From the NCBI GenBank assembly GCA_014904845.1, contig MU119241.1, positions 124,001-188,000 on the forward strand: a DNA stretch of 64,000 nucleotides. The letters are read 5' to 3'. The DNA is from Acephala macrosclerotiorum. Lineage: Eukaryota > Ascomycota > Leotiomycetes > Helotiales > Mollisiaceae. The notes beneath the pieces are model-generated. The model did not search any database. It saw nothing but the letters and a program-made list of their open reading frames with translations, and was not told where the DNA came from. Positions 1 to 64,000 of the stretch are shown here, in pieces (positions within the stretch are counted from its first letter, which is position 1; the number at the start of each line of letters is the position of its first letter). The translations under genes were made by a program, and so were the position numbers.

Positions 1-55
1 TTCTTGGATGACGGTCATGAGATGAGTGTCGTGCTATATTACGAATTTTATATTA

Positions 56-333
56 CTCTCTCCCCCCCCTAATTAATTGTAACAGTGGGGCAGATCCTTG
101 AATCCAGTACTCCGAGTGGCCACAGCCATGTTCTTCAACGTTGGCACTGTCCAGAACAGACAAGCGAGGGTCTACAAGTCCCCTTGAGAAGATCTACTGA
201 GCCTTGACGATGGCTTTAAGAGGCCTGCTAGGCCCTTCAACATAGTGGCTTTTACTGGCCCAGTGCCCTGGCATCCTACTCGCAAAGTACCCGCAAAGTA
301 CCCACTGTTACAATTAATTAGGGGGGGGGGGAG
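56..333. mobile_element. MITE-like inverted-repeat element, TA-flanked
   Basis: A 278-bp segment with matching inverted ends: a C-tract followed by TAATTAATTGTAACAGTGGG on the left (61-90), and its complement at 301-331 on the right. Both ends are bordered by TA (54-55 and 334-335), the target duplication expected of Tc1/mariner-type elements. There is no coding capacity inside, so it would be non-autonomous. Length, ends and TA border are seen directly; the superfamily is inferred from the TA border alone. Confidence 0.7.
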
Positions 334-395
334 TACATCTTAGAGGACTAAGGGTGACTGCAGAAATGAGGGGTGTGGGGTTGCCCAGATGTATG

Positions 396-646
396 CTCTC
401 AGCCGGAGAAATAAATGGCCGATTTTCGTCCTCGAGAACACCAAAAAGTCACCCACTGAATTATTTATTTCGTAACTACTTACACCCTGATATCCATGAA
501 ACTTCCAAGAATACTTTTCAAGAAGCTAATAAAAGACTTCGCAAAAAGAAATTGCAAGTTTTCTTAACTAGTTCTGGTGAAATTCGCGGATTCGTGTGAA
601 TTTGCGCACAGGACGGATATCGGCCACTTATTTCTCCTACTGAGAG
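396..646. repeat. Imperfect 36-bp inverted repeat pair
   Basis: Bases 396-431 (starting CTCTCAGCCGGAGAAATAA) match the reverse complement of 611-646 at about 31 of 36 positions, with roughly 180 bp between the arms. No TA border or coding sequence was found. This is probably the end pair of an old element, next to the MITE at 56-333. Small ORFs over both arms are by-products of the repeat. Confidence 0.5.
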
Positions 647-1117
647 GTATGATCCCTGACATTCGATAGATTTATGCATCTCAGGAACAAGGGGAGCATG
701 TGTTTCCCTAAACCTACTTTCAGCTCTGAGATTCGGATGCACGAGTACTCTCGTGAATGGTAGTGGAACGCGGACAACACCATACGACGGGCCTAGGAAC
801 TTGGCACTGTCGCCAGTTAATTAGTGGATGGAATATTGCACATGGGTATCAAGATTTTGCCTGCTTTTCCTCATATGGGTCTTTACGTGGCGAATATTCC
901 ATAATAAAATTTCAAAGGCGAATTTCTTAATTTCGAAAGTGCTGTCATCGTGCAGAAAATTGAGTTGAAGTTTTTGAAGGCATCCGAAAGTATACAAAAC
1001 GAATTTCAATTTGAAGAACAAGTATTACTAGAATACATTGTGTCTACCCTGTAACATATTACACACCGAAGAATAGCCCCGCATTTTTAACCACCACATC
1101 CCACATATCCAGAAACA
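647..1117. other. Intergenic, downstream of the epimerase
   Basis: About 470 bp with no supported gene, repeat or RNA. It holds the 3' flank of the minus-strand epimerase gene. Confidence 0.5.
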
Positions 1118-2440
1118 TTACTTTTCCTGAGCAACATGATCCCCAACATAACCAAGATACCTGCAAATGTCCAAGCAAGCTTGAGAAAGCGTTTTCTGCG
1201 TTTTCCAATTCAGATAGGTTGTAGACTTAGAAGTGTCGGCAATAGATATGCCCACATCACCTTGCCTTCGACCTGTTTCGTGGACGGGAATGGCTCGACC
1301 CGAAACGTCTTCCATAGCCATGACGACCTCCCTCACCGAATGTCCTGTTCCACTTCCTAAATTGTAAATTTTGTAGCCGGTCGTGGGAGTTGACTTGTTG
1401 GCTGGCGGCTTGAGGGCAGCTAAATGGCCGTGTGCAAGATCACTGACGTGGATAAAATCTCGAACTGCAGTTCCATCTGGCGTATCCCAGTCTGTGCCGA
1501 AGATTTTGAGAGCTGGCAACTCTCCAGTCATGGTTCGAATGACGACGGGCATTAGGTTGTTCGGCATGCCAATGGGTGCCTCACCCAGAATACCGGACTC
1601 ATCACAGCCGATAGGATTGAAGTAACGTAGAACGGTAATGTTCCACGTAGAATCTGAGACGGCGAGGTCTTTCAAGATAGCTTCGCACATCCACTTCGTT
1701 CGCCCGTAAGGATTGGTGATGCCTGAGCAGCCTGTATTGTCGCATTGCTCTTCGAGAAGTGCTCCGCCTTTATTTGCGAGCTCGCCGTATACGGTTGCAG
1801 AAGAGGAGAAAACAAGTGTTTTGATGTTGAAATCCGAGAGTGTGGAGCAGAAGTCGACAAGCCCACCAACATTGTTTGAATAGTATGCTAAAGGCTTTTT
1901 AAAGCTTTCAGCAACAGATTTGTACGCGGCGAAGTGTATGACACCCGTGATTCTAGACCTCGGCGAGGATGCTAATTCGACAGCAGAGGATATAGGGTCT
2001 TTGTATTTCGTAAAGATGGTATGTAGAAGTGCTCGATCTCGATAATCGCCTTGGTAGAAATCCAGTGTGGGCCAAGACGGTCTTGTTTTGTAGTGAAGGT
2101 CCCTTAGATATTCCAACTTGTCGAGGACGTTCCGTTCTGAGTTGCTGAGGTTGTCGATGATGATAACATTTTGTCCTGACCTCAACAGTTCCCAACAAGT
2201 ATGACTTCCAATAAAGCCAAGACCACCCACTACGAGAATGAAGTGATCTTTGGACGATCTGTTCGCCAAAGAATGGCCTTGAGCATCGAAAATATCAAGA
2301 GGTTCGGTGTTTGGCGTATTGGCTCCTGAGTATGAGGAACAAGTGTCTGGTGTTCGAGTTCTGTGTTCAAAAATGGAGTTGGGCGAAGAACCTTCTGAAA
2401 GGAAAGATTCATTTCGTGAAAGTGCAAGAGCGTCCATCAT
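1118..2440 (-). CDS. uge3: UDP-glucose/UDP-GlcNAc 4-epimerase, GAG-cluster Uge3-like
   Basis: Interconverts UDP-Glc/UDP-Gal and probably UDP-GlcNAc/UDP-GalNAc in the cytosol, supplying precursors for exopolysaccharide. It is an extended SDR of 440 residues from ATG 2440. The open frame runs upstream to 2509, but only from a TTG codon. The NAD-binding GGLGFIGSH lies at about residues 72-80, SSSATVYG near 212-219 and the catalytic YGRTK at 245-249. A Ser/Pro-rich tail of about 65 residues precedes the Rossmann fold. At the gatekeeper position (Tyr299 of E. coli GalE, in the GDLPAYWAD stretch) this protein has Ser399 in GDVGISIAD. A small residue there goes with acceptance of N-acetylated sugars, which is my inference. 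It lies next to two spherulin-4 genes and a giant glycosyltransferase, as in the Aspergillus galactosaminogalactan cluster. There is no intron in the coding region; a 5'UTR intron ending near 2460 is possible. Confidence 0.9.
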   Translation of the reverse strand: MMDALALSRNESFLSEGSSPNSIFEHRTRTPDTCSSYSGANTPNTEPLDIFDAQGHSLANRSSKDHFILVVGGLGFIGSHTCWELLRSGQNVIIIDNLSNSERNVLDKLEYLRDLHYKTRPSWPTLDFYQGDYRDRALLHTIFTKYKDPISSAVELASSPRSRITGVIHFAAYKSVAESFKKPLAYYSNNVGGLVDFCSTLSDFNIKTLVFSSSATVYGELANKGGALLEEQCDNTGCSGITNPYGRTKWMCEAILKDLAVSDSTWNITVLRYFNPIGCDESGILGEAPIGMPNNLMPVVIRTMTGELPALKIFGTDWDTPDGTAVRDFIHVSDLAHGHLAALKPPANKSTPTTGYKIYNLGSGTGHSVREVVMAMEDVSGRAIPVHETGRRQGDVGISIADTSKSTTYLNWKTQKTLSQACLDICRYLGYVGDHVAQEK

Positions 2441-2870
2441 CGCGGCGAAGATTGCACCTAAAGCTTGACGGCAGCGAAAGATGGGTGGAGGGGTAAGTAG
2501 CCTCGACAATTTCGTACATGGAGAGCATAGGTCTTACTTAAGACCACAAATATCGGGCCCTTCTCTCCAGCATCAACTCTGACTGAATAGCATTCTCGCC
2601 TTCAGCTGAGGCTTGGTATGACTTGTTGGGAGGCTGTAAAAAGAAGCCGAAAGGATCAAAGAGAGAACAATGTCGAGCTGACGTTCTGCTGCCATAATCT
2701 TGCAAATTTCTCTAGCGACGCTAGAGCATCGAGCTGTACAGACGGCACGTGGAGAACAAGGGTCAAGAAACAGTCCACAGTTGACGAGACATGAGATGAA
2801 GCTTTCAGGGAACTAGTTAGATGATATTACTCACTAGTAAGCAGTACGAAGTATGCATAATGCAAGTCTA
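2441..2870. other. Intergenic between epimerase and spherulin-4 paralogue
   Basis: 430 bp holding the 5' flank of the epimerase gene and the 3' flank of the next minus-strand gene. No convincing regulatory motif or repeat was seen. Confidence 0.4.
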
Positions 2871-3757
2871 TCAATTTTGCATGGTCTCGATGAATCGTTT
2901 CCAGCTGGCCCCGAAACTGCAGTAGTAGTCGGAGCAAAGATCGGTAACAAACAGATATCCCCCGCGATGGCGCAATTCTTGGACTAAAGACTGCATTTCT
3001 GCTTCTGGAACGGAATGAACCATGTAGGCACATTTATCCCTCTTGTAACGCAGCAGAGATCCAAGTCGTTGCTGGAGCGAGGCTGACTGGTAATTCGCAA
3101 AGCTTTCTTCCACCACTGTCGTGATATCCGGGCTTGGATTCACAAGTTTTGGGTCAGGAACAGTGCCGGGATTGTGAATAACCTGTCCAAAAGTAGAAAT
3201 GTCAACCGAGTGTTTTAAAAGGTTAAAACATTCTATCATGAATATTAAAACCAAGCTCACCAATCGATCTCCACTGAAGTCTTGAGCTTTAATATATTGG
3301 CTGACGGTGTCCAAATACGAGGCGTTGCTGGCCGAATAAAGGTTTGGCGTCTCGTCGAGGAAGACTCCATGAACGCCCAGACCTGACTTGGCGTTGTCCT
3401 TGGACCAGCCGGCATATTTTGCCACGTCCCGAAAGACTTCTGTAAGGTTCCTCTTACAGTAGTCGACGCGGACATAGCCCACTGTAATCACGTTAGACTT
3501 GGAAGTGAGTTTCGGTATCTCTCGAGAATAGTCTTCATCTGGGAGCGAGGATGCTCCTGGGCCGTTGTGCGGATTCAGTATGATGATGAACTGGAGGTTT
3601 GGATTGTCGGCAATCCTGTGTATAATATATTTAGCTTTTGCTTCTATATTTACCTAAAATTAGGGATTGGGCGAACTTACACGCTATGGAGAGGATCCCA
3701 GGCTCCTGAGAGTGGATAGATGTACAGGGGAAGGAGGACAGCTGATTTGGGTGGCAT
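2871..3757 (-). CDS. Spherulin-4-like glycoside hydrolase paralogue, without anchor
   Basis: Member of the spherulin-4 family (GH135-like; Aspergillus Sph3 cleaves GAG). Model: exons 3757-3681, 3615-3261 and 3182-2871, phases consistent, 247 residues. Features: LLPLYIYP start of the barrel, IIILNPHNGPG, VGYVRVDY, VHGVFLDETP with the conserved Asp-Glu pair, VIHNPGT, and VVEES carrying the further acidic residue. Unlike the paralogue at 5692-6812 it has no membrane segment: the barrel starts a few residues after ATG 3757, and no ATG-started frame upstream adds a signal. A frame-maintaining upstream extension begins only at a TTG (3880). The second intron (3260-3183, 78 nt) is a multiple of three without a stop, so retention would insert 26 residues. 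It may be a cytosolic or unconventionally exported copy, or may have lost its first exon. Confidence 0.75.
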
Positions 3758-4273
3758 GGTGAACTCGCTCTCCCGGTGGGTTTCGATGCGCTGTTGGCCT
3801 TCGAAAATGGAAGGGGGTTCGGAAATGCCACGTATGCGGAATCTTTGGAGCGTTCGAGTCTGGATGCCTTTTGTTTCCAAGTCGGCCGTCTTTGAAAGAC
3901 TGCATGTCGAGACGTGAGGTTGATGTTGACTAGTGTGATTGCTGACAGGGGCGGAAGGCGCTGAATTTAGAAGAAATATTAGCGGCTAAGCGCCGATCCA
4001 GGCGACGTCAGGAACCAAATCGAGCCCCATGAAACGCCGAAAAGGCCTGTAGTGGTGAGCTACCCCAGATCCCTGATGCTTCCATGTCAGAACAAGTAAT
4101 ACGAGATTTGGCGCCCAAACGCCAACTGAGATGGTGGCTTGAAAAAGGCGTTGAGCATGCGTACCCCCAAGTAAGCTACCCGGACCCCGCTTTTGAGGAT
4201 ATTCTCAATAGCGAACCTTTCAAGAAAATTTGCTCTGTGGTCAGTATACCCAGACGAAAGTCATTCCGTAATA
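3758..4273. other. Intergenic with no supported gene
   Basis: 5' flank of the spherulin-4 paralogue. Overlapping short frames occur on both strands at 3630-3917, but only the exon described for the neighbouring gene has family similarity. The region runs directly into an inverted-repeat element. Confidence 0.4.
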
Positions 4274-4425
4274 CGAAGTACAGGGTCAAATAAATGTTAA
4301 ATCACGCTATAGGATTTAATTAATTGGAGGCTAAAAAGAGATATTTTGACCAGGCGATTGGGCAGACTAGTCGGATTTTCGATAGTATTTGGACTCGCCA
4401 AACAATTAAAAGGCCCTTTACTTCG
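4274..4425. mobile_element. MITE, family A copy 1 (TA-flanked)
   Basis: 152 bp bounded by TA (4272-4273 and 4426-4427). The ends are CGAAGTACAGGG at 4274 and its inverted counterpart ending CCCTTTACTTCG at 4425. The inner part (about 4345-4425, with GATTGGGCAGACTAGTCGG) closely matches, in reverse orientation, the element at 38610-38771. This makes two copies of one family 34 kb apart. No ORF. Confidence 0.75.
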
Positions 4426-5223
4426 TATATTGAGTGCATGCAAAAGAAAATATAACTTTCTTTCACGTAGTGGCGGTGAAAAAAGACTGAAAAATAGGAT
4501 TACTTCGTATTTTAAACGTGGTAGCCGCATAAGTAGTTAAAACGAAACACTTGAAACTTGAAAAGTGCAAGCCATAGCTCTGCTTTCTACAGGGGTGAAT
4601 AAATGTTAAATAACGCTATAGGATTTGCCTTTGATAGTTAAAAGTTTCTTGCTAGAGGAAAAAAAGTCCACGTAGAGTTTACGTAATAATACGTAATATT
4701 TTTGAAAAAATTTAAATCTCGTTTTTACGCCAAGGTTTTGCCAAAAACGCTAAAATGTGTCGATTTTAGTATTTAAAGCTCTCTATAAAACAGCTCCAGC
4801 TCCCCGTAGAGCTCGAGAGAGAGGGGGGAGTGGGGGTGGAACGCCCCCACTCGCGCCGGTGGAGCCGGTGCGAATAAAAACTCTAAATTAAAAGTTTTAT
4901 ACTGTGGTACTCGGGGTAATAAGTCCAAAATCTCCACAGAGCACTTTAAACCTAAGCAGGTAATAATTGGCGGAGTTTGGAAACATGACTGGACAATCTT
5001 CCCTGCGACTGAAGAAGTATCTAGAAGTCTTGGCAGGACATAATACCCCGGGTACCACAGTATTATTTCAAAGTTCAAGTCGTCAAAGGTAGAGTATGGC
5101 GCGAGATACAAGGGACATCCCACTATAACTTTATTGCGGACAAAATCACGAGATCCTGACCAGGTGATTAGATAGACCGCTGTGTTCGCCACCGGAGGTT
5201 AACCTTGCATTAACATCTACTCT
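4426..5223. other. Transposon-derived, AT-rich interval
   Basis: Contains a third terminus-like sequence at about 4587-4620 (TACAGGGGTGAATAAATGTTAAAT), nearly the same as the left arm of the element at 4274. It also has AT-rich sequence at 4680-4780. A 139-codon frame on the minus strand (5192-4773) has no recognisable similarity and I do not call it a gene. The interval separates the two spherulin-4 paralogues. Confidence 0.5.
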
Positions 5224-5561
5224 CTACAGGGCCTAATAAATGTTAATAGGCACAGGCCAGTATTTAACTAGATATAGCAAAATACCGTGAATCATGGAGA
5301 GATGATTGGTCTCACTACCCCTTGGCAACACGGCCACAATCACCTCACGATTAACATTTAAAACAGCCTGTGGGTAGTATTACAACCTGTAGGTTTGCCC
5401 AACGCTTACTACCCACAGGGCCTTTAAAAGGTTAATTCTGAGGTGATTGTGGCCGTGTCTTGAAAGGGTGGCCAGACCAATCATCTGTTCGAGATCGCAG
5501 TGTTTTACTATATCTAGTTAAACACTGGTCATTGCTTATTAATATTTAATAGGGCCTGTAG
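5224..5561. mobile_element. Fold-back element, 338 bp
   Basis: Nearly the whole segment is an imperfect inverted repeat. The left arm begins CTACAGGGCCTAATAAATG at 5224. The right arm, read backwards from 5561, begins CTACAGGCCCTATTAAATA. Both continue through TTTAACTAGATATAG, GATGATTGGTCT and ACGGCCACAATCACCTCA. The centre has a second hairpin (CCTGTGGGTAGTA / TACTACCCACAGG). The terminal TACAGG and AATAAATGTTAA motifs are shared with the elements at 4274 and 4587, so these are probably one superfamily. No coding capacity. Confidence 0.8.
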
Positions 5562-5691
5562 GGATTACTACGTATTGTTTGGACCGTGCCGTCACGCCAT
5601 ACTGTATTAATGACCCTATAACGCCATGCTATATCTCTAACACCAGATCTAATCCGACTTATCGGATATTGTACAAGATCCTTCGTAAGCC

Positions 5692-6812
5692 TCATGTGGG
5701 CATGACCCCGATAAAATCCCGCCAATCGGGTCCAAAGCTCTCATAATAATTCTCACTCAGATCCGTGAGAAACAAGAACTCAGAACGCTCGCTTAGACGG
5801 TACGCAAACTTTCTCAAATTGACTTCGCTCAACCCTGTTGGCAGAGAGTGGATAATGTAGCTGTAGTCTGAACGGTTTAGGGGAAGCGACACGAGTGCTG
5901 TGGCTTGTTCTTGGTACGATTGGTAGGACCCCTCGAACACAACCGTTATGTCTGTGCCCGAGACGTTGAGCCCTGTGTCAGGGATCGTGCCAGGATTGTG
6001 AATAACCTGCCATGAGATGATGAATTAGCACGTGTTTGGACCCTGAAATATCATTGCGAAAACAAGCCGGGGATGCCGGCCCGCCGGCGATCCTTTGGAG
6101 GCATGTCCAAACGTTGGAGGGACTTCCTGACAATCACAAAGTAGACTGGATCTCTTACCATTTTCTCAGACAGCACACCGGTAGCATTCTTCACTGCTTG
6201 GTTGATGGTTGTCAGATACTCTACTGTCGCGGCTGAGAATTCGCTGACAACCTCGTCGAAAAATATGCCATGAACTGCAAGTCCTGTCGAATTGGCTATG
6301 GTAGCCCAGCTGGAATATGTAGAGATATCTTCGAGAACATTGGTGATATTCCTTGTTCCATATCCAGTACGAACGTAGCCAACTGTTTGTACATTGGTGA
6401 AGTTGTTGAGCTTCTGAATCAGAGGCACAAAGTCGTCGCCAGGGTATGATGATGGTCCAGGACCACTATCTGGGTTCAGAATCACGGTAAAATCGAGAGT
6501 CGAGCGAGCAGTGACACTGGGAATACCATCAGCCTCTTGCTGAGAACAACAGGAAGAGTCAAAGAGAACGAGCAAGACCCACACATCAAAGAGAGGGTCC
6601 CAAGATGAACCATTTTCGGGATATATGTACAATGGCACAAGGACGTTGGATTTGAAGCTCTTTGGATACTTCGGTCGTGGGAGAATAACAGCTAGAGGAA
6701 CGATGAGAGCAACAAGAGCTGCAGCAACCGCAATAAAGATGATTGCAAGGAAGCGCCATCGTTTTGGATTCCTAGGAAGCACCCGCAACTCTCTGGCTTC
6801 TTTGGCTTCCAT
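5692..6812 (-). CDS. sph3: Membrane-anchored spherulin-4 glycoside hydrolase, Sph3-like
   Basis: In Aspergillus, Sph3 is a membrane-anchored hydrolase of the galactosaminogalactan pathway, needed for polymer production. Model: exons 6812-6585, 6539-6159 and 6006-5692, 307 residues, all phases zero. The first intron is only 45 nt. A basic N-terminus (residues 1-18) is followed by one strong membrane segment at about 19-46 (FLAIIFIAVAAALVALI), making a type II anchor with the barrel outside. Conserved blocks: VLVPLYIYP, VILNPDSGPG, VGYVRTGYG, VHGIFFDEV with the Asp-Glu pair, VIHNPGT, and VVFEGSY with the distal Glu. The start is ATG 6812; the codon at 6815 is GTG. It is divergent from the giant glycosyltransferase, with a shared 1.2-kb upstream region, and is the more canonical of the two copies. 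Confidence 0.85.
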
Positions 6813-8036
6813 CACTTCAATTTCTTGAAGGATTCAAGAGATAGTAAATCGTGGATGGAAGAGAGCTACATAGCTCCGCGAACTCAAAGCTGTAGCAACT
6901 GTCTGATGCCAGGCTATTGGCGGTATTCCAATAGCCGAGATTGAGATTATTGCTGCCGTTGTGGTTAATTATTCACTCCCGCTCCAGACTTGGCCATATT
7001 GGACCCTGTATGGTGATTTGACAGGCAAGAATTGGTGCCTAGCATGAGAGCATCATCATGATGCCTCACTATGGCGCGAATAGGGAAGAAAATACGAGTG
7101 CACGGCAAAAGATATTTTCGGTAATATTTCGATTAGATGTATTCTACATATTTTATGGAAACCCTACCCAATTGAGCTGAACACCGAAAAGCTTCTGAAT
7201 GCGAGGTCCAACCATGTAAGTCGGCATTTTACATGTCAGGACAAGGAGGCTAGGACCTATGGTGGACACAGGTTAGAGTTGGCGCTGCCCAGAAAATAAC
7301 GGGGTCGATACGAGATGTGGATATCCGCAAGGCAAACAGGGGTAAGAATGTCCCAACCCAACACGGAATATATGCTCGAAGAAGGCGACGAACTCAAAAT
7401 TTTTACGACGCATATCAAACCATGTCTCTTGCATCAGCCAAGCCACAATATATTCTCCATCCAAGTCCAAGGGTCTGGGGCCAGATAGGTTGTATCCATG
7501 CGCAAATCCAAGATCTAGATTGGTGCATGCTTCGATGCTCTCTTGCCCAGTAACCAACCCCACACATCGGAAGATCTCTGATGCCAACTCTCAATTCGTG
7601 CTCCGCTGGACCACCTGGAAAGATGAGACACGTTTGCAGCAGATAGCGAATTCTAAGCTGCATGGCTCTCAGAGCCCTAACTTCAAACGATCGTCAGCGC
7701 AGGAGGCTCTGGCCCAGAACTGGTCTGTGTGTATTTTAGCTCTGACGCTGATGAGTCTAGTGGCAGGCCAAGTGACGTGCCAGTTTCCGCCTCTAGGGAG
7801 CAGAATACGATCTCACAGGCCGGCCACTGCACTGCCTGCTAACATGATGACTTCCGGGAGCTTCCTCTGTATACGAAAAAGACGGAGCTGAACTGACATT
7901 CGCTATGGTCTACGAGACTACATAATACAATATTACATTCGTTGGCAGGTCGGCTGATGTGTTGATGAAGTTTGTTCTGACCGAATTCGAACTCCATTCT
8001 ATCAAATCGCTCGTTTAGTGACAATCAAGAGTTGTT
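6813..8036. other. Divergent promoter region between sph3-like and gtb3-like genes
   Basis: 1.2 kb with no gene I can support. Frames of about 80-130 codons at 7270-7890 on both strands overlap each other and show no family similarity. The space is too small for the deacetylase or the galactosaminidase that sit in the Aspergillus cluster. Confidence 0.5.
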
Positions 8037-11000
8037 ATGGTGGAATATTTGGGTCTTCACGCTTCGGCGTGGAATGTAATGACAAGAAATTGGTGGAATC
8101 TGGTGAGTCTCCCATCTTTCCGCTACTCTGAAGTTAGAGATGGCCGCTAACAACGAGGGATGATAAGATACTCAGCGGTCTAGCTCTGGCTGCTATCGTC
8201 GTGGGCTCGATCTTCGTATTGATAATAATCATAAAACGAATCAAAAGCATCTGGCATGTACGTCTTCCATATCTCAGAAGGCTCTGATGCGCGAATACTT
8301 ACTTTTTGTAGCGAAGGTGGCGGATTTTGAAGATCCCCAGAAACCTCGCAAAATATCTCGAGGATCTCAAGCACAAGACACCACAAACTCCGCAGAGAAC
8401 TGATGCGGAGACTCCCAAGACATTTGGTGTCTTTCTCGGCAGTTTCCACAGCCCGCCAACACCAAATGAAGAGCGTCTTCTGTCAAATTGGGACAGCATT
8501 GTGCTGGACCCTTTTCAAACGGGAGTATCGAATGCGCTCGCATCTCGATGCACCTCTTCATACATAATCGGTCGTATAGACGTGGCAAAGCTTTTGCAAT
8601 ACCAAAAAAGCACCAAAACCGCTGGAATGGTCCAATCTTTCGACACAATTGTCCAGACAATTTCAGTCTACATCCAGCGCCGAAATACTTCTCGATCTAG
8701 TTTTACTGGGATCCTTCTGGCAGACTGGTCATCCCATTTCCCGCCGGTGATCTTCAACGAACTTGTCAAGTACATAATCACTCTCGGTCTTGATGTGTAT
8801 CTTGAAATCGGTGCCCCAGCGTTTCTCACCGAGGAAGAGTGCCGCGAGATCGATCTCTCTATCGTCAAAGGAATCGTCTGCCGCAATGGATCCATACTCC
8901 CCAACGGGGAAAGACGAAGCTATTTTCAAATGCTTGATATGCGACGCGCTCTGCGCGCGTTGAAGGTCCAGACAATTATGAGTGGTTCGACAGTCATGTT
9001 TTGGGACGCTGTTGATGATTCTGTGGAGTTGACGCATGCGGTCGTCAAACGCTCATTCACATGGTGCAAGTTCAACTCAGTGATATCGTGGATCGGACCC
9101 AAGGCTGCTTTGGTGAATGCAGAAGTTGCGGCGATGAGGACTCTTAAGGGCGAGCCTCTGGGAGCAATGATGTGGTTGAAGGACGACGACGTGATGAAAG
9201 TTCAAGACGCATGGCGGCTAAACGAAGAGGTGAGTGGTGTTCTGAACAATGCTGAGATGCAAATCTTTCAGCACGCGAGCTGACATTCTCAGATCTCGAA
9301 AACGGCTTCTGGCGATCACAGTATCTACGATTCTCTAGACTCTTTCATACCTAACTTACGGGCGATACTATCGTTACAGCCGAGCGATAGCGAACATGAA
9401 GTCGAACTCCGAAGGACAATTGTCAATGGCTTCGAATGGCGGAATCAAACCCCCCGCACGGCATCGAATCCCTTCTCAACCTCGCCCCACGGAAATGACT
9501 ACACAGGATTGGGATGCTTCCAATTGGGTCTCGACTGTGCGGTGGAGGACGTTGAAGAGTTGATACAGGCACAACGACGTCTGCGAGATCTTGGTCTTTT
9601 GAAATCCGTCCCATCTGAGGAGCTTCGTGCCATCGCAGCCCGATTAGATACCCTATACAAAACCCGTACCCTCGAGTCGTGCAGTCTGGATGAAGCTCAC
9701 GCCATGAACGAGCTGATCCGTCTGATCCTAACCACCAATGGCGATGGGAACGATCGGATACGTGTCTATAAGGGCTTGGATTCGGGGTACCGCACTGAAA
9801 TTGATTCCAAATTTTGGGGGTTATATGATGTAGATGTCGTATCTGGAACCACGGATATATATATCTCGGAAAAGACGACGGACGTCATCAGCACTATTCT
9901 CCACACATTCATGTCTAGGATGGGTTGTACTCGGGCACAGTGCTTCATGGCTGAGATGGCGCTGGCCGAGCAGAGTTCTCTGACTGAAGCGCGTTGGACC
10001 CTGGCGCCGCGAATTGTCCATGATATTAAACTTCTCTCTCCAACTGAGGCACTGTTGTTCTTGCAGCACTTGGCAACTGCAGACTGCGACGATAACCCGA
10101 ACTTCATGGCAAGCGTACGTTCTTTATGCGAGTACCAACTCATCGAGGTTCCAGCTCTTATGCAACTGCGTACCTTGAACTCGACTGCGTATCTAAATGA
10201 CGAGATCTCAGCTGAGGACCTAGTGTCATCTCGTCTGGCCTGGTATCGAGAGCACAAGTGCCAGCATCCGGATCCGTCTGCGGCCATCTCCTTGTTCAGA
10301 GCAATCGAGAACCGCCTGTCAGAAGTGCTTCTAACTGGAGAAACCGAATTTCTGTCCCAGCTCGACGTGGTACTGCAGACCGTTCTGCAGCAGAACCGCG
10401 TTGATGCTAGTGCCGATCTGTTCGCTCTATCGATATTCTGCGCGTTTCGCAAACTGGCCCTTAATGAAGTTTATATGGAGATCATGGACCGCAATCCCTT
10501 GCCAAACGCCCATTCAGACCAAGCGGCCTGCTTCGCTGAGATGTTCGCTCTTGGCTCACGCTGCGAAAACTATTTCGATGTTACCCCTAACGTCTTAGGA
10601 GAAGTTTTATCTCGCAGGATCTTTGCTTATTACAAAGTCAATCAGCCGCCGCGAAGAGAAGACGGCTTCACGGAGCTTCCCACTGCTTATTCCTCCAACC
10701 AGATCGACTTAGATCAGCAAGCCGAAGCTCCAACGGTGCCGCTATACTATCAAATAACCTTCATTGGTATATTTGCTGTCCCAGCGTTCATCGACATCCT
10801 TTTGCTTACGACTATTGGCCGGGGACTCTATGTATCCTCCTACATGGCTGAGACAGAGAAGACGATGGCCACAACAGCCTTGATGATGTCTCTTTTGCTT
10901 ACTGGCGGAATTGGGACTTGGATAGGCTCGGGAGGAAGTTATTATCTGCACTCGATGGCTTTCCCGGCAATGAACATGTTCGTGCTCACTCGGTTCATCG

Positions 11001-14000
11001 CAGGAATAGCGATTGCCCTTGCAGGAGGTATACTGTCGTTTATCATTATTGGTATCGTCAAAGGGGTTTATGCTAGCGTCGTATTCTTCCTCTACTTCTT
11101 CATTCTCAGCATGTATCTCACGCTCCTCGCTACGCTCGCTATATATCAATATCCAGGATACATGTTTCAATCGGTAAGCACTACCTCTCTCATTTTGTGT
11201 CCCCCTATCACCAGTTGAACCCCACAAGAGATCCCAGATGCACTTTTACTAAACATACACCTGTATAGGGGCGAGTGGTCGTCATAACGCGTATTCCTAT
11301 TCTCTTCATCTCCCCGATACTGGCCTTATTTGTTGGTCATGATATAATAGTCTACCTGTGTGTGTTAGCTGGCTTCCTGGTCTCTCTGTTCCACGGAGTT
11401 CGAGGCATCATTTCACAGTGGAGCACGTGGTATCTCAATATACCTTCAGTCACCGACCACGAGGTAGTTGACTGGTACACCGAGAAGAAAGTATCGACCA
11501 TGTCGCATCCTGACAACCTGGGTGGTTCTATCGACCTGGCTGCCACGCCACTTCCCCGACGGGCTCTCTTGGAGGACGTTCTTAAGGAACACAATCGCAG
11601 ACTAGGCAGCAAGTCCACGAGCGATGAGTTCGTGCTGAGACTGGCCAAAGGATATTCGGCTACCATCTTTTTGATGGATTGGTACTGCAAATACTCGAGG
11701 ACCGAAAAGCCATACCCTTACAGTCCAACGTGGAATCTTCAATGCAAGGCTGCTGTGCAGACTCTTTTGGACATGCAGAAAGGGCTTAAGTTTCATAACG
11801 CATTCATTCATTGGCGCTTTGCAGGAGACGAAGTATGGTGTGGAATCTTGTATTTTGTCATCGCTTTGCTAGACAAATGGGTGGCTCTGATGGTAGGCGC
11901 CTCGGTCGTGGGTCTCTCTGACGCGAGTAATGAAACATTCCGTCTGTCAGTGGGCTTCGGTCTGGCGTACTATCTCGTGGGGGCAGTCTGTCTTGACGCC
12001 GTAGCATTTCCCCTCTGGTCTCTTGCGAACAAGAAGATGCCACAGCCCATCACTTCCTTAGCATTTCTTCGACAGGCCGCCATCAACGACGCCAAAGCCA
12101 AACGGTCACTCTACTTGAGGAATCTTCTCAAGTTCTTCTGTCTACATATATGGGGCCTTTCTATATTTGCAGCGCTAATGTGGACCTTCGACAACTCTCA
12201 AGACGCGACAATCATGTACCTCTCCTATGTCTTCGCCTATACCGGTCTCCTTTTGTACCAATACAATAGGATTTTTGCTGGGCCAGCCGTGTTGAAAGAC
12301 CTCATCTTAGCGGTGATTATTGGTCTTTTGACAGGCCTTCTTATGCATCGGTTCCTCCCGGGGCTTGCGTTCAGCAACGTCTCTGCTTTAGCATCTGCAA
12401 CGTGGACAGCCGCTTTCCTCTCGATTTGGAGCTCCAAACTACGAACACCGAGATCCAAGAATGAGAATAGCGTTACGAAATCACAGGCATTCTACTCGTG
12501 TAGCACTCTCGACCCAGATCCCCAGCTGTCACAAATCGCCTTGTCAGAAACGTTCGATTCGATTTGCAATTTGCCAGCCGAATGGTGCTATAGGTTGGAC
12601 CCCATGACCTACCCAGGCGTGGAAGTAATGGAAATTTTGAGATCTAGAGGAAATCACCGCTCTCCACTTGTCCAAGCAGCTCTCGCCTCTGGAAAACACC
12701 TATTGCTTAAAACAGCAGAGTTCTGGAACGATGGCAAGACAATTATCGACCTCGTTCCGTCGCGCTTGCCGGTGCAAAAGGAACACAGCATGCGGGCAAT
12801 CAGTCGGGCTTCAGGAGATCAATTGCACATCTTCGTTTTTATTGGCTTGGATATTGTGGGAGATGAATGGGTCATGGATATCCATCGCAATTGCAAAGTG
12901 TAAGCGAATTTTGACCTCCAAGAATTTGTCTATGTTGCCACCTGCTAATTTCCGTCACCTGTCAGAGTTGTCGAAGCTGTGGTCAAATCAACTGCCGAAT
13001 CTCTGTTTGGCTTCTCACATGATCACGCAACCTTGGCTGAAATCCTGGCCACGACCGATAACTTCCCAGAAGAATTATCAGTGCCTGATGGGGTGAAGCG
13101 ACAGCTGGAGACTTCAATCACTGAACGTGCAAGGGTCATTAAGGATGGGGACAAGTCACTGCTTCGGTTCCTTCTTCTCGGACTCGACTGCGAGAAGAAC
13201 TGGGATAAACTCCCGACATACATCAGGTCCCTCCTCCTCAAACGATGTTGCGGTGAGCACTGCGCCTTGTCTGAGGATCAATTGGACTGGATCCGATCCA
13301 CGTTCACTGAAAAACACTCGATTAATATTGAAGAGTTTATTGCTCAATGCAATCTTGGCGCCACTCTGACTACTCTCACCACTTCTTATGCCACAACATT
13401 AGAAGCAGTTCGAATGTTTCGGGATCAACCACAGCTACCTGATTCTAGCTACAACCTGTATTTCGACGGCCTTTTCTCGCTTAGCACCCCGTACAAAGAG
13501 AATCGGCTCAGTGATTTGCTGAAGCGCCCTCTCTTCAAGCTCTACCATGCACTACGACTTTGCTTGAAGTTTTTTGTTGTTTCTCTCGTTGCTGATCCTG
13601 AATTCCAAAGAGAATTGGATTACTTCATGAAAAATAAGCCGTGGTTCATTCGCTGGCCAGCAGTATTTTCACTCAACATGGTTTGGAACTACACCAAAAC
13701 GCTGCAGCAAATCATACTTCCCCTTGTCCTGGTACGATCCATAATCTTTCCTCCTAAGCACGAGTTTGCGCTAACATATCATTCAGTTCCATGGTCGTGA
13801 AAAGGTCTCCAGGTTGTACGACAACATGCAAGGCATCAAAACCGTCATGAAGAGAAACCGAATAGTCCTTGAAAGTCTCGATGGCCCCTCAACTTGTTTC
13901 GTTAGAACGCTGCCAGATGGCAACTTCAAGGTCACCCAATACTCTGGTATTCCAAAGCACGAACCAGAATCTCGTCAAACTCTCAAATCGATCAACACTT

Positions 14001-17000
14001 ATACAGATGAGCTACTTCTCCGCCGCAGAGAGGAGTATGCCCGGGAGTCAATTGTCAACACTTTCGAGTACGAGTATCCCAACGAGAATGCGCGGCACTC
14101 GTATATAAACACGAGCCACCGACTCCGGAAACCAATTTTGAATATGCCAATACAGCGTCGGTGTGTTGAAGGTGCCCTCAAAGGCCAGATAATCCAATAT
14201 GACAGGAGAGGTTACATCAAATCCGGCTCGGTCATCAAAGACGACAACCTTGTTGAGTTCCAATTCTGGTATCGCAGAAACGCAGGCTTTGGTGACGAGC
14301 TGCTAAGGGCTGAGTACGTTCTTCCATTCATGACAGTCCAAGTATTTTGGTGCATACCACACGCCAATCATCCCGAGAAATTAGACAGATGGATTCCGCA
14401 CTCGAAGGTTATGCAAGCTACATTCATACAAGCCGACATGTTGTATGAAGTGAAGTGGCACTACGACCACAAGTTCCACCCTATCGTCACGACAATACTC
14501 AACGGCGAAGAGGTCCCAACCCCTCCAATGATACAACACGACTGGCTAGGCGTGCTCCAGAAGCCGAAGGACTTTGACTTCATAAGTGACAATCCATTTT
14601 TATCGTTCAAGTCACTCCACACCAACTTCTTCTCACGACTATTGGGTCTCAATACCCGATCTTATCCGATTTCCACGTCACAGGCCAGGACTCATCTATG
14701 GAAAAGCTGGAAGAACGGCAAGGATCTTGATGCCGTTACCGCCCGATGGCTTGATGAGATCTCGCTCAGGTCAGAGAAAAAGCTGAAATCTTATTGGAGA
14801 AACCGAGACTTCGGCCGTCTGAGAGCCGCACACAGGCACATAGAGTCGCATGCAGACACGATCATGGCAAGAGTTGAGATCGAACCGGAGATTAGCTCGT
14901 GGACACCACTTGCATTCAAGATCAGCGACTTGCTGAGTTTTGGTCAGGGCGGCGATACTCGGATTAATACCAGAACCATTGCCACCCAATTGCAAGACAG
15001 GGACAACAAGCTCAATGTCCTCGCCATGGATACCGGTACTTGGCCTAATGAAGGTGGTGGTGTCTCGGCTTGTCGTCGAGATATGGTCAACAATCTTGAT
15101 ACTATTCGATGGCACATCATAGCTGAATCCGCAAACGACTTTGGAGTTCCTAAATTCCAGATCGAGAAGAATGTCCAGTCTCTCACAATCTTACCGCTTT
15201 GGGGCATGGACTTCCTCACTCCAGCCCATGGAATGTTCCAAGATCATCTCGACTCAGCAGTCCAGAAGCGTTCTCACGACACGCGAGATGTCGATATCAA
15301 GAAGCGGTTTCTTCCAATCCTCACTACTCTGGTTCGATGCTCGAGAGCAGTTCATCTCGAACGACACCACATAGACGAAGCCACCAAAGCCATGGTTGAT
15401 TTGAATACATACTTCGAAACATCTCGGCATTGGAGTGACGTATGGATGAGCGATATCGTCAAGGAGAAATGGCGGGAGCTCTGGTTGACCGAAGACATGG
15501 AAAATGCAAGGCCAGCATCAAAATGGTTGGATGCTGAACGTCCCACAATAGCGCATCTTGACAATGCGCTAGATATGTGGCAGCGCTGTAAGTCCTCTTC
15601 TCTTCCAACCATCGATTCATCACTGCCCATGTGCTGACTTGACTCGCCTCTTCTTTAGATTTGTTCATCTTCTCGATTCCCGTCCCGGAAGTCATCCCCG
15701 ATGTCTTCCAAGCTTCTCATCACTTTGCTGGCGCTTCGTATGGCGTCGTGTGCAAGATCAAACGAAATTGCACATTGCACGTCTGGGACCACTGCATTAG
15801 CTGGAGAGAGGTTACCGTGTTCTTGTCCTCAGCCATGTCGTTTGACAATCCATTTGTTTGCACTGCCCTGATGTCGTTATCTCGTGTGGCCTCTGTCGTC
15901 ATCCTTCATCATGCAGATGTCGTACTTCCATGCGCGGACTTCTTCAATCCGGGATGGGAGGTTGAATTGGGATCGGGTCAAGGAGAGTTCGAACATCGAA
16001 AGACGTTCGCTCGTAAGATCGACCCTGTTGTCAACGGAATTACCGGCATGGAGAATTTCAAGCCTATCGAGACAATTAAGTCAAAGCTGCCTACTGTGGT
16101 CATGCTGTCTCATGTCAGGTATGTTCCCCCCCTTCCCCCAATCATCATAGCCCGCACACTGACCATGCGAATAGATTCGTGAAGGACATCAAAACCGCAA
16201 TCCTAGCCGCCGATATCATCGTTAACGATTGGGGAATCGCCGACTACCGCCTGGATATCTACGGAGATATGGAACGAGCTCCAACATATGCAGTAGAGTG
16301 TCAAGAGATCATTGCCTCGAAGTCACTCCGTGGCAATGTCTCGCTAAAGGGTCTTGGAAGCCCATCAAAAGTCCTTGAAGAAGCATGGATCTTCCTGAAC
16401 TCCTCAGTATCTGAAGGTCTACCATTGGCCATGGGAGAAGCTGCCCTCTTTGGTGTTCCTGTCGTCTGCACTGACGTTGGTGCATCATTCCGAGTTGTCA
16501 CAGATCCTCTCACCGGCAAACGCTTCAGTGCTGTTGTACCTCCCAACGACGCTATTTCACTCGCCAAAGCACAAGTGAACGTCCTTGCGCTGCTCGACGA
16601 GTGGGCTGAGTTTGCCGAAGATGCGCCGGGATACCATCCTAGGCTACCAGCTCATCCCACTAGCGATGATGTAGAATGGATCATGAAGAGAATGTACGAG
16701 AAGACCGAACAGCGACGTCGCCTTGGTATGATGGGTCGTGCGAACATTCTCAACAATTTCTCCAGCGAGCGCTATCTCCGAGAACACGAACAGATGCTTT
16801 GGATTGGCAAATACCGGAGCCAGAGTTACCGCACTCGTACTCGCGCACTGAGATCAAGTGGCATCAGTATGGCCAACACAGAATCACCGCTCAGAAAAAG
16901 AAAGAACGGGTTATGGTATAATTCTGTGATGACGGAGGAGACGAAGGTTCCTCGCTTTAACAGCATGCCTGTATCGAGTAATGCAAGCTGGACGATGACG

Positions 17001-17114
17001 GAAGGAGAGCAGAGTGCGAGGAGCAGCAGCAGTATGTACCGCGAGATGTCGATACCGGACAATGCGAAACTGAAGCCGAAAAATGGGAAAAGTTCCTTGT
17101 TTATAGAGTTCTAG
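8037..17114 (+). CDS. gtb3: Giant multi-pass glycosyltransferase, GAG-cluster Gtb3-like
   Basis: Predicted to polymerise and export GAG-type polysaccharide at the plasma membrane. Exons: 8176-8257, 8312-9229, 9293-11173, 11269-12899, 12966-13731, 13787-15587, 15659-16118 and 16175-17114, about 2,825 residues. Introns from exon 2 onward keep phase. A putative first exon (ATG 8037 to 8102, donor GTGAGT) does not join exon 8176 in phase, so the extreme start is unresolved. Order: one membrane segment (8178-8235), a TIM-barrel-like region (8400-9200), a helical region, then about a dozen membrane segments (10740-11170, 11280-11400, 11840-12400). Next comes a large soluble part, a DUF3492/PelF-like block with MDTGTWPNEGGGVSACR near 15028, and a GT4 donor site SEGLPLAMGEA (E-x7-E) near 16410. 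A Ser-rich basic tail closes it. Confidence 0.87.
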
Positions 17115-17227
17115 ATTTGGTAGCATAATATCTAATTTCATAATTGTACCTAAGCGCATTACCACCGACTTGCAGCTCATTATCCTTTTTCTTCACGTCT
17201 CACCCCCAGATCGTCCCTCCTCCATGT

Positions 17228-17564
17228 TCACAACTGGTGTTCCATCGGCTTGTTCGTGAACTCGTATTCTTCTATTCCACTCTCCTTCACTACTTCTTCT
17301 GCTTCCATCTCCATGTCTTTGTCGAACTCGACGCACAATTCATCTAACACCCAAACCGACTGCCCGGCAGACCAATTCTTCATGATGTATCCACCCGAGT
17401 CTTTATCCAGCATCGTGTTCGGGTTCTTTTTGACGAATTTTTTGAGGTCATTGTAGTTCTTCATTATGAGTTGCGCCTTTGGGAATGGGGCTGGTGTATC
17501 TGATGGTGGAGACGGCGGAGGCAGCGACTGCCAGGACGAGGATGCAGAACTTGGAGATGAACAT
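17228..17564 (-). pseudogene. Small secreted protein gene with a one-base frameshift
   Basis: A 51-nt intron with good signals (17621-17571, donor GTAAGC, branch CTGAC, acceptor CAG) ends just before ATG 17564. From there a textbook signal peptide is read (MFISKFCILVLAVAASAVST), but this frame stops after 38 codons. The adjacent frame continues the protein from about 17500 to 17228: DTPAPFPKAQLIMKNYNDL, then a Lys/Asp/Glu-rich acidic tail. One base too many or too few near 17500 would join them to about 110 residues. The space is too small for an intron. It is either a decayed gene or an assembly error. I do not recognise the family. It is convergent with the giant transferase, 114 bp away. 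Confidence 0.4.
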
Positions 17565-17621
17565 CTTACGCTGTCGCGTGTCAGCTAGTTTGGTATTGAG
17601 CGATCTGCCTGGGCAGCTTAC

Positions 17622-18093
17622 GATTGTGGGAAGGGTTAGAGTTGAGGTCAGTCTGGTTTTTATGCACTCGCCTTGCAGTGCGCTTGCAAGTGAAGCACGT
17701 TGCTATTCACCTCGTCTGGGTTCGCGACGTGCCTTTATACGAAACCCAATTGGATGTTGGAATATTGAAGCTGGATTTCACATGGATGATTCCCCAGAAG
17801 GAAACCATTGGCTCTCGAGAGATTAATCCCCTTCTTACGTGTAAGATGGTAATTTTTTGACCACCACAAATTCTTGTAAGAGGCAAAACGCATGGCATGA
17901 ATGGAGGCTTTCGGTCTAACAGGTTTTATCGGAATTTTCAAAAGTCAGGCAAATTTGCACCATAAACCCAAACAGGAAAGAAATCTCGCGGTAGAGTCAT
18001 GTGACACATCGGACCTTCTGAAAGAGGTGCTATTCTGACCTCTTCGAGAGTATGGGGTCTCAAAGCCTGAAAATGGAAAGTTTACCGACGTCC
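17622..18093. other. Intergenic, promoter of the small secreted gene
   Basis: Contains a TATA-like GCATAAAAACC on the minus strand near 17660, upstream of the 5' exon of the preceding gene. Nothing else is supported. Confidence 0.3.
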
Positions 18094-18734
18094 TTACACA
18101 GTCTCTCTGCGAGCAGAGGGTTCTTTATACAGAACTTCCAACCTGTTTTGCCTATCCTTGGTTGCCATCCTGATCGACTCTCCCTCCCTTTTCCAGTGCA
18201 ATGAAGATGTGAGGCAAACCTGGGAATACATCGCAGCGGGGCTATATGAATCTAGCATGTACAGGGCCGCGATTTCCATGCTGCTGTCCGTACCAAAGAT
18301 TTTGGCGCAAGAGTCGGAAATGTTTCGCCTTGTTCTTGCCGTAGTAGTATCTAATGAGCAGACCCGCACTATTAGGCTTCACTTCAACCTCGCCACATTC
18401 CTAGTTTCACCTCAATCCATTGCATGTTATCGGCTGGGAGATGAACATAGCGAATTTTCCCTTCGGCATGATCGTCCAAGAGTGAATTCTCTTCTCCGTC
18501 GTGGAGAATCTGATGAATCGATACACGAGAGTTTGTTGACTCTTGTGATTTGCAATCATGGTTGAAAACATAAGTCTCCCATCCAAAGGCACAGTCTAGT
18601 GTTACACAATCCTTTGGCCAATACTCAAAAATTCGCGCTTCTGCTATCATCGAACGTTGCGGTGGATAGTAAGCGCGACCTGCTGGTTCCGACAAAAGCA
18701 GAACCATTGGCAGGCGGGTGTTGAGAGTGGCCAT
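18094..18734 (-). pseudogene. Broken CorA-like Mg2+ transporter family gene
   Basis: The minus strand carries, in three frames, blocks typical of the soluble N-terminal half of fungal CorA-like proteins. From ATG 18734, frame 1 ends in IRYVHLPADNMQWIE (about 18410). A second frame gives LLRQNLWYGQQHGNRGPVH and then a TAG where the family continues (about 18245). A third frame gives SLHWKREGESIRMATKDR (about 18190). A 42-nt intron could explain the first change of frame, but not the in-frame stop and the later shift. No membrane domain follows. The assignment rests on remembered family motifs, not a search. Confidence 0.5.
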
Positions 18735-19334
18735 TTGGCACGGACAGATTGTTTTGAAATTGAATGGTGCGGGAAGATGCAGTTGGTACTCTCAAAGAAA
18801 GCTCCACAGCCTCATTCCCATTTGTCATTCCTTCTGCTTGTTAGCTATCAAATATGTATTGCTTCCCAGAAACTCACCGGAATCAGCCATATAACAAGCT
18901 GTAGCACTTAGGATTAGAGTTGGAGTTTTCCGGGGGTAGCAAACTTTCCAAGACTCGAGCGGGGGTGCCCTCCTATGTTTCGCAGAATCTTCAGTCTCAT
19001 TCTCTGCTTCATTTCGAGGCGTCTCAATGTACTACCTGTGACACCACCTTGCAGCAATCGTTATTGCCACTTAGTTCACGTCCAATGAGAACATCTAATT
19101 CAAAATTCAAGAATGACGAGCATATACTTCTTGCATGAAGTCTGTTTCCGCATCGGGACGAGATGCTGATAAGGCGAGCACACCAAGCAGTGAAGCGAAG
19201 ACACAGTTGAAGGTTGACATCAAGTTTTGCGGAGTTCTACCAACAAGTTCAAGGCGAGGCAGCAGTTCAACCGGCTGTGTTGACACCTCATGGGATCATG
19301 CATCCACCATTTCCCGCCTAGTCATAATGCCGAA
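18735..19334. other. Intergenic, nothing recognised
   Basis: 600 bp between the broken CorA-like gene and the 3' end of the beta-lactamase-like gene. Short frames on both strands have no supporting features. Confidence 0.35.
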
Positions 19335-20825
19335 TTACTGCCTTTCAAGGAGCGTGACCTCATCCTGCCATACTTCTACGATCCTCGAGTTGTCTTTCCA
19401 GCCGAGTCGAAGCATCATCTCTAGCCCATCCACGACGAGATCAATCGAGTCACCTTGCTCGTAAGTGTATGGCGGTAAAGCTGCAGGAATGAGAGATAGT
19501 GCAGGAAAAGCTCCACATTGTATGAACAAGCCACCACTGTCACCCAGAGTCCAGTCTCCGGGGCCCCATGTTCCACACCATTCCTTCGCTCTCTCATCAA
19601 TACCTTTCTTACGGTCCATGAAAGGGACACCTTGGAGTTCTGGTATTACTGGCAGATTCTTCAGATAGGCGATGCCAGCCACGATCTTCTGATACACGAC
19701 AGACCCGAGCCTAGAACTCGTCATGACGCATATGCCACAATGCTTTGGAACAAAATCTGGCTTCTTTTCAACTGCCTCGTCCTTTCTAGTTGGCAATTCA
19801 GCGTAGCCAGCGACGAAACAAGCATAGCCGGGATCGTTGCCACCAGCATGCCCAAACTGAACTTCTCCTTTCTTCACACACCAGCCTATTCCGAAACCGA
19901 AATCTCCATTCTCCGTGAGCATTTCTCGCGCCCATCGACGGTCGAGAAAGTCATTAGACTCTAAGGATTTTTGCATAGCGTGTATAGCTTTCAGGAGATC
20001 AGTCGGGGTGGTCCATAAGCCCGCCGCAGCAGACTCGGGAAGAGAGTAATGGTCTGGAGTCGCCACCTGTTTGCCGTTTAAATGTGCGGGCGCGTAGTTG
20101 GTTTCGGTCGGTGCAAGAAACTGGAATGTGCTTCGAGTCATTTGCAAGGGTTTGAGAACCATTTCATCCATTATTTCAGGGAATGGTTTTTTGAGGCAGG
20201 TCTCTAAGATGAGTTGGACGACTGTGATGCCACCTCCTGAATAAGATAATTTTTGACCTGGGAGGACCGACATCGTAATCTTTTCGTTGTTCGCAGGCAG
20301 TTCTCCGCGAAGTATTTGCTCGATTGTTGGAATTGGAACGGTGGCGTATCCGGTGAACCCATGGCATGAAAGACCTGATGTATGCGAAAGGAGATGACGA
20401 AGTGTGACATGCGAGACCAGTGGCAGGGTCTTGGGATTCGAGATCCAGGTCAATTGTTTCTGGCTGAGATACTTGGATATCGGAGTGTCAAGGTCAAGCT
20501 TGCCCTCTTGACACAGCTTTACGACGGCCATGGCTGTGATCGGTTTGGAGATGCTCGCAGCCTGGAAAATAGTGTCATTGTCTAGTCCTTTCGCGATTGC
20601 AGAGTTCGCGTTCCCTTCGGGATCTGGACATCCTATAACTTTTGCTGTGATTTCCCCTTTATCGAGGACTGCGAGTGAAAAGAATGGGGTCCCGAAGTCA
20701 ACGAGGATGTCATGAATTGACTTGTCCTCCGTCGGCTGTGCTTTGATCAATTCCTCAATTGTAGATATCCTCAGGTCCAGAGAACCGATGCTCTTTTCGA
20801 TGGCGGGCTGAGACAGACCTTCCAT
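19335..20825 (-). CDS. Beta-lactamase-related serine hydrolase
   Basis: Class C beta-lactamase/esterase-fold protein of 496 residues, intronless, started at ATG 20825 (the codon at 20831 is GTG). The nucleophile motif SISK is in the early stretch QAASISKPITAMAVVK, followed by LRHLLSHTSG, the YSGGG block corresponding to the family YxN/YxS tyrosine motif, a LWTTPTDL stretch, and GHAGGNDPG in place of KTG. A C-terminal beta domain of about 100 residues follows. There is no signal peptide, so it is probably cytosolic. Fungal members are mostly esterases or peptidases, and some sit in biosynthetic clusters. Nothing in the flanks fixes the substrate. Confidence 0.88.
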   Translation of the reverse strand: MEGLSQPAIEKSIGSLDLRISTIEELIKAQPTEDKSIHDILVDFGTPFFSLAVLDKGEITAKVIGCPDPEGNANSAIAKGLDNDTIFQAASISKPITAMAVVKLCQEGKLDLDTPISKYLSQKQLTWISNPKTLPLVSHVTLRHLLSHTSGLSCHGFTGYATVPIPTIEQILRGELPANNEKITMSVLPGQKLSYSGGGITVVQLILETCLKKPFPEIMDEMVLKPLQMTRSTFQFLAPTETNYAPAHLNGKQVATPDHYSLPESAAAGLWTTPTDLLKAIHAMQKSLESNDFLDRRWAREMLTENGDFGFGIGWCVKKGEVQFGHAGGNDPGYACFVAGYAELPTRKDEAVEKKPDFVPKHCGICVMTSSRLGSVVYQKIVAGIAYLKNLPVIPELQGVPFMDRKKGIDERAKEWCGTWGPGDWTLGDSGGLFIQCGAFPALSLIPAALPPYTYEQGDSIDLVVDGLEMMLRLGWKDNSRIVEVWQDEVTLLERQ

Positions 20826-21634
20826 GGTCACAATACTTTGATTCTGACCTTTCTCCTTGTTAGCAGCTGTTTATGTTTGATGTTTGTGTTGATGGTGAGT
20901 TGAAAGGGGGCGCGCGACGAGAAGCTGCAGCCTGGCGTCCGTGTAACCTTAGGCGCTCGCTGAGGGGATTCTGGTGCAGTACAACAAGACGATATGCTCT
21001 CACAAATCGAACCCAATTTCGATTATTATTTAAGTCCTGTACTTAACACGCTATCTTTATTCACAGCAGAGGCACAAATCGAACTCGACGTATTGCTCGG
21101 GGAATCACGTGTCTGGAGTATATGTGGCATCAGCATTTGCCACGGTGTTGGGTTTCAAACGCATCCAAGTATTATCAAGTCATACGTATTGGCCTTAACG
21201 TCTTCGACATCATTGTTTATTCGCTCTAGATCGAGATCTCTCGACCAAAGTATCATTTACCAACACATTTTGAGTCTGGAGCAAACAAACTAGTTAAGAT
21301 CCCAATCGATCCAATACTTACTCACCACTACCCCAGTTGGGACTTTCTGCACTCCCAATATAAATAATACAATGCTATATAATTACTTTATCTTCAGTAA
21401 CCCGACATTTTTAAGCAAGGAGCGAAAAGTGGAATCCCCTACCAGCCATCTCAACATGTACCGGAGAACTTGCTTTAATTATGAACCATCACCTTCCAGA
21501 GGAATACGGAATTCTCATCCTGGAGTCGCTCATTAACGCACTCATTCACCACCCCTAAGTCCTGTAGTCTGTTTCATGAGTACAGCACCGCTGTACAAGA
21601 CACGAGCACCAATCGTCATCGAGAACCGGGCCAG
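20826..21634. other. Intergenic, nothing recognised
   Basis: 800 bp. A 25-codon frame from ATG 21481 (ending at a TAA) looks protein-like but cannot be joined in phase to the small gene downstream. Confidence 0.3.
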
Positions 21635-21950
21635 ATGCAAAAATCTATCCTATTACCTCGCGGAACAGTCGTGAAAGTTTACTTGAAAGAAAGCCCACGT
21701 AAGTTCAAACAGCACATGGAAATTCGAACTCGTCGCTAACGATTTCGACTTAGATTTCTGGTGGATCCAGGCTGATAATTGCAACTTTGGCTGGAAAGTC
21801 AATCGCGCTGAACTTGAGGATGAACCTGTTCAAGGACCAACGGAAACATTAGGAGCTTTTAGATCCGAAGATGTGATACCTGTATCTCAAGGGGTGGACG
21901 GTAGTACTCGTTCGAAGATAGAAGCGATGGACATGGGCATTTTTGGTTGA
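21635..21950 (+). CDS. Small two-exon protein of unknown function (86 aa)
   Basis: Exon 1 is 21635-21698 and exon 2 is 21754-21950. They are split by a 55-nt intron with a perfect GTAAGT donor, GCTAACG branch site and TTAG acceptor. The junction restores a histidine codon and the joined frame is open to TGA 21948. The protein starts MQKSILLPRGTVVKVYL and continues FWWIQADNCNFGWKVNRAEL, with an acidic second half. No signal peptide or membrane segment. I do not recognise the family. The tryptophan-rich FWW...NFGW stretch suggests a compact folded domain. The good intron and frame make it a likely real gene. Confidence 0.55.
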
Positions 21951-22436
21951 TTTAGGTGAAGAAGCTGGTCTCAAACCTCGGATGGTCGAAGCAAGGGAGA
22001 AGCATTAGAGAGAAGCACCAGAGAACTGATAGAACTGAGAGTCTTAGCATGTTCTTAAAATGTATATTAGGAACTATAGAATTCTATCCAAACCTCTTTT
22101 TGAGCCGTTTTCGTGATTCGCGCCCCCTATGTTTGCCTATAGCTTAAGCGAGAGCGACGGTTTACTTCACTTGCCAACAATGAAGCTTCCCCATGCCTCT
22201 TTCCAACTATTTACTAAGATTCCTAAAATTACACTCCTAAGGATCAAATGAATTTCCAAAATGACGCCAAATTTCATTGTGAACAAAAGCGCATCATCAC
22301 GTGCTGTCTGTCCCGCTTGTGCGGGGTAATCGCCGCATCAACCTTCTTCACATCTATCTTGTCAGAACATCAACCGCCTTCACATCTATTATTCTCTTTC
22401 CATCAAGACCTAATAACCCGGTATATCTTGCTCACA
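21951..22436. other. Intergenic, nothing recognised
   Basis: About 490 bp upstream of the 2EXR gene. The open frame reaching in from 22248 lacks features and I treat it as 5' flank. Confidence 0.3.
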
Positions 22437-22808
22437 ATGGCGTATCCCGTCCAGCCAGCGTCCAATTCGCTAAACCCAAGCATCGCGACATTCCACCCGT
22501 TTCCCAGCCTCCCCGCCGAACTCCGTCTTAAGATCTGGGACCATTTCCTCCATGTCACCCGCCCCGCACCCATCACCATTATGTTCACTCCCCGCAATGG
22601 TCAGTCGTCCTCTGCACCGGGGGGTGAGAAACCACAAATGTGGCAGGCAGACGACACGATCCTGCATCGTGGCAAGCCCATCCCCGCGATCTTGCACGTG
22701 TGTCATGAGAGCAGAGAGGTCGGGATGGAGCGATATGTCATGGGCTTTGAAGTCAGTGAGGAATTGAGAGCGCTGCCTTTCAATCACTGTTGGAAGAGGC
22801 TTGAATGA
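22437..22808 (+). CDS. Short 2EXR-domain protein, probably truncated
   Basis: 123 residues from ATG 22437. It carries the 2EXR (F-box-like) signature: FHPFPSLPAELRLKIWDHFL at about residues 20-39 and ILHVCHESREVGMERY near 82-97. Family members are usually 200-400 residues. Here a TGA follows KRLE. The next frame downstream (22800-22960) continues as a charged, hydrophilic stretch beginning NDREEWGQREG, so a frameshift may have cut the tail. The role of 2EXR proteins is unknown; many fungi carry dozens of lineage-specific copies. Confidence 0.6.
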   Translation: MAYPVQPASNSLNPSIATFHPFPSLPAELRLKIWDHFLHVTRPAPITIMFTPRNGQSSSAPGGEKPQMWQADDTILHRGKPIPAILHVCHESREVGMERYVMGFEVSEELRALPFNHCWKRLE

Positions 22809-23148
22809 TCGTGAGGAGTGGGGACAGCGGGAAGGCGGTAGGATGTGGAAGTCAGAGGGCGGAGAGGAGATGAGCGGAGACGAGGCTGAGGGAAGCAGGA
22901 GGTCTCGAAGATGTGTCGGGGAACACGAGTTGCAATATGCTTCTCGTTCAGAAAGATGACTCTAGACAGCCATCTGAAAATGGTGATGACTCGGTTGCTG
23001 GACGCTCAATCTAATCTTCTTTACCGGTACTGCGAGGCTAAATCTCAAGTCAGCGGCAGTAGAAACAAGCTTCGGCTGCATTAAAGAAAGATGCCTCAAC
23101 AGGAATTTCATTTCTCTTACCACTCATGTCCCGAGTATCCTTTCCAAC

Positions 23149-23994
23149 GTGAAATTCTTAAGCTTCGCTTTCATCTTGGCATGGGTCATAAGAGTGACGC
23201 TCATGGCGAGGTCTATACCTACAACATTTTAGGTACGCTCTACCAAAGGTAAGTATACGATGCCCTTCTCTCTTTTCTTCGCCTCAATTAACCATTCCAG
23301 AAACCCATGGCACATCTAGGACTATGGACCCTTCTGTGGAGATGGGAGCTCCTCAGGCATTCTACCAGGGATTAGCAGCATCCAATGACGTTGGTGGAGG
23401 TTCTCCGAGTAAATGTTTTACATTTACTCGGAGAACCTCCACTACTTCTGGCCTCTCTACGACCTCAACTCCGGTAACATGACCTGCAACTTCGACGGAG
23501 CAGCCACCAACAATTCTTTGCATGCCCCGGTTGAAGCTGGAAGCACAATAAATGCCCGCTGCAGCGCCTTACGGTTCACCCTGACCACTGTGGACAAAAC
23601 ATTGTTCTATCACCAATATGGCCCACTTCTAGTGTACATGGCGCTCTGTCCTGGCGATACTTGCGAAGGATTTGATGGCGAAGGCGCAGTGTGGTTCAAG
23701 ATTGCACAGTATGGACTTGCTCCTGAAACGAAGAACCTACGTGGACCCTGGTTACAGGCGAGCACGTTGATAGAAGAGAACGCGGCTGGGTTTCCAGTCA
23801 CCATCCCGAGGAACTTGAGACCAGGCAACTACTTGATCAAGCATGGGGTGATCAGTCTGCAATCGAACAAGAATGATGGTGCTCAGTTCTATATGTAGTG
23901 CGCTCAATTAAAGGTTGGGGGAAGTGGGGATAGGTTTCCCACTCGGGAGTACATGACTACGTTTCCAGGAACGTACAAGCAATTAAGTCGGTAG
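23149..23994 (+). pseudogene. Degenerate AA9 lytic polysaccharide monooxygenase
   Basis: The 3' two thirds is clearly AA9 (secreted copper enzyme cleaving cellulose): PLYDLNSGNMTCNFDG, HQYGPLLVYMALCPGDTC, AVWFKIAQYGL, GNYLIKHGVISLQS, GAQFYM. A TAG at 23896 replaces the Glu codon of the family FYxECAQL block. The frame then resumes CAQLKVGGSGDRFPTREYM to TAG 23992. The 5' end is also damaged. A signal-peptide-like run KFLSFAFILAWVIRVT begins at GTG 23149 instead of ATG. The mature start HGEVYTYNILGTLYQ follows in a different frame. A good intron (GTAAGT to CAG, 23251-23299) ends in sequence with several stops. A perfect palindrome at 23394-23442 sits where the middle of the N-terminal domain should be. 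Confidence 0.75.
23394..23442. repeat. Perfect 23-bp palindrome arms with 3-nt spacer
   Basis: Left arm 23394-23416 (GTGGAGGTTCTCCGAGTAAA and on) is the exact reverse complement of 23420-23442, with TTT between. It lies inside the AA9 pseudogene at the point where homology to the enzyme resumes. It may be the scar of a hairpin-mediated or fold-back rearrangement that removed part of the gene. Confidence 0.9.
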
Positions 23995-26900
23995 TCACCT
24001 CAGTTTTTCAAGCATTGTATGAGTTCTAATCTTGAGATAGATCCAGAAATTGCTCTCGCGGGCCTAGAGATCTCAGATGGTGATCTGCTCCCCCAATATA
24101 ACGCCACTGCGAGTCTGAAATAGACTGGCCGAGGCCGAAAGCTTGTTGACATATCTAGAACTATTCGTTTCCAGGACCACCTGTATGGACGAACTAGGTC
24201 TGAAATAGCTCCCTGGAAGATAGCTAGCATCAGAAGAAGAATTAAGTTCGTATAATTTCAGTGACGGAAAATGTTGACGCGGGCACCCTTCTCATCTACT
24301 CCGGGTTGCCGGAAACGAGAATAGTTGTCGGGCCCGAATGTGCGTGAAATTGCTGAGAAATGACAGCGAGACTAGATATGACAACAAGGTCATCTCTCCT
24401 TACCTTCGCACAGCAAGATCTCTCGCTACAAAAGATAGGATCTAGAATGGAAGAGAGATTGAGACATGCAAGTATATGCATGAGGCAAACCTTTAACTAC
24501 GTCACAATGAAGCGACCCTCCGCGATCTAGCTATCCCTCTTTTTATGCATAATACAGTGATGTGTAGTTATCATACTTGTTTTTGAACCCAGAGTCGAAA
24601 ATCACCCCTTGCTCTCCCTCAATCCCCAGCCTTTCAACTGCTGCATTTGGAGTCACTTAACCCTTCTTGCTCTTCACCAATCTTTGCCCCACCTCTCCTT
24701 TACTTCATCGTTCAAGCTCGGAGAAAGTATAAAACCACCCCTCACCCTTTAGAATAGCAGCTACTATCTAAACACAAATCAAGGCAAGCATAGCAGTTCT
24801 TGAACGTTGGGGCCGAGGAATGTGTCTCATGCGAAGATCTGGAGATCATTAGACTTTAACTTTAATTCCATCTTCCATCACTCCACTTGGAGAACCCGAA
24901 AGTTGAAGACTCCGCCTGCACTTGACAATAAGAAACAGAATGACAGCGAGCTGGTAAAGCACTTCAATTTCAGCACCTGCTCGACATCAAGGTCGAAGGC
25001 TTGGGGGCTGATATCGAAGTAGTGATGTCCGCAACTCGAGAGTGTCAAGAGTCAGAACGTTCTGTAGCTGGCAGGCCGTCCCCTGGAATCGGCATTGGAA
25101 GGCATTTCTCGTGAGATAACCTTTCTCAACGATGAGACTAGACTGTATTTATACCTCTCCACCCTCACTTCCTCTTTGCAGATTCTCCCCGAAATTCACC
25201 CAAATTAGCCTTTGACATTCACTAGAACTAAAACATTTCGCTCTCTCTTATCCCTAGAACCCGTGAGCCGCAAATGAAGCTCGCGAGGAATATAAACCTA
25301 CCCATCACCTTGGTGAGATTTGCCCCTCGAATTTAAGCAATTTCTTCCACGTATCCATCCAAGGGAGTCGACTTCCGACGCTTTAATTTGGGATACTATT
25401 CCATGAGCGATGCAGAGTTAACTCAACCTCTTCCCTCTTTATTTACTCCAAGTTTAGGGCATGACTTTATCATTCAATTTTTAAAATTGGGGACTACTTT
25501 CAACTTGATAGTAAGCAAGGATTTGACAAAATAAGCCGCCCTCCCCTCAAGATTTGCCCTCAGTCTCAGATCGAAAGCCCGGTGTGGATTCGGACGTAGG
25601 TAATAGGTTACCTCTAGAGACTCGTATAGAAACCAAAGACAATTGAGAGACCAGTCTTCGACTCTTCCTGCGCTAAGTGTGCTCCCCGTGAATTTTGTTG
25701 CGATTGAGGGGCATGGGTTGTATTTTACTTCAATTGGAGAATTCATTCCCACGAATTCAGATTTTCACATCAAAATGCCAACACTAATTCTGCTAATCAG
25801 CTCTTTCCGTCCTCCTCTTCACCCCACTTCGACTTTCCAAGCATAAAAACATCCATCTCTCTTGCTAGGGTCGAGCTTTAACCCGACATACCTGGACAGC
25901 AACGGCAGTGATTGTGTTCGTGATCCCGTGCGAGAGGTTGAGTGATCGATAATCAGACTAGATCCGAGAAGAATCGAACCCCAGTCTTTTCGGCCTTTCT
26001 CCAAGTTCTCCCTTCTAGGTTGCTCGAGGATTAAAATATTGAATTTCCAAAACCTCAGATCTTAACAACAAAACTCAAAACGACGACAGAATAATCACCC
26101 CGCCTTCACGGCAAAATACAATTCAACACTTGCATCTTCCACCCAAATACACCATCGTACTCACAGACCAGCCAGGGAGATTTAGATTCCTAGAGTACAC
26201 TAGAAACATCCGGACGTCAGAGACAATCGGTAAGTCAGACCGAAAGTTTTGTGAGTGAGGTGGTCGGGTTGTGTTTATACCCTTCAGCTCCTCCACCATT
26301 TCTGCTATCGCAGAGGCACCCCGGAATCCAACTAGGATTGCCTCTCTAAAATTGTTTCTCTTCTCGAACGTTTCGAACTCCGCTTCGCATGGGAAAACAC
26401 AGTCGTGAAAAGTATAAAATCACCCACCAGAACATCCATACAACAGAATTCATCCATTAAAACAAGAGAAGGTCGAGGAGATCTTGATTGGCTTGTGAAG
26501 GGAGCAGGCTTCGAATACTAGATGTGGAAATATGATTGAGAAGGAGCTATACATAATTGACTTGAATCTCTTCCTCTCCCCAACGTTTCTGGACAAGATT
26601 TTACGAACGTGATTCGAAAGTCAAGAAGCTAGGCTGGAACTTGACAACGACAAAAACTGAATCGATAACAAAACAAACACCCCCTTCTTCTCGTGGGTTT
26701 GCCCCGGGACCAGATAATGATCCACAAACACCACTGCAGTTGCGGCCTAGTTAGACTTTAGTTCCCCCTACCCCTCTCTCTTACTCTCTTGTCAAGGAGC
26801 AAGACTCCGGAATTGAGATTCGAAAGTTCGGAGATGATCTAGAAATTGACAACAACACCCAAATAACAATGACCCAAGGCTCGCGAAAGTGACTCCATCT

Positions 26901-27819
26901 CTCTCTTCTCCACACCACACCAGGAGTCCGCAAGCAGACGCTATCCTAGGCAAGAGGAGAAAGGCACAACAAGAAAACTAGCGACGAGACACGCATCAGC
27001 AGAACCCGAATTTATTCTTTTTCTCACTTCAATTCGACGGCTGGGAAGTTTGATGGGTGAGAGGGAGGGTGAAGGAGGTTTACGTACCCCGCACTTAGGA
27101 GAACTTACTCGCGAGGCAGCGAGCTCACTTGAGCCAGCTTGCCCTCCTCTCTCGATGTTAACCCCTTCCCTAAGCCCCCACTCAACTCGAGCACCTTCCC
27201 TCACCACCCATTCACCTAGCACCCTCCACCCACCATTTCCCTTCACATTCACACATTCAAGAAGAAAAGATATTCATGTTTTCAATATCCATTTCATTAA
27301 AGTTACCACACTAACCTACCCATGCATTCATCCGGCGCCTTCAATGCTTGAGCCAACGAACTCTTTTGCTTTTGGCAAGTTCCTCTCATGTATGTATAAT
27401 ACACTTCTCTCCCCTCCCCTCCCCTCCCCTCCCATTTCCCTCATTTCCCTCTCCGCCACCTCAGCCACCTTCCATCTCCTTCTCCCGAAAATACCCTGTA
27501 ACAAGCCTTAACTGTGACCTTGGCCTCTTATCCAGATGTCTACAAACATAATCAAATCACAAAGGTATAAAACAACATGTAGTCCCCGCCATTCCATGCA
27601 TCGACACAGAAACATTCAGAACCAAAAAAAAAAGTGCCCTCCAAAAAAGCTCTCGAAGCCCATTATCTCGCTCTCAATTCCAGAAGATGATGGACAAAAA
27701 AAAGGAACAGAAAATGAAAAAGGAAGAGGTATATCACAGAAAAGGAAAAGGAAAAGAAAATGCAAGAGAGTATGTACAATGATTGTGATGTGTTATGCTT
27801 ATTTGAGAGTTGGAAACTC
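23995..27819. other. 3.8-kb gene-poor region
   Basis: No coding sequence, tRNA or transposon that I can support. Sequence is pyrimidine-rich in long runs. It holds several TATA-box-like sites about 0.4-1.2 kb apart (AGTATAAAACC near 24728, TTTATACC near 25149 and 26275, AGTATAAAATC near 26410). These could mark unannotated transcripts or simply be composition. A GGTTCGATTC-like stretch on the minus strand near 25975 does not fold into a tRNA. Confidence 0.4.
27409..27433. repeat. Short (CTCCC)n microsatellite
   Basis: About five tandem CTCCC units in a pyrimidine-rich intergenic stretch. Confidence 0.8.
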
Positions 27820-30636
27820 TCAGGTACTCCAGAGCTCGATGCTCCTCCTCGGTAACTGCGCCTCCATCTCCAACTCCCTCCTCACCTTCACTTTACTTGA
27901 CACCGAGGAAACATTTTTACTCCCAACAGTGCCGTTTCCAGCATTGACCGTGAAAGCCAGTAAATCCACAACGTTGCCATTCCCCAGGCTCACGTTGGCA
28001 GCAGCCATATTTGTGAAACTCTGCAGACTAAAGAACTTCTGCAACCCGCTTTGAGCCGTAACAGCAGCGTCGAATTGTTCTTGCTGGAGGATATACAACA
28101 CAGCTACGCGGGCGAAATCGAGCACTTCTTCTGTGATGTTGAATACACCTAGTGGGTTGGTTGCTGTGGACGAGGCACTTGACGTTGTGGATGAGGAGGT
28201 GCTGGTGCTGGTTTTGGTTGAGGCGGTTGAGGAGGGGGTCGAGGAGTCGTAGATTATGCCACTATCGCTTGTAGCGACCGAGCATGATGCTGAGGAGGTG
28301 GTGTCGCGTTTATTCTTCGTGCTCGTGCCCGTACTCACAACATCATTTGCATTCCCCTCTCTCTCACTCTCTCCATCAAACGTCACCAGCGCATTCTCAG
28401 ACGCACAAGTCAGATTTGCATTATTGAATCTCGCAATAATCGTCGACTCGGAAAGAGGGATCGAAAAGTTTGTCTGAGCGTCAGCAATCAGTCGTCCGAT
28501 CGAGTCGCCGAGTGTGACGTTTGCGAGATTAGAGAGTGTGGTTGTGGTGCAGCCTGTGGCGTTGGCGATCGTACATGTTGAGCCTGTGAAGCCGTTTGTG
28601 CAGATACAGGCACAGGAGCCGTTATCAATCACTGATGTTCCTCCATTCTTACACGCCGTTGTCGAGGAAGCTTCGCATTGCTGGAGCGCGGAGACAGTAG
28701 TTGACAATTTGCTGGATGGTTTGTGGAAAACAAGTAACTCGAGAGGGACGACCACTGCAGCCGCGATGATAACTAGGAGGATTAAGAGAACGAGAATGAA
28801 TCCCCAACAAGGAAGACCACAGCAACGACGTTTCTTCTTAGGTTGTTCGGATGAATTGGCGAGGTCGCCGTATTGACCGGCTGAAGGCCAGGATGAGACT
28901 GGACGTACGGGAGTTCCGCCTCGAGTTGGGGTTGCGATACCTGGGGGTGGGAAGGCGGCTAACATGCCTGAAAGACCGGATTTGTGCTTTTCGTCTTCGG
29001 ATACTATTCTCGTCAGCTTCGTTCACACGAGAAAGGGAAAGAAAAACTCACAGCCCATCTCCTTGTCTCTCGCAAGTCCGTTGTCACTAGGCCAGTCATT
29101 GAGAGCTAATCGACTTCCAGGTCTTTTCCCATGATCCATCATGGCTGCTAGCCTCGTCGCGCGTCTGATCAGGTCTGGTAAACTCGTTAAACTTCCTCGG
29201 GCCTCTGCATCACGAACAGCATCCATATCTAGCCTCGGCGGCCTTCGAATCGCAGATAATCGACTGAAACCAGGACTTGGAGTTCGAATCGGAGCTGGGG
29301 GAGGTGCCAATGAACTCGCTGCGTTATAAGCTCCAAGCATTTCCTTCTCTGTCGCTTTCGGTTCTGAACGGTTAGCAGCATATGCTGACGCAGGTTCGTT
29401 TGTCGTTACAGCTCTGGCAATGGTCGGGATCGTTTCTTCGGAAGAGGTAGATGACTTGTCGATTAATCCAGTTCCGGTCGCGAGCGGTGAGTTGACATCT
29501 CCAATTATCGGCCAGACTGTTTCTCGTTGTCCACCTTCGTCTGCTTTTGGAGCTGTGAGTCCTTGAGATGGTCCCCCAACACCAGCTATTACGCCCATCT
29601 TCTCCAGTTTCGACATGCTCTGCTGAGGTGCTTGTTGTGGCTGCGTAGGCTCGACTCTCTCTGAACTCCTGGTTGTTATCATCGAAGGTTTCGCACGTCG
29701 TCCAAAACTAGCACTTCGTATTAATCCTCGATCATCGCTATCATCGCCATTAGATTCCCTCGATTTCATCGATTCTCGTCCCTCCTCGATTGGCGAACCA
29801 AATCCTCTCCCCTCGTCTCTGTAATCTCGACTATCGCGATCGAATACCTCCTCGTCCTCATAATCATCTTCATCGTACCGTGGCGAATCAGATCCCCAAC
29901 TTGTTGGCATGGCTGCGCTCGACGCGTACGATTGATGTGATGGAACTGTCCGCGGGCTTTCCTCTGGAATTGGCGAAACGAATGAAGCTTGGGAATAATA
30001 TGAAGATGCGCCGCGTCTTGATGATGGTGGTGGTCCAAGATTCGCGCTCCTCCGAGGGGGCCCTGGTGGAGGCATTGGTACAGGAAAATCTGGTATCGAT
30101 CCAACGGAAGAAAGTGTAGACTGCCGCGAAGACTGTGTCATAGGAGAAGTAACAAGCGGCGAGATAACATCCTCCTCCTCCTCGTATCCTCTGCCCTGCT
30201 GCGGTTGGTACTGAAAAGAAGGTGTGGGGTCTTGTAATCGTGAAGCGTCAAGCATCGATGGAACATGACTTGGTCGTGGCGGTCGTTGGGGAGGCACACC
30301 TCTTCCAGGAGGAGGTTGGTACTGAGGATCCGATCCACCTTCAATGGTCGCAGCCAGCGGCCATTGCGGGACCTGTGTTGGTCTCGATATCGCAACCCCG
30401 ATTGGGCCTTGCCCGCTCTTCGTCGACACGAACGCTGGTGGCACTTGCGGTCGCGGTCGATTTGTTGGCGCACGCGGGGCCGCTCGCGGGTTATCGAACG
30501 CTCTCTGTTGCTGTAGTGGTCGTGGTATCTGTGATGGCATCTCTGGTGCGATTCCCTGCTCTGCCATCTCTCTTGCTCTTCGTACTGATCCTCCGCCGGG
30601 CAACCTGGTTGGCGCAGGCCATTGCTGTTGACTCAT
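27820..30636 (-). CDS. Proline-rich single-pass membrane protein with EGF-like module
   Basis: Exons 30636-29052 and 29003-27820, joined across a 48-nt intron (GTGAGT donor, GCTGAC branch, ATAG acceptor) in phase, 922 residues. Start chosen at ATG 30636 (MSQQQWPAPTRLPGG); the frame opens earlier only from TTG. Residues 1-590 are low-complexity, rich in Pro, Ser, Arg and acidic patches, and presumably cytoplasmic. A KKKRRCC stretch precedes one membrane segment at about 595-621 (GFILVLLILLVIIAAAVVV). An EGF-like six-Cys module with the CKNGG hallmark lies at about 638-672. A Ser/Thr-rich stretch and a conserved-looking extracellular domain follow. The layout suggests a surface sensor or wall-associated protein; function unknown to me. 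Confidence 0.82.
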
Positions 30637-33600
30637 TGGGAACGAGTGAATTGGGTTTTGGGAATCGAGTCGCCAGTCTCCCAAGAAAAGGGGTTTCGAG
30701 AAGTTCAGCCCCTCGTGACCAATCCAATGACTCGGATCCTTTGCTTTATCGTGTTTGCATATGCATGAAGCCGTATGACAAGGGATTACTATATGCGAAC
30801 AGCCGTATCTCGTCCCAAATCAATTCGCTCCAGAGTATGCCTGACTGAAATATCGACCAGTAATATGAGATGCAGAGTGTTGATTTCGTATTGTTCCAGC
30901 TGGATCAAAATGTGTACAGAAAAAGGTATTGAAGTGGTCGAACTTCGATATAAGAACAGGAGCTACTAAAGAGCGTGGTCGGTCGCTAGGATCCGAAGAA
31001 TAGACAAAGATTGAGCCTATATTCAGAAGTTGAATCGAATCAAAGTTACTCTGGTCGCATCGCAGGGTATAAAAAGGCACTGAATCGAAACGGCGCCGTG
31101 GGGTTGCAGAACGTCGTGTAAAAAGCCCTCAGCCTCAAAGAATCCTACAAGAATTTAATTAGCAACCGACAACAACAATCTCATCCATCCAGTGAACAGC
31201 ACAGCGAACACAAAGAGTGGCAAAGAATAAGATGCCCGCTCATGACAAGAGAAGCGGCGAAAAGGTACGAAACTCCCAACCGCAGGACTGCCCACAGAAT
31301 TGGTCAATTGGCACCGTTCCCTGAGGCGTCGGCAAGCTGGCCCGAAGACGTTCCCTCCTTCCCCCAGACACACAAAATCCGACGGTGACAGAAAAAGAAG
31401 GGCCGTTACATTTAGTGTTTCGAGAGCCTGTGGTAAATCTCTCATGCGCAAACCACCTGTTTTCGGGACCCCCACCACTTTTCTGTACAACTAAAACCAC
31501 GCACAATTGTGTACCGCCGTCCAACGTCTTCCAACGTGGACAATTTCCTCTGTTCGCCCGGAAGCTGTTCGACCTGACAACAAGTTCTCGTTTGGATCGC
31601 AGGCCAGCGCAGACGGAAGGAGCCCTCGAAGCCGGGGCGGAGAAGGGAAGCGGCGGCGAGGGTCGTTCGTGTATGTTCGTTTCAGAAATCTTCGACCGTG
31701 TAATCGTCGGATATGGAGAGTAGAAGCGTCGAGCTCTGGGACGATCAAGCAAGTATGAAGCGCTAGATCAGATCAAAAATATCGGACACCGGTGCTGGTC
31801 TTCACACCACCTGACGGTTCTTCGCTTCCAACTCTTCTCCAAGCACGACCAAATTGTCGACGAAGGTGTCGTGACGCGAAGAGAAAGGGTGGGGGAAAGG
31901 TGTTGACGTTTGTCGTCGGACCCTCGAGGCCAGATCAGATCAGATCAGGATCACTGGGCAGATCAAGCAAGTGCAAGGAAGGGAAATGAACTCCCTCTCC
32001 GCTGATTGGGGTGCCGCGGTGAGAAATCAGCCGTGCATCTACGAGCGAGAATCCTGCTCGTCGAGTGGTGGTGGTGAAGGCTGTCCGAAGGCTGTTCAGC
32101 GTCCGTATTGCTGGGAGGCCCCTTTCAGCACGATGTTCCTGTCAGGTCTCTTCGTCTGGTCCGCAAGCTGGGCTCGATCCGGGTCTGGAAGCGAGACTTG
32201 GCGAGGGCCAGGGTGAGGGTGCGGGTGAGGGTGAGGGTGCGGGTGAGGGTGAGGGTGCGGGTGAGGGTGAGGGTGCGGGTGAGGGTGAGGGTGCGGGTGA
32301 GGGTGAGGGCTCAAGCAGAAACACACCATTGAAAAGTCAGCCACAGGGGCAGGCACGAGGCGGAGAATTCATGAGGAGAGGTTAAAGCGGCCACTCAGCG
32401 CCTGTCAGCCTGTCAGCCTGTCAGCTTTTCTGTTGGAATACTCTAATTAAGTTGAATGGGCCGGCTGCTTTAGCACCGCACCGCACTGCTGTCCGGCAGG
32501 CGAGGATCCTGTGCGGCGGGTTCCTCACTCGTTTCTCGCCTGGGCACCTCCACCAACAGCTCACCACGCACAGCTCCAAGCCACATGGCCCCCAGCTGAA
32601 ATCGAAACGTCGCATTCGGTCACACTGTTTAGTGCCGCTGCTATTCTCGTCTCAATTCACCGTTTACCTACATATACGAACCCATCCTTCCCAACTTTCT
32701 TTGAGTTGATAATAGACCTCCACGTCGCATCACTCCTCCTCATCATCATTCATCCTCCCACCCAAATCCTGGCCCCCGCACTCTGTCGAGCTGCGTGCGC
32801 ACCATGGTTCACCACGAGGGTCATGTCCTGATCGTTTCAGGTTGATTCGCTTGCAGCCGAAGCCTGTCGACGCAGCGCATCCGAGGCCGTGGGTCGAACC
32901 AATTATAGGCTGTCAGGAGGGGGTCTCGGCTGCTTTATGACCACTAAACCCCGGGAGGGGCCAGTCGTGCGCGATGTCCTATGAGGGAATTGTGGAAGTC
33001 TGAGCCTCGAGATGAAGCTCAAACTGATAGCTTTGGAGATGTTCGCATTGCATTGCATTGCATTCGAAATCCTCGCTCTGAATTTGATGGCGACTGTATC
33101 GATAAGGAGAACAGAGACATGTCTCTCCTTTGACTTTCCCGCACATGGAAAACATGCGCTTGTTTTACATTCACCATCTCTCCCGAAAACTAACAGCGTC
33201 CCGTTGTCCCCTCAAGAATTCTCCGAGCCGAAAAGAGACGATCAATCATCTTCACCCTCATCTTTGACGACCTCCTCCTCTTCTGTATCTTATCATCCGA
33301 GCTTCCTCTCTCGTCATGTCTTGTTTGATCTTGTCTCGGCTCATCATTCTTTTCACTTCCGTTCTCGTCTCCAGAGTTTAAATATTCACGTTCATCGCAT
33401 TCTATACAATCGTGCACACGGGAAGAAATCGTAGCGTACCGAGATCCCGAATCCTTCCTTCTCATCGCGCCTAGCAAACTAATTAAAGTCCCGCAAACTC
33501 AAACATCACACTCATCAATTTCCTCTTCCGTCCTATCCACCTACCTAACCTTACCACCGTGTCTCCAATTCTCATCTCTCCGAAGAATATATTAGAAAAA

Positions 33601-36578
33601 GATGACAGCAGAGCCCCTTCATATATGCACCTAATCTTTCTTCCTTGTTTCTCACGTATCGTTTTGTTTATCTCCAGAGAAATATATTAATTGGGGTTCG
33701 TTATTGATATTTGAACGGGGCGAGGGGCGAGGGGCGAGTGGAGCCTCGACCCCATGTCCTTCCGTATCTCTGCGGTTGGGGCGGAAATTTTATTGAGCGG
33801 CGGCGAGGGCTTCCTTCTCCAACGGAGAATTCGTTGGAGGATCAGACGAACCCAGTTGAAGATGACGGGATGTTCGGCGATCATCGATGCGAGATTTGAA
33901 CAGAGGCTGCATGGAAGTGCTTGCGGCTGCAAATTGAAAGGAAGGATTTGAAGACGACATGTCGTGTTGGCTTCGCGAGTCATTCGCTTTGCTGGCTGGG
34001 CGTGGCGTTGGAGCCGGTGCTTCATCTTCAATGTGAATCTACAAAGAGCTTTCGAGGTTTCTTCAGTTGCTGTTGACGGAGGACGAGAAGACTGCGGAGT
34101 TTCGCATCACAGTGGGAGATCTAGTTCATTCCTTGCCTCGCTGGCTCGAAGGCAAATTGGAATTGTTTCTCTCGAGTTTTTCTTGTGAAGTTGCGATGCG
34201 CCTCTTGAAACGCCAGTTTATCATCTCATTTCGGTGGGAGATGACAGCAGACCGAGATGTGTTGGCAACGATGAAGTCATCTTTCTCTTCCTCGCATCAT
34301 CCTTTCTCTTCTGCTCCGATATTCCTCTATGCTTCGTTTGTTTCTCGACGTCGCGTCGCACGCAGGCTATTGGCTTCGCCAAACAGGGAGAAAGCCAGCA
34401 GAGACCAATGTCTTCTTGTCCTCGTCTCGTACTCTACTCCTTTTCTCAGGCCTACAGGTGCCCGGCGCTGTAGTGTCGATCAATCTATACCTTCCTTAGA
34501 AGAACGCTCGCTGACTTGAAGGCTTTCTGTGCGCAGAACCGATTCGACCACAGTCATCTCCCTCCTCCATCGCAATACAAAGAGTCTTCTTGCAAAACCG
34601 GGCCACGGCATTCACCCAACGGATTATAAGCAAGCCAAGAGGAATATCAAATGAATCGTCAGTCGAATAAGGCAAGACCCTGCGCCAGTCTGCTAAAGAA
34701 ATTGATTCACTCGAGCAAAGCGCGGTATATAAACAAGCAAGCACTCGATATTCTTTGGGTACACTAGCCCACGATTATTCGCGAGGTATGGCACGTTTGG
34801 AGGCTGGGAAAGGCTTCAGGTACAACCAGTGGGAGCGGATTCGAGTCGACGTACTTGCTTGCGAGGCTTCTTTCCCTTGATCTGCTTCGTTCCAAAGTCT
34901 TTCCTATCTTTCTGAGTCATTTTTCTTCAGTTCGTTGCCATTTTCCAATTCGCTGTCAACAATTTGTCACACGCCAACGTCCTCAAACCGTGTTAGAGGA
35001 TCCGGGAACCGGCAGCGTTCAGAGAAGAGTTGACGTTGCAAGCTCTTTCCTTTAGTATCTTTCCTTCACAGAAGAAAATCGGTCAGATAACATCACTTCC
35101 TAGATCCTTCAATTGTTCTTCGTATCATAGTGTAAGCTTTGAAGTTCTTAAAGAAATTTATTTATACACTAGCAGGTAGCGAAGAAGCAAGGCGCGCCTT
35201 GTGAGTCAACCACATTGCGCGAGACCAGGACCGGTCTTCTCGAGGGTAATTTCCATCAATGTTGGAGGTGGGAGAGGGGTATATAAACAACCAAGCTCTT
35301 GGAACATCATCCCTCACGGCACACGCGACCCAGACAGTACATACGATGGAGATTCAGGCAGCAGGCAGATCCTACCGACACAAACTCGTTTGCTTTCTTA
35401 TTGAGCCTCGAAGCAATAGATTTGTTTCCTCAGTCTGTGTGCTTTCAGATCTTTCCTCTATTCGAATATTTCCTCTTTGATTATTATCATCACCATCACC
35501 TGCTCTACTGTCGATGCTTAGCTTCACTCTTCACAAGAAAACTTTCAAATGGTCAACGCTAAGAATGGTTTCCATCAAATAGCTACCCACCTCATACAGA
35601 ATCTCATTCAGTCTCGAGCATGCGACTAGTGTTCTCCACTACACGAGACCATCTAGCAGACGGATCATGAATCGATGTAGTAGTTGACCTTACAACGAGT
35701 GTGAGGTCTGCTTTTATGCCCCATCTCTCGGCTGCTGTGAATTTGAAACCAATGGTAATGATCTCGGAGGTCACGTTGGCTTTTCATATCCTAACAATAA
35801 TTCACTGATATCCACGCACGCTTCAGAGCGAAGCACATGCCAGCTCAGTCCAGCACTTGTTTCGAATCACCTGCTGCTTCGCCTATCCGCAGGACAACGT
35901 TTCTGGGGAAAGGAGGTGACATCAGAGTGGTTGAGTAATTAAGAAGCTCCGCCTCCACGAGGATCTAGAAGAAATATGGAGGAGAAATGGTTTTTGAGGA
36001 TTGGAGTCGGGAAAAGGTAATAATGACCCTATTATGTGGCGAAATTATTTCAAACACCCTTGTTTTGTGTTACAGTTGCCACGTCAGTCTCGCGCTCTTG
36101 CGGAACAATGGCGTAGCTTTGGGGATGGAGGCTCAGTCGTCGCGACGATTAGTTTTCGATCATTTAGTGAGGCCATGCAAATGTACGCGAGGCATCAAGT
36201 CGATCGCTGAACTATTAGCTGAGACTTGCAAATGTTTGAGGTTGTGCAGACTACACACGCCCGGGGGTGCAGCGCTCGGTTTGAGATGCATATGCGTAAC
36301 CATATAGCATAGCTTACCGGGAACGCCTTGCAAGATTCTTTGAGACCTTGGAATCGCCAATAGCATTACCACGAATCGAGATCGGGCTGAGTACGCCTTG
36401 GGCTGCTAAATCCTCGCAAATAATCTTTTTAATATGTGTGCGATAATTCCCACTTCTCCATCTCTTTACTGATAACAACTTTAAGCAGGCTTTGAAGCTA
36501 GCGTCTACACACCAGCATCTTCTTGTAGTAATTTCCCACTTGTTTATCTTAGTTGCAGTACCCTCAAAGTTCAATACA
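30637..36578. other. 5.9-kb gene-poor region upstream of the EGF-like gene
   Basis: No gene is supported. Many 60-170-codon frames overlap on both strands between 31155 and 36300; none shows domain, signal peptide or splice support. Minor repeats are a hexamer-based minisatellite at 32211-32308, three CTGTCAGC-like units near 32405-32425, GCATT units near 33043-33064 and GGGCGAG units near 33718-33738. TATA-like TATATAAAC occurs near 34725 and 35280. Confidence 0.45.
32211..32308. repeat. G-rich minisatellite, 18-bp unit
   Basis: About 5.4 copies of an 18-bp unit made of three hexamers (GGGTGA, GGGTGC, GGGTGA). The strand is strongly G-skewed and could form G-quadruplexes. Frames through it read Gly-Glu-Gly-Ala or His-Pro repeats, which I take as artefacts of the repeat and not protein. 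Confidence 0.9.
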
Positions 36579-38579
36579 ATGGCGTTCCAGAATCAGTTCT
36601 CTTTGTCGCTGGAGTTGACAAAACTGGTGCCTCTAGCCTTAGCTATTTCCGGCAAAACATATGAGGCTACTATGAATTTGGCGAGGGACCTACAGGTTCT
36701 TTTTCCTTTCGGTACTTTTCAGGATGTCGCTAATTTCGAGTTCTGATGACAGGCATCTGGTTCAGATATCGTTGTCGAAGCAGACATCTTAGAACTGTTT
36801 GGCCATTCTCGTATTTCCGACAACATTTCATCGTCATTTTGAACAATAATGTCCAAAACGGACCCACCCGAAAATCTTGGGAATGGAGTCCTTCTATTCA
36901 GAGGAGCAGGGCCTACTGTAATCCGCGCCTTGTCCGAGATTCCATACTTCTCGACAATTGTCCAATATATGTAAAGTGGAGACTCAGACCGGAACTCTAG
37001 ATTTCAAGTAGTCACTTTGAATAACAGGCTCTTTTCTTGTCTCGGTTTACAACAAAAGTTCACTGGCCACTGCACTCACTCGATATCTAGGGAAAAGAAC
37101 AGAAGAAGCACTAGAAGACTCAAGTGTGCGAGCAGCACCAAGTTTTGAGTTAGTCCGAGGGATGCTTCAAGCATGTGATGACCAGACAGCCTTATACGAT
37201 TGGCGAAATCAGCTACTTGCAGTAGCTGCAAAACTGGAATTCGAAGAGCGGAAAATCTACCACACTATCCCAGAAGCAATCTTACATAGTTTGATCTCCA
37301 TGCTGCCACTTGTTCAGCACTTTCCTGAAGACCGCTATATTGTCATCAAGACGGCGAAAGTAGCTTGCAGTATCGTCGTTCGGGCTTCTCTGCTGCTAGG
37401 ACTTGATGTGCTAGTCCGCATTTACCCAGACGACAAAGTCAAAGAAGTTCGCTTTGATTCAATGCCAGAACAAGTTCTCATAGAGATAGGTCTAGAATAC
37501 GAAAATTCACCACGAGCAGACATGAAAAGTCCAGAAATAACCCTACTGTCGAGTTCGACAATGGAAGAGCTTTTTAAGTTGAAATCCGACGTAGACGAGG
37601 ATATGCTCAGCGCAACACTTAAGAGACCTGCTCGTGGATTTGCAAAGAGAATTCTAGTGACAGCAGTAACACACTCAGAGTGGTCAGGCAGGATAAGCCA
37701 GGAAATGAAGCTGGTCTCTATCGCCGTTGCTATTTGCATTGCCAAAAAGCTGTGCATAACAATAGAGACACAGTGCTATCCTGAAGTTCGTGGTGAGAGA
37801 TTTCGTCGGGGATCTGATACAAGCCACTTTCGAGCGAGCGTATCTTCAACTTCCGAACAATACACAACGCCACTACCATACCATATTCAGCATCATCGCA
37901 TTTTGGGAGCTGCTCGCATACTTTTCAACGATGAAAAGTTACAGCTGAAGCTAGTGGAAGAGTATGCAAAGTTGTATTCTGGCAGATCGCCCAGCAGGAG
38001 CATTGAGAGCCCGCCAACAAGCGTCTGACTTGTCTTGAGGGAAATGAATTTTGAGGAAGAGAATGATCTCGAAGACATTCTTTGGATGCCTCTTCGGAAT
38101 ATGGCTTTACAAACAAGCGTCCTAATCCTAGCTTTTGCCCACATTACAGATATGGATTCGGCTGCAGACCTACAGTACCGATGTGCGAAACCATTGATCT
38201 GCTTCAACAATCTGAGCTCTATAAAAGCTTTGAGATTATGGGATGGTGAGACTCAGATTCCAATACGCGAAAATGTCTGGCTGCAGATAATGGCGCTCTT
38301 TATGACAGGCCAGTCAGACGTTGTTGATGATCTGCAGGGTACTAGTCTTTTGAGCAACTATGGATGGAGCTTATTTGTGAACACATTTGGTGCCTCTGAT
38401 TCATCTTATATTGGTATGTACAATACAATTTAGTCGTTTAGTTCTTTCTGTATATTTAACTTCACCTGACTTCACTTACAGATCCAGGCTGGGTTGCTGT
38501 CAAGAGAGGTGTTTCATGGCGTAAAGACGCTTGGAAGCACAGAGTTACAGACGGGCCGTGTCAAGCAGTTAGCCGATGA
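36579..38579 (+). pseudogene. Decayed multi-exon gene of an uncharacterised fungal family
   Basis: Exon 1 (36579-36695, ATG start, 39 codons) joins exon 2 at 36753 in phase, but a TGA follows at 36840. The same frame then resumes MSKTDPPENLGNGVLLF and on to about 36970. After an intron (36971-37027) the next exon is one base out of phase. It continues VYNKSSLATALTRYLGKR through the long open stretch to a second TGA at 38026. The frame resumes without shift through EMNFEEENDLEDIL to a good intron (38414-38481, GTATGT to TTACAG). The last exon has GWVAVKRGVSWRKDAW and stops at 38577. The codons look protein-like throughout, so decay is recent. I recall similar uncharacterised proteins in other ascomycetes; no function can be given. 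Confidence 0.6.
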
Positions 38580-38609
38580 ACGAGATAAGCCAATCGCCCG
38601 TACCGGTTA

Positions 38610-38771
38610 CGAAGTACAGGCCTTTTTAATTGTTAGGCGAGACAGAATACGTCCAAATTCTGTCGAAATTCCGAGTAGTCTGCCCAATCACCTGTCCAGA
38701 TCTTCTTTTTTTGGTTTGTAATTTGGTAATCTGGGTGGGGATGTTTAACAATTAAAAGGGCCTGTACTTCG
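38610..38771. mobile_element. MITE, family A copy 2 (TA-flanked)
   Basis: 162 bp with ends CGAAGTACAGGCC(T/C)TTTTAATTGTTA in inverted orientation (left 38610-38635, right ending 38771), bordered by TA at 38608-38609 and 38772-38773. The inside matches the element at 4274-4425 in the opposite orientation. It inserted 30 bp downstream of the decayed gene. Confidence 0.85.
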
Positions 38772-39324
38772 TATGCTGAGATGTGGAGAGCTTTGTGGAG
38801 TGTTCGAAACACAAAATCGTGCCAGCATGTCCCGCGTATTGGAGACGAGATCACGATTGAACCCGATTGCATGATCATCTCTCGATATGAGGGCGAAACA
38901 ACAATGTCAAATTTCGGCCGGATAATCATCTTCCTCACTACATGTAACAGCTAAATTAGTATGGGAACGTTCTCATGCCATTTTCTATTTCCGCCTCCAG
39001 ACCTGAGCAGCCGTTGCTTTAGCCTAAGCTATCTGTTCAGCTGTCACTAGGCTTGCGTTGGACCGTGTGCACTTAAGCGAACCTGATCAGCAAATCATAT
39101 CGTCAAATTCTTGGTTTTAGGGCCTTTGATTTGCTGAATCTTTGCGGTATATTTGATCAAACGCGGGCTTGGTGGCAGCGCAACGGATAGGTGAGCAAGC
39201 ATAAGCTGAGGGTGAGCATTTCTGAGCATTGCCTGAGAACCGCCTAAGCACGCTAAATAAGCTTGAGCAGTTATTTTAGTATCTAGCGGGGCTCGTTTTG
39301 GCTCCTTTGAAACCCGGTTATACT
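38772..39324. other. Intergenic, repeat-like
   Basis: 550 bp between the MITE and the AT-rich block. It has scattered TGAGCA-type motifs near 39190-39260, also seen at 42353-42405 on the other side of the HET gene. No coding sequence. Confidence 0.35.
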
Positions 39325-39628
39325 TTTTTTATTTTGTTTTTAAAGACGGTTTTTATTTTAATTTTAATAAAAATTTTCGAAATTTTTTTTTGAATTTAAT
39401 AATTTAAAATTATTAATATTTATTTAAATATTTTTATAATTTATTTATATATATAATATTTTAAATTTTTTATTTTTTATTATTAATTAAAGTTTTATTA
39501 ATATATATAAGATATTTAATATATAACTTTATTTTATAAATAATAATAAATATTTATATCGAATAAAATTTAAAATTTTTTTTTAAATAATTTTGATTTT
39601 AGTTTTAATATAATAACGCTATAAAATT
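39325..39628. other. AT-rich block, probable RIP-degraded repeat
   Basis: About 300 bp of nearly pure A/T, in abrupt contrast to both sides. Such blocks in Pezizomycotina usually are transposons mutated by repeat-induced point mutation. It ends in AATAACGCTATAAAATTG, close to a motif (AATAACGCTATAGGATTTG) in the element-rich interval near 4612, so the ancestor may belong to those elements. The HET gene ends in its last bases. Confidence 0.75.
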
Positions 39629-42029
39629 GTCAATGTCCGCGTCCATGTACAGTCGTTTTTACTACTCTTTTTTACATCGTCTTCATAACTGAGATCACCA
39701 AACCAACTCTGGAAATCCTCGCTCACTTGACACTTTAATAACCCAACTCTCCGGAATATCTCTGCCTTCTCATTTATAGGCACAACCACAACAGCAGACA
39801 AAGACCATTTGCATATGCCACGTACACCGGGGCACGCGACAACAAGGAGACACAAAACCTTGACAAAGCCTTGCGACTGTACCAATTCATGGATCGACTC
39901 GTTATCAAGGATTACCTCACCTATCCACTCCTCGGGGTGTTCGGCATCCACACAATTGGCACCCCATTTCGCCCCCCTAAGGTACCCTAGTTCTCTGTCC
40001 TCAGTGTCCTGTTCTTCGTCAATAGGGCAGAGTTTTCCGCTCCTAGCTCGACCACGTATTTTTAAGGCACCATATGTGACTCGGTCAAAGGCATTCAAAG
40101 CGTTGGATGGTCGGCGAATGTCATAATGGAGGAGTTGGACGCCAAGGGGTGATCTTGGCTCGTAACATTGGCTGGTGAACTCAATTCCGGCAATGTGAGT
40201 AGACGCCCAGGACCATGATGGTGCAACATATTCCATATCGCCTGGAACTTGTTCACCCCCAACCAATGAAGGATCTGAGCGTGGAGTCTGGTTGGGGTCC
40301 GGTTTCCGATACCAGGGCGCCGTCCGATACCACGACAGGCCGCACTGAATATCTTCTTTCCAAATTCCTGCTAGATACGTAGCACCATAAAGTTCCTGGA
40401 ACTTTGTCGCTAATCCAGCAATTGCCCGAAGCTTGTCCGCCAAGTATGTCAGAGAGCGACTATTGTACTCTTTAACTGCCAAATACCAACAGAAGAAAAT
40501 ATCTCCGTTGGATATTTCCGGATTGTGTGGATCGCGAAGGGCCCACCTTATTTGTCGATGTGAATATTCTTCAGAATTAAGAACCGGCATCGTTTCATTA
40601 CCAGCATAGCTCATGCAAAGCCAAGACATCTGATCGGATCCGAATATCAGCTCACGCGTGCTCAAAACCTCTTCTTGGTATACCCAAGCACGGGCATAGA
40701 GAGGTTCAGAGAGATTGTAAGAAGAACGATCCCCTGCAAGCCTGATGTACCCGCCGAATTCAAAGACCTGACCTTCTTCGTTCACGAATCCGGAGATCTC
40801 GCAAGGCCTGTTCCAGCGAGGATCTCGGCTTGCGAAGAGACCAGAGTTGGCGTTGAATCCTCCCGCAGCGGTAATTGTCAGGATTGAATTTCGATAGATG
40901 TCGCCCATGGAGGCCAGTTCGCTTTCCACATCCCCAGGAGAGTCCTGAATAATGCACAGCGCATCAATCCAGAGGTATCGGCATCCCAAGAATCGACAGA
41001 CTGTAGCCGCATGTTGAAAAGTAAGAGGCAGGTCTTCCGTTGGTACGGCTTGAAGAAGTTCATGAATGTTGTCCTTGGTGGTCAAATAGCGAGTCGTATT
41101 GCCCCAGCAATAGCTCAAGGTCATGTAAGAAGCATATTGTCCTTTCGATTCACGAAGGACCAAACGACCTGATTCTTCGACCTCGAGGATTCGATTTGGG
41201 AGGGGAGGATGAGCAGAATGAGAGGCTGCTCCAGCGGTGCATTGTTGATGAGATCCTAAGCATTCATTCATCCAGAGACGCGCCATTTTGAGATTAATAA
41301 AAGACCCGGTGGACTTCAACTGGAGGTTGTCCGGATACTCCAGCTCCAACGGGTCCAGTGGATTTTCGTGAAAACCTTCAACCGGCTTACGAACTGTGTA
41401 GACAGTAACGTTTTCGTGCTTCATGTTGAAATAGTCCCTCTCCTCGTAGTTGAGCTCCCGTAAGGATTCTGTACCAGATACTTGTCAACATCAATCAATA
41501 CTAGGGACGTGCAGAAACCTACCAGGATATATGCCTTCGAAAAGGATAGTTGGTCAATGTAAAACCAGTTTACGTAGAGCAGGAGAAAGGTTCCATCACT
41601 CTCACACGGCCAATGGTCCCTGGAGTTTTTCCACATTGCCAGAGTGATTGATTGAAGTCCATGCTTTCTAACAACTGACGGAATGTTTTTTCCCCCAAAT
41701 TGAGACCTAAATATTCCACCATAGAGAAATGCACATAATTGACACCCAGCATTGGCAGATTGCTGTAAACCCTCTTGATTCGTGCGATGCTCGTAAATGT
41801 AGCAATTTTCTAGATCCTTTGTATAGTTATAGCCTAAAGGATTGGGCGTCGAAATTTCTTTGAACTCGTTAGGGAACGGTTTGCGTAAGACTATCTCGGA
41901 GTGTGTAGTACAAGACGCGAAGGAACTTTTTGGTAGCAATTCGGGTCTTTTGGGCCACGAGCAGGTGCAAGGTGGAAGATCGTGCCGCGGATTGAACGTC
42001 GGCGGGAGAAAGGTCCATTCCCTTGACAT
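39619..42029 (-). CDS. HET-domain (heterokaryon incompatibility) protein
   Basis: HET proteins mediate non-self recognition and regulated cell death after hyphal fusion. Model: exon 42029-41519, a 50-nt intron, exon 41468-39619, 786 residues. The donor that keeps phase is GTTTCT; the better-looking GTAGGT four bases upstream would break the frame, so this junction needs transcript support. The N-terminal part has the usual GCQLCAFLYGG. The HET core follows: YMTLSYCWGN, LPLTFQHAATVCRFLG, RYLWIDALCIIQD, MGDIYRNSILTITAAGG, and ARAWVYQEEVLSTREL. The C-terminal third is not a known repeat domain. The stop codon lies in the edge of the AT-rich block, so the tail may have been trimmed. Confidence 0.88.
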
Positions 42030-42839
42030 ATTCGATAAATTGAAAAGTTTTCCTTTTGTGATTAAAATAAAGACCGCCGAGGGAGAGAGACCGCCTGGGC
42101 ACCGGATAAATAGGTTGTGACTTAGTGTGTAATGATGCGGTGAATATTATCTGATACTTTTTGGCCCGAAGCAGGGGTTTGGGAAGGTTGAGGGGGCGCT
42201 GAAGACTGTTCACAGCGTGGGGGATGTTCCCTAGGGATAGCAATGGGTAGACTGACTTGGTGGTCACGACAATCACAAGAGAGGGTTGTACGAAAAGGCG
42301 ATATTAATAGGCGAAGTGAAGCTCAAGGCAACTATAAAGGCGCGCGGCAGTAGGCCTGAGCAAACCTGAGCCGAAGCTGAGCCGGCCCTGAGCCGAGCCT
42401 GAGCAAAGGTGGCGATGCTCACGTGAGATATCAGCTTGGGAAGAGCAAATATTCCCGTCGTATAACGCGGCAGCCCGGTGGAATGTATTATGTAGGGCAT
42501 TCCGTTCAGATTTTCGTGGTTATTATCAGGTATTGTTAAGAGGTGAGGATCGTTGTTTCAAGCGTGCAGTAGAACAAACGACTTGCAAAGAAGGTAAATG
42601 TTATTTAGTACTTTAACCAGTCAGGCAGGAGTAGTGTGGGAGCGGTAGTAGGGAGGAGCGTTTAAGAGGTCGAGATAAAGGAGTTAAGTGCCCAAGGTGC
42701 AGCAAAGCTGAACCCTGAAGTGAACTTTATGAATGCTACTAAGCAGTTGTCTCTATACTAAAACCAACGCTTTTTTGCGTCACCGCCACCCACAACTCTC
42801 CAAATTCATCCATCCCTAAAGTGTTGATCCCTCCATCTC
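42030..42839. other. Intergenic with degenerate CTGAGC repeats
   Basis: The upstream region of the HET gene. At 42353-42405 about six spaced CTGAGC(C/A) units occur. No gene is supported. Confidence 0.4.
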
Positions 42840-43585
42840 TCACTTATCACACAGATAGCTGCACTCATAATTCGTGCTTCCTCCAATCTTCCAGTTGTCA
42901 CCAACAGGAATGACATCACATGGACTGCCAGCACTGAAAGAATCCCAAGTCTGAGTGCCCCACTTGAAGGTGAGCTTGCCAGGATCAGAGTAGTTGCCTG
43001 TGGCAGGATCGGCGGTATCGATGATGTGGAGGATGTTAGAGCCAACTTGGACGGCGACGAGCTCAGAACCGACGGTTGGGACGTTGACTTGATCGGATTC
43101 TTGGTTCCACTATGTGTGATGTTAGTCTGAGCACGGCCATAATAGAAGAGGGAAGAGGTAATGGGAGCAGAGCGAGGAGAGTTTCTGGACTTGACGATGA
43201 TCAGGCATCGACAGGAATTGGGGGCAAATAGAGATATTGAATAGGAGAGTTGATGAGGAGGGGGTGAAGGTGAAAACGAGATTCTCGATCCGCTTACCCA
43301 GGCAGCAATTGGCCAGTTCCATGGTGTAGTCCAAGTCACGTTGTAGCTGAAATTGAAGTCAGTTTTGCTATTTCTGAGTTGAAGAGGTGTGACGTACTAT
43401 GCAACGTCAAAACGAGAGTTGCAGTCCTGGCACCATCGTTGGACGAAGACAGAGCATGGATGAAGAGCGCTGCGTGTCTCGATCTCAGAAACCTCTGCGG
43501 TGGGAAGTGCGAGAGCAGCGTTGAAGTTGAGAAGAAGGAGGAGGGCTGAGAATAGAAGATAGATGGCTTTGTTGGTTGCGTACAT
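42840..43585 (-). CDS. Small secreted cysteine-containing protein, effector-like
   Basis: Three exons (43585-43398, 43346-43298, 43109-42840) join in phase to 168 residues. Both introns have canonical ends; the second has a CTAAC branch site. Residues 1-27 form a clear signal peptide (YLLFSALLLLLNFNAALA). The mature protein has Cys in CSVFVQRWCQDC near the N-terminus and in SPCDV, YECSYLC at the C-terminus, so two or three disulfides are likely. Middle: YNVTWTTPWNWPIAAW, then a beta-rich stretch with FKWGTQTWDSF. I do not recognise the family. Size, secretion, Cys content and position beside an AT-rich block fit an effector-type or surface protein, which is inference. Confidence 0.75.
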
Positions 43586-46318
43586 CTTGGAGGTCTTGTT
43601 GAAGGTTATTGTTGTTAATTGAGAATTTTGTTGGGTACTGGTGATTGATCTGAGGTGCTGTAAGAAAGATGGTTGAGGTTAGAAGGAGGTGGTGGAGCTA
43701 TATATACCCTTCGGGTTTGAAGAAGTTTATGGCCTGGTCTTCGTCGTTTTGAACCTGGATCAATTCAGACCCATTCACTTTCTTGAGCCACACTATTGTA
43801 TCGGTTCGAGAAGACCAATCTTTCCCTCAAATTCACCCCGATTCCGGATTCAGACGTCGAACGGTATTCAGTCCAGATCAAGCTCAGCGTACGATGTACT
43901 TCGCCTCTCAACACTTTAATTGCAATAGAAATTCACACAATTTTATATTACAAAAAGACGAGAGGCACATTCACTCCATAAATACAAAGCTGAGCACTCT
44001 CTCATTCCCAAAACTATGGATCCGAGGGCACACCGCACCCATAACCGCTCAACACCAGTCGTTGGATTTCAAAGCAGGTGCGAGTGCGTTGAGTTCTCGA
44101 ATCGACGAATCAGGGTGTTCATCAACGCCAAGACTGATCTCTAAGCGAGACCCCCCAAAAAGGGGCGGGTTTGGCCGCGCCCAGCGAAGATCAGCGAAGG
44201 ATCACCGCAACATCACGCGCATGAAGCACTGTGGGAGCGGGAAGCCCCTGAGTATGGAATTGATGCGGTGCGTTTCAGCTACTATCATTGGACGGAGGCT
44301 TGTGATGTGACCCCGCGATGATGATGTGCTGAACTAGCTCTAGACGGGCCATGAGATGGTGGCCAGTAGGTCCTGCGGGGTCCGGCACGTTACTGAATTA
44401 GCGAATTGAAGTGCAGCGTAGGCGCTCGGTATTGTGACTTGTGGGGTCGAGAAACAATTCGGATGAGGCTTTTATGAGCTTTCAAAAATGCCTTTTCTTC
44501 TAGATCCTTACTTGTCGGCGTAAAGGTCGGATGACTCTATTGGGAGCTACTTTGGGTAATCCGAGCGGCGTGTTGGGCAGCTTACTTTGTACTGCCGGCC
44601 TGGTCGGAGGTTGAAAAGTTTCCTTTCCCATCCTTCCATCTGCTCCCTACTACATTTCCACTTCGGATGACGATGAAGGATTTTATGTAAGTCCACAATT
44701 CCTCGTCCGAGTGCATCGCAAGAACTATGCTTCTAAATTCACACCACTCCTTCACTCGTGGATCTGGGGCGTCGTAAGCGAAAACGCCCTTCAGGGTTCT
44801 CATCGCCGAGTTTTGGTGAGTCTGAGGGGACCAATGCGCTGGAGCTGGGGCTCCCAATCGCTAAATTTCAGTGCTTTAGTGAGTCCCTGTTTTCGAGGTG
44901 CGGGTTTCGAAGCCGTTGAACTCCACGAAGAAGTAGTGTTACAATTTCTACATCATCGTCAGGTTTACGATCTTGGTTAGCGAACGAGTAACTGCAGAAT
45001 TTCCATGAAAATTACAAGATCGAGTACAGTACAATAGTTTGACAAGCCGGTCGTGAAAAGGAAATTGTCTCCCCCTCTGTACCGTCTAGGCTGACATGAC
45101 TCAATTCTATATCTTTTGCTCTACGAACAAACCTTCCCGACCAAACCACCATTTACAGTACTTGATACCACAGCTTTGAGATCAGAATATCTGTCACGGT
45201 TCGTCAGCAATTACAAAGCTCGGAGTCTTCCAAACGAAGTCATGACACACGGCAATTGTATCTTTCACAATTCAGCAAACTTTCACCCCTCCATATTACT
45301 TATCATCGTCCTCATAAATCAAATGCCTCCTCCACCACACTTCAGTACACGAGTAAATTATCAACACATTCGAATCACTAAAGTTTCTCTACCTATACCA
45401 TGCCGATACTTAATCTCCTCCTTTTGGACATCCTGCTAACAGGCTTCATCCTGCTCTGGAACCACACGAACAAGCCATCCAATCCCGAGAACTTGATTAC
45501 GAGATAGGCTTTCTTTGGTATTTAGGTCACTTGGCGCATGCTTCAGACCATTTACCATCTCCTCGAGCGTGCAGAGTTTAGATTCCATTTCGGACACGAC
45601 AGACGGAGAGGATTTCATTGTTGTAGTGAGATTGAGTTTGGCTTGAATTGAGGGGGAGAAGATCTCGGAAGTGGGCGTGCGGGATGGAAATTCATGTTGG
45701 TAGAATCTAGAGAACATTTTGAAAGAGTTAGAAGCGGTGGCATGGAATCATGGCCTCAATTGAAAGCGTTGACTTGGATTGTGTATTCATGTGTTGAGAT
45801 GTGTTGAGATGTGTTGAACTTCACTTATGCTATGATCACAAACGGCTGCGTTTGATACTATGACTCTTGCCAGCCAGAAGCAGAGCTCGCCACTCATCCA
45901 CATGAAATCATGAAGGGCTGGTCCGTCATCCCCGAACATACAAACTTGATGAAAGCGGCCTTATCAGGAAGCCATAAGAGCCCAAATCTCTCACTATCAA
46001 TTACTCTTCCATCTTCTACGACCCTAACACCTCTCAATCGACGAGAAGCAATAATCGAACAACAAAAATTGAAGATGGACACCATGCGAGGAATAGTCCT
46101 TTCAATCCTTCTGCAACTGGTCTTCCTTCAATTGTACATTTACTTTCTCGAACCTCCTACTGAAGTGATAGCGTTTTTTGCCTTCTTCTGCGTATTGATC
46201 ACGCTCAATATGGCTCCACACACTTCGCAACATGAAAATAATTTTACCTTTCTCTGACATTGTATTGCATAGTAATCCCAATCGGACACTCAATTTCTCC
46301 TCATCACTTTCAACCAAC
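43586..46318. other. 2.7-kb gene-poor region
   Basis: No gene is supported. A 93-codon ATG frame on the minus strand (45717-45436) is the best candidate but has no splice, signal or domain evidence. A short tandem TGTGTTGAGA repeat lies near 45789-45817. A TATA-like TATATATACCC near 43699 lies upstream of the secreted-protein gene. Confidence 0.4.
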
Positions 46319-47942
46319 TCAAATAACGTAACGAAACTGCGCATCATCTCCAAACTCACTCTCGACATGTGTATAAACCGTATCCCTCACCTTCCCATAC
46401 TTCCTATCCCTCTTCTTATTCTCCCTCCAAAGCAAGAAACTCTGCAACGTCGCCAACACAAATACCAGCAGACAAGCACCACAACTGATCCACATTCCCT
46501 TTCGATAATACGGCTCATCCCCCGGCGGAAAGATATTCGTCCCCAGAACCGGACCGCATTGACCGCCCGTTGACAAGATCGCCAGACCAGCTGCTCGTTT
46601 GGAATCCGTGGCGTGCGTGTTGGCTACCCAGGATAAGACGAGAGCTACGCTGGTGAAGATTATAGTGGCGAGGAAGAGACCAAAATAGCGGACTGCGACA
46701 ACGGTTTGGGTTGCGAGGAGGATGTAGCCTATTGCTGCGACGAGGCCAGCACCTGCTACGAAGGGACCTCGAACACCGACACGATCGGAGATGAATGCGC
46801 AGGCCACGATGCTAACGAAGCATAGGACATATGGTGGTGCTGAGAGACCGTTCGATTGAATAGTTGTAAAAGCTCCCATTTGCGAAATGATGGTGGGGAC
46901 GAAGAGTGGTAGGGAGGCAAAACAGACATTGCAGCCAAAGTAGATGAGAGGTGGGATGTAGGAGCGGTAGTCCATGAGAGCGCCGACTGCTTGTTTCCAT
47001 TCGAATTTGGAGGAGTTGCGGTCACCGGGTTGGCGTTCGGAGAGCTCGATTGCGATCTCACGGTCGCGTTCACTGAGAAAACGGGCTTTGGCTGGGCTGT
47101 CGGGAAGCCAGAACCAAGCAACGAATGCCAGGGCGATGGTAGGGAGACCTGGTGACTATAAGCGAATTATCCAAGCAATGTGCATATGTCCTTACCTTCA
47201 ACCAAGAATAGAATCCTCCATGAAGCTATAGAACCCTTTGCCTGTGAAATACCGTATGCCAATGCACCCCCGTAAGCGTTCGCCAACGCAGACCCTGACA
47301 AGAATATGCCCGTTCGCAATCCGAGTCGTTCGCGAGGGTAGAAGAATGATAGGTAGAGTGGCACTCCAGGCCCATACATGGCCTCAGGGATGGCGAGGAG
47401 GAATCGGCACACCATTAGTCCTGCCCAAGTAGTTGTTGCTGCTTGGACACTGGAGATGATTCCCCATACACACACAGTGCATGCGACCCATATGTGAGGA
47501 GGAAAGACTTTCCATCCAATTTGCGTCCATTGGAAGAGAATATCTAGCATTCGTTAGTAAGCCGATGATGGATCTGGAAAGAGGTGGGCATACACGAGAT
47601 GTAGAAGATCGTGCCTAACCATGAATATCGGTTGCCACCAATGTCAATGTCTTTCTGCATGCCGGCGACTTTGGCATTGCCGAGATTCGAACGATCGAGG
47701 ACACTGAGGGAGTAAAGGACAAAGATCAATGGCATTAAATGCCAGTCGAGTTTCCTGATCACAGCTTCCTCTTCTTCCTTTGTGAAGCGCGAAAGCCGAG
47801 CCTGGACCTCTTTTGGGACTTCCTTCTCTCTTGCAATATCTTCAATGTTTTCGTGGCCAATCTTCTCGTCGTCTAGAGATGAGGGAGGATCCTCGGGTCT
47901 TGGGATCGTTTGAACCTTCTCTGATGCTGAAGGGTAGGACAT
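46319..47942 (-). CDS. MFS transporter, allantoate permease (Dal5-like) family
   Basis: Anion:cation symporter family member moving small carboxylates, vitamins or ureides across the plasma membrane. Exons 47942-47594, 47543-47196 and 47148-46319 join in phase to 508 residues, the usual size. Seen: a charged cytoplasmic N-terminus of about 65 residues; LDWHLMPLIFVLYSLSVLDR with the family DRSNLGNA motif; FYISYILFQW formed across the first splice; a CRFLLAIPEAMYGPGVPLYL stretch; FYPRERLGLR; WRILFLVEGLPT across the second splice; a central loop ending in EWKQAVGALMDYRSY; and six further membrane segments. No neighbour fixes the substrate. Confidence 0.9.
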
Positions 47943-49640
47943 TATGGCGAGATCTGCTGATGGCCTTGAGCTGAAGAAGTGATGTCTGGCACTGCGTTGC
48001 GGATACTGAATAGCTATCTTTATGAAATCAACATTGCATCAGCTTGCAGTCCTTGTAGGAAGTCTTCTTCCGTATAGGGATTGGTCGATCCCCGCACTTG
48101 TTCCCCAGATTAGTATCTATGCGGGGTAGAACAGGGGTGAGATGACGTTTCAAGCCTTGAAGCTTATCTCGCCGTCCTGCACAGTATTATCTGCGGTAAG
48201 AATACTAACAGAGAAAGCTGCAGAGTAGAGTATATGAAAAGTGTGAAGGAGATAAAGGAAGTTTAGAGCCTCCCTTACAGTACTTGCAGTACGACCTCCT
48301 GTAAAGATGAACTGACGATCGATCCGTGTTGGAAACACTAACGTTACGGCGCAGCTGTGGCCCGTCGGCTACTCGCTTGGGTACGGAGATGGAAGTATTC
48401 CCCAAATTGCAAGCCATGCTTTCGGGCTTCGACGGGCAGTTGAACGTTTGTGGAGCCGTTGAGCTGACACCCCGGTTAGGGTTCTCTTCGAATGGTGGGA
48501 GTGATAAGGGTCTCGATCGCTGTTGCACGGACGGATGCAGCTGCCCAGCCTCCGTTCCACTACAGCAAATCGTTGAACACACCAGCTTTGAATTGTTAAG
48601 CTTGATATATGTTCCATCTGGCATGAAGAAGGCGTACACGAAGGAGGCAGGTAGATACCCTCATTCGCTTATTGCTGATTGGTAGGCACTTGCATCAAAT
48701 ACCCAGAGGAAACATTCGGTACCGAGAACTCCTTCTAAGTCTTAAACTTGGCCGACCGTACCGCAAAGAAATGCATACCCCCTGACCTGGTGGTCCATTC
48801 GTGGCTTGAGCATCTGACTCGAGCTTGTAATCGAGGATATGCATCAGCATGGCAGTCGATAGAGCTGGCCGATGCCTTTGCACTAGCTCTCTTCCGTTCT
48901 TTTGTCTGTGTTGACTGGAGGCAGGAAAAACTGATCGCTCGTTCGAGGAGTCCCCTTGCTCTAGGACTCGAAAATACGTCTGGAGTATTGCGCATCGGTT
49001 TGGATAACCTTCGGCGACTTCAGCAAGTGCTCGAAGGACATCTGGAAGCCGTATTTGTAGGACGCCTTCTTCCACAGCACGGTCAGCCAACAGATTATTC
49101 GCAGTATTCACTCCTTGCTCTTCATGCCCTATCACTGGTAATTCCCAGTATTCGGCCCATCTCCGTGGCGGTCGCGTCCACCATGCTCGCAGATTGTCTG
49201 GATGAAGCTCTCATCGCGGGGTTGGGACGCATAATTGGAGGTTCGACGAGAAGGAGGGGGTACCGACTAGACTTCTGGGAGGCTTCGCAAGGTACCCTTG
49301 CCTCGACCATACCTCAGCACGCGCACTGGACCGATATTGTGGGGATTGAATTTCGAGTGTTCTATGTGTGCTGGGAGGATTGAGAAGGACATTTACGATA
49401 ATAATATCAAAAGCGGTCTGATTCTGCCGGCCAAATCGGGCTTAGGTTTCCCCCTTTCTGAGCCCAGTTTCTTCAGGGCCTGGTGGACCCAAAGCCTCAG
49501 CCGTATGACACGTCAGTGAGTCGCCTTGCAGAGAGCCTGCATCCCACAGCCTCACAAGGCGAAGTATACAACATGCTCCTCGAATCCCTTTCATTTTCTT
49601 ACAGTTTACCTGTTTCTTGATTCGGACTTGCACTTGAATT
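47943..49640. other. 1.7-kb region with long frames but no supported gene
   Basis: Long overlapping frames occur at 48205-48685 and 48695-49383 on both strands (up to 211 codons, plus strand). The long plus frame begins only at a TTG, and none has a recognisable domain. On the minus strand a Trp-rich frame (about 49190-48695, including LPDVLRALAEVAEGYPNRC) reads more like protein and may be a remnant. GC content is higher than around it. I leave it uncalled. Confidence 0.35.
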
Positions 49641-52600
49641 ATGGAGGAGCCGTTGGACATTATTACTGAGGCTTTCAACAAGCTTAGAAAATCAATCTCT
49701 GATGAGGATGCCCTTGACTTTGAGTCCACAAAGCTCGAAGATGTGTGGACAGCCATTCGACAAATTGACAGCGCACAAAGACAGCGGCAATCTGCCCAGA
49801 ATTTACGGCGTGTGGAACCTTTGCTGAAAGGTATCGAGAAGTATGCGAAAGTCATTGAAGTCTTGTGCAATGGTACCCCCTTCATGCCATATGTCTGGGT
49901 TTGTAACCTCTGCCCCATTTTGCAGCCCGATTGCTCACAGAATTTAGGCTCCCATAAAATTAATGATACAGGTAAGGACGCCCAAGCAAGTTGTTTCGGT
50001 CCCTGACACGGTAGTTATTCAAGCTCGCAAGCCAGCATTATGCCATTTTCGAAGCACTCCTTATTGCTTATGCGGACATTGGTGCGGCTCTTCCGAGATT
50101 TGATCGTTATGAGAAGACCTTCAAGGAAAACCGGGAATTTCAGAGCGTTCTTGCCATCGTCTATAGCGGAATCCTCGAGTTCCACCAAAGGGCTTATAAG
50201 TTCTTTCGCAGGCGAGGTATATGAATCCTAATGATAATGATTTGAGTAGAAATATCGCTGACTTGTCCTTTTAGCATGGCAATCTTTGTTTCTTTCGCTC
50301 TGGAAAGACTTTGAGAGTCGATTCGCAAGTATAATCGATCGTCTTAAGAAACAACGGGATTTCGTGGATCGAGAAGCCGTATCTATTGATATAGTAGAGT
50401 CTAGAGAATCCCGTTTGAGACTTCAACGAGACATTCAGCAAACACATAAGCATTCGCTACAACTGCTCGAACAAAATGAGACGAATGCGGCAATTGCACG
50501 ATTGCAGCACTCCATAACTTGGCTCTCTGTCGACGACCGAGATCAGGAGATGTATTATGACCGAATCTCTACCAGACGACATGATGAAACTTGTGAGTGG
50601 GTTATGAGACAATCTCATATGAAATCCTGGATGAGAGATGATACAAACGACCCTGTATTATGGCTTAGCGGCAAGCCAGGGGCAGGTGTGTGATGCATCC
50701 TTTAATCAGCAGAAATGGACTGACTATTTCGAATCTCAGGCAAAAGCGTGATGTGCTCATACATCATACAAGTACTTCTCAAAGCACCCAGACTAGATAC
50801 TTGCTATTATTTCTGCAACGGCCAAGATGTGGAAAATGATTACGGTCAACTTCTGCGGACTATTACTTTGCAACTCTTAAGACGGAACATTCATTTGGCG
50901 TCATTGATTTGTAATGAATTTGTTTATCGAGGCAAGAGTTGTGGGATGAGGGAACTAAAGACTTTACTTCCTAAAATTCTAGAGATCACGTCATGCACAA
51001 GGATTGTGATTGATGGTATCGACGAATTTTCCAAGGAGACTCAATTATTAGTTCTTAAGGATTTGCAGAGCTTTTGTTACGGAGATGCCTTACGTTGTAA
51101 GATCATTTTCTCTAGTCGGAAGGAAGTTCATCTCGTCGAGAAATTATCGAGGAAATCACAGATTTGCCTAGATGATCGCGAAGAAGTCAAATTAGATATA
51201 CAGCTTTATGTGAAAAGCAGCGTTGGAGCCTTGCGAACATCGGACCACATGCTTTTAAGCAAGATCGAAGTAATTTTGGTGGATAAAGCTGATGGTAAGC
51301 AGCTTTGTGACATTAATTGAACTTATGCTAAAATTTCTCTAGGAATGTTCCTCTGGGTCAGATTAGTTGTTGAAGAGCTTCGTAATTGCTTTAGTGATTG
51401 GGACCTTGAAGATAGAGCAAATAGCTTGCCTAGAGGCTTGAAAGCAGCGTATGTAAAAACCTAACCTTGAATGATGACCTTTCCTTATTAGCTACTAGGT
51501 ATGGACGCATTCTCAAGAGGATTATGGACGAACATGGCACTGCTTCCCATGCCATCCGTGTTTTACAGTGGATGGCGTGCTGTTGTAGACCACTAAAGAT
51601 CTACGAGATACTTGACGGCATCACGTTGAGGCCTACCTGTCCGACACTCAATTGTAAGACACGAATACGAAAAGAGGTGCTGGATCTGTGCCGTCCACTC
51701 ATTGAGGATGGCCCATCAGAGACACTTGATTTCGTACATTTCTCAGCAAAAGAGTAACTTTTGACTCTTGATACAAAGCATACTAGATAACTGACTTCGT
51801 GCAGATACCTCCTTCGCGAAGGATTTCATGGGACAGCCCCGTTCATTAACCACGAGGATGCACATTTTAGTATTTGCTTTTCTTGTGTAGCCTATCTAAA
51901 CACTAGTTATTGCCTGCTTTCCGACCGTTCAACAGAGCAAGAAAGAGCAGAACAACTTGTCAAAGGGTTCCATGGATTGCATCCTTACGCTGATAGATTC
52001 TGGACACACCACCTTCAGGCATATTGCGCCTCTATACATAAAGAGCAGAAGCAACTCCAGCGGCCATTGCTAGATCAACTCAACGAGCTCATTAAGTTTC
52101 AAAAGGACATTTATCATCCTGAAGAGCAAATCGATCCGGTCCAAGTTGGGGGTTTAGAGATTCTCGATCAGCATCCTCGAATCATGTCTCTCGTTAGGAG
52201 GGCTATCGCGTTCAGAGCTAAGCTAGAACAAGACCACATGTCTAATTCTACCGATATATCCGCCGAAGGTACTTCAATTGAAGTTTCATTTTTTACCATT
52301 TAAATTATATTGATGTAGCTGACTTTTATAGATGCCGTACTAAAAAGTTGCGCATCAGACCCTACTTATTTCAGCAAAGTCCGTCATTACTATCAAATCT
52401 CTGTTGAATCGCTCTTAGATCCTCGAGCGTCGGAAAAGTTCCCTAGAATTCATCCTTCGCAATTGCAATCATTCTTAGGAACATTTGGTCTCTCTGCCTT
52501 TGTTTGCCGGTACATCCATTGCTCGAGAGCAACGCAAGGGTTTGATAGCTTCAAGCAGCGAGCAAATCATGAAGCTACCCATGCAAGAAACTTTCGCTGC

Positions 52601-54156
52601 GCACACTTATCCTGTGTGAGCTTTTCTACAGGTTTTGCCACAAAGGCTGCCTTGAATCGACATAATCAGAAATACCACACTGCCGTCGACAGCCATATTA
52701 GCCTGGCCGAGACTATTAGTACTTCGATGGGACTTCCAAACGCCTTCAAGGTCAAAGATAATATGCCGGCTGCTATTAAACAATTCCAACTGGACGTTTC
52801 GGGTGCTGTAGGGGAAATCGCTCTGCGCAAGACTCAAGAATTCGAAGGCTTGCTAGAGCAAGGACGATCATTCAAAACCGACACCCCTGAGGTCGAGCAG
52901 TTGGACAAGATAGTTCAACAAATGAAATGGAACGACCGAGCTCGCGATAATCGCGACCAATTTTTGTCGCTCAAGGAGGTTAGCGATCTCATCAAAGAGG
53001 GAAAAAGGCTTGAGATACCCGAATATAACGAGTTCTTGAATTATTACAAGGATCAAGCCTCTCAAGGTAGAGCCTGGGAAACCAAAGCCAAAGAATTGAT
53101 CAATGCTGAGAGTATTCACTACCCTCAACTAGAAGCTCTTTCCATTCAAGCTCAAGCTGTAGCACTTACCGTTTCGGTGGAGACCCTGGCTGCTGTCAAC
53201 CAGATCTTGGACAAGCAACGAGATGCAAAAAAGCAGATTATCTCTCTTTTCGAGCGAAGCAGGAACGAACATTTCAGGGAGCGACCCTTATATAGTGAGG
53301 TTCGCGAGATCATGGAGCAACTGGCAGAATTGAACACCAAACCCAACGGTACCTTGAATTTAGAGAAAGAGCAAAAGCGACACGAAGATTGGATGCGGAA
53401 AGGCAAGAAGCTCTTTGGCAGGGCAAATGCGCCATTACATATTCTCAAGTCTCATATGGAGTATGTTTTGGAAAGAAATCTCGATTGTTTCGATATCGCT
53501 TCCGACAAGCCAAGAATACCGACAAAGCCTGCTTTGAGAAAATCAAGTCTGAGATTCCTTGAGGTATTTTGTATCTGTCGCCGTATTGAAATTGGTTTAA
53601 TGATTGAGTGTGAACTTTGCCATGAGTGGTAAGCGCCTATGTCCAGTTTATATTGTTCCGAGGCTGACTTATTAGGTACCATAGCAAATGCTTAAGGATT
53701 GCTGAAGGAAAATTCAAAGACGAGAAGTATACCTGTCCTATTTGTGATTGGCGTGTGAAAATCCCACGTGATGCAGCAAAGCCCAAACTCGAGGATTTGC
53801 AAGCTTGGAAAAATGAAATTCCTTTGCTTCCTTTCCAGCCTGACGAAGAGGACATACTTGCGAAGATAATCGACAATGCACAAGAATTCAGGAATCACCT
53901 ATCACCGTTTTGCAACCCTACCATGTCTACAGCAGATGAGTGTGAAACTCAACGATTTTACTTGCGCAAGATCGAGGGTGCTGAGATTCTACTTGCCTTC
54001 GAAACCAATTTCTTCAGACAAGAACTTCATAAGTGGTCACCAGTAACAACCGAGCCACCACCACTCCTCCTGGAAAAACCAAAATCAACTAGAAAGCCTC
54101 GTCCAACGAAGCTACAAAAACTTCTGGCGGAGCATGGTGTTGATAGCAATCCTTGA
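49641..54156 (+). CDS. NACHT NLR-like protein fused to the C-terminal half of a KDM5/JARID1 demethylase
   Basis: Ten exons: 49641-49898, 49948-49971, 50024-50216, 50275-50685, 50740-51294, 51343-51448, 51499-51753, 51805-52268, 52332-53628, 53676-54156. All phases agree; 1,347 residues with no internal stop. Domains: residues 1-220, helical DUF7708-type N-terminus of fungal STAND proteins (PYVW then APIKLMIQ); Walker A GKPGAGKS at 291-298; Walker B RIVIDGIDEF at 383-392; a winged-helix-like region to about 620; C2H2 fingers at 814-839 and 845-871. A PLU-1-like region follows at about 915-1145 (KRHEDWMRKGKKLFGRANAP). The PHD finger spans 1169-1213 (Cys1169, 1171, 1182, 1185, His1190, Cys1193, 1208, 1211 all present). 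The KDM5-type tail has TQRFYLRKIEGAEILLAFET. JmjN, ARID and JmjC are absent. Exon 9 alone runs from before the C2H2 fingers into the PHD finger, so the fusion is not a splicing artefact. Confidence 0.9.
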
Positions 54157-54410
54157 CAACCAGGCATCTTCAACGATGCAACTTACGGCAGACTGGACTC
54201 AGTTGCCCTTGGAGCAGGAAATGACAGTCTGATGCGCGATACCTTTTGCTAGCAGCAGCCAATGGGTCTCAAGGATATTCGATGAGCTCACTAATCAGGA
54301 TGGTGATGAGCGAGTTCCGAAGGATAAGAAGAGGGGACTTCCTTCTAGGGCGGTGGATAATAGTTGGGATGGAGATGAGAATATGGAGCTGTTTCTTAAC
54401 GGCCCGTAAC

Positions 54411-54432
54411 TCTTCTCTTCTCTTCTCTTCTC
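54411..54432. repeat. (TCTTC)n microsatellite
   Basis: Four tandem units in the downstream flank of the NLR-KDM5 fusion gene. Confidence 0.8.
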
Positions 54433-55718
54433 ATCTAATTACAGTCCAGAAAGTCAGGAAAAACAGGCATTGCATTGGCGTTCTGGGGTATCATTTAGCC
54501 CTCGCACTTATACTTGGGACGCTTGGCAGGCATTGCGCACAGTTGTAATCTAGATGCTTATATGATATTTTGGGATTACGAAATCGAAAGGATGAAGTAA
54601 TGCCTTGGGCACTGCGCGAGGTGACCAACAATTGGCGACGATAACAATGTTCATGTCGCCAGTGTTCAAGTCCACATTTCTGCCATTGGAACGGACTTGA
54701 GCCAAGCTTTGAGAAATTTTGGAGAGCCACATCCAAATAAAAACGATGATCGCGCTCACCTTTCGGTGGTGTTTTTCTGGACCCGAGCACTTACTTCCCG
54801 GGTCGATTCATCATTTCCTCTGGAAGACTCACTTGTGTCAATGCTCTTTTCTCTGCCTTGATCTTTACGGCCCAACAACCTCATGTTTCGACAAAGCCCC
54901 AAGTGTACCCCCTTTCCTTGGCGAGAAACTCGCCTCTCCGATATCAACGCCCCTGATTCACGCCATATGAAAGAATTCTTCTCACTAGCAATTCTCAAAG
55001 ATTGGTAGTCGTTATATATCCTGAGAAGGATGTCATTCAGCTCGAGGATCAGAATTGGCTCCTACATCAAGAATTCATGAGCCCTGATGGGCTGGAGACA
55101 TTGGGAACGACTCTCAATCAGCAGGAACTTGAAGTGCGGTGTGCTATTCGATTTCAAGCTAAGCTGAAAATGGCGGACAATTGCACACAGCAGACTACTG
55201 GTGCATGCTCTTTCGTTGGAGTGAAGATGGTGGTGCGACTTTCGAGCACCCAAGAAGGTGGATCGCACAAATGTGCATCCGCTGTGCAGGCGGAAATAGT
55301 GCTGCTTGGGAGAGACTCGAGGCAGCAGTCACGTCCTATACCTGTGGAAGCAACTTTCCACACCTAGATGGAAGTGGCAAGAGAGTGAACATTGGGGAGA
55401 AAAACGCCACTCATGTTAATCACAGCTTTCTCATTCAACCCCAAAGTCGATATCGTGTCCGGCAACAGGGAGCACAGTAGTCAAAGGTGTTATGAAAGAG
55501 GTTCTTCCTCGATGCCGAGATCGTCGTGAACAGCGAGATATTGCTTTTATGAGAGCAACTTTAATGGGCATGAGCGGTAACGCGGAGGGGAAGGCCAAGA
55601 AGAAATTGGATACCTTGATGTCGTTGGACATACATGTTAGAAATCATGTGATTTACTCGTTAGTGCTGAGTCAGTGCTGCGGGGTTTTAAGAGATCTCTC
55701 TCTCTCTCTGAGAACCAT

Positions 55719-55762
55719 CATCATTAATATCATCAATAACAACAATAATCATCAATATCATC
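55719..55762. repeat. Imperfect ATC/AAT trinucleotide repeat
   Basis: Interrupted ATC, AAT and AAC units over about 45 bp, preceded by a CT dinucleotide run near 55689-55709. Non-coding. Confidence 0.7.
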
Positions 55763-56486
55763 AAATCTTGACAATACATGGTCGATGGCTAGGCTAGATT
55801 TGGAGAAGGTCAGGTGATTGTTTAATACCACAATGAAGTGCAATTTCTGTCTTAAACAAAATGAACTTGATCCTTGAGAACACTGAAATTGATAGAGCGT
55901 ATGTTGTTCTGCTGTCATCTCCGACCGAAATGAGATGATGAACTGCAGTTTCCCCAAAGCTCAAAAGGATCATGTAGGAGTCAAAAATATCAGAGCTGGA
56001 CGCCTTTCCTTTACTTTTCTTTGTGGGTTAGCGTCACTCGAATCACCTTGAGCTACAGCTTCGTGTTCATGACATTTCTCAATATCTTCAATCATTCTTC
56101 CAAAATCTTCAGTCCAGCTGCATCATTTCTGCTGTCTTGCAATTTTCATGATACAAATAGAGAACTACTGATTCCAAGCCGGCACATACATCTATGGCCG
56201 AGCAAGTGGTGGCGGAAATGTCGGTGCTGAGCAGGAAGACTGCTTCCATGCCCCACGTTCCGAGAACCGGCTCACGCTACCCCGCCAAACCTTCATCCCA
56301 AGACTTGGTCTTATACTCTTGTCACCATTTCTATACTCACTATCACTTGGCATGAAGCTTTAAATTTGTATAGGAATCCTTCATTGTTCGAAGCTTCGAC
56401 GAAAGGGACAAATCGGACTTGAAGTTTGTTCTGGTCTGACAGCTTGACGACCATCCACCTGCCTCAATTCTCATTTGACAGACAAA

Positions 56487-57932
56487 ATGGCGACTCATCA
56501 CCTAGCGGCTTGGTCCTGCAACCTGAAATACTCTGACCTTCCTCAGAACGTTGTCCAAGCCGCGGTCCGAAGTTTCTATAACTGGGCTGGCTGCGCTATA
56601 GGAGGAAGCAAACACCCCGCTACCACCATCGCCGTTCATCCCCCTCTCACCTCGCTCAGCTTCAAATACTAATCGCTCTTCTAGTACAACTCACTATCCC
56701 CCTTCTTCGGTCCAGCTCAATCCTCCCTACTCGGCCACCAAGGCAAAATCCGCATCGACGCCCAACACGCAGCCCTCTTAAACGGCATCGGCTCCCACGT
56801 TCACGACTACGACGACACACACCTCGACACAATAATCCACCCCACTGGCCCCGTAGCTAGCGCCCTTCTCGCCGTCGCCGAATGGAAAGGCTCCACCTCA
56901 GGAAAAGATTTCCTGCTCGCTCTCATCGCCGGAATCGAAGCAGAATGTAAAATCGGATTAGCTGTTTGGCCTGAGCATTATGATGTGGGCTGGCATATTA
57001 CTTCTACGACAGGGTCGATTGGTGCTGCAGTTGCTGTGAGTAAGTTATTGGGATTGAGTGAAATTCAGATGACGCATGCGATTGGGGTGGCGGCGACACA
57101 GGTTGTTGGATTGAGGGAGATGTTTGGGAGTCATACGAAGAGTTTCCATCCTGGCAGGGCGGCGCAGAGTGGATTGATGGCTGCTGTGCTTGCTCAAGGG
57201 GGTTATACTTCTAGTGAGCAAGCACTTGAAGCGAAAAGGGGATGGGCGAATGTTGTTGGTGTCACGAAGCCTGGTATCAAAGAGAATCTCGACAAATGGT
57301 TGGGAATGGCTTCTGGAGCCAGTGATGGTGTCGGTCTTTTTAGCGAGGGACTCGGAAGATGGGAGATTCCAAGAAACAGCTTCAAGCCTTTTCCATGCGG
57401 AATTGTCATTCATCCGATCATTGACGCTTGTGCGCAGATACATAATGAGATGAAGAAAGAGGGCTTGGATGTCAAGAACATTAAAACTGTTCATGCCAAA
57501 GTCCACCCACTAGTCTTGGAGCTCACTGGCAAGCGGAAACCCAGAGATGGACTGGAAGGGAAGTTCAGCGTCTTTCATGGAGCTGCCATCGGCTTGATTT
57601 ACGGAAAGGGTACTCCTTCCGAGTACGAGGACCATGTTGTTCAAGACACAAATGTCATCTCGATCCGAGACAAAGTCGATGCTGAAGCAGACAAAAGTCT
57701 CGGCGCTGATGAGACGATTGTGGTTGCAACACTGAATGATGGGAAGACGATCGAGAAGCACGTCAAACATGCAGTGGGTAGTTTGGAAGTCCCGATGGAT
57801 GATGAAATGTTGTCGAGGAAGTTTGTAGACCAGTGTATGGAGGTACTGGGAGACAAGGCTGAAGCTGCTAGTCAGGCGTGTTGGAATATCGAGACCGCAA
57901 GAGATGTGGTAGATGTTGCGAAGTTGCTTTGA
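56487..57932 (+). CDS. MmgE/PrpD family dehydratase or decarboxylase
   Basis: Family of 2-methylcitrate dehydratases and cis-aconitate decarboxylases. Exons 56487-56633 and 56685-57932 join in phase to 464 residues, a normal length. The start is ATG 56487 (MATHHLAAW). The intron has a TACTAATC branch and CTAG acceptor but an unusual GTTCAT donor; the junction ATTIA|YNSLSPFF reads naturally. Family blocks: NWAGCAIGGSKHPAT, HAALLNGIGSHVHDYDDTH, HPTGPVASALLAVAEW, GWHITSTTGSIGAA, KSFHPGRAAQSGLMAA, and KPFPCGIVIHPIID. There is no mitochondrial presequence, so it is likely cytosolic. With the transporter and two monooxygenases downstream it may belong to a small catabolic or biosynthetic cluster. 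Substrate unknown. Confidence 0.85.
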
Positions 57933-58245
57933 GGAATATGATCATTGTGCCATTAGATCTAAACCATCTTGAACGTCCATCCGGGGAAGAAATATGGCCC
58001 TTGTAATAATTGGTCCTTCAAGGAAGTGAGGTTGTCCCCTATTATTAATATACTGGGAGGTATGGTATCTCGTCCTCCTTTCTCATAGGAGTAGGTACCT
58101 CATCCTCGGTCTCAGCCTTCTTATCTTCAGAATCCTCTTTCAATGCTGCCTTCCTCTTGTCCCTATTCACGAACCACCGAATCACGAAGATCATGGTAAA
58201 TTCTCCCACGCTCAGAACGCTCATGACGGTGAAGCCCATCTTGAA

Positions 58246-60047
58246 TCAAGGTGCGTATTTGCCAACATTCAGAATCACCACTATTAAAAGTGTGTCAGTA
58301 CGCAGTTGCTTAGTTTTGGAAGAGGCATGAGCGATAATTGGGAAGGGGGAGTTGTGTACCTGGGACCCACGCGATGAAGACCTGTCCAAAAGTCTGTGCT
58401 ACACCAATAACTATGGCACGTTCCTCTGCGTCGTCATGACAGATCTCGTTTACCCAAGCATAGAGCTATGAGAATTTAATAAGTCAATTACAGTAGTGGA
58501 CGCAAATGAGAACATACCACAGGCCAAAGACCCCACGAAGCCGCATTGATGAGATACCCAAAGAAGGTTGCACCATATCCCGGACCTGAAGCTACAATTA
58601 CCATACCAGTGAAGTTGATAGTCTATATCGTGTTAGTGCAAGTGGATTTCCTCGCATGAAAGTCCCAGAAGTCAAGGACAAGAGACTCACAGCCGGAACA
58701 ATCATAACTTGCCACCTCTTACCGTCCAACCCATCCGAAACCCAAGCATACGCGAGAGTAGTAACAAGTCCAAGAGCTTGAGCTGCGGTCGGAAACAAAT
58801 TGATCTGATAGACTGAGAATCGATCCAAAGACTTCAACCAAACTGAGAAATAATTCAATGGCTGCGTAACCACACAATGAAATCTATTGAGTTATGTCAA
58901 TTTACCCCGCCCCTTTTATTAGCGAGAATCACTTACATGAGCATCAACGTAACAACCCAAATCGGCCAGTGGCCCAAAACCTTCCCAACTTTTGCCCAAG
59001 ACAACGGAACAGGCGCTCTCCGATCAATCCTCTGCATCCTCTCCACGTAAAACTTCTTTTTCTCCTGATTCAACCACCAAGCCTTCGTCGTATACGGATT
59101 ATCCGGGATAGCGAAAACGCCCCAAACAGGACCTGGCAGAGAAATAACTCCACAGAAGATGAAGAGCCAGCGCCAGCCAGGAAGGCCTAAGTGATTGTCG
59201 AGGCCTTTGTAGATTCCTGCTTGAAGGTAGCCGGAGAACATGCTGGCGGCGTAGGAGGCGGAGTAGAATATCGCTATGCGTTTTCCTAGCTCTGGCAGAT
59301 CATTAGATTTGGTGGGGCAGACGGCGGGAGGAGGGAAGTACCTCGTGGGGTGTACCATGAGCCCATCAACGTGATGACACCAACTGCGAATGGTGACTCG
59401 AGCATGCCGATTATGAAGCGGAGGGCGAATACTTGGTTCGTGGTACGAACAGCTGCGAAGCAGAAGATGACGATGGTCCAGAGGAACTCCATGACCGGGA
59501 GGTAATATGAGGGGCGGACTATACTTTGATCAGCCTTGTGCACTTGGTTGAAGGGCAGATGGACTTGCGCTTTGTTAACAAGAGTTGAGACGGGATCTGG
59601 CCTACGAGATAGCCGGAAGTGAAGAATGTGGTGAGGAGATTGTACTGATCTCCGTGAAAGTTGAGGTCCTCTTTCATTCCCGAGACATAGGCGTTCGCTG
59701 TCATGTCCGTCAGTACCGGTTCCTGCTAAGGCGAAGCATAACTCACTGATGTTGCCCGAGTCCAGAAGCCTAATGAAATATCCATAGGTCGCCCAGCTCC
59801 TATAAATTGAAAGGTTCATTGTCAGTATTTGAATGCATCAACCAGTGGGGCCTAAGTCTCAAAGTTGCACACACATGATAAACAAGTCAAGTCGTTGGAC
59901 AAGCTTTCTCTCTTCTGGGGATCGTTCCCCGTCCCAGATGATTTCACGAATCTTGATCCACCTGGACTTCTTTACGGAAATGTGATTGTCACCTGCATCG
60001 TCTGCAACAGCAGTGATGACATCTGTTGTTTCTGCTTGGATTCCCAT
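58246..60047 (-). CDS. MFS allantoate-permease-type transporter, premature stop before the last helix
   Basis: Nine exons from ATG 60047: 60047-59875, 59799-59747, 59697-59569, 59518-59342, 59291-58937, 58883-58691, 58622-58518, 58465-58360, 58280-58246. All phases agree, 441 residues. Intron 3 uses a GC donor (GCAAGT), a known minor class. Family blocks: [16 protein letters not shown] formed by splicing, [69 protein letters not shown], and [18 protein letters not shown] at 58248 follows NVGKYAP, where relatives have Arg or Lys. Downstream the same frame carries FKMGFTVMSVL, the last membrane helix and a charged tail to 58045. So the protein lacks its final helix unless the stop is a base error or is read through. 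Divergent orientation relative to the PrpD gene is not seen; they converge. Confidence 0.8.
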
Positions 60048-60567
60048 ATTGACGTAAAAATTCAAGAAAACGATGGGGAAGCTCAATTCCTTTTGGATCA
60101 ATAGGGAACAGAGCAGGTACTTATCTATTCCAATTCGATTCGCGGATGTATGCAAGCGAGTAATATAGGATAACAAATGCAGCTGGAAAACGTGAGAACG
60201 ACAGTGGGGAAACTCAACATGACGTGCGGCTGACCCTTGTATGGCGACATAGATGCTTCCGATTGCCAAGATATATCTCTACCATTTCGCGATCACGCAA
60301 AGGTGGATATGTTGGGCCTCATGAGTCAATTGTGGGCCAGAAGACTAGTCTGGACCCAGGAACCATTGTGTTGGCACAGATTGGCTTTCACGTTGCCTGA
60401 ATTCAGGTGGATTCAGCTCAAGGAAGGGTTGTCTGAACCCGCCATAAAAAAATGGAAGAGATGCAATGGGACCGAAGAAGAGAAGAAGGTCGAGATTGAG
60501 TAGAAGACATGCGAATTTCCAATCTGGAAGATGGAAGATAGTCGACAGATGAATGAGCTTGGATTGA
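60048..60567. other. Intergenic, nothing recognised
   Basis: 520 bp: the promoter of the MFS gene and 3' flank of the flavin monooxygenase gene, both on the minus strand. Confidence 0.4.
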
Positions 60568-62226
60568 CTACTCGTTCTCCTCGGCCGCTTCGTCGTAGAC
60601 ATCATACTTGTACTTGCTCCCAGTATGGTCATCCCGAAGTTTGGACTGGCCCTGACCATATATTCGCTCTCTCATGGTCCCAGACTCGCCCTTCGGTGCA
60701 TATCTACCGCGCTTGCGAAGTTCTGGAACGAGCAAATGTACCAAGTCCTCAAAGCTCCCAGGCGTCAAAACATAGCCAATATTGAAGCCGTCCAAATCAG
60801 CAATGCCTATCCACTCTTCCATGACGTCTGCAACCTCTTCTGCTGTGCCCACTGGCACAGGCCCACTACCCCCAATAGAGATGAGTTTGCCAATGTTCCG
60901 AGGCGTCCAGACAGGAACATCAGTGCCACGATAATTCAAGCTAGCGACAAGAGAATGAACCTTGGCGTCAACCGTAGAATCGGATGGCTTGATTTCGGCG
61001 TCGAGATTGAACTTGCTGAGATCAATGCCTGAGCCACCCGAGAAGAAGGCCAAGCCTCCCTCCGGACTCGCATATTTGAGAGCTTCTTGGTATTTGGCTT
61101 GCGCATCCTCCTTCGTTTTGCCGATGATTGGCGTGAAGATGGCAAACACTTTCACAGATTTCGGATCACGACCAACTTCTGCAGCCTTTTCCCGGATTGC
61201 CTTGACTCGAGGCGCGAGGATATGGGGTGAAAATGCGGACACGAATATTCCTTCCGCATGCGTGGCGCCGAACGCGATACCGGCCCTGTTCGGAGACTCA
61301 GAGAATGACATTGTACCTAGCAGTCTTGGAACTTACGGAGACGTCCCTGCCTGAAATAAAAATGGTGTTCGCTGCGGCGATGGATCAAGGATATGCGGTG
61401 CATCCACCGAAAAGTGTTTCCCATGATGATTTATTGTTCGAATTGACTTGTATTCGGAGTATATTTCGTTGGCGCGGTCTTCCTTCAGAGCATCATCTGC
61501 CCAAGACCCTTCCCAGAGTCTACGAAGAGAGCATCGTCAGCACATGCCTCCAGCCTGAATCTTGCCCCGTGCTCACTTGTAGAGGACTCTGACAAATTCG
61601 TCCGCAATCTCGTATCGCTTGTCGTGCTCGACATATTTTAATCCGACCTACGACAAGTAAGTCGCTGTAAAGGGTGTTCGAGAGGTGAAGGCATACAGCT
61701 CGAGTTGCTGATTCCTTCCACGAAGTGACAATGTTCCACCCAAACCGCCCCTTCGTCAAATGATCAAGAGTCGAGAATCTCTTTGCAACGATATATGGTG
61801 ATTCGTAGGATGTAGAGGTAGTGATCGCAAAACCTAGATTTTTGGTCACAGCTGCCATCGCTGTGACGGGCTGTATGCCATGTCAGAATGGCGCACAGCT
61901 TGGCACAGGAGGTTGCTCACCACTGCTGGATCTCCCATAGGATACTGAGCACCTGTTCTGATCCCAGGCTCAGCACTCCCCTTGTAGACATCATATTGTC
62001 CGAATGTATCCGCCAGGAACAAAGCATTGATGTCGCCCTCCTCCAGTAACTTCGCCAATTCTGTCCAGTACGAAAGGTCGCGCCTCTTGCTAGCACTTCG
62101 ATCGCGTGGGTTCCTCCATTGGCCGAACGACAGATGCCCTACCGTAAACATATCGAAAGCATTGATGAAGATCCGCTTCTTTTCGCTTCCATTCTTCTGT
62201 CGCTTTGGTGGAGGTTCGGAAGACAT
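60568..62226 (-). CDS. NtaA/SnaA/DszA-type flavin-dependent monooxygenase
   Basis: Bacterial-luciferase-fold enzyme using reduced FMN and oxygen; relatives oxidise nitrilotriacetate, pristinamycin IIB or dibenzothiophene sulfone. Exons 62226-61921, 61870-61697, 61647-61577, 61519-61337 and 61285-60568 join in phase to 483 residues, the family size. Blocks: INAFDMFTVGHLSFGQWRNP at residues 20-40; WTELAKLLEEGDINALFLAD; AVTKNLGFAITTSTSYE; KRFSTLDHLTKGRFGWNIVT; HHGKHFSVDAPH; and TPFLFQAGTSPAGIAFGA formed across the last splice; then IADLDGFNIGYVLTPGSFED. There is no secretion or peroxisomal signal. A separate flavin reductase is needed and is not in the window. It lies 0.8 kb from a Baeyer-Villiger enzyme transcribed the other way, so they may share regulation. 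Confidence 0.9.
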
Positions 62227-63031
62227 TGTAGTTATCTGAGGGCAGGTGCTGCTAGTCAAGGAATAAAATGGAAGAGACAATTAAACTTATCACAGAATGG
62301 AGAGGTCAGGATGGCAAACTTCCACGATTGACTACCAACTCACGGCGGCAGGGACATTGATTCAGATAGTGATGGCGGGGTAGTCACGCAAAAAAGTGCC
62401 AAGGAGAAATTGAGGGGCATGTAACTGTATCCCGCATTATCGTACAGGTTGGTAAGCATGCTTGAGCACGACATGATGATGCCTTCGCGTTGCAGAAGGA
62501 GAGAAGTGGGATGAATGTGAACTCGAGGAAGGGAATTAAGGATCACCAGGATGTCAAATCGCGTCGCGAGAGGTAAGGTTAGTTGTTAAGTCCGAAATTC
62601 CCTACACCCAATTCGGTAAAGCGCCGGTGGCTAGCTGATGAGGACAAACGCGTTTCCTTCCGGCGCGTCTTCCTCTCTCTCTCCTCCACCATCCGATCTC
62701 AATCAAGCACAATAATTCATTAATTTTATCGCAAAACTCTCCTAGTCCTATCAAGTGATAATTAGGCATGTATTGCCGTGATATCCGAACAGGGAATTTC
62801 TTCTCCATGGGTCCTTAGCATTCTGCAGGTCGCACGCAGCAGAGGCTGCTGCAATTTTGATCCGCAATGACACCTTCGCAACCACCCCCCTTTCCATACA
62901 ATCCCACTCTTGACTTCGCCTCGCTAAAGCGCCATCATGTTGGTTTAAGGAGTCTCGAATGAGCAGATTCCCATTCACAACATCTTTCCGTTCCGTGCTT
63001 TATCCTTTATTGTTGTACAAATATAAGGACA
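62227..63031. other. Divergent promoter region between two monooxygenases
   Basis: 800 bp with no gene I can support. Short frames on both strands are non-coding in appearance. Confidence 0.45.
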
Positions 63032-64000
63032 ATGGCGCCACATGCAGATTCTCCTCCTTCTGAGACCGCTGAATTCTCAAAATCTGCGGTGCCTCGGCTG
63101 GCATATCAGGAATCAATGCTGCAATTTTGATACCCCAGAAAGTTCCAGGGATAGAGTTGAAGATCTACGAAAAGACATCAGACATTGTAAGTCTAATTTC
63201 CCCAGCCCACAGTCAAACATAGATCTTAAACAAGACACAGGGCGGTACCTGGAACACCAATATCTATCCGGGTGTCAAGTGTGACATCCCGGCGGATGTT
63301 TACCAAAGCACATTTGCGCCATCCTTAGAATGGACGACACCATACGCCGGAGGTGCTGAGATCAAAGCGTATTGGAGCCGCATCGTCGACAAGTTTGATG
63401 TCCGGAAGTACATCACATTCAACAGCACCATTGCCAGCGCAGAGTGGTCAGAAGAGAAGAGCAAATGGATTGTCCACGTGACTGTCGCTGGCATTTCCAG
63501 GACTGACGAAGCTGATTTCCTGATCACTGCCACAGGACACTTCGCTCAACCTCTTCTGCCCAACTATCCTGGCATCGAAGACTTTGAAGGTCACCTCCGG
63601 CACAGCTCGAATTGGGATCCAAACTTTGACCCTGCAGGGAAGAGGATAGCATTGATCGGCAACGGTGCCTCTGGTCTTCAAGTTCTCCCGGAATTGCAGA
63701 AAGTCGTCAGTCATCTAGATCATTACGCCCGGAACAAAACATGGGTTTCTGGATCATTCGGCGGTGAAGACAACAATGGCCTCATTGCAAAGGAACGCCC
63801 AGACGAAGCTCGAGACCCTGAAAAGTTCCACGAGTACCGAAAGGCCCTAGAAGGCAAATTTTTTAAGCGCTTTGGAGGTCTCATCAAGGACGGCGAAAAG
63901 AATGCAGCATTGCGAAAGACATTCGAGAGGTTGATGACGGACCGACTGGGTGATCGAACAGATCTTTTGGAGTCCATTGTTCCCGACTTCTCTCCTAGCT
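63032..64000 (+). CDS. Baeyer-Villiger (FAD/NADPH) monooxygenase, cut by window end, early frameshift
   Basis: Exon 63032(?)-63186, intron 63187-63240 (GTAAGT to ACAG), exon 63241 beyond 64000. The FAD fingerprint is ICGASAGISGINAAIL; the splice junction gives SDIGGTWNTN, then YPGVKCDIPADVYQ. The BVMO signature FEGHLRHSSNWDP (FxGxxxHxxxW) follows, then the NADPH fingerprint IALIGNGASGLQVLPEL. The first ATG (63032, MAPHADSPPSETAEF) is one base out of frame with the FAD fingerprint, and a TGA closes the correct frame just upstream near 63071. Either an indel near 63075 has damaged the start or an exon is missing. The frame downstream is open to the window edge. Reaction: oxygen insertion beside a ketone, or N- or S-oxidation; substrate unknown. 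Confidence 0.8.

Follow-up and report, generated by a model that had tools for sequence, protein, structure and literature searches.

This locus raises the question of whether NLRs in fungi serve as guards against foreign factors in the way that those of plants and animals do. The locus lies in a stretch of 64,000 nucleotides of Acephala macrosclerotiorum (the window; C40:124001-188000), which was analyzed within a single genome assembly of 69.66 Mb in 778 contigs. The sequence-only reading of the window had described an NLR-type gene that has captured the PLU-1/PHD half of a KDM5 histone demethylase and may be an integrated-domain NLR. When the gene was rebuilt from the raw sequence, it occupied positions 49641-54156 of the forward strand. 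Its 10 exons hold 1,347 codons and a stop, the nine introns between them are all GT..AG and 47-63 nt long, and the ten phased exons of that reading were thus reproduced at the same coordinates. The gene and the region immediately behind it contain the following features:

49641..50685, + strand: exons 1-4, DUF7708 and the start of the NACHT-type domain (PF24809; introns kept in the C8 paralogue)
50740..52268, + strand: exons 5-8, the rest of the NPHP3_N/NACHT-type domain, a winged-helix-like region and the region that follows (PF24883; GPIID_WHD under its cut-off)
52332..52719, + strand: first part of exon 9, the C2H2 pair of the NLR family, with the fingers within residues 812-871 (blastn to C8)
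52720..52769, + strand: junction or short linker with no clear likeness to either parent (gap between the C8 and KDM5 homologies)
52770..53628, + strand: captured KDM5, C-terminal two thirds of PLU-1 and the start of the PHD, in the exon shared with the C2H2 pair (blastn to C322, PF08429)
53629..53675, + strand: intron at the position of a KDM5 intron, between EW and YH (the blastn alignment spans both introns)
53676..54156, + strand: exon 10, the remainder of the PHD and part of the KDM5 tail, with TGA at 54154-54156 (amino acid identity, C4HC3 pattern)
54157..54409, + strand: remains of the KDM5 3' end, untranslated and in two frames, to the C-terminal residues of KDM5 (alignment to KDM5)

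The spliced protein was compared with Pfam. DUF7708 (PF24809) was found at residues 63-194 (7.5e-15) and NPHP3_N (PF24883), a NACHT-type nucleotide-binding domain, at residues 263-422 (9.7e-31), and the translation contains the Walker A motif GKPGAGKS and the Walker B motif IVIDGIDE, in agreement with the STAND N-terminus and NACHT motifs recognized earlier. PLU-1 (PF08429) was matched at residues 809-1128 (3.1e-73) and the PHD finger at residues 1169-1211 (8e-6), where the full C4HC3 pattern is present, confirming that the finger is intact. The domain search therefore returned PLU-1, PHD and a NACHT-type domain as had been expected, except that the last was NPHP3_N, NACHT proper (PF05729) not being reported by Pfam for this protein. 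GPIID_WHD scored 3.5e-4, under its cut-off. DUF7708, the putative effector-type N-terminal domain of this NLR, has 30 matches genome-wide. No C-terminal repeat family (ANK, WD40 or TPR) was detected in the protein by Pfam; it ends in the C2H2 pair and the KDM5 piece.

The boundary between NLR and captured sequence was given by a paralogue on contig C8, which aligned with the window gene by blastn in one piece over 49640-52719 (71.9% nucleotide identity) and no further. All eight introns ahead of the junction could be lifted to C8 as GT..AG introns of equal phase, leaving the C8 frame open, so that at the level of sequence the window gene model is independently supported. Since the C8 homology runs through the fingers to 52719, the C2H2 pair belongs to the NLR and not to the capture; the two fingers noticed earlier are indeed present, but as a module common to the paralogues. 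The eight C/H zinc-ligand columns of this module were invariant in all seven members aligned, the window gene included (C106, C326, C150 and C19 were left out of the alignment).

The source of the captured part is still resident in the genome. A search of the genome found PLU-1 at two places, the window gene and C322, and the latter carries a full KDM5 with PHD, JmjC, C5HC2 and PLU-1 in one frame of 976 codons. This is the full-length gene that the sequence-only reading had proposed for comparison, and it persists as a separate gene beside its copy, to which it is 74.6% identical over 52770-54143 and 72.9% over 54146-54330 (blastn). JmjC and C5HC2 were not found in the window protein by Pfam, and JmjC was matched on C322 in the genome search, with none of its six matches on C40, indicating that the catalytic half is absent, as had been claimed.

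The extent of the captured PLU-1 is smaller than the Pfam match suggests. KDM5 homology begins at window position 52770 (residue ~902), whereas the Pfam match begins ~93 residues before, its first part overlying the NLR's own C2H2 region. The capture of PLU-1 consequently stands for about two thirds of the domain: of the 346 residues that PLU-1 has in KDM5, ~227 were kept and ~119, about one third, are absent at its start. The junction lies within the open exon 9 and the alignment to KDM5 spans a common intron, so that the fusion is genomic, as previously stated, and the copy was made from genomic DNA and not from mRNA. Exon 10 is 81.6% identical to KDM5 in amino acids over 158 codons. The KDM5 tail is present in part only: it has lost a net 348 nt (116 codons) in frame and then stops at a TGA in the position of a KDM5 Arg codon, behind which ~250 bp of the KDM5 3' end remain as a relic that changes to a second frame from about 54233 and reaches the last residues of KDM5 at 54409. 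Exon 9 had no PDB match at 0.001, and no repeats of at least 25 bp were found within window positions 45000-60000. A repeat that adjoins KDM5 and recurs downstream of the C35 tail and within the C73 insertion was considered as a clue to transposon-mediated capture and rejected; with 40 of 218 candidates scored it had at least 44 matches, and its position near KDM5, C35 and C73 is uninformative since it is spread widely in the genome.

The C2H2 module was found at 13 places in the genome at an E value of 0.001 or better, the last two being weak and one of these containing stops. The census of tails covered 11 of these places, C29 and C6 being left out. Tails matched other genes at six of the 13 (C40, C8, C35, C73, C17 and C106), consisted of further C2H2 fingers at three (C83, C326 and C150, by eye) and of ankyrin repeats at two (C62 by Pfam, C19 by eye). 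The six matched tails are:

C40: KDM5; source C322
C8: MED15 and bHLH; sources C12 and C15
C35: TUP1 WD40, as we recognize it; 1,159 bp, 73.5% to C43, up to the end of the frame
C73: MED15, a stretch other than that in C8; interrupted by ~1.8 kb of inserted sequence
C17: CRZ1-like, the weakest of the six matches; resident gene on C16, 57% alike over 106 aa (tblastx)
C106: pieces of a C92 gene (74%) and a C28 gene (76%); a broken locus with stops

The C8 tail aligned with the C12 gene in stretches of swapped order (67% and 72% nucleotide identity) and with the bHLH gene on C15 over 331 bp (84.6%). The MED15-type domain KIX_2 was detected by Pfam in both the C8 tail (3.4e-10) and the resident C12 gene (6.2e-13). 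The C12 gene also matched human MED15 in the PDB (7jmn, 1.2e-7), but this was set aside as sole proof because the sequence is glutamine-rich, KIX_2 being the better evidence. In the C15 protein the HLH domain occupies residues 386-436, whereas the captured piece corresponds to about residues 43-193; the piece ends before the HLH, and thus the DNA-binding part was left behind. With two MED15 introns positioned manually, the frame of the C8 product stays open across 1,431 aa.

The source of the C35 tail we take to be TUP1; its match to 1erj in the PDB was strong (1.2e-53) although tenth among many WD40 matches. The core of the C35 gene is open with introns at matching places, save for one unspliced intron in the reconstruction and one GC donor. 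The source of the C17 tail is presumably CRZ1, and Pfam gave C2H2 families. For C106 no NLR core was found in the 3.1 kb preceding the module, and its source genes on C92 and C28 had no Pfam family, nor did the C92 gene have a PDB match at 1. Five of the seven source genes could be named (TUP1 and CRZ1 by recognition), and all five are transcription or chromatin proteins.

Related cores therefore carry different tails: blastp revealed no likeness among the tails of C40, C8 and C35 at E 1, the three compared. Junctions were in-frame and open in C40, C8, C35 and C73. Eight of the 10 tail-to-source alignments longer than 150 bp fell at 72-79% identity (blastn), the other two at 84.6% and 67.2%. 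In a rough tree of stacked tblastn pieces C40 and C8 were sisters (0.999) and C73 was placed elsewhere, so that the two MED15 captures look separate.

Selection on the captured part was estimated, as the sequence-only reading had suggested, here by comparison with resident KDM5. Over 443 codons without a stop, dN was 0.132 (126.3 non-synonymous changes in 1,047 sites) and dS 1.52 (183.7 synonymous changes in 282 sites), a dN/dS of about 0.09. In exon 10 alone synonymous sites were beyond saturation, and a value of 0.21 for exon 9 was replaced by that of the captured part, since its range had included NLR residues. The TUP1 tail of C35 gave 0.04-0.11, and the NLR core with the C2H2 part 0.08-0.19 (C40 versus C8). 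Constraint was weaker in the bHLH piece of C8 (0.40) and in the MED15 pieces of C8 (0.37) and C73 (0.28). In neutral simulations on the branch of the copy, none of 500 runs each at branch lengths of 0.25, 0.5 and 0.65 was free of stops, and four of 500 were at 0.1. The observed amino acid identity of KDM5 and copy (0.79) was reproduced by the short neutral branch of 0.1 (0.74-0.86) and not by that of 0.25 (0.51-0.65; 200 runs each).

Sequences that are no longer intact gave a similar picture. For the broken C106 locus dN/dS was 0.16 and 0.11 when compared with the C92 gene and 0.34 when compared with C28; the 28 codons right behind the stop of the window gene had five non-synonymous versus 14 synonymous changes; and the second-frame relic (54 codons) had dN 0.275 and dS 1.62. 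Since C106 and the relic look constrained, either the breaks happened recently or a large share of the divergence is older than the capture. For the same reason low dN/dS on the tails is no proof of present use, and the pattern may partly predate the captures or the breaks.

The explanation that we favor is a family of NLRs that take up copied pieces of nuclear regulators in a C-terminal slot and use them as baits; taken as a whole, family anatomy included, its chances are close to even. The anatomy by itself, a slot with copied regulator pieces, is very likely correct, whereas a bait function of the captured parts is an inference. A somewhat more doubtful extension is that the slot behind the C2H2 pair is interchangeable and samples the fungus's own transcription machinery, forming a bait repertoire that watches over the nucleus. 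Pieces of KDM5, of MED15 with bHLH, of MED15, of TUP1 and of a CRZ1-like protein would have been copied repeatedly into the slot, each copied part acting as bait for factors, foreign or non-self, that disturb the genuine regulator. Binding of such a factor to the bait would release the NACHT-type switch, the released receptor would oligomerise, and the DUF7708 end would signal defence or cell death.

The pieces comprise PLU-1/PHD, a WD40 propeller, KIX and a transcription factor segment without its DNA-binding domain, with no KDM5 catalysis, and therefore fit baits best; two copies lack the main working part of their source, JmjC in C40 and the HLH in C8. Against baits, no foreign factor aimed at these regulators is known here, and the CRZ1-like fingers and the other C2H2 tails suit DNA binding equally well. 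Constraint also speaks less clearly than it might for baits, being low in dN/dS in the broken C106 and behind the stop of the window gene and weaker in the bHLH and both MED15 pieces, while the C73 tail is interrupted and a neutral branch of 0.1 gives the observed identity, though few such runs stay free of stops.

The tails could instead be output or address modules, the fingers and captured co-regulator piece bringing the activated NLR to chromatin or promoters and so to target genes. The nature of the five nameable sources, the zinc ligand pattern retained by the PHD finger and the tails that end in further C2H2 fingers (three members) or CRZ1-like fingers (one) are in agreement with this. 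However, the captures left out JmjC, the catalytic core, and the DNA-binding domain of the bHLH factor, a working module would hardly permit the swapped order of the MED15 fragments in C8, and two members have ankyrin tails instead; we consider an output role rather unlikely. If the tails were outputs, the receptor would act directly on chromatin. The interpretation given in the sequence-only reading is partly supported: its proposal of an integrated-domain NLR is strengthened by paralogues with other captured regulators, with bait and output as candidate roles of the captured part.

That the tails are passive, NLR genes without 3' ends having run into duplicated fragments whose frames are left over or decaying, is improbable. 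C106 has stops yet low dN/dS, the KDM5 end of the window gene was lost through a deletion, a stop and a shift of frame, and C73 contains an insertion, all in favor of passive tails. On the other hand, the low dN/dS of the 443 stop-free codons and of the TUP1 tail, and the open in-frame junctions of four members, argue against it.

More improbable still is a foreign origin, by which the NLRs would have been acquired, through hybridisation or horizontal transfer, from a fungus with regulators ~25% different from the resident ones. The narrow range of eight of the 10 tail-source identities and the constraint on the untranslated relic would suit such a donor, but the other two alignments lie outside this range, and any old captures should give values of this kind because synonymous sites are near saturation and in exon 10 beyond it. 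A foreign origin of the tails would be compatible with either bait or output function.

An assembly chimera or wrong gene model, conceivable in one assembly of 778 contigs, can be dismissed almost entirely: the junction is inside a single open exon, C8 confirms the model while passing in frame into another tail at a junction of its own, and the 25% divergence from KDM5 makes a mis-join with the KDM5 locus itself unlikely.

If the favored bait reading is correct, repeated copying of co-regulator pieces names KDM5, TUP1 and MED15 as candidate targets, and with this family the question of integrated decoys could be put to the test in laboratory fungi. Plant NLRs carry integrated domains that are copies of host proteins fused in frame, transcription regulators among them. 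Plant NLRs of this type are also cited in PMC12258605 and PMC5658179. The present gene belongs to another kingdom and differs in its N-terminal domain, has no LRR, and has no effector known here. With its own source it shares the C-terminal two thirds of PLU-1, the PHD, part of the tail and the same intron, but unlike KDM5 it has no JmjC or C5HC2 and is fused to an NLR.

PLU-1, histone demethylase, Tup1 or MED15 parts in fungal NLRs were not found in the titles and abstract openings searched, so that the statement that this architecture is undescribed holds within that literature. The idea of fungal NLR decoys itself is already in print (PMC12258605). A zinc-finger NLR of Podospora is mentioned as a possible decoy in PMC5658179, and 34 C2H2 zinc-finger fungal NLRs are counted in PMC12258605. 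The present family resembles these in its C-terminal fingers, but in several members captured regulator pieces come after them. The closest likeness is to the Sordariales NLRs with a CHK2/PRD-4-derived kinase, a proposed integrated decoy, which likewise are NACHT NLRs of fungi and bear at the C-terminus an additional domain that derives from a host gene present in single copy; as described in PMC12258605, they comprise one source gene and nine NLRs, with a single integration event suggested. Here, in contrast, a single NLR family within one genome draws on at least five different nuclear-regulator sources, placed after a common C2H2 pair.

The resident KDM5 gene on contig C322 is followed directly by transposase pieces and a repeat, and copies of this repeat were found in the window, 3' of the tail of the C35 locus and within an insertion in the C73 locus.

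L003 (from C322) 1279-2441 (-), transposase pieces and repeat, directly 3' of KDM5
window 4626-5126, copy of the repeat
L040 about 4698-6466, continued in L071 (both from C73), insertion of about 1.8 kb

Pfam searches of the pieces gave DDE_Tnp_1_7 at 7.7e-7 and a second match at 0.001, under the cut-off. The repeat is widespread, with at least 44 matches in the genome search (40 scored of 218 candidates). On C73 the insertion interrupts the captured MED15 stretch, which resumes beyond it.

Another member of the C2H2-module family is broken, and its tail contains pieces of two host genes, from contigs C92 and C28; a WW-like stretch was recognised there by eye.

L036 (from C106) 3083-5273, reverse-complement coordinates, broken member

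A match to the KDM5-derived part of the NLR gene (G000:C63:245923-246048 (-); 52% over 43 residues; 3e-8) may represent an additional small KDM5-like fragment or a chance similarity.

Within the window, long open frames lie in series at 8312-15637 (+), and the four scanned (323, 644, 544 and 620 codons) had no Pfam match at 1e-5. A 621-codon frame at 39622-41484 (-) encodes a HET (heterokaryon incompatibility) domain (Pfam, 3e-30); the NLR gene is about 8 kb away, and this may be an incompatibility region.
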